A stretch of 64,000 bases of DNA from Chrysoperla carnea (Eukaryota; Arthropoda; Insecta; Neuroptera; Chrysopidae). Made by a program: the position numbers and the translations under genes. Shown here piece after piece: positions 1 through 64,000 of the stretch. The stretch covers positions 91,072,368-91,136,367 of the forward strand of contig NC_058337.1 of the NCBI RefSeq assembly GCF_905475395.1, written 5' to 3'. The notes beneath the pieces were generated by a model that saw nothing but the letters and a program-made list of their open reading frames with translations, was not told the DNA's origin and searched no databases. Positions within the stretch are counted from its first letter, which is position 1, and each line of letters opens with the position of its first letter.

Positions 1-44
1 TATATATTATTATATTAATTTTAAATTTTATGTTTCAAAATTAG

Positions 45-138
45 ATGTATTAGAGGGCTTTGGCATCTTCCAACAGTATCTTCTTTAGAACATAGGTTCA
101 ATTCAAGAAGCGTGTCGTTGTGTACGCAGAGTTATTAA
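45..138 (+). CDS. possible terminal exon of an upstream gene (partial)
   Basis: A splice-acceptor-like AG at 43-44 is followed by an open stretch of about 31 codons ending in TAA at 136-138, with a polyadenylation signal AATAAA at 160-165. The phase would be one base completing a split codon, then TGT ATT AGA GGG. The encoded peptide begins CIRGLWHLPTVSS and ends LCTQSY; I recognise no family in it. The base composition is less AT-rich than its surroundings. This is an inference from the acceptor, the stop and the poly(A) signal only; the rest of the gene would lie before the window. Confidence 0.28.
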
Positions 139-159
139 TTTATTATTTAAAAAATATGT

Positions 160-165
160 AATAAA
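160..165 (+). terminator. candidate poly(A) signal AATAAA
   Basis: AATAAA lies 22 bases after the TAA of the possible terminal exon at 45-138. It has meaning only if that exon is real, since AATAAA occurs often by chance in DNA this AT-rich. Confidence 0.25.
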
Positions 166-335
166 AATGATTAGTCATTATTAACCTCATATATTTTGAA
201 GAAAAAAACATGTTTTCTTAATGTTTTATTTACCATTTTTATTAAATTGTGATTTCAAGGAAAATGTAAATAATGATTGAAATCTTATAACTTTTTGAGC
301 CTAATTTAATCAATCAAATGTTAGATATAAACAAA

Positions 336-816
336 TGAAAACAAACAATTGACTGAGTTAATAGTTGAAATAGCATTTATAGTGTTGCTCTGTCTCATTA
401 CACATACATACATGCCACACACATATAACTGATATACCCATATAATACATTCTACACAATTTGCGCATAATTTGCGCTCTGACGGGTAAACAGTGATGTT
501 TACGAAAAAATGTTTCAAACAAAAGTTGTTTAATTTTTTATAAGGAAAATTTCATACATTTAAACTTTTGTTCAATCTGTAACGGTTTACAAGGTGGGTC
601 CTACGGACCCAATACTCAATTGACCTATATAGCTCATTTACGGACTTGACTCACTTTTTACGTCCTCAGACAGACGGACAACCGGAATTGGATTAATTAC
701 GTGATTTTATGAACACATATACCAAAATTTTGTTCACAGCATCAATATTTTTAAGCGTTACAAACTTGGGACTAAACTTAGTATACCTTGGTATATTTCA
801 TATACATGGTATAACA
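336..816 (+). repeat. family R interspersed repeat, copy 1
   Basis: This is one of at least seven related segments in the window. Shared landmarks in order are ACAATTGACTGAGTTA, CTCTGACGGGTAAACAGTGA, AACGGTTTACAAGG, GGGTCCTACGGACCC, GACAGACGGACAACCGG, then a short open frame beginning ATGAACA that encodes FLSVTNLGLNL and ends near CATGGTATAA. This copy has lost part of the middle relative to the copy at 43016. The family is unclassified: no reverse transcriptase, transposase or tRNA-like head is visible. Confidence 0.75.
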
Positions 817-2072
817 ATACAAAAACATACACATGCAAATGACTTCTTTTTAGCTATTCCCTCCAATTTTAGTCCCAACTTCCAGTTTAAAGAAAGATAA
901 TGACCTCTGTATACAAAATAATCTGACTGAAAAAAATTGCAGGATGCTTGCGAATTAGGAAACCCTAGTTGTTGTAGTAAAATAAAAAAGTTGCTAAATA
1001 AAAAAATCTTTGATATTCCCTTATCCAAAGAACGCGTGTTTTAACCGAAGAATGCATAGGTATATATTCAATTTTAAACAAAAAACTTTACCAGAATTTT
1101 AAACAACTGTATCTCTACGAAAAATCGTCGTAATTGGAACCTCAATAACTCATTTGTAAACTTATACTTTCCAGTTTTGGAATATGTAGCTCACAAATTT
1201 TTTGCCATTAATTAGCACGTAAAATTTAAATAATTTCCCGTATTTATTTAGATAAGATCACCAATTAATTGTCCCTGAGTAAAATTAAAAGTTTCCTAAA
1301 TCCGTAAAATGAATTCGTTTTTGTAATAAAATTTGAATTTTTTATAAAAATATTTAAAAATAAGTTTCAGTAAATAATTTTAAAAAATTCAATAAAAATA
1401 ATCAGATCTTTTTATGTCAATACAACAGGCAATTATTATCATCATAAATTGGGCACTAAATTTTACTTTTTAAGTACAGCTAGGGTGAAGCTAAAAAGTG
1501 TGCTATTGTGGAAAAGCTCTAAAAAGATATCCCAGCAATTTTCCATACTCTAGCATTGCGTCTACGCTGTGAATGCGTTTCATCAAAACAATTTTGGAAC
1601 ACTGAAAGAGTGGATGTTGAGAATGTCGCGGCATGTGATAAATAACTATACGACCAACCTGCAACACTCTGTACTCCTAGGCAGGAGTCATCTTATAGAA
1701 ATTAACAACATTTACTAAAGTAAATGAATCAGCTTAAAAGCACAACTAACTTTCTTCAATATTTAATTGTCTAAAATGCGTCTTTAGGTAGTTTAAAGTG
1801 GTAGAAAGATAATATTAGAAAAATGATTGTATTTGATGAAATTTGATAACTCTGTGGATGGGATAATTTTGATCCAAAAAGTATAAAAATCAGGTTAATT
1901 TAATGATTGAAGCCAGAGTTCCTGAGATATTGCAATATTTGGGTCGATTTTAGTCCGTATCTCAAAAACAATTCGACCAGTCATCAAATGCACCCGATTT
2001 TCGTTCTTTTTGGGTCAAAATTACCTTATATACTGAGTTTTATCGAAATTGGAGATACCAAAAATTTCTCGA
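817..2072. other. intergenic, no gene seen
   Basis: AT-rich sequence between the first family R copy and the start of the tandem duplication. A modestly GC-richer patch near 1490-1690 has stops in all frames and matches nothing I know. I support no gene here. Confidence 0.6.
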
Positions 2073-2844
2073 TATATTACAATTTTTTTAAGGGGTACCT
2101 CTTTGAAAAAAATCGAGAAAAAATTTTGGTTACGAATATTTTCTTACGAACACTGGCGGTAGTTTATTAAGCAAAGCGACCATCCGTTAATTTTCTACAA
2201 AAATATGTATGGCTCATTTTATGACATTTATTAATTAACAAATTATAAAATAATGCAAAAAAAAAATGTTCCTCGCTTTTTCAAATTCAAGCATTCAATT
2301 TCCTACAAAAATATGTATTAAGATTGCTGTACGTTCAATTAATGACAAGACACGAATTTGTTTATATGAAATAAAAATGGAAAACTTTGATAAGGAAGAC
2401 CTTCCTATTAACATTAAGAGCTCATATTTGGAGATAGTTTTCTAGAGTTGCACTCAGAAACCAATTTTTCGACATCGGAACAAAAAAAAAGTAGATATTT
2501 CGACCCACCCTAGTGTAGATGCACGTACCTGAATGTAATACTAGCGGCGCTAGGATTACAACTTATTACAGCATATTAAATAGCTTAGCATTCAGGTATT
2601 TTAATGCCCAGATACAAATCTGAAAGTTATGGACTTAACAAACATATTTTTGTTGTTCGAATAACAGAATTACATAAGTCATTAAATAATATTTAACAAA
2701 AGTTTTTGTTAAACATTATTTTTCAGTCACTTGCAAAAAGGAGTACTTATCTCGATTCTATGTGTTAATTAATTACTCGTGGAATATTGTTTAGAAATTA
2801 AATTTAATCACCACCAGTGCAATATTTAAAAATAATTTACAAAA

Positions 2845-5800
2845 ATGAAATTATCAAGATTTTTATCACTAATAATACTATGCAATAATTTATTTAAATT
2901 TGTAATAAATAAGGGTATTTTTAAGGAGGATGATCACCTTGAAGATGATAATGGCGACAATAATCAATTAATGCATAGTAGTCAACGATTTTTAAATGGG
3001 AATTTAATTAATGATCGTAATTTAATATTAAGTATACGAAAACCAACAAAAAATGATGACCCATCACAAAAGAATTGTGATTGTGTGCCATATTATTTAT
3101 GTTTAAATAATTCAATTATAACAGATGGGGAAGGATTAATTGATATTCGGTAAGTTAACCTTATATATTAATCGTTGAATGTTAACATTTTTCAGCAAGG
3201 TTGATAAGAACGGGTAACGCAAATTACTTGATATACTTAAAATAGCCTTATGAAATTCTTATGTTTTCTTATTAGCCATAATAGAGGGAGACTTTATCAG
3301 AAAAAATGGAATGACAAAATAAGTCCACCCTTTTGGCCACTGAAAATAGAGATAATTCTTAATGAACAATGAGAAGTTTTATCAGGTCGTAGGTGTTGCA
3401 TTTTCGCAAGGGCATACGATTTCATGTTCATAATTGTTAAGATTGATTCAGTCAAGACCTCGAACAAATTAGATGTAATTTGCATTTCGGTCAAACTTTT
3501 TCGGTCAAATTATGGGAAATGATAGTTGAAGTCATTCTACAGAAGAGTTCTCGTAGTCACAAGTCATGAAAATGACAGGATTTCATGTTATAGCTAAATT
3601 AAAGTTGGAAAATGTACTCATTTGTATAACATATGCCTATGTGTGTATAGGCAAATACGTATACAGATATGTATAACTATATGCATATGTATGTTTTTTA
3701 ATGTAAGAGTGCTGTTTTTTTATTCTTGTTTTTTTGAAGAATATGATACGAAATTCAAAGAAGAAGCAGTGTTAAATGTTCAGTGAATCAATAATATGAA
3801 GTGTTAGGATCAATATTTTCAGCTACATATCGTATACGATTTTTTACAATTAAATTACAATAATTTTTTTATACAAATGAGTACATTTTCCAACTTTAAT
3901 TTAGCGATATCTTGAAATCCTGTCATTTTCATGACTTAAGACCAAGTGAATTTTTATTCAGAATGACTAAAACTATCTAATTTGTAAAATTTTTACCGAA
4001 ATGCAGATTACATCTAATTTGTGCGAGGTCTAATCATACATAAAAAAGAGTGAACCTTGCATCAAATCAGGTATTTTTGTTTTTTGATATATTGTTTGCA
4101 ATGCAGAGGCAATAGTTAAACCCAAGATTTCTACCTCGTCAAACTACCGAATCATGCCAAAAAATAAGAAAAACCTCGAAAATTTTTATCTTATTTCAGT
4201 TTTTGCCGATTTTGACCCGGAAAACCTAGTTTTTATTGTGGTATTCATTTTTAAAGCAGGGTAAATTTGTAACAATTTGAGATAAGACCGGCTTTTATGG
4301 GACCGATAGTTTCGGAGATACAACTTTTCAACGATCTTACGCAAATTTTCATCTTGTTAACCGTTAGAGATAGAACAAAAGTTTAAATTTAAAAAATGTT
4401 TCTTATATACAAAATTAAAAACTTTGGTTTGGAACATATTTCATAAACATCACTAGTTTTCGAAAAATTATTTTCCAGAATGTTTCACTAGACCACTAGT
4501 TGGAGCTACCTGCAAACTTTCAACTTTCTATCTTTTATAGTGTTGGAGAAAATGGACACCAAAATTTTGTCCTAATTTGTGCCTTCACGAGTAAACAGTG
4601 ATGTTTATGAAATAATGTTTCAAACAATAGTTGTTTATTTTTTTAAAAGGAACATTTTTTATATTTGAACTGTTGCTCTATCTCTAACGGTATACAAGAT
4701 GAAATTTTGCAAAAATCGTAAACCTAACTTGAAAAAAAGTGAAAAGAAACAATTGACTGAGTTAATTGTTGAAATACCATGCATAGTCACTGTTGATTTC
4801 TTTATCACATAACACATACAAAAATGTATAGACAGTGTTGATGCGCAATCGTTTGTTTTTTTGACGTCACATAAATAACCCTCGTGGGTAAAAAGTGATG
4901 TTTACAAAAAAATGTTTCAAACAAAAGTTTTTTATTTTTTTTATAAGGAACATTTTTTACACTTAAACTTTTGTTCTATCTCTAACGGTTTACAAGATGG
5001 GTCCTACGGACCCAAGACCCAATTGACCTATGATGCTCATTTACGAACTTGACCTCACTTTTTACGACTTGAGTACGCTGTAAAAATTTCAGCTCGATAT
5101 CTTTTTTCGTTTTTGAGTTATCGTGTCCACAGACGGACGGACAACCGGAAATGGACTAATTAGGTGATTTTATGAACAGCTATGACAAAATTTTTTTCCT
5201 AGCATCATTATTTTTAAGCGTTACAAACTTGGGACTAAACTTAATATACTATGTATATTTCATATATGCATGGTATAAAAAGACAAATGTTGGAAAGCTG
5301 AATATCTAAAATATTCAAGTAATTCGCCATGTTGTTATATATTTCGCCTTTTTTGATATTTATCTGATTCTCAAATGTACTATATTTTCAATAAAAATTG
5401 TAAATTTTTATTACATATTCTTTCAGTTTCAGAAAATAAATTTTTGCTAATATATAGCTTGGCTTTACTTTTTCACAACAAATGAATAAAATTAATTTTT
5501 AATTTTCAGGATGCAAGATGGACCATGCACAAGTTACTTAGACTTTTGCTGTAAAACAGAAAATAAAATTCCAATTCAAACAAATAAAATCGATTTTCCA
5601 TTGAAAAAATCGGTAGGATGTGGAATTCGCAACCCAGAAGGTGTTGGATTTCGAATTACTGGCGATAAAAACAATGAATCACAGTATGGTGAATTTCCAT
5701 GGATGGTAGCAATTTTATACGAAGAACCTTATGAAAACAATGACAATAATGATGTAATTCCACAATCCAGAATAAATATTTATCAATGCGGTGGTTCGCT

Positions 5801-6485
5801 AATACATCCCAGAGTTGTAATAACAGCAGCACATTGTGTAAGCGACAAAAAGAAACAGAAATCGTTAAAAATACGAGCTGGGGAATGGGATACACAGACC
5901 AAAAGTGAACAGTATCCACATCAAGACCGTGACGTTGAAAAAGTAATCATTCACGAGTTATACTATGATCGGGCACTTTTTAACGACATCGCTCTGTTAA
6001 TCTTAAAATCACCAGTTAATATAGCAGAAAATGTAGACGTAGCATGTTTACCAGAACAGGCAATGATTACACCAGAAGGTACTCGATGTATTGCAAGTGG
6101 TTGGGGTAAAAATGTGTTCGGTCAAAAGGGACAGTACCAAGTGATATTGAAAAAAATTGAGTTACCGATTGTAGGGGATTTAGCTTGTACACAATCGTTG
6201 CAGAAAACGAGATTAGGTAATCGTTTTCAATTGCATCCAAGTTTTATTTGCGCTGGTGGTGAAGCAGGACGAGATACGTGTAAAGGTGATGGAGGTAGTC
6301 CCTTAGTTTGCCCCATAAGTGGTATACCCAATCGGTATTATCAAGCTGGAATTGTTGCATGGGGTATTGGATGCGGAGAACAACAAACTCCTGGTGTGTA
6401 TGTTAATGTTGCCTTATTTCGTGATTGGATTGATTTACAATTAAAAAATAATAAAATCAACACTGACACATATAGTTTTAGTTGA
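2845..6485 (+). CDS. clip-domain serine protease homolog, catalytically dead (copy 1)
   Basis: Two exons, 2845-3149 and 5510-6485, joined through an Arg codon split CG|G (donor GTAAGT at 3150, acceptor TTTTCAG ending 5509), give 426 aa. Residues 1 to about 24 are a hydrophobic signal peptide, so the protein is probably secreted into haemolymph. A clip domain has its six cysteines at 78, 80, 86, 108, 115 and 116, with the hallmark VPYYLC and DGEGLIDIR segments; the exon junction lies inside it. The chymotrypsin-fold domain follows: TAAHC with His210, NDIALL with Asp261, and GDGGSPLVC where the catalytic Ser is Gly363. Loss of that serine makes it a non-catalytic homolog of the CLIPA/PPAF-II/masquerade-like group, which in other insects acts as a cofactor for prophenoloxidase activation. 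That role is inferred from family membership. The start is the only ATG that provides a signal peptide, in context ACAAAAATG. Confidence 0.94.
3455..4031. repeat. foldback element in SPH intron (copy 1)
   Basis: Two imperfect inverted arms of about 160-175 bp, 3455-3627 and 3871-4031, face each other across about 240 bp. Matching landmarks are AGACCTCG with CGAGGTCT at the outer ends, GTCATGAAAATGACAGG with its complement, and AAAGTTGGAAAATGTACTCA with its complement at the inner ends. There is no coding capacity. It looks like a MITE or foldback element inserted in intron 1; the duplicate copy is at 9774-10350. Confidence 0.7.
4739..5281 (+). repeat. family R repeat in SPH intron (copy 1)
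   Basis: Near full-length family R copy running from GAAAAGAAACAATTGACTG to TGCATGGTATAAAA, with the palindrome GGGTCCTACGGACCC and a conserved mini-frame starting at 5172 that encodes FLSVTNLGLNLIYYVYFIYAW. The preceding 4350-4450 carries part of the same sequence in inverted orientation (CTTGTTAACCGTTAGAGATAG), so the intron holds two opposed partial copies. The duplicate is at 11058-11600. Confidence 0.75.
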
Positions 6486-6539
6486 AAATTGTTTTAAATT
6501 AATTGACAAGTTTTAGTAAATGTTATGTTTTCTATTTTA

Positions 6540-6545
6540 AATAAA
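6540..6545 (+). terminator. poly(A) signal of SPH copy 1
   Basis: AATAAA lies 55 bases after the TGA stop of the serine protease homolog, in an AT-rich 3' UTR. Equivalent to 12859-12864 in the second unit. Confidence 0.6.
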
Positions 6546-7827
6546 TATATAATGTTGATTTGATATTTTGTCTTATTATTCTTTTTAAATAACTCCCGAT
6601 CAAGTACATTTGACTTATTTTGATTCAATCTAGCAGGTGTGTATAGACTGTCAATGGAAGCAAAATAATACACTTTTTAATTTCTGAAAAAGTTCAATGA
6701 AAGCTCCATTGAAATTCAAAAAGGAAATTAATAAACATATCTATAAATCCTGTTTTGCTTAACTTTTCTTTTTCTTACAAAAGTTTTGCATAATTTATAA
6801 GATGATCATTGTAAAAGCATGATAATTTTAAATCATTTCAAACCATAGTGAACACTTTTTTGAACAAATTTTGATACAAGATGGCTTATTGGCGATTTTT
6901 GTTGTAGCAATTACACCAAACACGATGGTGGTATTGAAAACCTTGTAAACCACCGACTTTTTTGTTTAAAAAAACGTGTTTTTTTTCTGTGTTTAACCAA
7001 TTTTATATCGTTGGCCAAAACATTGAATTTTGTTCAAAGAATTGACAATTTTAATTGAGCTTACTTGTTTATTAAAGATTTGCAGCTTTTAATTTAAGTT
7101 TTTCTATTTCATACTCCCAAAATATGTTGCTTCAAGTTTTATAAAACATTACTTTCTTTACAAAAAAATAACTCAAAGACTGTATCGAAATACATGCAAC
7201 TACCGGTATATACCAGAAAAGTGAAACTTGTTGGTCCCAAATAGACCTTTATAGGTCTATTGATTATTCGAGATCATTTTGCGTTTGGGTCTGCTAATTA
7301 TTATTGAACTAATTTTTCGAATAATCCTTCTTTTACAAACATAAAGTTGATATGATTATATTAACTCGTAAATTTTCCAATAAAACCATTATTTTTTAAT
7401 ACATTTTTTCCGACATAAGTTTTTATTTTCTGAACCCACAATACACTTTTTTGTCGGTTTCATAGTCAATGGATTTGTTTGAAAATTTACCCTTTAACAA
7501 ATTAAATTGTTACATTGCCTAAAAAAGCCGATAAGAAGACGTTAATTCAGGCTTACATTCTTCACGACGTCCAAGTTATTCATCATATTCCGCTGGATTT
7601 GATCCACTTATATAGTCAATTTAGTACTTCAACTATTTGTGATCGATTATATTCTGATACAGTTTCTCTTTCTCCTGAAACCACACTTTCCTGGTAAACT
7701 TACAAAAACTTTCTCAAATGCTTTTTATGTATTTCAAGATGGTAAAAAAATAATTCGGAAAAATTGATGGATTCAAAAGGTAAGCGATCAATAACAAAGT
7801 TTATTATTTGGTATCTCGAGAAATAGT
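6546..7827. other. intergenic within unit 1, no gene seen
   Basis: AT-rich DNA after the SPH poly(A) signal. A 60-codon open frame at 7515-7697 begins with TTG, has no ATG and resembles no family, so I do not call it a gene. The same stretch recurs at 12865-14146. Confidence 0.55.
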
Positions 7828-8070
7828 GCAACCTACCCAGTTACAATCCCTTTTCAAATTTGTACTGTTAGTAGGATTACTAAGCGTAAATTTGATTAGG
7901 ATTCTAAGGCATTAACTTCGAAAACGGAAATGTTTAATGTATACAAAATTTTTGCTAATATTACCTAAGCCGTTTTCGAGATCTCATACCTTAAAACTTT
8001 AATCGACTTTACGCTTAGTAATCGTACTTACAGTACAAACTTTGAAATGAATTGAAACTTGGCAGGTTGC
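7828..8070. repeat. 243-bp foldback/MITE-like palindrome (copy 1)
   Basis: An imperfect palindrome that folds over its whole length. The outer ends are GCAACCT at 7828 and AGGTTGC ending at 8070; inside, TTGTACTGTTAGTAGGATTA and ACTAAGCGTAAA pair with their complements near 8012-8041, closing at CGAAAACGG / CCGTTTTCG. No coding capacity. Duplicate copy at 14147-14389. Confidence 0.7.
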
Positions 8071-8379
8071 TTAAAAAACAAGTTACTTAAAAAGCTCGTG
8101 ACATCACGTTTCAAAATTTGTAATGTCCAAGCGCGAAAGCATAATTTAGTGTCTATTATTTCTTAACTAGCCATTCGTTGTCTCTATACTTTGAATATTT
8201 AGCTAAAAGTTGATTTTATTAAAGATTATTCAATAAATATAAGAATAAATGGAAATAACTGTTTTTTTATATTATTTTTCCATAAAATTGGAAAATGTGT
8301 GACGTCACGTCAGGGGGGGGTTCAAAATGTGACAACTTGTGACAAGGGCGGAGAGGGGGGTTAAAAAGTCCTGAAAATT

Positions 8380-8391
8380 TTTTATATATAT
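8380..8391. other. 12-bp junction between tandem units
   Basis: TTTTATATATAT separates the end of unit 1 from the start of unit 2 and matches neither unit's outer flank. It could be end-joining filler at a real breakpoint or a low-complexity bridge made during assembly. Confidence 0.8.
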
Positions 8392-9163
8392 TATATTACA
8401 ATTTTTTTAAGGGGTACCTCTTTGAAAAAAATCGAGAAAAAATTTTGGTTACGAATATTTTCTTACGAACACTGGCGGTAGTTTATTAAGCAAAGCGACC
8501 ATCCGTTAATTTTCTACAAAAATATGTATGGCTCATTTTATGACATTTATTAATTAACAAATTATAAAATAATGCAAAAAAAAAATGTTCCTCGCTTTTT
8601 CAAATTCAAGCATTCAATTTCCTACAAAAATATGTATTAAGATTGCTGTACGTTCAATTAATGACAAGACACGAATTTGTTTATATGAAATAAAAATGGA
8701 AAACTTTGATAAGGAAGACCTTCCTATTAACATTAAGAGCTCATATTTGGAGATAGTTTTCTAGAGTTGCACTCAGAAACCAATTTTTCGACATCGGAAC
8801 AAAAAAAAAGTAGATATTTCGACCCACCCTAGTGTAGATGCACGTACCTGAATGTAATACTAGCGGCGCTAGGATTACAACTTATTACAGCATATTAAAT
8901 AGCTTAGCATTCAGGTATTTTAATGCCCAGATACAAATCTGAAAGTTATGGACTTAACAAACATATTTTTGTTGTTCGAATAACAGAATTACATAAGTCA
9001 TTAAATAATATTTAACAAAAGTTTTTGTTAAACATTATTTTTCAGTCACTTGCAAAAAGGAGTACTTATCTCGATTCTATGTGTTAATTAATTACTCGTG
9101 GAATATTGTTTAGAAATTAAATTTAATCACCACCAGTGCAATATTTAAAAATAATTTACAAAA

Positions 9164-12100
9164 ATGAAATTATCAAGATTTTTATCACTAATAATACTAT
9201 GCAATAATTTATTTAAATTTGTAATAAATAAGGGTATTTTTAAGGAGGATGATCACCTTGAAGATGATAATGGCGACAATAATCAATTAATGCATAGTAG
9301 TCAACGATTTTTAAATGGGAATTTAATTAATGATCGTAATTTAATATTAAGTATACGAAAACCAACAAAAAATGATGACCCATCACAAAAGAATTGTGAT
9401 TGTGTGCCATATTATTTATGTTTAAATAATTCAATTATAACAGATGGGGAAGGATTAATTGATATTCGGTAAGTTAACCTTATATATTAATCGTTGAATG
9501 TTAACATTTTTCAGCAAGGTTGATAAGAACGGGTAACGCAAATTACTTGATATACTTAAAATAGCCTTATGAAATTCTTATGTTTTCTTATTAGCCATAA
9601 TAGAGGGAGACTTTATCAGAAAAAATGGAATGACAAAATAAGTCCACCCTTTTGGCCACTGAAAATAGAGATAATTCTTAATGAACAATGAGAAGTTTTA
9701 TCAGGTCGTAGGTGTTGCATTTTCGCAAGGGCATACGATTTCATGTTCATAATTGTTAAGATTGATTCAGTCAAGACCTCGAACAAATTAGATGTAATTT
9801 GCATTTCGGTCAAACTTTTTCGGTCAAATTATGGGAAATGATAGTTGAAGTCATTCTACAGAAGAGTTCTCGTAGTCACAAGTCATGAAAATGACAGGAT
9901 TTCATGTTATAGCTAAATTAAAGTTGGAAAATGTACTCATTTGTATAACATATGCCTATGTGTGTATAGGCAAATACGTATACAGATATGTATAACTATA
10001 TGCATATGTATGTTTTTTAATGTAAGAGTGCTGTTTTTTTATTCTTGTTTTTTTGAAGAATATGATACGAAATTCAAAGAAGAAGCAGTGTTAAATGTTC
10101 AGTGAATCAATAATATGAAGTGTTAGGATCAATATTTTCAGCTACATATCGTATACGATTTTTTACAATTAAATTACAATAATTTTTTTATACAAATGAG
10201 TACATTTTCCAACTTTAATTTAGCGATATCTTGAAATCCTGTCATTTTCATGACTTAAGACCAAGTGAATTTTTATTCAGAATGACTAAAACTATCTAAT
10301 TTGTAAAATTTTTACCGAAATGCAGATTACATCTAATTTGTGCGAGGTCTAATCATACATAAAAAAGAGTGAACCTTGCATCAAATCAGGTATTTTTGTT
10401 TTTTGATATATTGTTTGCAATGCAGAGGCAATAGTTAAACCCAAGATTTCTACCTCGTCAAACTACCGAATCATGCCAAAAAATAAGAAAAACCTCGAAA
10501 ATTTTTATCTTATTTCAGTTTTTGCCGATTTTGACCCGGAAAACCTAGTTTTTATTGTGGTATTCATTTTTAAAGCAGGGTAAATTTGTAACAATTTGAG
10601 ATAAGACCGGCTTTTATGGGACCGATAGTTTCGGAGATACAACTTTTCAACGATCTTACGCAAATTTTCATCTTGTTAACCGTTAGAGATAGAACAAAAG
10701 TTTAAATTTAAAAAATGTTTCTTATATACAAAATTAAAAACTTTGGTTTGGAACATATTTCATAAACATCACTAGTTTTCGAAAAATTATTTTCCAGAAT
10801 GTTTCACTAGACCACTAGTTGGAGCTACCTGCAAACTTTCAACTTTCTATCTTTTATAGTGTTGGAGAAAATGGACACCAAAATTTTGTCCTAATTTGTG
10901 CCTTCACGAGTAAACAGTGATGTTTATGAAATAATGTTTCAAACAATAGTTGTTTATTTTTTTAAAAGGAACATTTTTTATATTTGAACTGTTGCTCTAT
11001 CTCTAACGGTATACAAGATGAAATTTTGCAAAAATCGTAAACCTAACTTGAAAAAAAGTGAAAAGAAACAATTGACTGAGTTAATTGTTGAAATACCATG
11101 CATAGTCACTGTTGATTTCTTTATCACATAACACATACAAAAATGTATAGACAGTGTTGATGCGCAATCGTTTGTTTTTTTGACGTCACATAAATAACCC
11201 TCGTGGGTAAAAAGTGATGTTTACAAAAAAATGTTTCAAACAAAAGTTTTTTATTTTTTTTATAAGGAACATTTTTTACACTTAAACTTTTGTTCTATCT
11301 CTAACGGTTTACAAGATGGGTCCTACGGACCCAAGACCCAATTGACCTATGATGCTCATTTACGAACTTGACCTCACTTTTTACGACTTGAGTACGCTGT
11401 AAAAATTTCAGCTCGATATCTTTTTTCGTTTTTGAGTTATCGTGTCCACAGACGGACGGACAACCGGAAATGGACTAATTAGGTGATTTTATGAACAGCT
11501 ATGACAAAATTTTTTTCCTAGCATCATTATTTTTAAGCGTTACAAACTTGGGACTAAACTTAATATACTATGTATATTTCATATATGCATGGTATAAAAA
11601 GACAAATGTTGGAAAGCTGAATATCTAAAATATTCAAGTAATTCGCCATGTTGTTATATATTTCGCCTTTTTTGATATTTATCTGATTCTCAAATGTACT
11701 ATATTTTCAATAAAAATTGTAAATTTTTATTACATATTCTTTCAGTTTCAGAAAATAAATTTTTGCTAATATATAGCTTGGCTTTACTTTTTCACAACAA
11801 ATGAATAAAATTAATTTTTAATTTTCAGGATGCAAGATGGACCATGCACAAGTTACTTAGACTTTTGCTGTAAAACAGAAAATAAAATTCCAATTCAAAC
11901 AAATAAAATCGATTTTCCATTGAAAAAATCGGTAGGATGTGGAATTCGCAACCCAGAAGGTGTTGGATTTCGAATTACTGGCGATAAAAACAATGAATCA
12001 CAGTATGGTGAATTTCCATGGATGGTAGCAATTTTATACGAAGAACCTTATGAAAACAATGACAATAATGATGTAATTCCACAATCCAGAATAAATATTT

Positions 12101-12804
12101 ATCAATGCGGTGGTTCGCTAATACATCCCAGAGTTGTAATAACAGCAGCACATTGTGTAAGCGACAAAAAGAAACAGAAATCGTTAAAAATACGAGCTGG
12201 GGAATGGGATACACAGACCAAAAGTGAACAGTATCCACATCAAGACCGTGACGTTGAAAAAGTAATCATTCACGAGTTATACTATGATCGGGCACTTTTT
12301 AACGACATCGCTCTGTTAATCTTAAAATCACCAGTTAATATAGCAGAAAATGTAGACGTAGCATGTTTACCAGAACAGGCAATGATTACACCAGAAGGTA
12401 CTCGATGTATTGCAAGTGGTTGGGGTAAAAATGTGTTCGGTCAAAAGGGACAGTACCAAGTGATATTGAAAAAAATTGAGTTACCGATTGTAGGGGATTT
12501 AGCTTGTACACAATCGTTGCAGAAAACGAGATTAGGTAATCGTTTTCAATTGCATCCAAGTTTTATTTGCGCTGGTGGTGAAGCAGGACGAGATACGTGT
12601 AAAGGTGATGGAGGTAGTCCCTTAGTTTGCCCCATAAGTGGTATACCCAATCGGTATTATCAAGCTGGAATTGTTGCATGGGGTATTGGATGCGGAGAAC
12701 AACAAACTCCTGGTGTGTATGTTAATGTTGCCTTATTTCGTGATTGGATTGATTTACAATTAAAAAATAATAAAATCAACACTGACACATATAGTTTTAG
12801 TTGA
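9164..12804 (+). CDS. clip-domain serine protease homolog, catalytically dead (copy 2)
   Basis: Exons 9164-9468 and 11829-12804 encode the same 426-aa secreted protein as the gene at 2845-6485: signal peptide, six-cysteine clip domain (cysteines 78 to 116), and a trypsin-like domain with His210 and Asp261 kept and the catalytic Ser changed to Gly363 in GDGGSPLVC. The split Arg codon, donor GTAAGT and acceptor TTTTCAG are the same. Because the 5' flank inside the unit begins about 770 bases before the ATG, both copies would carry the same proximal promoter and should be co-expressed if both are real. Confidence 0.93.
9774..10350. repeat. foldback element in SPH intron (copy 2)
   Basis: Duplicate of the inverted-arm element at 3455-4031, at the same place in intron 1 of the second gene. 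The element was therefore already in the intron before the block was duplicated. Confidence 0.7.
11058..11600 (+). repeat. family R repeat in SPH intron (copy 2)
   Basis: Duplicate of 4739-5281, with the same mini-frame starting at 11491. Confidence 0.75.
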
Positions 12805-12858
12805 AAATTGTTTTAAATTAATTGACAAGTTTTAGTAAATGTTATGTTTTCTATTTTA

Positions 12859-12864
12859 AATAAA
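12859..12864 (+). terminator. poly(A) signal of SPH copy 2
   Basis: AATAAA 55 bases after the TGA of the second serine protease homolog; same context as 6540-6545. Confidence 0.6.
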
Positions 12865-14146
12865 TATATAATGTTGATTTGATATTTTGTCTTATTATTC
12901 TTTTTAAATAACTCCCGATCAAGTACATTTGACTTATTTTGATTCAATCTAGCAGGTGTGTATAGACTGTCAATGGAAGCAAAATAATACACTTTTTAAT
13001 TTCTGAAAAAGTTCAATGAAAGCTCCATTGAAATTCAAAAAGGAAATTAATAAACATATCTATAAATCCTGTTTTGCTTAACTTTTCTTTTTCTTACAAA
13101 AGTTTTGCATAATTTATAAGATGATCATTGTAAAAGCATGATAATTTTAAATCATTTCAAACCATAGTGAACACTTTTTTGAACAAATTTTGATACAAGA
13201 TGGCTTATTGGCGATTTTTGTTGTAGCAATTACACCAAACACGATGGTGGTATTGAAAACCTTGTAAACCACCGACTTTTTTGTTTAAAAAAACGTGTTT
13301 TTTTTCTGTGTTTAACCAATTTTATATCGTTGGCCAAAACATTGAATTTTGTTCAAAGAATTGACAATTTTAATTGAGCTTACTTGTTTATTAAAGATTT
13401 GCAGCTTTTAATTTAAGTTTTTCTATTTCATACTCCCAAAATATGTTGCTTCAAGTTTTATAAAACATTACTTTCTTTACAAAAAAATAACTCAAAGACT
13501 GTATCGAAATACATGCAACTACCGGTATATACCAGAAAAGTGAAACTTGTTGGTCCCAAATAGACCTTTATAGGTCTATTGATTATTCGAGATCATTTTG
13601 CGTTTGGGTCTGCTAATTATTATTGAACTAATTTTTCGAATAATCCTTCTTTTACAAACATAAAGTTGATATGATTATATTAACTCGTAAATTTTCCAAT
13701 AAAACCATTATTTTTTAATACATTTTTTCCGACATAAGTTTTTATTTTCTGAACCCACAATACACTTTTTTGTCGGTTTCATAGTCAATGGATTTGTTTG
13801 AAAATTTACCCTTTAACAAATTAAATTGTTACATTGCCTAAAAAAGCCGATAAGAAGACGTTAATTCAGGCTTACATTCTTCACGACGTCCAAGTTATTC
13901 ATCATATTCCGCTGGATTTGATCCACTTATATAGTCAATTTAGTACTTCAACTATTTGTGATCGATTATATTCTGATACAGTTTCTCTTTCTCCTGAAAC
14001 CACACTTTCCTGGTAAACTTACAAAAACTTTCTCAAATGCTTTTTATGTATTTCAAGATGGTAAAAAAATAATTCGGAAAAATTGATGGATTCAAAAGGT
14101 AAGCGATCAATAACAAAGTTTATTATTTGGTATCTCGAGAAATAGT
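12865..14146. other. intergenic within unit 2, no gene seen
   Basis: Duplicate of the gene-free DNA at 6546-7827. Confidence 0.55.
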
Positions 14147-14389
14147 GCAACCTACCCAGTTACAATCCCTTTTCAAATTTGTACTGTTAGTAGGATTACT
14201 AAGCGTAAATTTGATTAGGATTCTAAGGCATTAACTTCGAAAACGGAAATGTTTAATGTATACAAAATTTTTGCTAATATTACCTAAGCCGTTTTCGAGA
14301 TCTCATACCTTAAAACTTTAATCGACTTTACGCTTAGTAATCGTACTTACAGTACAAACTTTGAAATGAATTGAAACTTGGCAGGTTGC
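14147..14389. repeat. 243-bp foldback/MITE-like palindrome (copy 2)
   Basis: Duplicate of the palindrome at 7828-8070; it lies about 310 bases before the right duplication boundary. Confidence 0.7.
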
Positions 14390-14930
14390 TTAAAAAACAA
14401 GTTACTTAAAAAGCTCGTGACATCACGTTTCAAAATTTGTAATGTCCAAGCGCGAAAGCATAATTTAGTGTCTATTATTTCTTAACTAGCCATTCGTTGT
14501 CTCTATACTTTGAATATTTAGCTAAAAGTTGATTTTATTAAAGATTATTCAATAAATATAAGAATAAATGGAAATAACTGTTTTTTTATATTATTTTTCC
14601 ATAAAATTGGAAAATGTGTGACGTCACGTCAGGGGGGGGTTCAAAATGTGACAACTTGTGACAAGGGCGGAGAGGGGGGTTAAAAAGTCCTGAAAATTGT
14701 GTGACGTAATTTATGGATGGCCTCTAATGGAATCAAGTGAGACGTATGCAACTAAATATTGTAAATGAATTTCTCCGTTATTCAAAAATGAAGTATGTAT
14801 TTAAAAACATTAAAAAGTAGAAATTATAAATTAACATTATTCTTAAAAATGTACAAAAAACGGTGAGAATCATTAAACAGAATATACTTTAAAAAACAAT
14901 TAGGTTTAAAAATAATTACAAAAAAAATCA

Positions 14931-15681
14931 TCAGTCGTCCATTTTATATGACACATACGTATCCATTTTATGTATTCCAGTATCAAATGATCGTAATTGT
15001 ACTCTTTGAGCATTTTGAATTTCGGCACCTTTAGTATTTCCCCATTTTTCGGGAACGGTACAATCATCGGTTGTATAAATATGTATATCAAAGCTGCACA
15101 AACAGTCTAATAATGGTAAAATTGAAATTGTTGATATGATTTGTTTAAGTACATCACGAATTTCAGCTTGTACTCTTTTTAAGGGTTTGTTTGAAACAAT
15201 TGAATCACCGGATCCTCCTGTTTCAATTGCATCATATTCTAAATTAAATTCCCAACGTTCTAATGGTTCTTTGGTTTGTACATTTGAGATTACCATGGCT
15301 ATTTTTTTAATCCATTGTTTATCGTTTTCAAGCCAAACTAAAAATCGAAAAAAATTTATTAGTATGAGTACACTTAGTTTTAGAAATTTGGTAGTCATAC
15401 TTTGCATTTGTGAAAAAATAGCATTTAAAAATGTTTGAACTTTTTCATCTTGGGACATGAGTAAAACAACACCAAACTTTTCATCGGCTTTAAATGTTTC
15501 AGGTGGATACACTCCACGTTGATACAGAATTGTATTTATTCCATAACCTATAAAAATTGGCATTAGTACAAAACATATTTCTTATTTAAAATTACCTATT
15601 GAAAAACGTACTTAAATATTCACATATCATCTTCGCCGATCCTTTTAATGTAATTGCATTTTTAGTTTCCACAGCTGACAT
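14931..15681 (-). CDS. mad2: mitotic spindle assembly checkpoint protein MAD2
   Basis: Three exons on the minus strand: 15612-15681, 15401-15547 and 14931-15337. Introns of 64 bp (donor GTACGT, acceptor TTATAG) and 63 bp (donor GTATGA, acceptor TTTTTAG) join in phase to a 207-aa protein, against 205 aa for human MAD2L1. The second intron is a multiple of three without a stop, so an unspliced frame runs through it; splicing it out restores QMQIWLEND. The HORMA domain fills the protein: YGINTILYQRGVYPPETF, LERWEFNLEY, EIRDVLKQI, FLPLL-like ILPLLDC, and the safety-belt tail VPEKW, VQLRSFDTGIHK, VSYK near the C-terminus. MAD2 converts between open and closed forms, binds MAD1 and CDC20 at unattached kinetochores and inhibits APC/C. 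The gene is convergent with the SPH genes, 232 bp from the edge of the duplication, and lies outside it. Confidence 0.97.
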
Positions 15682-16640
15682 TTTGTATAACTTTTTAAAT
15701 AACAATAAATAAACAATGAAAACTGTTAAAATAGTATAAAATAAACGATTAATTATAAAATATACATAATTAAAAAAAAAATCTAGTTTTAATAATATTC
15801 TTCCGCCAATTCGAAGATAATAAATACTTAACGGTTTACGGTAAAAATGAATGGCCAGTTCTTGACATTTATAACGGTTTATATTATGAAATGTAAAGAG
15901 GTTTACCAGCCGGCTTTGTAGTTTTTTTTATGCACTAAGTTTATGACATACTTACTCACAAAATTCAGTGTAGATGTCAGCACCTCTGCAGTTCTTTTTG
16001 TGATGTCATAGTTCTTTCGTTTGGCCAAGAGATGACAATCGATTTACTATTAGTTCTCTGGTTGGTCTTTGTTGTGATTAAACAATAATTTCATTATTAC
16101 CAATTTGGACCCTAGAAGATTTATAATTACCAATAACAACAACCATTTTTTTCAAATATGATTCAGGTACTTTAAAAATACAGGAATATTCAATCTTTAT
16201 GGAGGGTAGGCCAATAATATTCTTATAGAATAAGATTGTAGAATCAGAATAAATAAGATACACAAGAATAGGAGAAAATTATTTTACAATTTTTAAGCAA
16301 TATAATGACTGAAGAAATTTATATATGTTGTTAGAATTTTCATTGGCAAGCTTACATAGGTAAATATCTCTTACGCCGGTATTGGTAGACTAGTGTTGAT
16401 ATGTCTTGATTAATATCTGAGATCCATTTCTTAAACTAAAAACAAACTATTTAGAACTCAAAAGATTAATTATGCTTATGTGCGTGTTTAGGCTGAAGAA
16501 GGGTATATAAAGGCAGGTCCGTAACTAGGGCGTGGCAAAGGAGGCGCAAAACAAAATCTATGTTTTATACGAAAAAAAAAGAGAGTAAAGAATCATGTAA
16601 AAGGCGCTCATTAATTTACATAAAGTCATAAAGTTAAAAA
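15682..16640. other. mad2 upstream region and intergenic DNA
   Basis: Contains the presumed mad2 promoter side just above 15681, with no motif I would name. Near 16517-16553 the string TCCGTAACTAGGGCGTGGC followed by AAAGGAGGCGC resembles the ends of hAT elements such as the one at 45003, so a relic terminus is possible. No gene seen. Confidence 0.4.
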
Positions 16641-16671
16641 TTCGATTGTTTTGAAGTTAAAACTTTCGACT

Positions 16672-17096
16672 GTGATGCCAATTTTTCGCCAGCTTTCACG
16701 TATGTGCCTATTAAAGCTAGGTCGTTTTTGATAACAAATTTGAAAAGCATGACCCAAATTTAGTAAGATACATACTTGGTTTATCAAAATTGGAAAAAAC
16801 TTGGATGTGATAGAGCAAAGTTAAAATTTTTGGACTTTGTGACGTCAATAAGTTAAAAAATTAGATTTTTTTTTATAACTCAGACAAATTTGATCCAATT
16901 TTATTGGATTTTTTTTTTAAACTCACCAATTTTGGGTCATTCTTGTCAGCTGTGATGTCAATTTTTCGCTAGCTATCACTTATGTGCTTAAGTTAGAGCC
17001 CAGGACTCCACATTCTTGAAACCTATTAGAGCTTGGTTAATTTTGATCAGAAATTTGAAAAATATGACCCAAATTTAAAAGGGATTACATACTCAA
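16672..17096 (+). repeat. two diverged direct copies of about 110-145 bp
   Basis: GTGATGCCAATTTTTCGCC at 16672 with CATGACCCAAATTTAGTAAG near 16750 recurs as GTGATGTCAATTTTTCGCT at 16952 with TATGACCCAAATTTAAAAG near 17062. The two segments have the same order and orientation, with about 80-85 percent identity by eye. It is probably part of a decayed interspersed repeat. Confidence 0.55.
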
Positions 17097-17099
17097 AAT

Positions 17100-20000
17100 T
17101 GCCAATATGGTACTTTTTGATACCTTTTAATGAGCAGCGAATATATTAATAATAATTACAATTTTAATTTAATTTTGTTTGTATTACTCTGTATTATTTA
17201 CTTTATTTATTATCAACAAATCGATTTTGGATATTAATCTATTCCTTATATAAAACCATATACCCCAGTATCATTTAGGAGAGTAATGAGTTCCTTGGAA
17301 ACCTAGAGAGAAATCAATACTTTAATTTGATACTCAATCATTTGAATAAATTAAAAAAGCTTATCAATTAAATGCACAGACTCTTGAAGGTAAAATAACA
17401 CGATTATGACAACTCTCTCCCATTTTGCCTTTACTCTTATGTTAAATACTATCAGTATACGAATTTTCATCAAAATCGTTACGTTAGAGCCGATCCCGAT
17501 ATATATAAGGCGCAACCTAAATACTTGCCACCGGCGCTATGTACCCTCGTTATGGCCCTGTATAAAGGATATTTTGTTAACAAAATATTGTAACATAAGG
17601 CTTAAAGTAGTTTGAGCGGTGTTCATACTTAGAACTACTACATGAAGATGTGGTAAATTCTTTTAAAGATTCAGATATGGATTTAAAGAATGGAATACGA
17701 ATAGAAGATACATTAAAAGCAATGATTTATTTTGATTTATTCTGTCTGATAATTTTTTTTTTACATTTAATATTAATAAATATTTCCATTCAAATGTTAT
17801 TATTACCTATCTACTGATTAAACTAATTGCACATTCAATTAGTTATTAATAATACACAATTAATAAATTAACAGTTTCATTTTTTTAATTTAATATTTAA
17901 CTTTGAATCATTTTTTATTATAATATTATTATTTTTCATTTATTTAAAAAAAACTAATGTTATTTATTTAACAGTATAAATAGGCAATAAAAAAGTTTTT
18001 ATTATTAATCAATTAATTAATTAATTAATTAATTGATTTTTGTTATTATCAAATTATAACATTTATTACCAAGTATTGAGGTATTTGTATATTTTTTTGA
18101 AAGCATTTTATTTTAATAATATTTTAGTACTATCGTACTATCTAGTTTAATTATTTGTCAAATATTTAGGAAGAATGCTTATTGTCCATTTTATTATTAG
18201 TCTAATTAATAATCACTGAAAAAGCCCAATCATCAAACCTTCTTAAGCATTTTAGACTTTAATCATTAACTTTTTGAAATATTTGTGTTTGTATTTTTAA
18301 TACTACCTAATATCAGAAAATATGCAAAATATAGAAAATAATTCGTCTTCGAAAGTATCAAGTACAAAAAAATAAACAAATGTAACTTTAACAATTTGTA
18401 ATATTAAATTGTTTTACAATCAGAAAAAAAAATTAAAAACGTCAAAAAATTTTTTTACATACGTCAACGACGATCACAAGCAAGTATGGAGTTTTTGCTG
18501 GGGAAAAATATAAAAAACTTTGCGTTCTTCAATTCGAATGTTTCCTGATTTTAAAGAGTAGATGTATAATAAAAAATTTAAATAAATTACCGAAATCGAA
18601 ATTGCTTAAAAAATTGATAAAACTGTTTACAGATCTGTAGTCTTTTTAGTTTATTAAGCGATTCAAGTAGGGTTGGGTTGATTTGAAAATACTTGCGAAA
18701 ATGACATTTACTGTGATAATAAATGGCCGATCACTTCATTTCTATTTTAAAATCAAAAGGAAACTGCTCAGTATAAAGCCAATTTTAGTAGACGAGCTTA
18801 CTAGCATTAAATTCTAAAAAAATAAAAACAAAAGTTTTTAAGATCCGAAAGTACCTGTTGGACAAAATAAGAAGTTACTTGATATGGGATATTAAAAGGA
18901 ATATCTCATGCAATTACGAATAAATATTCGTAAGAACGGAACCGTAAGACTAAACCAACTCAGTCAATCCAGACCCAACTATACAGTATCGAACCCAGCT
19001 GAATACAACACTAAGCAGTGAATGTGGAGGGTGGAATGTTCGACCGCGGATCGTTGCTTCGCGTGTTTAAGTTTTACAGTTACGTTTTCAGATTTCTGAT
19101 CTATTATTTCTAATTTCTTCTGTTTTTGGGGGAAATTTCCCGTGTAAAAATTCTTCTACTTCTAGGGAGGCATTTTACATAAGGAGAATATTTTAGCCTG
19201 ATTTGTAAAGTCCTTTAAAAATCTTCTGAAGCACTGAACAAATGGAAAACTGGACACTACGAGTGTTTTTTTGGGTTGCTAAAATAGATAATTAAGATTG
19301 GCAAGCATTATAATTTCCGCCGTGACTCAATTTCAATTTATTTCGATATTTTCAAAATGGTTATAATTTCATGTACAGTTGTGCATGAAATCATTTCAGG
19401 AAATGATGGTACTTCTCTCTTCGATAATTTACGTTATATAGATACATTTCGATAATAAGTATTTACTGATCGACAAAAAACACGAAAATCGAAAAAATCG
19501 ATTTTCTCAAATTCCACACTCAAGCCACGGTTAAAATATTTTTATCATAGTTACTTTAATTAAACCTCCGAACAGCTGGCAAAAATAACCATGGAAATTT
19601 GGGAACGTATTTTAATTATTTAAAGGATTTTTCCACATAATTTTAAAATAGAGATTTTAATGCTACCATTTGCTTACGTTTTACAGTTTTTTTTTTCGAG
19701 TATTTTAAGTTCTCTTGTTAAATAAAATTAAAAAATGTAATAATTGAAGATTCTTGAAGGTTGCCCAAATAAATTTAAAAACGAGGTCTATTACAATATT
19801 TCAATATTTTTAATAAAATAGATCTAACAAAGTTTTTTTTTTAACTAAAATAACATTTTAAATATACATTTATTTTTATGTACGAAAATATGATAAAAAT
19901 TTTAAATCAATAAAAGAAAATGCTTTAACAAAATTTTGAAGTTAATTATTCTCTAGTAAAAACTATTTAACAATAGGCATTTAAAGTGCTTATCAAAAAA

Positions 20001-22200
20001 CGATAATTTGATCTTGGAATGAATGAAAAACACAGAAGTGGCCTAATTAATGGGAATAATAAAATTGTAATAATAATTACACAGTGTGAATAATTTGTGG
20101 TTTTTTCGATTTTTGATTGACATTCTATTTACATGCGTCAAATATATATTTATTCGATTATCTGATATATCAAATCCGGCAGTTCTGACTTTTTGCCAAC
20201 TTCTTTTGTTTTTCAACGAAAGTTTGTCAAAAATCGAAGAAACTGTCAAAATTTCGGCTTATTCGATGTCATGAGTACATTAAAGTTAGTAAAAAGTTTA
20301 TATCGTTTAAAAAAATTGATAGTAGAAATAATTTTTGGATAGATTTTCATAAAATCACATAGAGAATCAAAACATAGAAATTTAATTTTGATCTACTATC
20401 TGTGTCTTTCCAGACAGATCAACTGATGAAGAGGCGGCATTGCGATAATGAAAGGTATTTGTATAGAATGAAATTTTCTCGATAGATATTATTTTTTGTG
20501 ATTATTTTAACTTGCAACGGTGCTTTGCCAATATCTAGTCCGCAGGTAGGAGAAAACCATTTTCGGTATGTTTTCAGGAAAATTAGTGATTTGAAACACG
20601 GGTCTCTGTGTAAGGAGAAAATAAAAGTACTATTATGTATGCAATTATGTTATGTATGCAGGTTTTGAAAAATTTATTTCCGAAATGAAATATTGGAATG
20701 TAATATCACTAAGATAGTTTTCTCTTATAAGATACTTTGGGTGTTTTATCGTTCTGTAACTCTCATTTATGTGTGCACGCTCTAGTATTTATTCGTTCCC
20801 TCAATTAATTATTGCGGGAAGAATAAGAAGATTTAAGCTCAAATTTTGAAGCGTTAAATCATACTATATTAAACTTATCAGTAATTTAGACCATGCACGA
20901 ATTCAAAACATCTTTGTTCAAAAAATTGGTGTGAAAAGTTGTCCAGGAGAGGTAGTCGTACCTGTTTCCTCTCTCCTTTATATCCACCTCTGCTGGAAAG
21001 ATTTGAAGCTTTTATTTCATTCTCATAAAAAAATAAAAATGCCCTCGCTCTTACCAGATTTCGGTAAAGAATCTATATTAATAAATTGTGAGTAGGTACA
21101 AAATTTAACGAAATTTCGATGATTCTTTTTGTCTGTCATTTGGAGCATTGCGCAACTTAAGTTTAGTAATAGCCGAATTAAAAAAAACTTTTAACCGAAG
21201 CTCGAATGTTGGCTTTTTGAATATCTACGTTTTTATTTTCTTAAAGTATCCTGAGACCCTCTTTCAAGAATCCGATATCCTTCGACTTTTGCAAACTTCC
21301 TGGCTTATACACTAAAGCCACGTTTAAAAACTCACGTTTTTTTTTTTGTTATCAAACTTATCTTTTTCAATTTTCCAAATAGTAGACAAACAATATCTCT
21401 GCTTCATTATGGGCTCACGATCTACAAGCTATAATAGTCATCACGAATACAGAAATTTCCTGTCTTAAATAAACAGGGTCAATTTTCTAACACTTAATAT
21501 ATTGTTTGTTCAACTTGATAGCACTTTTTTTTTTAAAAAGAAAAAAAAAGCTTACATCGAAAATATTTTATTATAAAAGACAGCCAACCAAAATCATTAC
21601 TCGGCTTCCAACCTGCAGCTCTTTTCATGGTCGATTGTTATGTGCAATCATTTTCTATCATATGAGGGAAAAATAGTACGGTCATCCTTTCGAGGCATCA
21701 AAAACCAAAAAATATTTCCTGAAATTTTACAAGTTATAAAAAGTCAGAAATTTACTTTCTTGTCAGAAAAAGTCAGAAAATTATATATATTGACTTTCAA
21801 AAAGATGGCTGCTCTATCTTTTTCTTCATAGGATAGAAAATAAATATATTTTGACTATATTTCAAATACTTGCAGGCATGAATTCGAATAATTTTTTCGA
21901 TAAGACCTTATCTTAGATTATATTAATTGTTTTATATGTACAAAGATTATTAATATAATAATTTTTATATTAAACTTTTGATTATTATTATTGTACTAAA
22001 AAACAATATTTTGTTTTATCTTTGGTATTACATTGTATGTATGTATTAATTAACTACATTTTAATTACAAAATATTTTTAAAGGACTTAATTTCGAGTCT
22101 TTTTTATGTCTTTTTGTTTTTAATTTTTACTCAATAGACATATTCAAATTTCGGATAAATAAATTGTAATCTTTAAATACATTTAGCAAAAAAGGCCACA
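17100..22200. other. AT-rich intergenic DNA, no gene seen
   Basis: About 5 kb with no convincing exon. It includes an (ATTA)n tract at 18008-18038. Short open frames (for example around 17406, 20043, 20086 and 21640) have AT-driven composition and no family resemblance. Confidence 0.5.
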
Positions 22201-22208
22201 CTTTTTTA

Positions 22209-22360
22209 CCCGACTGTCAAGGAGTGGTTATGTTTTTCGCATGTATCTTGTATTATATGTATGCACATTTGTTTGTAAATTTCTTTATTACCTCGTATCT
22301 TCCAAACTGCTAGACGGCTTTCGACTATGTGTCTTAAAAATCCAAAGGCTCTTAGATAGG
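22209..22360 (+). repeat. CCGACTG inverted-repeat family, truncated copy
   Basis: Starts ACCCGACTGTCAAGGAGTGG and continues with TTTGTTTGTAAATTT, CTCGTATCTTCCAAACTGCT and TCTTAAAAATCCAAAGGCTC. It aligns with the more complete copy at 39675-39851, which ends in the inverted CAGTCGG. The right terminus is lost here. Confidence 0.6.
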
Positions 22361-23835
22361 TGTTTGAAAACAAAATGGCGAATTTTTGGCGTGAAATAGT
22401 AATATGTTAATAAAAAAATTAACCAAACCTCTATCGAGTAGGGTATCAAAATAAAGGTAATTAAAAAAGGGTTTAAAGAGTATTAGTAAAATGAAAAAAG
22501 TACTGGGTGTTACACGCCCTTTTTTATGACAAATTTTGTACTCTTTAGAAAACATTTTCTCAATTTAATGAGCGTTTTGCAACGGTATGATTCTTTTTTC
22601 TCCAGATATAATCACATTTGTAAACGGCAATCGTACAGTTTAAATAATACGACAAATTTTGTATGAATAATATACATCATAATAATTTTTTTCATATTTT
22701 GCATATTTTCGTTTCGTATATACAGTTCGTTAACAGTTGGAAAACACCCATCAAATTTGAAATGAATTTTCATAAAGGGTAAAAGTTTCCATAAAAAGGG
22801 TATGATACCTTGACACATGCGCAATACGTTAGGTTCGCATCTATTTCATTTGCGTGTATCCTTTTCTTCTAAAATCATCTCTTAGTTTTGTGTTTATTAT
22901 TGTCATTTCTATACTTTGAATCTTAGAGTATATTTATCATGGCCTACATTCAGGAGATGTTTTTATACCGGCTATTCTGACATGGTATTCTACGGGTTTC
23001 CATTACTTCATTAAAGTAAATAGCGCAATAGCTTTCTTAAGAATGGGCAGTTTACGCATATGCCCCCTATTCTTTTTATTGAAGCATTCTTATACAAAAT
23101 GTATTTTTAAAAGAATGAAGATTATTAGAAGTTACATAGCCCTCTTTGCCAAGTGTAGAAAAAGAATAAAAAAATTCAACTAGCTATTCTCAATTTATAA
23201 AATTGAATAAAATTTTTTTTTTAGTCGTCTGACAATGTTCGCAGATAAAATTGATGCATAATAATATGATCTGTTCGATAGAAGTGATTTTTTGTTACTA
23301 TCTTAGAAAATTGAATAAATGAGCATTAACACCTCGAGTATTTTCTTTCATATTTAGCTCGAAATCTCACGGGTCTGAACTCTATTGCGAACGCGCATCA
23401 GAATTGAGATTTTTACAAATTCGTAGGTTCACCCAAAAGTTATATCCAATGTATTTCAGGCATTGGTGCTAAACTGCTTGCTTAAACGCAGAACTACAAC
23501 TAAGTCCATTAAATTTTGTTATAAGTCGTAAATATTCTACAAAAACTAAGAAAACTTTTTTGTTTAACAAAAATAAAAAATAAACATTAATTTATTGCGA
23601 TTAATTAATTATTTTTTTAATCCAGCCTGCTGGTATTTCATACATTCTTTTCATATTTTGGATATCTTCACACATTGTATATTCTAAAACATTTAGAAGA
23701 AAAAAAAAATTATTAATCTACGTAAATTTATAAAAATTTATAAAAGATTATACAAACCTGATGACATATTTAAATTGTACGTCATTAGTGAACATTTTTA
23801 TGTAATTCCATGAAATGTATTTCCAATCCGGAATC
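22361..23835. other. AT-rich intergenic DNA, possible vein 3' UTR exon
   Basis: An alternative minus-strand exon could start after the acceptor near 23687 (TTTTAG) and would read YTMCEDIQNMKRMYEIPAGW and then a stop near 23602. It has the same phase as the candidate at 23836-23861, so it is either an alternative vein end or part of the 3' UTR. Nothing else is supported. Confidence 0.3.
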
Positions 23836-23861
23836 TCATTCGGGAATTATATCATCTTCTT
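23836..23861 (-). CDS. vn: candidate last coding exon of vein
   Basis: On the minus strand an acceptor TTTACTTTATAG ends at 23862, followed by AA GAA GAT GAT ATA ATT CCC GAA TGA. The two leading bases complete the single A left by the exon at 28938-28996, so the protein would end MTKKEDDIIPE. A donor-like GTTTGT near 23760 suggests splicing continues in the 3' UTR to an exon at about 23686. The phase fits, but the exon is tiny and other exons could lie in the 5.1 kb between. Confidence 0.3.
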
Positions 23862-24774
23862 CTATAAAGTAAACACAATATTAGATAAATAAATAATTTT
23901 TTTAATATATATGAAAAAAAAACCGCCAGGGCCGTATTAGATTAAAACAAACACCAAAAATTATGTTAGTCACAACAAATCTAAGAACTACAAAAAATTT
24001 CTCAATTATCCTATAAATTTTACATGAAGAATAATTATAAAGAGTTAGTACCAAAAATTGTGTTAGATAAATCATAAACAAGCATTTTTAGAATGTTAGT
24101 TACCACCCAAAAATATGTAAAAATTTATTTTAAATACATACCCCTAGATATTTTACAATATTTTTTCATTGATGCACCTTCTCAAAAATTTTGGAATAAA
24201 CGAAAATACAGCAAAAACCGTTTATAGCGACGTAGCTTCGTACCCATTAAGATTTCGCAAATAACGACCAATTCATTTATGACGTATAGTTTGTCCTTAT
24301 AAATTGAAATCTTGCAAATTTAATTTACATTCAATTTGAAAATAATTCGAATTTATAACCTCATTCTATTGATTATGACTTCCATGTCTTAAGAAACTCT
24401 AGAATAACATTCTACCAAAAATAGCACTATGAAAACTTTGCCAAAATTGTCCGTGTGCTTAGAGAAGACGGAAGTAAGAAAAAATGTTCATAAAATAACA
24501 TGTTTAAATGAATTTTGTTTAATTATACAAGGTTCATAGCAAAGCTTAAAATGGTTTTTTTCTTTGGTTGCGTAAAAAGTTTCAGTAGATTAAGTATTCT
24601 GAACTGACTAGTGGTTATTTTCGCATTAGGTACTGTTAATATATGTTTCAATTCTATTTTCAATCAATTTAGAGCCTAGAACAAAATATTTTTGCTTGAT
24701 ATTCGAAATTATTTTGTCACTTTTCTGGATTTCTGAGCCCTAACAAATTTTTTAAAGTAACTTAAAGCGATAAA

Positions 24775-25140
24775 TTATCGACAGATAGGTAAAGTTAGGT
24801 TAGAGTGACTTGCCTTAGGATGGACCACCACAGGGTCCATTGTGATACAGAATGGACTGCGATTGTACTCAGACCATATCCGTTTTGTAGTACCACAAGT
24901 ACGTTTCTCCCTCCATATAAGATTGGCCTTTTTTAAGATATCCTCTTTGAGGAGCAACTTGCAGTTCGCAAATGGAACTCCGGATAATTAGTGATGTTTG
25001 TGTTTGGCAGCATTGTGCCATTTCCCTGTGTCCCGGTACCCATACCAGGTTTACATTAATATGTTCCGCCAGCTCATTTAAGGACGTACGGCAATCCTGT
25101 GCTACCTTTGAGCCCCGACAGATACTATGTTGCGAATATA
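24775..25140 (-). pseudogene. decayed non-LTR retrotransposon RNase H fragment
   Basis: The minus-strand frame from 25117 down to 24869 reads SKVAQDCRTSLNELAEHIN followed by VNLVWVPGHREMAQ. The VWVPGH motif is the hallmark of the RNase HI domain of jockey/I-type non-LTR retrotransposons. A frameshifted continuation reads LLKEDILKKANLIWREKRTC then TTKRIWSEYNRSP, typical of the region just after that domain. The two frames show at least one indel and there is no reverse transcriptase, so this is a dead fragment. It lies in the presumed last intron of vein. Confidence 0.7.
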
Positions 25141-25144
25141 ATCA

Positions 25145-27760
25145 GTATTTTATTGCCATATATGGAGGACACATGAAGAAGTTTCAAAATTCAGTGGTGT
25201 TCTATAACGATTTCAGTAGATAATAATCTGATTTACTTGCCCTTTTATAATGATGAAAATTAAATGATACATGATTATTATGATAATTGTGGACTGACCA
25301 TTTAAACCGACAGTACCATTAAGTCATTAGAGAATATTTTTTAGAGAAATAAAATAGATACTCAATGGAAAATTTTTGAAACACGTCAAACTTTTATTTT
25401 GCAAAAAATTCATAAAATATCAGATGCTTTTCTAAAACCTCATTAACTCATGGAAATGTATTCGTTTTAAATTGAAACACCTGTTTAGGTGATGTCACTA
25501 TTAATCTTATATATAGAACATCTCGAGGTTTTTGTCTCGTACATTATGATCGGCAACCTTTTTATGGTAAAATGACCTTGTAAGTTCTGCTGTAAAGATA
25601 TGAGAATTCCATAGAAATGGAAACAAGTGGAGAGTCGGATAAGGCAAGGTGGATGTTTTAAAACTTGCCATCCAAGCATTCAATTGTATCCCTTAATGAT
25701 ATCTTTTTAATTGAAGAAATGCTAAGTTCTTTTTATCTTAGAAATAGCTCCAACGATTTACATGAAAGTGAGTATGCAGGGTTTTTTTAGGGCAAAAAGT
25801 CCATCTAGCTAGATTTCATTTTTAAAAAACGACGTTTTGTCCGTGTTTTCAGGAAAAACTGAAACATACACTGCAAAATATGACTCTTCCTGACATCTAT
25901 TGTTGTATATCGTAGTTAATGAAATAAAGTACATTACCGGGACATTAAAATTGACATGTGCATGGAGACATTTTAAACGGTTCTTATATGAGTCATAAAA
26001 TTTTAACTCAAAAAATACCGAACAAAGCTCGGTAATCCAGATACTTTGTACTTAAATAAAAATAATAAGCAATCTGGCCTTTATGCGATTGCTATGAACG
26101 GTTTTTCACTGTATATATGAAATAGAAAAAAATAAAACTACGTTCTTTTCAGATGTTTATTCTTAAATTTGTTGTGAATATTGTAAGTAACTATTACAAT
26201 ATTTTTAATTTATTTTTTACAATAAAATTTTTTTTAAAAATAAATTTGAGTATTATTCGATTTTGGTTTTCGTTTTTTTATTTTATTTAGAAAAAAGAAA
26301 AAAAAATTATAAAACGAAAAAAATATTAGTTTTAAAAATAAATTTTTTTTTAAATTTTTAGATTAATAAAATAAATTAAGTTCGGTCCCAGGTTCATTTT
26401 TTTCAATATTAATATATTTATATAGTAAAAATAATAATTATTTTTATACATATTAATTCAAAATTAATTACTTAATCTTTGGATGAGATTATTTTTAAGA
26501 TTTATTTAGCTTTTATATTTAAATGTTAACATTTATACAGTGAAAGAATTTTATAACTTGAATTTTAAATAAATAAATTCGATTTTCCCAAATTAAAAAA
26601 AAAAAAAAAAAGTCAAAAGTTATTCAACATCTAAAATATGCTTTTTTGTAGAAGCGCCTGTTAATAAATGTTGAACTTTTTTTTATAGTAAACGAAGTCT
26701 AGTCTAAATACATAGAAGCGTGAATTATTAATTAAATTGCTAAGACACGCATTTGAGGAATTTTGAATATCTGAAATAATACTTCTGCGTTTAATTTGTG
26801 CCTCCTGGGTTGACCCTGTTTCTCGAGATCCACGCTTCTGTGTTAATAGAAGTACCTTTTTTAAAATTAAATTCGTTTTAAATAAATTCGAAATAAAAAA
26901 AAAATTAATAGTCGATTGAAATATTTACAAGATTAATCGTACAAAAAAAGTTTTTATTAAGCAAAAAATTAATAAAAACGTTTAAATTAATTGATGAAAA
27001 GCTCACGTGGATTTATTTTCCAAAGAAATTATATGTTAATACTTTTAATAAAATACAGTGGAATTAAGAAAAATTGAACTCTCTGCAATCATTTCGATTT
27101 TGATGATTGGAAGTGTGTAAAAAATATTTATATAGCAGAAAAAAGTTTATTAAATTAGGTACACGAGAGTTTTTCATCATAATTTTATTTTTTATTTTTT
27201 AAATAATATAATATTTCATACACGCCATTTATAAATAAAATATTTTTGTTACAAAGATTTTGTACCCTGAATAATACAACAATTATTATAAAATAATAAT
27301 ATTAACAATGTTAATTTTATATATTTAAATTTATTAAATTTTACATATTTTATTTAAATATATACATCACAGAACAAAAAAAATTGTTGAATTTTTATTT
27401 TGTACAAATAGTTTATCATACAGGGCTGGAATCAAAAATTTTAACTTTTATTTTATTGAAATTAGCTTAAGAATAGTTTTTTTTCAGGTCTTATAGCTTA
27501 TACCGGCCAAATGGCAAACATTTATAATTTAGGCATTTTTGGAGAACTGGAAGAAGGTAAATCAAAAAAAATCTATGTTGGTGTGAAATGTTACTATTAA
27601 ATGCCTTCGTCAGGCCCGGGCGCAGGAATAATGTAAGGGAAGGGTTCAAACTTTTATTCTCCATGTTAGGTCATAAAGTTATTAAAAACAAGAAATGCTT
27701 TTTTCGAGTAAGAGAACATTTAATTTGGTCAAAATGTGACATTCAGTCACAGTTATGCAA
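25145..27760. other. vein intron / intergenic, nothing recognised
   Basis: Very AT-rich, with long A and T runs between about 26150 and 27420. Short frames such as that at 25485-25679 (minus) match nothing known. No exon supported. Confidence 0.5.
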
Positions 27761-27763
27761 AAA

Positions 27764-28350
27764 GTTAATTATGCGAGGCACAGAGAACTTTTCCAAAACT
27801 CAGCGCGCATCGACCTCTACACCGCGAAAAAGAGCGTTAATTCATCGCTGTTGTCACAGGCAAAACTGCCAGAACGCGAAGAATTTAATAGATATTCGAA
27901 AACGCATATTTATTGCAAATATCGAGTGCATAGAGTGAATTTTTGACACCCCATCCGGAAATGCGTTTTCGCCCAAGTTGTACTTCGTTGACCCAGATGT
28001 CACGGGAATCATCGTGCAAAATTGAATATTCTAGTTAAAAAAGTCGAGCAAGAGTTTAAGAGACAAGATTTATTTTATAAAATATTCCGATGATTCAAAA
28101 TTCGATCGATAATCTTCAACTGAATCAGTTTGTATGTTACAAGGGTTGAGCTGTTATGACGCGAACCTTGGCTTCCGCAATTCTATGCCGTATTCATCGC
28201 AAATATCGATTATAGTTTTGAAAAGTTTCAATAAAAATATGTTTCACAGCATTAACTAGTTCACTGGCCTTGCCAAGACCCAGGTTTTCTGTTTGAAGTA
28301 CTCGATTCAAAGACAAAGTCAAAGAGGAAATCTCATAAATGGGTATGTTT
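27764..28350 (-). pseudogene. decayed hAT transposase, C-terminal half
   Basis: Reading down the minus strand from about 28350: SLNRVLQTENLGLGKASELV, then, after a frame change near 28205, ICDEYGIELRKPRFAS with an in-frame stop, QLNPCNIQTDSVEDY, and later YALDICNKYAFSNIY with a stop, ILRVLAVLPVTTAMN with a stop, and RSFS near 27830. This order matches the catalytic and C-terminal dimerisation region of hAT transposases of the 52-kDa PKR-inhibitor-repressor-like/ZMYM type, whose intact motif is LPVTTATxERSFS. Several stops and at least one frameshift show it is dead. No terminal inverted repeats were identified. It lies in a vein intron. Confidence 0.82.
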
Positions 28351-28937
28351 GCATGACTATATTGTTAATTCAAAATTTATGTAGACAGATTCTCAATGGG
28401 AGGGGTTTGAATCTCCAAAAGCTCACCCTTGCGCATGGGAGTGGCCTTCGTATTCGTTAATTCGAAAATTGAATAAATGGTCAAAGCCCATGTATATAAA
28501 ATTGGAATATAAAATTTACTAAACGAGCTTTTATGAAAAATTAAAATGTAATATGTTGTTTTAAATTAATCTAAATTGTATAGCACAACATATATAGGTG
28601 TTAGCAATTGATAATTACGACATTTTCGAAATCGAGTATAAAATCACAGAAAAGATTTTTGGTTCCAAATCTGCATCATTAATTTATTTATACAACTAAT
28701 ACATTTAAATATATAAAATTGTTGTTTTCTTGAATGAATTTCTCATACAAAAAAAAAACAAAAACAAAAACGTCACCATTATTTGAGAAAATATTTACAG
28801 TTGTTTCAAATATTGTGTGTTGTTTTTATTAAAATTAAATAAATAATTTAATTATAATTTATTTAAATTATTTATATAGTTGTTCTTCTATTATTAACAA
28901 AGATATTTATCATTACATGAATATGAGGTATACGTAC

Positions 28938-31900
28938 TCTTTGTCATAAGCGGCATTTTTTGATCACATCTTCTGCCGTTAAATCCGTTAGCGCACCTGG
29001 AAGAAGAAATTTTTATTTTAATAATTATCGAAATGGAATATAATTATTCGGAAAAATTGATAGGATTTCTTTTTAAAACTTTTACAGCGCTTTTATTCGC
29101 ATACTTCTCTGCCCACCGCACCGCTTAAATATGTCAAGCTAATAAAAGCATGTTAAACATATTTTGCCAGACACCGACCAAAATGAATTTTGTGTTTTTT
29201 GTGTATTCATCGTGGCAAACATTGCGGATTTCTCAGTAACATCCTTTGTTTAGTGTTGCTGGACTACCCAAGAAATTCGCCCACATAAATTTTTGACTTG
29301 TTACGAATGTTTCCAAAAAATGTACACTAATAGCTTTATGCTTTATATTTGTAGAACATAAAGTTGAAAGATATGTTGAAGCAATATATGAGCATGTTTC
29401 GCACCGCTAAAAGGCGCAAAGTACTCCTTTTACAATGCAATATGGAACACTTATTTTAAGGCAAAGTGCAGATAAGAATAATATATGCCAAATTGGATCT
29501 ACATCACGAACAATTGTTACTAGTTGTGTTTTTTTGTATTCAACAAGTTTTGTAGCTGTGTTGGTACCAGCTCTGATTAAATTTGAACGTTTTGTTAGTC
29601 TATAAACTTTCTTTGTCAACTTTTGTTTCGGCATATGTCTTCAATCTGTTTTTCTTTTGTAACGATATATCCGAACGAAACTTTTCCAATAATTTAAATA
29701 ATTGTACGGCTTAGTTAAAGAGAATTGAAAGAAATATAATCGCAACGGGAATCGAACCCGGGCCTCTTCGATTAAGGAAAAGCGCCTTAGCTATTTCGGG
29801 CGTACGAGCTCTAGGCATAAAGTGAAAGCCAAAAACGAAGTCTTTATATACGGCCTTTTATCTCTAATATATTTAGACCACCTAAAAAATTTTGATAAAA
29901 TGTTTCACGTCTTGGATATCTTGACCAATATTAAAATTTTTTTGTTCATTTTCAAACACTAAGTTAAGAAATTTATATCTTAACTTTCCTACTTTTTGAA
30001 CAGTAAGAAGGTAGCCAATATTTTCTTTCGTCCCTTTTTAACCCCCGAACTAAAAAAAAAGGTGTTATAAGTTTGACCGTTATGTGTGTGTGTTCTTTGT
30101 GTTTGTCTGTCTGTGGCATCGTAACGCCTAAACGGATGAACCTATTTTAATTTTTTTGGTTTCATTTGAAAGGTAATTTTACGGAGAGTTTCCTTAGCTA
30201 TGTTTCAAGTGTGAGGTTAGGTTTTCGTATCCAAAAAATTGACGATGATCTTCAAAATTGATTCAGTTTGGAAAGGCATGAAATATAGTTTTAATATATA
30301 AGTAATTACTATGGAAATGAATGATCAAATAAAACTGGCTCAATTCATTTCAAAAAGTGAAATGGTAAAATAATTAGGTAATTCAAACAGTAATTCAAAA
30401 GAACAAAGTCAACTCAAATATTACAATTTCAATTAAAATATTTCCAAAAATTTGTCCCAAAAAATGATAGCTCTCTAATATCCTTTTCATCTCATTTGAA
30501 GTCCTTGACCATCACTTGATATTGATTTAAGAGGAAGTATTATAAGTTTAAAGTGTTTATCTGTGTGTTTCTCAGTGGCATCGTTGTCCCTAAATGGTCG
30601 AACTGACTTGATTGAGAATATTTTACAGCTATGTTTCCAAAAATTAGTTTACAAGGAATAAATCGCATTTATCGCATTTATCGCATTTATCGGGTTTTTT
30701 TTTTTTTTTTAATTTTCTCTTCAATTGTTTGAACCAAATTGATTGATTGATTGATTGATTTTTTGAACCAAAACAAAATCTCAAAATAAATTGAAAATAG
30801 TCTCTCTAAAAAAAGACCCAACACGCGGCTGTTTAACGTCAAATAAACATGAACAATGTTGTAAAGTATAAAAAATTAAAATTTTCAATTGTATGAACTT
30901 GCGATGATTAAATAAGTCAATGGGAATATTTTCTTAATTCTGTCTGTCTACATATCTTGAAAAATACAACGATCTCGTTAACACTATGCTTAAATGTAGT
31001 TTTTTAAATAAATTGACCTTGAAATGAAAATATTTATATAATTATTAATTCAAAAAAACGTAAGGTTATTGACCGTCTATTAAAACATTCAAGTAAGTTT
31101 TCATATGTGTGAAATAATATATATTCAGAAATTACTTTTTTAGAAATTTCGCCATTATCGAATTGTAATTGAGAATATTTCATTTTTCACAAAAGATCAT
31201 TTTGATAAAACAATTTATAGCTTATTAGTTAAATACTTGGTAGGGGAAAGTGGTCTATAATGATCCCTCAGGATAAAATGATGAAATTGTAGTATTACGC
31301 TATATCAAATTAATGTTTTTACTTTTGGCTTTTGTTGACTTTTAATAATATTATATCACATTTTGATAGGCGTATAACAAATTTTAATGCCAGTTTTTAT
31401 GACGAATTTCAAATATGTCGTTACGAGTAAAATGATCCCCTTTAAATAGGCTAAAATAATCCCTATTTTGTCTGTAAAATTATAATAGATAAATTGATCC
31501 CCCATCATGTAACGGGTCTTGAATGTGTTGATTTAGATGAATTAACCAGTGATTTCTGTTTTCATACTAATCGTTGATGCCAATGTAAAGGAACAGTTAA
31601 TATTTTATGTTTAACTGTTTGATAAAAAATGCAATGGGATCATTTTACCCACTTTCCTTACAAGGTCTGTCAAACGATCCTTTTTGAGAAATATTGAACA
31701 GTTCTAAAAATTTGAACAAATTCAAAGAAATTTACATGCCAATATTGTAACATTTGAATAAAGAGAGGGGGATCATTTTAGGCCACCTTCCCCAATAATC
31801 TCAATATTCTACAAGATATTGCTTTAACATTTAAAAGCATATAAGGAATAATTTTAGATCGCGAAACAATAAAAGATATAATAGTATAAAGATAAAACTA

Positions 31901-32072
31901 AAATTAGACACCTCGAATTGCAAAAAGAAGACTTTTTTGCAATGTCCCTGCACCAACACCAGTAACATACATTATTTCTGAATCTTCAGAGGAAATCTTT
32001 ACATAAATATTGAAAGAAAAGTTTGATCATCATGAAAATTACCAGGTCTATCTTCAATCTTCAGAGGAAATC

Positions 32073-32137
<65 letters not shown>

Positions 32138-35100
32138 ATTCTTGGTGGTTTATCGAGACCTGGTAATTTTCATGATGATCAAACTTTTCTTTCAATATTT
32201 ATGTACAGATTTCCTCTGAAGATTGAATATAGACCTGGTACAAAATAATACTTTTATAAATGTATACATTTGTGCATCTCACGATCATAGTTTGTCAAGT
32301 TCCCAGTACTCTCACCTTTTCAAAATTTTGATCTTTTTCGGTAATCCATCACATACTTTTTTATATCTGTCAGATAGCTATTACTTATTCTGAATGAAGG
32401 GTAGGATACATATAGAACACAAACGTTGTGAATAATATGATGCCGGACATCTGTTAAATATGCGTCTATAATAACATATTTAAAAAATATTAGTGCGTGA
32501 GTTAAAGTCATTACTTTCATGCATAGACATTAATGATATGCTTAAATATTATATACACAAGAGGTGTGTAACAGTAGACAGACAAGGATGACCACACTAT
32601 AAATTGGCCGCATGCCAAATTAAATCGCCACATATTGAAATATTATTTGCTATAAGGTAAATGTACCATATTACGGGATGTTTAGGCATAATCCACTTTG
32701 AAGCTGATTATTGAAATAAATATAAATATTTCCACTATAAAAATTGATTTGTTGTATAAAATGATTTATTGAGAATTAGTTTTGATCATTTTTTCATCCC
32801 AAAGTCTTTAATTTATAGTATTAAACGTTAATTTTCTGGACTTCGAGTTTGTCTCTAATTCCGTGATAAAATTTGGCTTTGAACCTGACTCCGGGAATGA
32901 AAGTACATAATTCCGGGATACACACTTAATATAGGTAAAATAAAAAAATTGTTTTGTTTAATGTAAATAATATTATTGAGTATTATCATATAAAATTTGA
33001 TTGAAAAATAAAAATTTTTAATTTTTAATTAATTTTAAAAAAAATCATAACATATTGCGAAATAGTAATGACAATAAATCACTGGTATTATAAATATTAT
33101 CGTTATTAAATTAATGAAGTTAATAGAATTGTTATTTTCTTAAATTCTTTTAATAATAGTAAAAGTTATTTTAGCATTAATAATCATCAATAATTAATTT
33201 AAATAACAAAATAAAATCAAGTTTCAATTTTCTCCTTTATTATGTGATACTCCCGGAATTGTATACATAAGTAAAAACTCATTATTCCGGGAGTTGAAAA
33301 CACATTATATACTTATCATAAAAAGCAAGTATTTAAGCATAAATTATGCCAAATTAAAAAAAAAACATATCCCGTAATTACCTCACAAAAATCTACGGTA
33401 TCTACTGCTTCAATCACTAAAAAATATTTTAATAATTATAACACCAATTTTAAACGAGAGTTAAAAATAATTACCTCTTATTTTCCCTAATTACGGTAGA
33501 CTCCCGTAATATGGTTCACTATCACTGATTTAAGAACATAATTCCGGGATTCATAATTTAAAGAAAATAATTAATTAAAATAATTTGAAAATGCTTTAAA
33601 ACGATTTATTTATTCATTCTAATCAATATTTTTACATATTCAATAATTATAAACTTACCAGTAAACTAAAAAAAGCTTAACAATCTGACACTGTCATCTT
33701 ACGTTCAAAGACAACATATTGGTTATAAAACCAGATGTTAACCGATTGATCACTTTTTCGATTGATATGAGTATTTAAGAGTGATTTGATTTGTTCAAAA
33801 GTCGATTTTTTTTGTTCATATTTTAGTGCTACAGGCTCTGTTATTTTTTAAAATCAAAAATTTATTTAGTGTTTCTTATTTTTTGATTAAAAGAAAAAAC
33901 TCCCGGAATAACGTACTAACCCGTAATAATGTACATTTACCTTATATCCCCCAACAGAAAAAATCTGTGTCGTATTTATTATTCGCAAGTTTCTATACAC
34001 CGAGCGCAATATTTTAAGGGAACGTACAAATATGCAAAAACAAATTTGAGTTAAATGTTGAAATATCAGAAAGCATTGAATATCAGTAATTGCATTATTT
34101 TTTATAAATTAGAAGAGTTTAAAAAACCAAAACAATCATGGCGATCTTTCGGTCGCCAATATTTTGGTTTTCGAAAATTTTTGAAAGTATAATCTAGAAT
34201 TTTTTTTCGTTTTTCGAGGATGTTTCTAAAGGCCACTAGTTAAAGCTATCTGAAATTTTCAACTCTATATCTTTTATTGTCTTGGAGAAAATGTACTCCA
34301 AAGTTTAGTTCTAATTTGCGCCCTCGCGGATAAACAGTGACGCTTACGAAAAAATGTTTAAAACAAAAGTTGTTAATTTTTATATAAGAAACATTTTTTT
34401 TCTTTAAACTTTTATTCTATCTCTAACAGTTTACAAGATGGGTCCAGCGGAGCTAAAACCAAATTGACCTATGTTGCTCATTTACGAATTTAGCCATGTT
34501 TATTTGACCATTCATTTCCATAGTTGATTTCTTATAGTTGATTCATTTAACCTTCAACAAATTACTAACAAATTAAAAATATTAATGCAAAATAGTTTTC
34601 GTTTCGACACAAATTCTTTAAATTATTTATTTGTTTACCCACAAAGCTCTAATTTTCAGTATCTCTGAACGTCTTGTAACAATGTAGTAATTAGTAATTT
34701 GATTATATATGTTTGTTAAACATTTAATGTTGATGTAAATAAGTTTTCAACACGTAATTCACTTAAAAAAATGAAGTTATTTAGACGAAATAACTGAAAA
34801 TATGATTTGATTTGAAGAATGAAGTTTATGGTCATGTTAAATGTTTTAAAACAGTGTTATTAGTACAAAATATTATTTCAAAACAATCTCCATGTTAGTA
34901 TAAGTTATTAGAAAAAATTGTATTTTGAAAATTCATTTTAAATAATCGTAATGATAGTTTTAATGTCTGAGATAAAATCAATTAAATTCCTCATCGTAAT
35001 TAAGATCGCATTTCTTAAATACGATCTGAAATATAGTTTCGATAATTAACAGAAATCTTTGTATTTCTCTCTCAAAATAATAAAAATTACTAATTCAGAA

Positions 35101-38100
35101 AAAGAGTTGATATACAAAACTTATAGAAATGAAAGCTCGTAAAGCTGATGACTAACATAATATACATAAACATATCAACTTGATAGACATGGACCCAAAA
35201 TTTCAAGTCATTTGGCTCAATTATGCTACCTATACATTTATAACTACCAATAATAGGTCAAAATATATGTATACACAGGGACTAATCTGTCATCAGTTGC
35301 TTTAATAGCCAATTTAGAATCTAAACGGTAAGAGATAGAATAATACTTTAAATTAGAAAGTTGATCCTTTTAAAAGAACTAACATATTTGTTAAAAATTA
35401 CATTTAATTAAATTTCACAAAACGTTGGCTTCAGACGAAATGCGACTTCAAAATATATCATTATTGCATTTAGTCGAAATACTTCATTCGTCAGACAGCG
35501 TACAATTTTTGAAACTACTTGAATAAAAATTTATGCATAGTGGCCCGATTTTACGTACAGGGTGCTCTATAATTGATTGCAGAATTCTGGACTCCCGAAA
35601 TAATCTCAACAAAATCAACGAAAAAGCTCTCTACCAAATTTCGATTCGAGGAACAATTTTCGAGATATATGGCTATGGGAAAAATGAAAAAATCTCCCCC
35701 CACGGAGCCATGTCCACTCACAGAGCCCTGAAATCCAATATACATTGTAGGTGAGTACCTACTTGTTTATATAGAGCGTCTAGCCAAAAACTGTACATTT
35801 GGTAGGTTTGAAAATCGGTCGTAACTTAGTTTTCATACCCCAAGGGATAAAGGTGGTCGACCCCAAAAATTTTTATTCATTTTTTGGGCAACCTTTTTAA
35901 ATTTTTGGAGATGATGAGAATATATGATATAATGAAAATATTACCATTTGTTAGATTGTAACCTATTTATAACGAAAATTTTTTTGAAAATCCTTAAGAA
36001 GATGTTATTTTTGTTGTTGAAATAATATCTTCTCTTGGTTTTAAATGGGTGATACAGATGGTGGAAATATTATGCTGAAGCAAGCTCTTGTTCTACGTGA
36101 AACAAAATCAGAGTCAATCTATGAGAAAGAATCGATAAAAAAGAAAATTGTAAAAAATGCGAGAACCAACTTCTGGAAAATTAGAATAGAATTGTTAAAC
36201 AACTCAAAGCTTTTCTGTTAGAAAACCACACTAAGATTCAGTTTATCTTTTGTGAAAAATCACTTACTGACAAGCGTATTCGCCAATTGTTGAAAAAAAC
36301 ATACAGGTACCTCCATTCATACAAATTTGTGCTCGATCTTCAGTGCATGGATGTGGATCTGCTGAAGATGCTGTAACAAAAACTAAGAATTAAAAGCTTA
36401 GATAGCTGTACAACATCGAATTCACGAGTAACTAGTACATCAAACATGCTTATAAAGGGCTCTAAAGTCTAGTTGGAGCATAAAAAGTAAACAGATTGTA
36501 TACAGAAATGAGAAGGCAGTCAAAAATGAAATAATAAGATCATTTATGGACACTTGAACAACAAAAAATTTTCCTATCTTTATTATTCCCAATTTTCCAA
36601 AATGGGGTATTCAGAGTATGTGAGCATCTACATTAAACACTCATCTCATTGTAAACGTATGTCAGTGAAACACGGATTAAATGGCTTCACAAAACACGCC
36701 TGACCATGGACATAAACTAACACAATACGTGAATTTGGCTAAAGAAACTAATCCGAAGCAAAAAGTTGAATGTGCACATAAAATTTAATATTTTTACTTA
36801 CTATTTTCAGTTCGTGTATTATTCAACACTCGAACAAATGCCGATTTCGTTATTGGTGGACCAATTACTCCGCGCGCTGAACATTCATACCGCCCCGCAT
36901 CTTCCAGTTTTACTTTCGATATAACTAGAGTTGATTGTCGCCTGAAAATAAAAAGAGTGCAAAAAATTAGAATTATAAACATTTTAGTTCTTGAAAGTGA
37001 GTAGAGCTTTGCACAATGTGTTTGTATAATAGATCGTTTAAAGTCAAAATCAAAAACATACAAAATATGTTTGGATACTATAAATGGAAGGTTGCTTCCA
37101 TCTATTTGAGGAAATGTATATTTTACGACTCAATAGTATTTGTAATTGTTTATAAATATACAGGTGATTTTTTTTTAAAATTTCTACTTAATTTTTTCAA
37201 AAACGTATTAGATTATTAACAAATCGTAAAATAGGAGTATTCTAATTTTCGAAGGGAATAAAAAAATTGCGTCTAGTTTTATTTTACGAGGACGTCTTCC
37301 AGGTCAAATGACGGTCAACTTCCATTTTTTTAAAAATAAATCTACGTATTTTTTATAGAATCTTCTGTTTCTTTGACTAACAAAAAATAAGAATCGGTAC
37401 AAATTAGAATAATTTATTGATAAGGAATTTTCTTTGTGGAAACTTTGTGTGGAAATAAGGTGACAAAAATTGAGGCCTAGAACAAGAAATTTTCGGACAA
37501 CTTGCTTTTTTTGTGGAAACGAATCAGAATCAGGAACGAAAAATACTAAATTCCTATACTATAATATTTTAGAGGTTGCATTTTAACTTTGTTTGAGCTT
37601 AAGGCAATGTTTGTCATATACTTCATAGTTTCCAAGACATTTAAGAAAGGCAATTAAATTCGTTCAGTAAACAAATTGTCCCTAGTAAACTTTTTGACAA
37701 TATTTAGTTTAAAAATATCAATATCAATATTGACAATATCAAGTTTAGAAATGGAGCAGAAGCTTAAAAAACTATCAAAAACTTCATTGTCTGCTGTTGT
37801 TATCCTAGCCTATAAGATGACAATATATATTTCTTTAAATTATTTTGATTACCCTCATAATTATTGATAATTTCCGAAAAAACTTAATTTCTTTAAACAC
37901 CCATATTAATTTTTAGATTTAGATAAGGAATATATTATTCTTTAAACATTTTCTCTGGAAATGGCATTTTTTCTAGAAACTATAAATCCTTGCGTCATGT
38001 TAAAGTCATGGAAGGTGGATTTACAATGGTGCGGATCAGATCCGGTTTTAAGGGTGGCATGAATGGTAGATTCACCTAAGACCTCTCGCTAAAAAAACCC

Positions 38101-40387
38101 TGACGCTTGAACGATTGTGAAAGTGTGGGAAACAATAGGGAATATGCAATAGTAGAAACAATAGAGAGTATGCATGTATTTTTGTTTGCTTTAATAAAAG
38201 TTCATCCATGTAACAAACAGTAGAGAAAATATATTTTTGGAATAACTTTAAAAATAACCTACATAAAAGCCATCAAAGATTTGTTTGTATCTCTTTCTAG
38301 CCAAACAGAATTAAGTATTGTAGCACAAATAGTATATGACGTCATTTACTATGTCCGACCTTTCCGTCTATTATCTGTCTACTTTGTAGTTTAAAATGAT
38401 TATATTATCCGTGATTATGGGCCGATTTTAATTTGAATTTCACGTTCTGGCATCAACTTTACGATATTTTCAGTAAAGTATGATAAGAATTTGTATAGCG
38501 TTATCTTTTGAACACTGTGTATATTTACAGTATAATAAAAACAATAATTATAGGTGACATTTTGTTGTTTTTGTATTTTAAAAGGAGTCAATCGATTAAA
38601 GTAAATATACTATAAGTATATTGTTGTGTACTTATTTGTTTATAAATAATTATTCGAATGGAATTTGATATTCGTCTTTAAATTGTTGTTGTTTGTTATA
38701 AAAATCACATGTACGTGATGTCACGCATAAAAGATATGACGACAATACGATGGATAGTGACAGATGGTCTTTCAATTCCTCTCATAACAAATAATAATTA
38801 CAATATTTTATTTTGTACTTTTACAATACGATATTTAGTTATGTAATTTTTATAATAATATCAAAAAAGGTAAAATGAACGAATCCTATGTTTAAGGTTA
38901 AGTTGGAAAATAATACCTGTTAAGTTTTTTACCCCACTTATCTTCACTCGTAACTAACAATGTAATAAAATCTAAGAATTTGAACTTATTTCTAACTGCC
39001 CGAGTAACATGATTTGCACACGAATCAAAGTTCTATGACTATACAATAATTTTACAATTTTATCCCAATATCTTGGCCAAGATCAGCAGGAATAATCTTA
39101 TAGGAATAATATTTATTACTTTAAACATATTAACTTGAAAAATTAATAGTCCTGCCAAAACTAAGGTCTCGTGGGTAGAGTGTACCTGCATCTCATACGA
39201 ATGGTCGACAGGTCGAAAATAAATTGAAGAGCTTAGTGGATGAAGATGTTATGAGACAATTAAGTGGAATCGAGATAATCAGCTGTAAAGTTTTTAACTT
39301 GCATAACAAGTTATGCAAGACATAACAACTTCATCCACTGAAAATAGCTTTATTTGAAAGGTTAGCGAAAAGGGGAAACATGCTATGTTTAAAGGAGAGC
39401 ATAACATGTTCATCCACATGAAAATCTCGATTTCCTCAAAAATGTCACTTAACATGTTCATCCACTAAGCTCTTCAATTATAGTTTGATAAGTTTAGTAC
39501 AATAAATTATAGCCTAAGCTTTAGTGCAATAAAGCGTGTTTTTTTAAGTTTTCTAAGAATAAGCTATAACTTTTTTTTTTTTTTTAAGTCTTTGCCTGAA
39601 TATCCACTGGGTGTCTTTGCCTAAATACACTTATCTGTAGAGGCTTGATTATGCATATCCTAACAACATTTTATCCGACTGTCGAGGAGCATCTTGTACA
39701 GGTATATGCAACTATGTATGAATATTTGTTTGTAATTTTTTTTATAACTTCGGCGTATCGTCCAAATGGCTCGATGAATTTCTACAGCTAAGGTATCGTT
39801 ATATTCGTCTTAAAATCCCAAGTGTCCTTAGATTTTATTTAGTGCAGTCGGGTTTTTATTTATTTTATTTTATATACGAATCTAACTAATATCTAATTAT
39901 CTACGAAAATTATTATGACTGTGGTGTTTTCTTTCAGGAGGTGTCGAAAGTTTTCGATCGGGCACGGAAGCTTCAATTTGTCGGATACTGGTTTAAAAAA
40001 AATATTTTATAAGGAAGCTAGTTAAGCTGGATACATAATCAAAGGAAATGCTCAATATCTTACAATCTGAAAATTGCAGAAATCACCTGTATTTCTACTG
40101 TATCATTACAAAAGGATGATACAATGCAAATAATTAAAAACTTCATGACCGTAAATGTAATAGATGTATGCTTACTCAAATTAGCAAACAAAAAGTACAA
40201 AAAATAATTCATTTTACTCACCTTCTATGTTGTATACGTACACGTTTTAACCTTAAGAAATTATCAGTACCGTTTTTTAACCAATGTACTCGTGGTGGTG
40301 GAAATCCTTGTGTTCTACATACTAGTTTTAATTTTTTACCCCATTTTAACGTAACATCATTTAATTCACTAACATTCGCAGGTTTTA
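28938..40387 (-). CDS. vn: Vein-like secreted neuregulin (Ig + EGF), partial, 4 exons
   Basis: Four minus-strand exons join in phase: 40222-40387, 36802-36941, 36268-36370 and 28938-28996. The first two make one I-set Ig domain: [26 protein letters not shown], then [20 protein letters not shown], with both Ig cysteines and the tryptophan. The next two make an EGF domain with all six cysteines spaced C-x7-C-x5-C-x10-C-x-C-x8-[40 protein letters not shown]. One Ig followed closely by one EGF is the neuregulin/Vein arrangement; Vein is a secreted EGFR ligand in insects. Donors are GTGAGT, GTAAGT, GTAAGT and GTACGT; acceptors are TTACAG, TTTCAG, TTACAG and TTCCAG. The 5' exons with the signal peptide were not found, and the 3' end is uncertain (candidate at 23836). 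Introns of 3280, 431 and 7271 bp are filled with transposon relics. Confidence 0.87.
29374..29690 (-). pseudogene. ribosomal protein L7A (eL8) processed pseudogene fragment
   Basis: The minus strand from 29634 reads [65 protein letters not shown], which aligns along its length with the eL8 core ([45 protein letters not shown]). After a stop it goes on [11 protein letters not shown], like RRKTCTCVALT. Upstream, [10 protein letters not shown] resembles the YIRLQRQ segment but is followed by a stop and a deletion. There is no intron in the aligned part, and stops, substitutions in conserved positions and truncation at both ends mark a dead retrocopy. It sits in the 7.3-kb vein intron, on the same strand as vein. 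Confidence 0.85.
29739..29810 (-). repeat. tRNA-like / tRNA-derived SINE fragment
   Basis: The minus strand has a near-consensus box B, GGTTCGATTCC (29748-29758), with a T-stem CGGG/CCCG, and a box-A-like TAGCTAAGGCGC about 28-30 bases before it. The 5' and 3' ends do not form a seven-base-pair acceptor stem and the anticodon arm is poor, so this is not a working tRNA gene. A decayed tRNA pseudogene or SINE head is the best reading. Confidence 0.5.
30043..30660 (+). repeat. two degraded copies of a TCTGTGGCATCG interspersed repeat
   Basis: Copy one (30043-30260) reads CCCCCGAACT, GGTGTTATAAGTTTGACCG, GTCTGTCTGTGGCATCGTAA, CGCCTAAACGGATGAACC, a sequence type widespread in insect genomes. Copy two (about 30520-30660) repeats ATTATAAGTTTAAAG and CAGTGGCATCGTTGTCC, then CTAAATGGTCGAACTGA. 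No coding capacity. Confidence 0.6.
30660..30692 (+). repeat. short tandem repeat TCGCATTTA x3
   Basis: Three consecutive 9-bp units (ATCGCATTT) followed by a T run. Confidence 0.8.
31243..31793. mobile_element. 551-bp TIR element with internal GATCATTTTA motifs
   Basis: The ends are inverted repeats of about 25 bp: GGGGAAAGTGGTCTATAATG at the left and, read from the right end inward, GGGGAAGGTGGCCTAAAATG. The interior holds further copies of the sub-terminal motif (AAAATGATCCCC and its complement) near 31262, 31433, 31452, 31494, 31627 and 31768. It has no open frame of note. It is probably a non-autonomous DNA transposon (MITE); a target duplication is not clear. Confidence 0.65.
31979..32232. 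repeat. inverted repeat flanking an (AT)n tract
   Basis: ATCTTCAGAGGAAATCT with AAAGTTTGATCATCATGAAA and ATTACCAGGTCT at 31981-32050 returns as the complement at 32155-32228, giving arms of about 70 bp with few mismatches. A third direct copy of ATCTTCAGAGGAAATCTGTA sits at 32057. The loop is mostly the AT microsatellite. Confidence 0.75.
32079..32135. repeat. (AT)n microsatellite
   Basis: About 57 bases of uninterrupted TA dinucleotides in the loop of the inverted repeat at 31979-32232. Frames through it are artefacts. Confidence 0.95.
32651..33946. mobile_element. 1296-bp TIR element with internal ATTCCGGGA motifs
   Basis: Exact 16-bp inverted termini: TATAAGGTAAATGTAC at 32651 and GTACATTTACCTTATA ending at 33946, which may include a TATA or TA target duplication. 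Just inside both ends, ATTACGGG is repeated in inverted orientation. The interior contains at least eight copies, in both orientations, of ATTCCGGGA/TCCCGGAAT or ATTACGGG (for example near 32859, 32887, 32910, 33251, 33283, 33371, 33494, 33541 and 33900). No transposase frame is present, so it is non-autonomous. Confidence 0.75.
34210..34500 (+). repeat. family R repeat, partial and diverged
   Basis: Shares GGATAAACAGTGACG, CTCTAACAGTTTACAAGATG, GGTCCAGCGGAGCTAAAACC and TGTTGCTCATTTACGAATTT with other family R copies, but has lost the 3' half and the mini-frame. Confidence 0.65.
34501..36240. other. vein intron, no exon recognised
   Basis: Includes a GC-richer patch at 35533-35760 with a 73-codon plus-strand frame (ACAGGGTGCTCTATAATTG and so on) that looks like an interspersed repeat rather than a gene. 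A 59-codon frame near 36046-36222 begins [20 protein letters not shown] and matches nothing I know. Confidence 0.4.
37230..39170. other. vein intron, nothing recognised
   Basis: AT-rich intron sequence between the two Ig-domain exons; no secondary exon or clear repeat in this stretch. Confidence 0.5.
39224..39477. mobile_element. 254-bp MITE with 28-bp TIRs
   Basis: The left end TTGAAGAGCTTAGTGGATGA and onward to ATGTTA is matched, inverted, by TAACATGTTCATCCACTAAG and CTCTTCAA at the right, with one mismatch in about 28 bases. Two more copies of the TTCATCCAC motif lie inside, near 39330 and 39410. It is flanked by AT-rich DNA, has no coding capacity and lies in the first visible vein intron. 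Confidence 0.8.
39675..39851. mobile_element. CCGACTG inverted-repeat family, 177-bp copy
   Basis: Starts CCGACTGTCGAGGAGC and ends GCAGTCGG, giving short inverted termini. It shares interior blocks with 22209-22360 (TTTGTTTGTAATTTTTTTTA, CGTATCGTCCAAATGGCTCG, CTTAAAATCCCAAGTGTCC). Probably a small non-autonomous DNA element. Confidence 0.6.
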
Positions 40388-41366
40388 CTGTAACAAAAAA
40401 AAGAAATATGTTATTTTTAAAATATTTGTTTTGTATTAATTATAACCGTTTTAGAAAGAATCAAAAAAAAAAGTACACAATGCACATATTGTTTCTGTGT
40501 AATATATTTTTTTAATGTCTGAAATAATATTGAAGTTAACAGACTTTACATCTGTCAGAATTCATATGCGAAGCTTTTTGCTTATAAAGCGAGTGTCTTA
40601 ATACCTGCGAGTGTCCTTTTTAAAGGTTTAGGTATCAAATATGGGCGTAAAAAAATAAATATCTACAAGTATGCTTATTACTCTTAACTTAAAAGAATGA
40701 TGGTGAATAAAAAATTTGGGAACTGGTGTTAATAAAATTTTCCTACCAGCCTGCCCCCTGTCTGCTCGTACACACTTAGTTTTATGTCTGAATGTCGTCC
40801 ATAGTGTATAAGATTAGAATTTAGTTCTTAAGCCGCTTGAGATATCAAAGATATACCGCATATATTTTGTCAATTTTCAACTTTAATTCAGAAATTGTAA
40901 AAATATTGATGCCCAACTTAATATATTAAGGGTATTTAAGCGATTAACGTTAGCTGATCGAGCGAGTAAAGGCGCAATTTCCTTTAACCGTTAAAATAAT
41001 GACTGCTTGTCATAAGACACCTTCTATGTCAGTTCCTATGTAGAGTCCCTTAATAGTCCCATTCTATTTCCATATCCACTGCAACCAAAATATTTGCAAG
41101 CGGCGCTCATAAGACTACAGTAAAACCTGCCCAAAAAACTTCTATATATACATATATTTTTTAATTTTTCACTTTTTGTAAAACACTCTCTTACAAAAAC
41201 AATCGTGCCTTGAGAACGAAAATTCGATTGGTTATAGAATAACATAATCGACATGGGTATAAACGGCTGGGTAGAAAGAGCTCGCTTGTTCAGCTACAGG
41301 AACAGAAAAGCTAAAATGTTTCACTGGACTCCGATATTTATTTATTAAACTATCCTGAAATCGCTT
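40388..41366. other. upstream vein intron or intergenic, nothing recognised
   Basis: No further vein exon was found on the minus strand. Open frames at 41036-41254 and 41232-41474 (minus) run out of the adjacent family R copy and are not genes. Confidence 0.45.
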
Positions 41367-41926
41367 TATATACCATGCATATATGTAATATGCAAGGTAT
41401 ATTAAGTTTAGTCCCAAGTTTGTAACGCTTAAAAATATTGATGCTAAGCAAAAAATTTTGGTATAGGTGTTCATATTATCACCTAATTAGTCCATTTCCG
41501 GTTGTCTGTCTGTCGTCTTTCGTCTGACTGCCCGTCTGTCATCACGATTACTCAAAAACGAAAAGAGATAACAAGCTGAAATTTTTTTTTATAGCGTACT
41601 CAAGACGTAAAAAGTGAGGTTAAGTTCGTAAATGAGTAACATAGGTCATTTGGGTCTTCGTAGGACCCATCTTGTAAACCGTTAGAGATAGAATAAAAGT
41701 ATAAATGTAAAAAATATTCCTTATAAAAAAATAACCAAGTTTAGTTTGAAACATTTATTCGTAAATATCACTGTTTACCCGTGGGGGAGCAAATTAGGCG
41801 TAAATTGTATAGTTTGTAATTATGTATGTGTAATGTGTGATGTATATGTAATTTGATAGAGTCATCGACACTGTCTATGCATGGTATTTCAGCAATTAAC
41901 TCAGTCAATTGTTTGTTTTCACTTGT
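41367..41926 (-). repeat. family R repeat, inverted copy
   Basis: Minus-strand copy running from CACTTG at 41926 to the TATGCATGGTATAT end near 41367. It carries ACAATTGACTGAGTTAATTG, GGGTCCTACGAAGACCC (a diverged palindrome), the GACAGACAGACAACCGG region and a mini-frame from 41474 reading FLSVTNLGLNLIYL. Confidence 0.75.
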
Positions 41927-43015
41927 TTAAAACTGAATAATATTTAAATTCTAAAATTTTTTTGTGTTTTTTATTTTACGAATGATTTACTAATTTATTT
42001 ATTTTTCATTGACAGGCTTTACTGCAAGAAAAATTTTATTTTTAAAAAGCGTTTATTTGTGATGTGTTAATTATTTTAGAAAGAATCAACAACACGGCAC
42101 GATACGACACACTTATTTTGTTGTGTGTAAAATATTTTATGTCTTTTTGGAGGGTTACTCTCTATTAAAACATGATTATCTGCTAGAACCAGAAGAGTAT
42201 GCAGTGAATCTTACATGGATGGGTGGCTGTTACATTTTATGTCAGTTAATTGACAGATGTTTTAAATAAGACATTAAAAACTATTCTACATCTTGTCAAA
42301 GAATATTATTATAGCATTAAGAATTGATTACAAAAATCAATTTAGAGTATCTAAATCTATCTTTGTACAGTTGAAAAGTTGTGTGAGATTAAAAAACAAT
42401 TAATTATATAACTTAAGAATTCATACAATCTTTAAACACAGACGAGATATTGAGTTGTGAGTAGTATAAGTCAATATGTACCAGAAGTCAAGAGATCCAT
42501 TAGATACATATCCTAATTGTAAAAATTTAAGCTTTGAGTTGCTGATAATTTTAGATTTGAGTTGATAATATGGTTTAGAAAAATGTTTTTTGTCACAAAA
42601 ACCATTAAAATGAATTTTTCACAAATGAGTCTTTGCGCAAACCAATCCCCCTCCCTTGTTTATCTGTCGATTTTTCTCATTAACAAACTTTACCTTTCAA
42701 ATAACAAAACTTTTCTTGATACCAAATTTTATTCAAATCGGATTTAAATTGCGACCGCTATAGAGTATGTAACATTTTACATAGGTACAAATACTTAACT
42801 TATTTTGTCTACCACCCACTTAATTTTTAACGGATACTTTATATTTTAATGAGTTATATTAACATTCTATTACAAATTAGCCTTATCGTCTCTCTGTAGG
42901 CCATTACCGCCCAAAAGCGATTGATATAGCTTACTTTTAGAAACACTGGTGTAAACGAAGAGTTTTACGCATTCATAAAAGATTTTATTGCTTTTGATTC
43001 TATTTAAGATTAAAC

Positions 43016-43640
43016 AAGTGAAAAGAAACAATTGACTGAGTTAATTGTTGAAATACCATGCATAGTCAGTGTTGATTTCTTTATCACAACACATACAAAA
43101 ATGTATAGACAGTGTTGATGCGCAATCGTTTGTTTTTTTGACGTCACGTAAATAACAAAAGATATTCACTTTTAAATAGACACACACACAACTGATATTC
43201 CTATATTAATACATACTATAAAATTTGCACCTAATTAACGCCCTCGGGGGTAAACAGTGATGTTTACAAAAAAATGTTTGAAACAAAAGTTTTTTATTTT
43301 TTTATAAGGAACATTTTTTACATTTAAACTTTTGTTCTATCTCTAACGGCTTACAAGATGGGTCCTACGGACCCAAAACCCAATTGACCTATGATGCTCA
43401 TTTACGAACTTGACCTCACTTTTTACGTCCTGAGTACGCTGTAAAAATTTCAGCTCGATATCTTTATTCGTTTTTGAGTTATCGTGTCCACAGACGGACG
43501 GACAACCGGAAATGGACTAATTAGGTGATTTTATGAACAGCTATGACAAAATTTTTTTCCTAGCATCATTATTATTAAGCGTTACAAACTTGGGACTAAA
43601 CTTAATATACTATGTATATTTCATATATGCATGGTATAAA
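43016..43640 (+). repeat. family R repeat, most complete copy
   Basis: About 625 bp from AAGTGAAAAGAAACAATTG to GCATGGTATAAA, with all landmarks including GGGTCCTACGGACCC at 43360 and a mini-frame from 43532 encoding LSVTNLGLNLIYYVYFIYAW. Near the two ends ATACCATGCATA and TATGCATGGTAT are exact inverted 12-mers. It is close in sequence to the SPH-intron copies, including an internal GACAGTGTTGATGCGCAATC block. Confidence 0.8.
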
Positions 43641-45002
43641 AATATCAGGTGGTAGAACAATTCCATTTTTAAGGTAAACTATTAATAAAAAAAAAAACAC
43701 TATTTACAAAATTAAAGAAACTCATTTGAGTTGCATTAGATGAACATATGAGTGAGATGCATGCATTAACTATACATTACGAGTAAGTATGATAGTAAAT
43801 ACTATTTTTGTATGCATTTTATTTTTAGACCATTCATTTATAAAACTCAAATACAGATATATAAGTAATAGTTTTAAGACCGTGAGTTCATAATAAAGCG
43901 AACTTTCTATGATAATTTTTGTTCAACTTTATGAGGATTGATAAATAACAAATTTGAAGTTTAACCGCGACTCGGGGTGCCAAGTTTTCGATAGCTGCCT
44001 TTTTTTGCCAGCTATGTAAACGTATGAAAAAAGAAAATCAACAATACATGGGAAAAAGTAGGACGAAGTTAGCAAATATCAAAAGTATTGAAAAATGCAG
44101 TACAATTGTAATAAAGTAAACTCATTTTTAACCCTTTCGACATTTGCAAATTACTTTAAATTTTTTTACGTTTGGTTATTCATTTTGTTTTAATGTTTTA
44201 ACATTCTCGATAGACGAAAAAAAATATTTGAGAAACAGTTTACTAAAATAAAAAAATTTGATTTCCATAAATTCAACACTCAAGTAACAGTTAAAACTTC
44301 AAGTATATTACCAAACTTACTTCTTCAAAAAGGTAGACAAAATTAATCATGGAAATTTCGCCTCAACTCACGGTCTCACTGATTTTATAATAAATGTACA
44401 TCTACTATTGCATAGGAAAAAATCAAAACGACAAAAAAAGAATAATATGATGTCTATTCAAAAAGTCGTAAATGATCGAGAAATGATATGTTTAGAGAAA
44501 ACATAACAGTTCATAAATATTTAAAAACAATAAAAAAAAATTAACAAACAGAAGCTGTATTCTCTCAACAATACATTCTTTTCATACTGGCATCTAACGG
44601 CGTTTTTATGAATGAATAAATGAAGTGACATCTATTAATAATATTATTAATGATACCTATTGTCAAAAAAGAAACAAACACAATTTGAACAAGTGAAAAC
44701 GAACAATTGACTGAGATAATTGTTGAAATACCATACATAAATAGTGTTGATTATTCTATCACATTGCACATACATATACAATTTATATAATACATACTAT
44801 ACAATTTACGCCGAATTTGCGCCCTCACGGGTAAACAGGAACATTTTTTACATTTAAACTTTTGTGGTTTTTACATTTAAAATGGACCTATGTTACTCAT
44901 TTACGAACTCGATCTCACTTTTTACGTCCTGAGTACGCTGTAAATTTCAGCTTGATATCTTTTTTCGTTTTTGAGTTATCGTGCCCACAGACGGACGGAC
45001 GC

Positions 45003-46046
45003 CAGTGGCGTAGCGTGCCTTGTCGGGGCCCCGTATAAAAATTTTTTTGGAGGCCCTTATATGGAGGTAAAGATTTTTCACAAAAGAAAAAAAATATTGT
45101 GAGAAGTAATATTTATTTATCACATAATTTACCCATTTTACAAATAAAAATCGAATTTTAAATATTCACTCTCCTTGCCTTTTTATCGGCAAACTGATTT
45201 ATTAAATCATTTATGGCTGATGATGATTTTAGTTTTTCTAAAGTTTCTGCCTCTATGGACAATAGTGAGATGTCTGACAGCCGTTCTTGTCCCATCGAAG
45301 TTCTTAAGTAATTTTTTATTAGTTTTAATTTTGAAAAACTTCTTTCTGCCGTTGCGGTTGTAACTGGAAGGGTCAAGAATAAAAAGCATGCTGTGATTAC
45401 CTCGGGAAAACTGGATGCAAGACTATTGAATTTTACTAGCAATAATTCAATGAGTTCTTTAATGGAATAAATTTTTTTAATTTCAGAATTTAAGCATGTT
45501 TTTAGAGCCTTTAATTGGTCACAAAGATTAAGTGAGATGTCTTTACTGTATTTAGCAGACAGTTTTCCGGAAGCGTTTAATATCTCTTCGCTTGAAGAAG
45601 ATAGGAGTTTCTCCGGTTGTAATATTTCGAATATACTACTCAGGTTGCAAAGGCTCTGAAATCTTTCTTTAGTTTGAGAAATTAATATATCTAAACAGCA
45701 ATAGTATACATTGACTTTGAAATAGGATTCCGGGTCGGAAATTCTCTCATCTTGTGATAACTCATCAAAAAAACGCTTCGTTATCTTTCGCCTACTGTTT
45801 TTAAAAACAGTTGTTACCCCCCACTTTTTTGCTAAATCTTTGGATTCATTTAGCAAACTATTAAATATTAGATTATTAAATTATTATAATTAAATTAGAT
45901 TATTAAATTATTATAGAATTTTGTCATTTGTAAAATAAAATAAATTAGAAAGTTTTTATTCTTTTTCCTTTCACACTTTGGGGGCCCCCGTGGCCCGGGG
46001 GCCCCGTATAATTGATACGGCAAATACGGCGGTAGCTACGCCCCTG
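45003..46046 (-). mobile_element. 1044-bp hAT deletion derivative
   Basis: Terminal inverted repeats CAGTGGCGTAGC (45003) and GCTACGCCCCTG (ending 46046) match at 11 of 12 positions. Flanking 8-mers ACGGACGC and ACGGACGG fit the 8-bp hAT target duplication with one difference. The interior keeps only the 3' part of the transposase gene, plus a GC-rich GGGGGCCCC block near 45981-46009. It is inserted in a family R repeat. The element cannot mobilise itself but has recognisable ends. Confidence 0.88.
45158..45856 (-). pseudogene. hAT transposase C-terminal fragment
   Basis: An open frame of 232 aa without the BED zinc finger or N-terminal catalytic region. Its C-terminal third has the hAT dimerisation signature FLTLPVTTATAERSFSKLKL followed by IKNYLRTSMGQERLSDISLL, as in ZMYM1-like/hAT transposases. 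Upstream residues such as LSQDERISDPESYFKVNVYY and CCLDILISQTKERFQ belong to the helical part of the same family. Full transposases are about 600-700 aa, so over half is missing, consistent with an internally deleted element. The frame is open throughout, so the insertion is not old. Confidence 0.85.
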
Positions 46047-46199
46047 ACGGACGGACAACCGAAATTGGATTAATTAGGTGATTTTATAACACCTATATCA
46101 AAATTTTGTTCATAGCATCAATATTTTTAAGCGTTACAAACTTAGGACTAAACTTAGTATACCTTGCATATTACATATATGCATGGTATAAAAAGTTCA

Positions 46200-47510
46200 G
46201 TTCACCGTGCATCGTGTATAAATTAGGACTTTTTTTCAAAAAGGAAAAAAGATTTAAAAAGTCTAAATCAATTGAAAACTTAACGAGTATCACACAATAT
46301 AGACTTGTAGATACGGAGACAAAATTTAAAAAAATTTGTTAAAACTACCGTAGATACTTAATGTCTCTCTAATCCAGCCTTTAGAACTGTGACCTCTCCC
46401 ATTGCTCTTCTATTATTTTATTTATCATAAATTTTTCTATATGTTTAAAAAGTGCTGAATTAATGAAACTCTACTGTAGTTCAAATTATGGAAATTTCAG
46501 AACGATTAATAGTACTACCGATTCCGATTTACTATCGATTTGTTGCACTTAAGTCATAATCTAAAGTAACTTTATTTTCCGATAGCCGATTAATACTCGC
46601 AGAAAGTGTGTTTTTTTGAAAAGCGGAATTATTTTATGACTTGACCACCTTTAAACGTGAAGCTTGATTCTTACTTGAGTTTTTACCTGCAAAGGGGCAG
46701 CATACTTTTAACAAACGCCAACAAATTTAGTGTCCGTATCTTCAAGTTTAATAATGTAGGGAAAATTATAATCATTTGTGCATGTCAAAAACTGCTATTA
46801 TTAGTGGCAATGATCCCAACCAATTAATGACATGTCGACATCATGAAGGATTGAGGAAAAAAATATTTACAAATGTCTTATGTCTCTCTTAAAATGCATT
46901 CCAATGTTTCCTTAGTAGATATATATAGTCAACAAACTGTATTATTATTGTTCTTTTTCAATTCTTTTTTTATATTTTGATATTTATTATTTGAAAAATG
47001 AAACTGAGAAGGTATTGTGCTTTTATTGCTGCGAAATTAATTTCATTTGATTCAGCAGCAGAAAAGAACAAAATTTTGGTGGCGATACTATCGCGCGTAG
47101 TCTTCAGGATTTGTATTATTATTATATAGATAGGATAAGTAATTAATTAACGATTGGGGTAGATTACGCCGTACATCCATGTTCCAAAGGAACGATTTAA
47201 TGCATTCAATCATTAAATCACTTTCAAATTTTAAAAGATATACGTGTTTTCAGATATTTTATCAACCAAAATTCTGTTAGAAACCTCATTGATCTGTAGC
47301 TCATGTAGAGTAAAGAATTAGTCATAGCAGGAAATATCTACGAAAACATAGACATTGTTCAGTGTTTTAATAAAGGTTGGTTCTCTAAACAAATTTTTTT
47401 CGAATTTAGCGTTTATATTATACAGTTTTTTCAAAAATTATGGAAATAGTAGAAGAACCCGAAAGATATATATATTTAGTTTCAAAAAATGAAAACGTGT
47501 TCAATATTAA
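46200..47510. other. intergenic, nothing recognised
   Basis: AT-rich, no gene or clear repeat. The 78-codon frame starting at 46106 is the family R mini-frame reading on into unique DNA. Confidence 0.45.
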
Positions 47511-47526
47511 ATAAATAAATAAATAA

Positions 47527-47563
<37 letters not shown>

Positions 47564-47586
47564 ATATTGATAAATATATATATATG
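47510..47586. repeat. (AAAT)n then (AT)n microsatellite
   Basis: AAATAAATAAATAAATAAAT followed by about 20 AT dinucleotides, interrupted by TTTAATATTGATAA before a final AT run. Confidence 0.9.
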
Positions 47587-47772
47587 ATGAAATGTAAATC
47601 GACCTCCTTCGTTCATCTCGAGATGGTATGAAACTTTTCTTTGAATTCGCCTAAATTACCGGTGGAAATCACGTAGTTTACCTGTTATAAATGGCAATTT
47701 TACCAAAATGTGTATCAGTTAATTTTAATTTTTATACCCTATATGTATGAAAGATACAATTTGTAAACCATA

Positions 47773-47998
47773 TCGTTAACCATATATTATATGAAGTAAG
47801 AGTTCTTATAGGCGTTCTTATGTATAAAACAAAGAGGGATTGTATATGTATTTACATCAATACAGCCGAGCAGGCTCATCACTTGAAGTTGTACACATAC
47901 AATACCAATTACACACAGTAACACATAACCATACCATAACCCACATAAGAACGTCCATAAAGACTTTTCTTACTTCATATATTTTATATGGTTAACGA
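47773..47998. mobile_element. 226-bp MITE with 13-bp exact TIRs
   Basis: TCGTTAACCATAT at 47773 and ATATGGTTAACGA ending at 47998 are exact inverted ends. The similarity continues inward imperfectly for about 50 bases (ATGAAGTAAGAGTTCTTATA with GTTCTTATG, against the complement of CATAAGAACG and CTTACTTCATAT). No coding capacity. Confidence 0.75.
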
Positions 47999-48012
47999 GG
48001 TAGCTCACAATC

Positions 48013-48220
48013 GGTATATCAAGTTATACTAATTTTAGTCTCAAGTTTGTAACGCTATTAACAAAACGACCAACATTTTAGTATACATATTTTATGAACA
48101 AAATCACCTTAATTAGTTCATTTATGTTTATTCGTTTGAGCAACATAGGTCAATTGACAGAACAAAAGCTTACAAGCAAAAAATGTTTTTTATTAAAAAA
48201 TAAACAACTTTTATTGAAAT
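48013..48220 (-). repeat. family R repeat, decayed inverted copy
   Basis: Retains AGTCTCAAGTTTGTAACGCT, the complement of the conserved mini-frame core, then ATCACCTTAATTAGTTCATT and a fragment of the AACATAGGTCAATTGA region. Much of the middle is missing. Confidence 0.6.
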
Positions 48221-49970
48221 ATTTTTCCGTAAATATCTTGTTCTACAGGGTCCAAATAAGGGTAAAATTTAAGTTTTCATTTCCTAAAAAACTAGGATCT
48301 GGATCTGGATCTCATATATTTTGGATCTGGAAATAGAACAGAAAATTGACCATCTACTGACAAAATGCATAGATACACATATGCTCATGTTTTACTTCAT
48401 TGTATTTTTTCTAGGAATTTGTGTCCCCCTCCCCACTTCTTGAGAAAAACATCATTTTCTTAGTATATAAAAATTTTCTTTGTGATGAAATTTCCAAAGT
48501 TTATGTAAGAATAAGCAATTCAACACTGACCATTGTGTTTTAAACATGAGTTTACTGTTTATGGTGATTACAATGATTAAATAACAAGCTATGAACAAAT
48601 TATTAATCTTTGCTGGTGAGAAAATAGTTTAATGTCCTTAAAAGACAAAACACAATGTTGATTTGTAAAAAAAATTTATAAACAATAATATTAGTTATTA
48701 AACAATAATTGCACTATAAAAATTGACCTTATCCAAGCAACAAGAAAGTAGGCCACGGATTTCTTAATGAAAAAATTCTTTAAAATCCATAATAGGCTTT
48801 CGTCCTAAATTTGAAAAATTGGTTTATACGTTACACTAGTAACTGATTTACACCAAAAAAGTATTATTTAAAAAAAAAAGACAGTATTTGCATTATATAT
48901 TTTGCATTTTCAAAAATCAATTCAAATTTACTTCGAAATCCGTGTAATCAAGTGTCATGGCGTCTTAAATGACATTACGGCGTGTTAAATGTTAGTTCTA
49001 GTTAGTTAGAAAAAAGTAATGTTGTTTAAATTGGGTGCGTTTGGCAGAAAAAAGCGCTTGAGAGCGCTTACTAGCTCTGAAAAGCGAGTGATGAAGTCAT
49101 TGCCGTTTGAGTTTATAGTTTAAACCATTTTCAATCGTAAAATTACATAAAATATCAATTAAAAAAAATTTTTAACTTTTCTAGTAATTTTTATTAATCA
49201 TTCGAAAAAAAACATATAAATATAAAAATAAAAAAACATGCAACTTTTCTGTTATAATAAATACCTGAAAATAATTCAAACGTGATAAATGAATAATATT
49301 AAATTGTCATACATAACACACACAACATGCTCCTAAAAATTCTTTATGAACATATTTGTGTGGGCATATCTTAAGAATAATTGGCGATAAATATGTGTGA
49401 CGATTAGTTGATTAATAGAAGATTAAAATCAATAATACTATTAGATTAGTATAAAAAACTGTATGAGTTGATTATTGTCTATCATTTAAACGCAGCATTA
49501 TAACATCGCATCGGTGTGTGTTGGCTTGATTTCACTAGTAGAACAGGCGGAAAAACGCTAAAATGATAGAAATAATGTACCACTGATAATAGAAGTGTGT
49601 TTACAAAATTCAAAATTATTAAGAATGTGCGAGCGCCAGGGTAATTTTGGATAAAAGGTTTGATTTTTTTTTATATGAAATTTAATCAACTAAGTCTAAA
49701 TCAATTCTGAAAGTTTTAGGGGGTTTCCCGATTATTTAAATATGCCTACTTCAAAAGTAGGCAAAAGTAAGCAGGTATTTTCAATTTTGATTTCGATATT
49801 TTGAAAACCAAGGCCGATATCATGCATTTGTGACAAAATTCACCATCAAGCTATATTCACCAGCTATAAAATTAATTAGAATCAAACAAGTATTTGACAA
49901 AAATTTTCAGAAAAATATCGTGTAAATAAAAAAAGTAAGCGCTACATTTATGTACCAAGATACATAAATG
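48221..49970. other. intergenic, nothing recognised
   Basis: No gene supported. The segment 49880-49970 (CAAACAAGTATTTGAC, AAGTAAGCGCTACATTTATG) is related to 59725-59815 and probably belongs to the same repeat as the adjacent hairpin. Confidence 0.45.
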
Positions 49971-50550
49971 TATAATAATAATTTAGTAAGAATCAGCAGT
50001 CACCATGCGTAGGCTAGCCGAAGAGGGTGCAGTACTTTTCAAAATAATTTTCATTTTTGATTCGATACGGAGTTTAATATCATCGTGTGACGTGATTTTA
50101 AACTTTACATTTATCAGGTACGTAAAATACAAAAAACAAATTTGGGGGGATATCTGGCAGATGTAAAGCATCGACTACTATCATTTCTATAAAAAAAAAT
50201 CAAGAGATGTCGCGGGACACCCAGTAGGAATTATATTCCTTGCCATGGAATTATATTCCATGGTACCAAAATACCATGCAAGGAATATAATTCCTACTGG
50301 GTGTCCCGCGACATCTCTTGATTTTTTTTTATAGAAATAATAGTAGTCGATGCTTTACATCTGCCAGATATCCCCCCAAATTTGTTTTTTGTATTTTACG
50401 TACCTGATAAATGTAAAGTTTAAAATCACGTCACACGATGATATTAAACTCCGTATCGAATCAAAAATGAAAATTATTTTGAAAAGTACTGCACCCTCTT
50501 CGGCTAGCCTACGCATGGTGACTGCTGATTCTTACTAAATTATTATTATA
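49971..50550. repeat. long near-perfect inverted repeat (273-bp arms, 34-nt loop)
   Basis: Position n pairs with 100521 minus n from 49971/50550 inward to 50243/50278. I found one mismatch in the arms (50182 C opposite 50339 A). The unpaired centre, 50244-50277, contains its own CCATGG/CCATGG mini-palindrome. Both arms carry the same 62-codon open frame (49983-50171 minus, 50350-50538 plus) simply because they are inverted copies; it has no known relatives. Transcription through it would give a long double-stranded RNA hairpin. A foldback element or an hpRNA/endo-siRNA source are both possible, as is a sequencing chimera. Confidence 0.93.
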
Positions 50551-51089
50551 TATACTGTTTATTATTGAGTTAAAGTTATAATTATAGTAACTCATGACTA
50601 TGACTATGACTATAAGTTATTATTAAATTATTGTTAGTTAATTTCATTTAAAACTATTATTATTACGTTTATTTAATATTAATCAACTTTAATGCGTGTA
50701 TGATCTATAAAGATTATATGGTAGTAACCGTTACCCACCCGCCTCGCAGAGCATATGTTCAGAGAGATTAGATTATGTTATTAATTTATATTTATATATT
50801 ATTATAAAAATTATTACCAAAAAACCAATCAAAAAATGGTAAACTATACTTTATTAATGTAACTAATTGCTGGCATAGCGAATTTAGTTATTCATAATTA
50901 AGTGTATGTAACGTTATCTTTGAATAAAAAACAAAATCATACTCTTATTTGTTTATGTAACTACATCTACAAATTCCAAAAGAAACTATCATTTACTTTG
51001 GTACATGTGTGATTAAAAAACAAAAACTTTTAAAGGGATTATTACAGAGTTCTCCATACAAAACTTTATTTCCTATTTTACCACCTTCT

Positions 51090-51245
51090 AGTTTTATTTT
51101 CAAGCCAAAAAGTAGCGCATGTCCTTCTTCAAGACTTAATCTATCTCTATTCAGAAATTTATCAAAATTGGCTCCGCGGTTTAGATGTGAAAACGTAACA
51201 GACAGACAGAGTTACTTTCACATTAATAATATTAGTAGTTAGGAT
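51090..51245 (+). repeat. 3' tail of a common insect interspersed repeat
   Basis: TCAAAATTGGCTCCGCGGTT, GTGAAAACGTAACAGACAGA, TACTTTCACATTAATAATAT and TAGTAGTTAGGATTAGG follow the layout of a widespread repeat tail (CAAAATCGGTTC..GTGAAAGAGTAACA..CTTTCGCATTTATAATA..). Related to 61483-61910. Confidence 0.55.
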
Positions 51246-51372
51246 TAGGATTATTAATGTAATTGTATGTTAGAAGTCGTTGTATATTCTATAGCAATTT
51301 ATTTTTAATTTATATTTGTGTGATCACATTTTTCTTTTATATAATTATATTTGTTTTTTAATTGTCAATAAA

Positions 51373-51376
<4 letters not shown>

Positions 51377-51462
<86 letters not shown>
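51377..51462. repeat. (AT)n microsatellite
   Basis: About 86 bases of uninterrupted AT dinucleotides. A frame that reads IYIYIY through it is an artefact. Confidence 0.95.
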
Positions 51463-51466
<4 letters not shown>

Positions 51467-52660
51467 TGTTCAGCCTGTTTTTCTGTCAAATTTTCTGTCA
51501 CCGGGCGAAACAATTAACATAAAATGGAGTGAAAATAAGTTTACAATTTCAAAAAATTTGCGTTATAATGATTGTTTTACATATTCTTACAATCAACAGT
51601 AGTTTACAAAATTTTCCACTATCGAATTTTCAAAGTGATTCCATTGTTTATAAAAACTAATCATAAAACCCTAACAATGATTCCTTTAACTACGAGGCGA
51701 AGTTGTGGGACTGTTGTTTTCGTCTAAAGCAGTATTACTGCTATGTTTTATTCTGCCTCAAACGAACATACTCACTGGATTCAAAAAACGATTTGAATGC
51801 ATTTCTTATCTGAATATAGTTTACTACTAAAATATTTTTGATATGAATACCACAGAAGCGCGGTAGAAATATTTCGTTAGTCATTAGTTCAAGCTCTTAT
51901 CCATATAGATACTTTTGATACCATTTAATGCCAAATAACAACCCTCAACCTCACACCTACAATCCTCCCCCCCACCAGGCCCTAAATATACAGATCATAG
52001 GTCACCTCATTAAAAAAATTACTATAATACCACTTTTTTATCTAGATGATCGTTTTTTAACGTTTTTAAATTCGATTTCTTGGTTTCTATCGCTATAACA
52101 TTATGAAACTATGAAAAACGAAAAGTGTTTATTGTATATTTCTCAAAACTCGAATTGATCTTCCTATATCTTTTGAATAAGATATAAGAAGGATTTGTCC
52201 ATCAAACAAGCAAAGTCTTAAGAAATACAAAAAAATACATTTAAATTGACATCTATAGAGTTCTATGAGAAATAAAATAATATTAGAAGCAATTTTATTT
52301 CAATTTGTAATTTGTAAACAAAAGTTCCATTCCAATTTTATTTACATTTTTGTATACTCCAACCAACAACATTAATTAATACTAATTATGCAAGAAATCA
52401 AAGATTACTACTTGCATTAGAAGTAATGTAATACAATGAATGCTATGATCTGAATTATAATTATTATTTTTTTCCATTAATTTAATTGTTATTTCTATTA
52501 TTATACGTGAATTCACTTTACAATTGCAATATTAAAATGTCCCCACAGGAAAGTTCTAGTAATGGACCCGAAAGCTTAGTTCAAAATTTTCAACTTATCA
52601 ACTTATCTTTACGTTTTATAGTCAGGACAATGTATTAATACCACTTTTAGATTGATATCA
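51463..52660. other. intergenic, nothing recognised
   Basis: AT-rich, no long frame or repeat I can name. Confidence 0.5.
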
Positions 52661-52661
52661 C

Positions 52662-52816
52662 TCATACATAACTATTCGTAAAAGTTTCGAGCGATTTAAG
52701 TTGCAAGATTCCACCCGAACAAACATGGTTACATACATAGGTACACTTACGTGTTCCGAATTATTGTTGATATTTTATATTGGCCGCCTCAAGCTTTTAC
52801 GAATAATCATGTATGA
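52662..52816. mobile_element. 155-bp MITE-like inverted-repeat element
   Basis: TCATACATAACTATTCGTAA and AAGTTT at the left are matched, inverted, by AAGCTTTTACGAATAATCAT and GTATGA at the right, about 26 bases with four differences. Short and non-coding. Confidence 0.6.
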
Positions 52817-53269
52817 ATGACTCATACAAAAAATTATTTTCGACTTTTTAGTACAATAAAAGCCTGTGCTCTTTTTTTTTTTTAAATTTTTAATTAGGTA
52901 TTTACAGAAATATTTGCAAAAGGTAAATTTTAGTAATTACCTAGTAAATATACTTTTAAAAAATTTTTGCTGGTTCTTGATCTTGAGATTTGTTGCATTC
53001 AAAGTGCGTGTTTAGCCTCTTTCCACATATCTATGATATATTAATTGTAATGTCTAAAGCAGCTAAAGAAAATGATTTTCATCATCTGGAAAGTTGATGG
53101 TGTAAACCATAAGAGTTGAACGCACATTACTGATTCTAATTTTAATTTACAAAGGTAATATTTTAAATCAAATTGTTTAATAGTATGAAATAAAGTACTG
53201 GAATCTTATCTTAAATTGAAATGTTTTCTACTTTACATTACACGATATTTGTTTGCTGGTTAGGAGTTA

Positions 53270-54055
53270 AAAACCAAAAAAACTGCAACGGACATCAAAA
53301 ATCGACACCTAGGTTACCTAGGAAATTAAAACTTTTTAATCGATTCAGGTTGCCATGAATTTTGAGAAAATGCAAAAATCTCACTATAACTATCAATTTG
53401 TATTTTTTGTCAAAATTGTATGTATGGTGTGATTTTATGTGAAAAAAAATTTGGAAAACGGTTGACCCTGCAGGTCATCCCTGTAACTTCCCGGTAAGTA
53501 TTGACTTAGAACGTGTAAAAAATTTTATCTATTCTGATGTTATATCCACTCGCATTTTATTGTAATTAGATGTGATCTTAGTGTTTGATAAAACACTATT
53601 TTTTAAATTTTCAAATCGCGATAACTTTAGAATGAATAAACCGATTTTCACGCGGTTGGTGACTTTCGACGCAATTTTTGAAGCTTCATGAAGAATCTTT
53701 AAGTTTCAATTGATAGAACAAAAAATTTTGAGGTTATTCCGAAAAAACGCTTTTTTGGGTTTTCTTTCGTCAACGATAACTCACGAACGAATCAACCGAT
53801 TTTGACCGGACTGGCGGTGATCGACGTGGTTTTTTGATGTTGAGAGCTGATTAGTTTTTGGAATTGATCGATATAGCCGTTTAAAAGTTATTTAAAAAAA
53901 ACCACTTAAAAAAAATTTTTTTTTGAAGTTTTTTTGAGATTTTTTGAAATCTATCGAATCGGTCCAAATAGGCATCAAAATCTAAGTTTGGTGAAGCCCT
54001 TTCGAATGGCACCAACCGCGATCAAATCGGAAAAGCCGTTTAGGTTTACATACAT

Positions 54056-54056
<1 letters not shown>
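53270..54056 (+). repeat. unclassified interspersed repeat, left part
   Basis: Landmarks are CAACGGACATCAAAAATCGA, CACCTAGGTTACCTAGG, GACCCTGCAGGTCATCCCTG and TAACTTCCCGG, then TCGCGATAACTTTAGAATGA and CGATAACTCACGAACGAATC. It ends in ACATACATCC and the (AC)n tract. Its continuation after the R1 insertion is 59406-59530. No coding capacity. Confidence 0.55.

Positions 54057-54141
<85 letters not shown>
54057..54141. repeat. (AC)n microsatellite, left of the R1 insertion
   Basis: About 85 bases of CA dinucleotides with one TA interruption near 54090. It directly abuts the 5' end of the retrotransposon (CTGCGGCAGAGG). The same dinucleotide resumes after the element's poly-A at 59389. Confidence 0.95.
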
Positions 54142-54143
<2 letters not shown>

Positions 54144-54643
54144 GCGGCAGAGGAGAAACTGCTACCAGGCGCGTCTCCACGTGAGGATTGGAGAAGCTCT
54201 CATGCTCTTTTAAGGGCATAGGGTAGGAGTCAAATAAAATAGCTCCCGTGTACAAAACTCCCCAACAATGGGTTGGTCATAACATCTGACCTGCCAAGAA
54301 GATTGTTCGCTGTTATAACCCACTGGGAGTGTTCGTGACTGAGTCGATGTCTGTGGTCGATGCAAGTTTCCGACTGATGTGAGCTTGCTCTGCCGAGGTG
54401 TAAGTTATAGCAGTAGATCTGGAGCCAGCCACTTCGGGCCTTGATCAGGAAGTACGCAGTGAGTGTTAGAGATCGGAATCTTCACCGCACCGAGTGAGTC
54501 CAGTCCGTCCGTGAATTCCGGGACTGGCTAAGTGTCGACTGGGCCTCAGGGAACTGGGGTAGGAGTATTATCTCCGAGGGTACACCCGTTCCTAGTTATG
54601 ACAACCCACTCCTCTCCGTACGATGCGCTGGTAAAACTAAAGT

Positions 54644-56146
54644 ATGAAGAAATTTTTAAGAAACACAAAAGAAGAAGACAGAAGTGGAGAAAGTGGGCAA
54701 GTTGCCCAGCAAACACCGCGCAAACGAAGCGCAGAGACGGAGAAACTGATGAGAGTCTTGTCAGTTTCAACCGAAGAACGAATTTCGGGCAAAGGACGGA
54801 ACGCCTTGAAGGCAGCACTGGAATCCGGCCTGGAATTTACAAAGGAGCAAGCTTTGGACATCTTGGGGAAGCTTATCAAAGATCTACGCGGCTTCGTTGA
54901 CCCGAAAGTGAACGTCCATAAGCCGATCAAGAATCAGCTGATGAGCATCGAAGGTGTCTTCGAAGAGCTTCAGAAGCTGGAAGCTCAGGAGCAAGGTGAA
55001 CGACAGAAGACCTCCCAGAGGTCTCCAGCAAAGAGAACACCACCTCCTCGGACGGAAGATCTGACTAATACTGACACCAACACTGAGATGGAGACTGAGA
55101 CAGATGCAGATGCTGAGTCTATGACGCAAGACAACCGAGATCTGAGGAAGGCGAAAAGAAAAATTCGCTCTCCGGAGGATGGAACATTGCGCACTACTAA
55201 GAAGCTAAGAGACTCGGGACCTAGTCTCCCAAGCAAGAAGGAAGAAATGACTGAACAGTCGCAGAACTCTGAAAAGCAGGCCCAGGAGCACGGCTGGGAG
55301 ACAGTGCAGTCGAAGAAAAACAAGAGAAAAGAGCGCAAGACGAAGCCTTCAGAAAAACCTCCAGTGCTTAAACCGAAGCCGAACCGGAAGAAGCCTAGAA
55401 GAGCAGCAATGAGACCGGAAGCACTGATCATCCGACCAACAGACAAAAGTAAGTATTCCGACATACTGAAACAGATCAAAATGTCAGTACCCGCTGACCA
55501 GGTCTGTAACACAGTCGACAAAATACGGAAGACAGCAGCAGGCGATATGCTCATTACACTGTCAAAAGGCAGTTGTGATAGAGGCAAAGTCCTCCAGACG
55601 ACTCTCTCGGGAATACTTCAAGATGACGCTAAAGTCATCGCCACAGGTCCTGAAGAAGATCTAGAGATACGGGACATTGATGATACAACCACAACAGGAG
55701 ACATCCTTGCAGCCTTACAAATGGTAGCCGGGAACGACTGTGGAATAACCGCAGAAGCAATCAAATTTCGTAAAGCCTTCAGAGGCACACAGACTGCGAC
55801 GGTCACGCTGGCAGCAGCAACAGCGCAGAAAGTGGTAGGAGAACACGGCAAGATAAGAATCGGCTGGGTAAACTGTCGTATTAGAACAGTGCTAAAGCCA
55901 GTCCGATGCTTCAAATGCTGGCACTTTGGACACCGTGCGGTCCAGTGTAAAAGTGAGAAAGACCGATCCAAACTGTGCATTAAGTGTGGAGAAGAGGGTC
56001 ACAAACTGACCGAGTGCAATAAGCCTGCCAGATGTTCACTGTGTGCTGATCATCCCGGTACAGAGAATGTCGCTCATTATGCCGGCTCAAATAGATGTCC
56101 CGTATACCAGGAGGCACTCAAGAAGATAACGAACAGTCGAAAATGA
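54644..56146 (+). CDS. R1-clade retrotransposon ORF1 (Gag-like RNA-binding protein)
   Basis: 500 aa. The N-terminal half is highly charged, Lys/Glu/Arg-rich and low complexity, with an acidic stretch (TDADAES) near residue 160 and basic runs around residues 235-255. A conserved globular region around residues 260-410 (ALIIRPTDKSKYSDILKQI) precedes the zinc knuckles: CFKCWHFGHRAVQC near 422, CIKCGEEGHKLTEC near 446, and a looser third knuckle starting CSLCADHPGTENVAHY near 464. This is the standard R1/TRAS ORF1 plan; the protein binds element RNA to form ribonucleoprotein particles. A stop codon (TAA) directly precedes the ATG region, so 54644 is the first in-frame start. A separate 122-codon frame at 54532-54900 overlaps its start and is probably incidental. 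Confidence 0.9.
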   Translation: MKKFLRNTKEEDRSGESGQVAQQTPRKRSAETEKLMRVLSVSTEERISGKGRNALKAALESGLEFTKEQALDILGKLIKDLRGFVDPKVNVHKPIKNQLMSIEGVFEELQKLEAQEQGERQKTSQRSPAKRTPPPRTEDLTNTDTNTEMETETDADAESMTQDNRDLRKAKRKIRSPEDGTLRTTKKLRDSGPSLPSKKEEMTEQSQNSEKQAQEHGWETVQSKKNKRKERKTKPSEKPPVLKPKPNRKKPRRAAMRPEALIIRPTDKSKYSDILKQIKMSVPADQVCNTVDKIRKTAAGDMLITLSKGSCDRGKVLQTTLSGILQDDAKVIATGPEEDLEIRDIDDTTTTGDILAALQMVAGNDCGITAEAIKFRKAFRGTQTATVTLAAATAQKVVGEHGKIRIGWVNCRIRTVLKPVRCFKCWHFGHRAVQCKSEKDRSKLCIKCGEEGHKLTECNKPARCSLCADHPGTENVAHYAGSNRCPVYQEALKKITNSRK

Positions 56147-59121
56147 GAATATTGCAGCTAAACATCAACCATTGCGAGGCTGCACATGACTTGCTTATGC
56201 AGACAGTACGTGAACAGAAGATCGACCTTGTGCTTATATCAGAGCCGTATAAACACCTCATCGGTCAGCAATGGGAATCTGACAGTAACACAAAAGCTGT
56301 CGTATGGTCCTGTGGCAAGCTCCCCTTCCAGAGAGCAGTTGACAATAACAATGCCGGCTTTGTAGCAGCATCAGTAAGTGGCACCCGCTTCTACAGTTGC
56401 TACGCACCACCTAGCCTCTCAATTGTCGAATTTACTGACTTCCTGGATCGACTGACTGAGGACGCCAAGCAGCATCATCCAGTAGCGATAGCAGGAGACT
56501 TCAACTCTTGGGCAGTAGATTGGGGCAGCAAGCATACCAACGCACGAGGGAAAGCGCTACTGGAAGCTTTTGCTACACTGGATGTAGTTTTGCTGAACAG
56601 TGGTGACACACCGACCTATACCAAAGGTGACGCAAGCTCGATTGTAGACCTCACTTTTGTCAGTAATAGCCTCGCTAGAAGCGTTAACAACTGGAAGGTG
56701 TTGGATACCTACACTGCCAGCGACCATCATGCGATATGCTGGGAAATATCAAATGATCAGAGCCCCGAGAGACCTATTTTGCAATCTAACACCGTTGGGT
56801 GGAAAGTAAAATCATTTGATCCAGAAGCACTACTTATAGCTCTCAATAGTGATCCAATCAATCCTGGACGTGCGGAAGAACAATCAAAAGACCTGATGTC
56901 GAGAGTCACGGAAGCCTGTGACGCCAGTATGCCCCGTAAACGCGTCATGACACCTAGACCAGCGGTACACTGGTGGAACGAACACATCAGCAATCTCCGT
57001 AAGGAGTGTCATCGGAAGAGAAGAATATCTCAGCGTGGCTATCGACGATCTGACTCTACAGTTCTGATTGCAGAGTATAAAACAGCTCGCCGTGAACTCA
57101 ATAAGGCCATAAAAGAGAGCAAAGGAAGATGCTGGAAAGAGCTGATATACGAGGTGGACAAAGACGTGTGGGGTCGGCCTTACAAAGTGGTCATGAACCA
57201 CCTGAAGAAACAACAAATGCCGTCACCTACGTGTCCTCAACTCCTTCAGAAAATCGTCACTGTGCTGTTTCCACAGCAACACAGTCTCGAGTATCAGATA
57301 ATGCCAGGCGAACTGGAAGACATTCCACCGGTCACTGAAGAAGAATTGCTGGAGGCCTGTAATCGTGTAGGAAATAATAAAGCTCCGGGATTGGACGGAA
57401 TCCCTAATATAGCCTTGAAGACCATCATAAAGGCAGCACCAACATTATTTCTAGACGCTTACAACGCATGCCTCAAGGAGGGGACTTTTCCTCGTAAGTG
57501 GAAACAGCAACGATTGGTACTGCTACCTAAAGGGAAAAAACCGCCAGAAGAACCGTCATCTTACCGACCACTCTGCATGCTAGATACAGCGGGTAAGATA
57601 TTCGAGCGCATAATCCATCAACGAATAGATACAGTGGTCGATCCACTCCTGGCAGACAACCAGTATGGATTCCGGAAAGGACGATCAACTCTTGACGCGA
57701 TCAATCTGGTTGTTAATACGGCCAAGGAAGCAATCGCAGGAACTAGATGGAAGGGTGGAACGAAGAAGTACTGCCTGGTGGCCGCCTTGGACATCAAAAA
57801 TGCTTTTAATTCCGCTAACTGGGACTGCATCATGCAAGCCCTTGAAGAAAAAAACGTGCCAGCATATCTGCGCAGACTAGTGATTAGTTATTTCACAGAT
57901 AGAGTGCTGAAATACGACACGAAGAATGGGCCAAGAGCATATGATGTAACCGGTGGAGTTCCACAGGGCTCTGTTCTTGGTCCACTCCTGTGGAATATCA
58001 TGTACGATGGCCTTCTGAGATTGAATCTTCCAAGATGTGTCAAACTGGTAGCATATGCCGATGATGTTGCTGCAGTGATCGTCGCCAAACACCTTGACGA
58101 GATACAACACCTGTTTGACATCACTTTTGAGAAGATCAACCAGTGGATGGACACAGTGAATCTACAACTGGCAAAGCAGAAGACCGAAGCAGTGCTTATT
58201 ACCAGCCGTAAAGAAGTTGAAACAATTAAGCTGAAAGTCGGAGACCAAGAAATCACATCACAACCTCATATACGGTATCTGGGAGTGATGCTTGATGCCC
58301 GACTCAACTTTAAGCAGCAAGTCGAACACGTCTGCACGAAAGCGTCAGTAGTGAGAGCTAGTCTCGCACGATTGATGCCGAACGTCGGAGGCCCAAAGCA
58401 GAGCAGTAGGCTACTATTGTCATCAGTAGTCACATCGGTACTCACTTACGGAATATCCATTTGGGCTGACGCACTAAAGACGCAAGATTCCTGGAGAAAG
58501 GCTGGACCAATATATCGGATGAGCGCACTACGAGTCGCAAGCGCTTTTCGCACAATATCGGAGGAAGCGGTGTGTGTCATTTCCGGAACTCTACCTCTTA
58601 GAGTTCTAGCTGAGGAAAGACAGAACCTTTATCAACGAAAGGCGTCAACCACACTGAGTGATGAAGAACTCAAGGCAGAAGAACGACAGAAGAGCATCGC
58701 ACGTTGGCAGCGTCAATGGAATGCTGCAGAGAAAGGCAGGTGGACTCACCACCTCATACCACGAATTGATGTTTGGCTGAATCGTAATCACGGTGAGGTC
58801 AACTACTATCTAACACAGATGCTATCAGGGCATGGCTGCTTTCGAGAGTATTTACACCGCTTCAAGCACGATAATTCTCCGGAGTGCCCGTCCTGCCCAG
58901 GAGTACTTGAAAATGCGAAGCATGTTTTCTTCGAGTGTCCGCGATTTTCTACACTGCGTGATCAACTCGAAAGTATCTTACACCAGAGTATTCAACCAGA
59001 GACACTAGTAGAAGCAATGTTGTCATCGAGAGCCTCTTGGAACGCCATCAGCACATTTGCTACAGAAGTCCTCATAGGCTTGCGTTCCATCGAAAGAAGA
59101 AGGGCACAGGACAACAGCTAG
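56143..59121 (+). CDS. R1-clade retrotransposon ORF2 (endonuclease + reverse transcriptase)
   Basis: 992 aa from the ATG that overlaps the ORF1 stop as ATGA, implying stop-restart translation; the frame is open for 16 more codons upstream, inside ORF1. An apurinic-type endonuclease comes first: LQLNINHCEAA at 4-14, ISEPY near 37, AGDFNSW near 115, VDLTFVS near 170 and SDHHAI near 193. The reverse transcriptase follows: NKAPGLDGIP near 413, KGKKPPEEPSSYRPL near 465, LDIKNAFN near 550, GGVPQGSVLGP near 604 and the catalytic YADD near 638. A C-terminal C-x2-C-x8-H-x4-C finger (CPSC..H..C) starts near 914. All catalytic motifs are intact, with no stop or frameshift. The protein nicks the target and primes cDNA synthesis there. 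Confidence 0.95.
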   Translation: MRILQLNINHCEAAHDLLMQTVREQKIDLVLISEPYKHLIGQQWESDSNTKAVVWSCGKLPFQRAVDNNNAGFVAASVSGTRFYSCYAPPSLSIVEFTDFLDRLTEDAKQHHPVAIAGDFNSWAVDWGSKHTNARGKALLEAFATLDVVLLNSGDTPTYTKGDASSIVDLTFVSNSLARSVNNWKVLDTYTASDHHAICWEISNDQSPERPILQSNTVGWKVKSFDPEALLIALNSDPINPGRAEEQSKDLMSRVTEACDASMPRKRVMTPRPAVHWWNEHISNLRKECHRKRRISQRGYRRSDSTVLIAEYKTARRELNKAIKESKGRCWKELIYEVDKDVWGRPYKVVMNHLKKQQMPSPTCPQLLQKIVTVLFPQQHSLEYQIMPGELEDIPPVTEEELLEACNRVGNNKAPGLDGIPNIALKTIIKAAPTLFLDAYNACLKEGTFPRKWKQQRLVLLPKGKKPPEEPSSYRPLCMLDTAGKIFERIIHQRIDTVVDPLLADNQYGFRKGRSTLDAINLVVNTAKEAIAGTRWKGGTKKYCLVAALDIKNAFNSANWDCIMQALEEKNVPAYLRRLVISYFTDRVLKYDTKNGPRAYDVTGGVPQGSVLGPLLWNIMYDGLLRLNLPRCVKLVAYADDVAAVIVAKHLDEIQHLFDITFEKINQWMDTVNLQLAKQKTEAVLITSRKEVETIKLKVGDQEITSQPHIRYLGVMLDARLNFKQQVEHVCTKASVVRASLARLMPNVGGPKQSSRLLLSSVVTSVLTYGISIWADALKTQDSWRKAGPIYRMSALRVASAFRTISEEAVCVISGTLPLRVLAEERQNLYQRKASTTLSDEELKAEERQKSIARWQRQWNAAEKGRWTHHLIPRIDVWLNRNHGEVNYYLTQMLSGHGCFREYLHRFKHDNSPECPSCPGVLENAKHVFFECPRFSTLRDQLESILHQSIQPETLVEAMLSSRASWNAISTFATEVLIGLRSIERRRAQDNS

Positions 59122-59347
59122 AAGAAAGAAGGAATAACATCTTAGCTAGCAGAAGAAAAAGCAGTAGCTAAATTCTCCCCCCACGAAGTAATGCCTAACG
59201 GCGGATACCGTGGAGGACCAGAGTTCAGAGGATAGCGGAGGTTTTAGTCGGTATTAGCATTAACACGTCATCTTAAGTTAATGTCCGAGTCCGACATACC
59301 AGGCAAAACATCTAAGCCAGAGATTCATAAATGAATTTCCTTCGCTA

Positions 59348-59388
<41 letters not shown>
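59122..59388 (+). other. R1-element 3' UTR and poly-A tail
   Basis: 229 bases including GGTTTTAGTCGGTATTAGC, then 38 consecutive A residues at 59351-59388. A long poly-A next to resumed CA repeats marks the 3' integration junction. Confidence 0.85.
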
Positions 59389-59402
<14 letters not shown>

Positions 59403-59405
59403 CAC
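59389..59405. repeat. (AC)n microsatellite, right of the R1 insertion
   Basis: Seventeen bases of CA dinucleotide directly after the poly-A, then TCATACATACAGCC. It is the remainder of the tract at 54057-54141. Confidence 0.93.
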
Positions 59406-59530
59406 TCATACATACAGCCATACAGACACCTTCGCGAAAGTAGTCAGGGAAGCTTCCTGACACCTTAAAACGTCGAGATCTGATGAAAACTCGATTTTGG
59501 CAAAACGGGGTGAAAACAATAACTTCCCTA
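59406..59530 (+). repeat. unclassified interspersed repeat, right part
   Basis: TACAGACACCTTCGCGAAAG, AAAACGTCGAGATCTGATGA, AACTCGATTTTGGCAAAACG and GGGTGAAAACAATAACTTCC follow a layout common to insect repeats with an internal CA/CATA tract. Together with 53270-54056 it is the pre-insertion target repeat. Confidence 0.55.
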
Positions 59531-59689
59531 TTTTCAAATATTTTATGCTATGTTATAATAAATATTCTAATGAAACCAAACGTAATGTACTCATATATTG
59601 GGTTGACTACTAAATCAGAAGTATGTCTTTTTTAAACTAATGCTACAATTATTAGTATTTCATGTAATTATTTCATACAGTAACAGCTA

Positions 59690-59870
59690 AAAGCAGCAAT
59701 AAAATTAAATTCTTTAAAGAGTCAAACAAGTATTTGACTTCTAAAATTAATACCTTAAATTTTTAGATAAATAACTTGTAAATAAGAAAAGTAAGCCCTA
59801 CATTTATAATGTACCAAGGTACGAAAGAAATATAGTTCCTACCGGGTTTAAAGACTTAGAAATAATTTTA
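59690..59870. repeat. diverged relative of the hairpin repeat
   Basis: CAAACAAGTATTTGAC, AGTAAGCCCTACATTTATAA, TGTACCAAGGTACGAAAG and ATATAGTTCCTACCGGGT resemble 49888-49960 plus the inner end of the 50278-50550 arm (ATATAATTCCTACTGGGTGT). It has no large inverted arm of its own, so the hairpin seems to be built on a repeat family. Confidence 0.55.
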
Positions 59871-59879
59871 TCAATTAGT

Positions 59880-61480
59880 TTTTGAAATATTGATGTCAAC
59901 GAATATAAAAGTGCTAATGTACAAAAACAATGCTTATTGGTTAAATATAAACATCTTATCCAATAGCGATTAATTAAATTAAAGTAGTCACTAGGTCTGT
60001 ACTTAGTAGAGACACAATATAGAAACAACAGACGTAGAGATAAAACAAAATAAAATTAAAAAAATTGCACATCTCAAAATGCATCATCATATGTTGTGTA
60101 TTGTCCACAATACGTCTTCTACACTAGCTATTCTGGGACATGACCCTTGACCTGTACGAACGTAACCCATCCATCCATACAATTATACACTCGGGGACAG
60201 TTGCCTACATATGTTTTCTGTCTAGATCGACCAAATGCCATGTTTTGGTTATCCTATTAGATTTTACGAAATTTAATTGTTTTCTTTTATTTCATTTTCC
60301 ATATGGAATAATTAATGTACACTTTCCGTGATATTCATGTACGAATAATTCATGTACGTCTAAAGTTCAAGCAGAGATATTGGATCATCATGGAGAGATG
60401 AAGCTTTAACGCAATTCATACAGTTTAAGTCATAAAGACAGTGTCATAAATACTCGTAGGATGCCATGATGGGATACTTAGAGAAAAGAGTGAAATATGA
60501 GAAACTAGCTCAACCTGTGCCTAGTGCTCGATTAATGCATGGGCACAACTGGGCATAAGCTCAGGGCCCCGAATATTCTGGGGGCCCTCAATAATCAAAT
60601 GAAAAAAAATGTGGAAAAAAATCAATCAGCAAATGGTTGATGGAATAAGCGAGCATGCGATCTTCAATCGTAGATCTCCAAAACTATACAGTTCAGGGTA
60701 AATAGAAAGTAAAATTTACTATAAAAATCAGATGGTCAAAATAGTTAAAGAAATTTTTGCCCTTACATGGAGCCCCTATGATTTCCGGTCCAGAGTCCCT
60801 CTAATGTTTACAATGTACAACCAAGTCCTTAAACCAGTCTGGAGCATAACTGACTAACACTTATGGAGCATAACTGACTTTCATGAATGGGCCAATCTAG
60901 AAGTCAAAAGACCTAAACTTGCCAACATGTAATTTTTTTTAATGACTACCACATTTTTTATGTAATTGTCTGGGAAATTAAGACAAATATTCCTGTTTGG
61001 TATAGCTACCTATACCTTTACAACAATGTCAAATGGCCAACCTTGACAACCTTCTCATGTACACATGATGTGGCTATAGTTGAATAAGGTATATATAACA
61101 ATCATATAAATAATAATAATATTAATAATTATATAGTTTTATCAAATTAGTCAGTCTAAATATAGATTATTTAATGCTTATCACTTCAATACTAATTTAT
61201 ATTACTATTTTTATAATTAATTTATCTCTGTTTAATGTTTTATTATTATATAGGACTGAGAGCACACTGACCATGATAGTTAATTTAGCATTTTTCGAAG
61301 TAATTGTGAACTACATCAAAATCTTTCTGTAGTGATCCCAGAGACACTATCAGATCGATATATGATTAGCTATTATAAAAAAAAGTCTATAAAGCACATA
61401 AAGGAAGTTGGTTGATCAGAGCCATTTTCCACCCCATCATACTTTGGAAAAAAATTTTGATTCTTAATTATTATTAAACT
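59880..61480. other. intergenic, nothing firmly recognised
   Basis: A GC-rich spot at 60563-60588 (CAGGGCCCCGAATATTCTGG and GGGCCCT) resembles the GGGGGCCCC interior of the hAT element at 45003 and may be a relic of a relative. No gene supported. Confidence 0.4.
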
Positions 61481-61482
61481 AG

Positions 61483-61910
61483 CTTGATACCCGCCCGTTA
61501 CACTGAGCTTAAAAGTAAAAAACCGCTTTATAGCCTCCACCTTTCTTGATGTGCACAGTTTTCAATTTTGTTAAATGTAAAATAATCATAATTCATTGAG
61601 TATATCAGAAAAGTTGGCCATGAATGGTTTGACATTTACTATTTTAATTTTTTACAGAATCATCATTTTAAACCATAAATTACAGATTTCTGTAAAAATT
61701 TAAAATAGTAAATGTCATATTAAATTTTATGATTTTTATTTATTTTCTAATATATCTTTATAAATTATAGCTCATGTGTTATTCTGAAGGATGAGCAATA
61801 TTGCTGTACAGTTTCATAAAAACCATTCGCTAGTTTTAGCGTGAAAGCGTAACAAACAAACAAACAAACGAAAATGCTTACTTTCGCATTTATAATATAT
61901 GGAGATGCAT
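61483..61910 (+). repeat. widespread insect interspersed repeat (ACTAGCTTGATACCCGC family)
   Basis: Starts ACTAGCTTGATACCCGCCCG and ends AGCGTGAAAGCGTAACAAAC, then AAACAAACAAACG and CTTTCGCATTTATAATATAT. This head and tail are shared by a very common insect repeat; class is unclear from this copy. It contains a perfectly placed hairpin at 61631-61716. The tail matches 51090-51245. Confidence 0.6.
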
Positions 61911-64000
61911 AGAAGTGAATTTTTTTTAATATATAAAATTTATACTGTAAACAATATGGTAAGTTTTAGAAATTATTGCCAAGAAAGAGAGTATTTACCC
62001 CTTTTTATTACATTTTAGTTGTTTTTTGGTTTTTGAATTTTTTTATGAAGCTTGCACTGAATTAAAATAAAAAAATATTCTTATATAAGCTTTGAATTAG
62101 TAGAATCACTGAGAGTGAAAGTTAAAAGGGCAATAATTTCATCATTGCTAAAACTTACTGCATTATTTGCGGAATAAATCACATATAATTTAAAAAAATA
62201 CAGCTATAAGAATACAAATGCATTCAATAATAATTGAAATCAAAACCTCTTTTTCGAGCGAGTGATGGGTTGAAATTGCCTTTATCAATCCACTTCCTTT
62301 CATATGCATCAAGTTAGCTATATTTTACTTGCTTACGTAGATGGCAGGATAAACGGGATTATTTTTTGTAAATACCTGTTCAGATAATTAATGAAACTAA
62401 TATGTATAAATGTATGGATAATTTGGTATGTATAAATGTAAGGATAATAACTCGCCCAGGTAGGATATAAAATTTCTAAAGGTTATTAAATTTTTTGCAA
62501 ATAAAAACGCATGAACATGCGTGTAGCTAGAAGAGTAAGAGTGGGCAAAAGTCCCTATAAATTCGGCAATATATTTTCAAGAGTATTCAAAGGTAAAATT
62601 AATTGTTTATCAAAATATACCCATTGTTTTTGTAACGAAATCGTTGCAATAGAAATTTACATAAAAACATAACAAATATGTTCGAAAATGGCTATTACTC
62701 ACAGTGGCCTCCAATGGTTATTACGAAAAGATTATACAGAAATTTGGAAAAAGTCGGAAAATAGATAAGTTTGGACAATCTAATAAAACTATCTTAATTA
62801 ACAATATTAAATAATATTACCGGGTAAAGTGACTCTGCAATATATCACTGAACAAAAGTTTTTTTATGCTAAAATGTTGTGTAAACAGTTTATATGAATG
62901 TTAGTTATTACATGGTGTATATTTTAAAACTTCAACATTTTTATTTTTTATTTTTTTGGTGGATGGTATCGTATTTGTGGTGTAAATTATAATAAAGTAG
63001 ATAAATTAACATTTTAAATATATATTTGAATTTATTTATTTAAAATGTTTAAAGCAAAATTTTGTTTAATTTATACAAACTAATATTTATTTCTGTACTA
63101 AATATAAAACTAATGGCATTTGTATATAACATACATTGAAAATAGAAACCATACGCTTATCATATTATATTTTGAAAATACAATGTAAACGTACAGAATG
63201 TATCGAATCTGAAATATATTATGTATGCAATAACATAATTTAGATAATGAGTGTTGAATATTACAAGGATGGTTAGCGAAAATGTTATGTTCTTTATACC
63301 AGTTCTAGGAGAATTCATAAAGGACAATTTGGTGATAAACAAAGGTCTACGGAGGAAAAGGCAAAGGCTAAGGTGAGTTAAGTTATCAAAGTTCAAAGAA
63401 AGGGATAGGAGTGTGTTATAAATACGTTTCATGACTCCTTAAACACAATTTATATTACTCACTGGGGATACTAAAATTCGATTTGAAAGATTTTGTACAA
63501 ACAAAATTAAAATTATAAAAGCGGGATACGATTTCCACATTTTGGAGGGGATTAACAGAAGACAAACTTTCATCTTATTCCCTTTACACTTTTTTGTTTC
63601 GAAATTTTATGAATTTTGTGATGGTTGAAGTTGAAAACCTGTGTGTGGGTTAAGTTAATTTCAACAAAGTGCCTATTGGGAGTATCTTACAATCCCCCAA
63701 TTGTAATCTCGAAGCCGCAAACTTTGAAGACTAAAAAGCGAAAATTAGAGGGTGAAAATTGTTCTCAGAATTGAGTGAATGTAAAGAAGGTGTCTTTTGA
63801 TAGTATCTCGTCCCAGGCATTCCTGCCAGCTATCCCATATCAATGGAAAATATTTAATAATAAGAAGCTCTAATGAGGGGAAAATATGATGTAAGTGATG
63901 ATGCATTGAGTTTTGTTGTTCTAAAGTTGTTTTAATAAAAGCTTGAGGTTTGCAAGAGTGAAAAGGGTAAAAAATCCTTATTTTATTTTATTTTTATAAA
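61911..64000. other. intergenic to window end, no gene seen
   Basis: AT-rich. A 90-codon minus-strand frame at 63160-63432 is Phe/Ile/Leu/Tyr-rich, as expected from chance in AT-rich DNA, and is not called. Confidence 0.45.

Follow-up and report, generated by a model that had tools for sequence, protein, structure and literature searches.

A two-ORF non-LTR retrotransposon in the 64-kb stretch of DNA analysed here (G000:C1:91072368-91136367 of a 559-Mb host assembly, hereafter the window) is very probably a young, apparently complete LINE of the R1 clade that inserts selectively into CA-type microsatellites, by a nick in the GT strand and target-primed reverse transcription. All 19 close copies examined across the assembly join their poly(A) directly to a CACA-type repeat, always in the same orientation, and nearly all tailed copies of a sister family lie instead in (TA)n.

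The window copy appears to be a complete element (Table 1), with the boundaries, flanking CA repeats, two uninterrupted ORFs and 38-nt poly(A) tail described in the initial annotation. The ORF1 stop and the ORF2 start overlap as ATGA; ORF2 measures 992 aa from the ATG at 56143, or 1008 aa if started at 56095. The divergent base composition noted at the outset is also borne out, with a GC content of 47.7% in the element versus 29.0% in the remaining window. Among the motifs first listed, the endonuclease and reverse transcriptase (RT) stand far above the Pfam cut-offs (Exo_endo_phos_2, 1.4e-23; RVT_1, 1.1e-34), but the zinc knuckles of ORF1 are a reading by eye of three C..C..H..C-like motifs, for which the Pfam zf-CCHC match is sub-threshold (17.3 versus a cut-off of 20.8 bits). 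The zf-RVT match at the C terminus of ORF2 is likewise sub-threshold; by eye, the motif there is similar to those in families B, C and D and in the 28S-type R1 of the same genome. We considered and rejected an upstream ATG in a different frame as the start of ORF1: copy L022 shows no indel between the two, so no frameshift is claimed. The only Rfam match, to a miRNA on the minus strand, is below threshold and taken as chance, and an endonuclease structure predicted without an alignment was too poor for use (mean pLDDT 38.8).

Table 1 Features of the element and of its insertion site, in window coordinates
Feature	Position	Strand	Remarks
Dispersed host repeat (landing pad), left part	53470..54056	+	Alignment to other pads; left limit provisional
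(AC)n microsatellite, 5' side of insertion	54057..54141	+	One T interruption
Whole element	54142-59388	+	Two-ORF non-LTR retrotransposon, poly(A) end
5' UTR	54142..54643	+	
ORF1	54644..56146	+	500 aa; presumably binds nucleic acid
Three CCHC-like zinc-knuckle motifs of ORF1	55907..56098	+	By-eye reading; Pfam zf-CCHC under cut-off
ORF2	56143..59121	+	992 aa, with endonuclease and reverse transcriptase domains and a C-terminal zinc motif
AP-like endonuclease domain in ORF2	56152..56736	+	PF03372 / PF14529
Reverse transcriptase domain in ORF2	57538..58290	+	PF00078
YADD motif of reverse transcriptase	58054-58065	+	By-eye reading
C-terminal CCHC-type motif of ORF2	58885..58938	+	zf-RVT-like, under Pfam cut-off
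3' UTR	59122..59350	+	
Poly(A) tail	59351..59388	+	38 A
(CA)n microsatellite, 3' side of insertion	59389..59405	+	
Right part of same dispersed host repeat	59406..59535	+	

Elsewhere, the window holds an exact 6,307-nt direct duplication (2073-8379 and 8392-14698, period 6,319), a very recent event unless it is an assembly artefact, each unit of which carries a single-exon trypsin-like ORF of 329 aa (5496-6485 and 11815-12804). It also contains an inverted repeat with 276-nt arms, 99% complementary and 34 nt apart (49968-50243 and 50278-50553), and a minus-strand ORF with a hAT dimerisation domain (45158-45880), probably the remnant of a DNA transposon.

The proposed R1-clade membership is supported by the predicted endonuclease and the architecture of the element. 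In a PDB sequence search with the endonuclease, all five rows at E 0.1 or better were TRAS1 and R1Bm-type proteins (TRAS1 1wdu, E 2.3e-11). Support from the RT is weak: ORF2 of the window is 27% identical to that of the 28S-type R1 (L049) and 26% to that of L050, which we call Jockey-like on a reading of its sequence, and an in-genome RT tree of eight rows supports only the grouping of A with B (97/100), the B pair (99/99) and L049 with L051 (100/100), leaving the split between R1 and Jockey-like elements unsupported. Since these identities are too low and the tree leaves the split open, the placement rests on endonuclease, architecture and target behaviour. The viral and bacterial collections offered no usable R1-clade reference RT; among plasmids, all hits were distant RTs (where annotated, mainly from group II introns), and phages yielded a single distant RT record. 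An origin in a neighbouring clade (Jockey- or I-like), with microsatellite targeting acquired by convergence, would fit the nearly equal ORF2 identities and the unsupported split in the tree, but we regard it as improbable given that the PDB matches are confined to TRAS1 and R1Bm-type endonucleases, that a GHG...CCHC C-terminal region is common by eye to families A-D and L049 and was not seen in L050, and that the element has two ORFs with three zinc-knuckle-like motifs. The 38-A tail is a further feature of the R1 clade found here; as most non-LTR elements, R1-clade ones included, end in poly(A) according to PMC7265360, the tail is not specific to R1.

Other R1-like elements occur in the same genome. 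Judged by its 3' flank, L049 (G000:C6:363200-366085) is apparently a 28S-type R1: the flank begins with TGTCCCTATCTACT, presumably the R1 target duplication in 28S rDNA, and continues with 20 nt unlike recognisable 28S; many R1-like RT matches (31-34% identity) cluster on contig C6. The R1-like family D (L047, L057-L062), 41% identical to the window element over the RT, is found on many contigs, and several of its members have an open ORF2 of 984 codons.

Genome searches with the window element (59 matches from 40 scored of 83 candidates, and 40 scored of 56 in a second search) defined family A as 19 copies at 94-100% identity, namely the window copy and L009-L026. In every one of these 19 the poly(A) passes directly into a CACA-type repeat, being (AC)n in 17, (ACAT)n in L011 and (CACCCA)n in L023; the last of these indicates a target that is CA-rich rather than strictly AC. 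The sense strand carries AC in all 19 copies and the GT orientation in none (binomial p 3.8e-6). Target-site duplications are unreadable within a repeat. In 16/19 copies, an AC tract is present no more than 150 nt from the 5' junction; of the remainder, L018 has an imperfect AC repeat, L023 has CACCCA again and L011 abuts another element piece. A few non-AC bases separate repeat and element at the 5' junctions of L014, L019, L020, L022, L025 and L026.

Background DNA looks different. No AC/GT tract of at least 12 nt occurs in 94,651 nt of control DNA, made up of 18 evenly spaced 2-kb stretches (36,000 nt) and the remaining 58,651 nt of the window, and the two tracts flanking the insertion are the only ones of that length in the 64 kb. 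None of the 19 family A copies is inserted in telomeric (TTAGG)n or at the 28S R1 site; L023 adjoins CCCAA/CCTAA-like arrays but sits in (CACCCA)n. At seven 3' ends of family D (L047, L057-L062) no AC or TA microsatellite was found, so the family A result is no artefact of how 3' ends were read. The suggestion of a sequence-directed insertion is thus upheld, with 19/19 close copies in CACA-type repeats and none in unrelated sequence.

The immediate target in the window is an (AC)n tract inside a dispersed host repeat. A search with the right flank gave 343 first-look candidates, of which 40 were scored; 39 of these are other loci, matching at 98-99% over about 130 nt. This pad repeat holds seven of the 19 family A copies (window, L009, L012, L014, L015, L017 and L021) and the relative L028, and a second recurrent host repeat is common to L016, L026 and the relative L037; the pad had no match in any of the 18 control stretches. 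In L012, a continuous (AC)n of more than 400 nt precedes the pad. These associations would suit a preference for the host repeat or its chromatin rather than for CA sequence. We consider such a preference unlikely, as 12/19 copies show no match to the first pad, a CA-type repeat is the sole flank in common (L016 and L026 aside), and the junctions fall within the microsatellite itself in a fixed orientation.

Empty pads show the target as it stands without the element. Four of six fetched pads (L063, L064, L066 and L068) contain an element-free (AC)n of 27-96 nt, with one T interruption in L063; L067 carries a short related 3'-end insert within its (AC)n, and L065 lacks much of its left side. 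Among 40 scored right-flank matches (2,978 candidates) no empty allele of the window site itself was seen, the whole flank being covered by the window alone. That the element landed in ordinary DNA and made the CA repeat itself, within its tail or through later slippage, has a precedent in RTE elements, a proposed source of microsatellite families in moths and butterflies (PMC2887409), but is very unlikely and largely refuted by the element-free (AC)n in these pads, together with the AC tract on both sides in 16/19 copies and the matching repeat type across the element in L030, L031 and L036 (ACAT) and in L023 (CACCCA).

More distant relatives, at about 77-81% DNA identity, share the target preference. 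Of 15 with an aligned 3' end, 14 lie in AC or ACAT repeats, 12 scored by script and two by eye (L041, where the script misplaced the tail, and L034, to which it gave 0 owing to imperfections in the ACAT repeat); the other, L045, has ACAT on its 5' side and no microsatellite on its 3' side, and L029, which has no 3' end, was left unscored. Twelve further ends read by eye (L038, L040, L042, L043 in two pieces, L044 and L090-L095) all adjoin AC-, ACAT- or ACAG-type repeats: the repeats are short in L042, L091 and L092, L090 has (ACAG)n, in the pieces of L043 a proper tail is absent or the 3' end is lost, and a few extra bases are present at the ends of L040, L044 and L095. In L033, an inverted CGTATGTATG comes first and the ACAT array follows. 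The ACAT relatives L030, L031 and L036 show the same type of repeat on either side of the element, and at G000:C3:274143-284285, less than 300 kb from one end of contig C3, copies of families A and B are adjacent in ACAT arrays.

The ACAT arrays additionally fix the phase of insertion. At nine junctions hand-picked as clean (L011, L011b, L030, L031, L034, L036, L038, L041 and L046), the join reads A|CATA in 9/9 and A|TACA in 0/9 (p 0.004), a phase that fits a nick of the complementary strand after TGT or TG and priming on poly(A). We envisage that the ORF2 endonuclease, as the likely setter of specificity, would nick the strand rich in GT, on the 3' side of a TGT (or TG) step, that the 3'-OH so freed would prime reverse transcription of the element RNA at its poly(A) tail, and that joining of the second strand would leave the remaining microsatellite on the other side, in a course of target-primed reverse transcription.

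The insertion is most likely recent as well as sequence-directed, in agreement with the initial annotation. In a comparison of copies over the final 1,097 nt, no substitution is private to the window copy, whose sequence there equals that of L011; the median distance to other copies over this stretch is 0.5-1.2% in 14 copies and 2.0-3.3% in five (L010, L016, L023, L024 and L025). A complete 5' end was found in the window only: a 5' UTR search (4/4 candidates scored) gave five matches, of which the window alone covers positions 1-519, the other four being two fragments of L022 (the rearranged C6 copy) and, at 73%, two matches that lie upstream of family C sequences. Of the 18 other family A copies, 17 start at element position 920 or beyond and L022 is rearranged, as expected for LINE copies. 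ORF2 has been under purifying selection, with dN 0.110 against dS 1.095 (NG86) between the window and the family B copy L011b.

Several known elements share this behaviour in part. Mino is a two-ORF AP-endonuclease LINE, the layout seen here, and Waldo, also of the R1 clade, targets (ACAY)n. Both AC and ACAT belong to the ACAY type, and the pooled target of families A and B therefore fits Waldo well. Within family A, 18/19 copies occupy a Mino- or Waldo-type target, (AC)n or (ACAT)n, and 1/19 (CACCCA)n. Insertion of the R1-clade element Mino into AC repeats, as the initial annotation had noted, is stated in PMC3124438; families A and B share this target with Mino but differ in also using ACAT and once CACCCA. 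TRAS1 and SART1 resemble the window element in endonuclease (1wdu), in a simple-repeat target and in the poly(A) tail (PMC7265360), but are directed to telomeric (TTAGG)n rather than a CA repeat. The 28S-specific R1 (L049) has a similar ORF2 layout and, by eye, a C-terminal zinc motif, but differs in its ORF2 sequence and its 3' flank. Togen, described in PMC4640811 as NeSL-related and (TG)n-specific, has the same CA/TG microsatellite specificity but belongs to the restriction-like-endonuclease group, which makes the targeting convergent. PMC4640811 also lists three main target-specific groups, R1 being one, and includes microsatellites among the targets. AC-targeting R1-clade elements such as Mino are thus already published, and since microsatellite targeting by R1-clade elements is already known, the window element is a well-documented addition to them.

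Of greatest interest is the difference in target between sister families. A genome-wide RT search (110 of 1,830 candidates scored) revealed family C, about 55-58% identical to the window element over the RT and about 48% over ORF2. From a search with its 3' UTR (34/34 candidates scored, 35 matches) we examined 30 ends, comprising L048, L053, L055, L056 and 26 more (L096-L121); L113 took the place of L054, whose sequence missed the 3' end. Locus L052 contains a masked stretch and was set aside. Two of the 30 (L120 and L121) are tail-less and stand outside the 28 poly(A)-tailed copies, of which 27 lie in (TA)n and none in AC. The exception is L118; L119 has a short CAAAA ahead of TA, and L117-L119 are just 80-83% identical to the family C query. 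A TA target is thus used by 27/28 copies of family C versus 0/19 of family A (Fisher p 3e-12), against a background of no TA tract of at least 12 nt in 36 kb of controls and four such tracts (186 nt) across 58.7 kb of window sequence.

The endonucleases of the two families are similar enough for residue-by-residue alignment, the 5' UTR of family C is 73% similar over 262 nt, and a core of the 3' UTR (59185-59254, GAAGTAATGC...GGTTTTAG) is conserved in families A-D. Because RNAalifold gave a covariation term of 0 for the 3' UTR, with two-sided change in 5/20 pairs, we claim conservation of sequence only and no structure. On the simplest reading, the endonuclease would have switched target while RNA recognition stayed. 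To our knowledge, (TA)n specificity has not been described for the R1 clade; a search of the open-licence literature turned up no R1-clade element specific for (TA)n, which given that scope is weak evidence of novelty.

We see about an even chance that related R1-clade LINEs split the microsatellites of one genome, with families A and B in CA-type repeats and family C in (TA)n, the endonuclease alone being retargeted between AC and TA, and the AC lineage profiting from a dispersed host repeat that spreads landing pads. The pad itself is an example of one repeat family supplying safe sites to another. The A/C pair is a natural experiment on landing-site choice by such elements and deserves follow-up: with AC/ACAT and TA sister families whose endonucleases align, what part of an AP-like endonuclease reads the target is directly testable by domain swaps.
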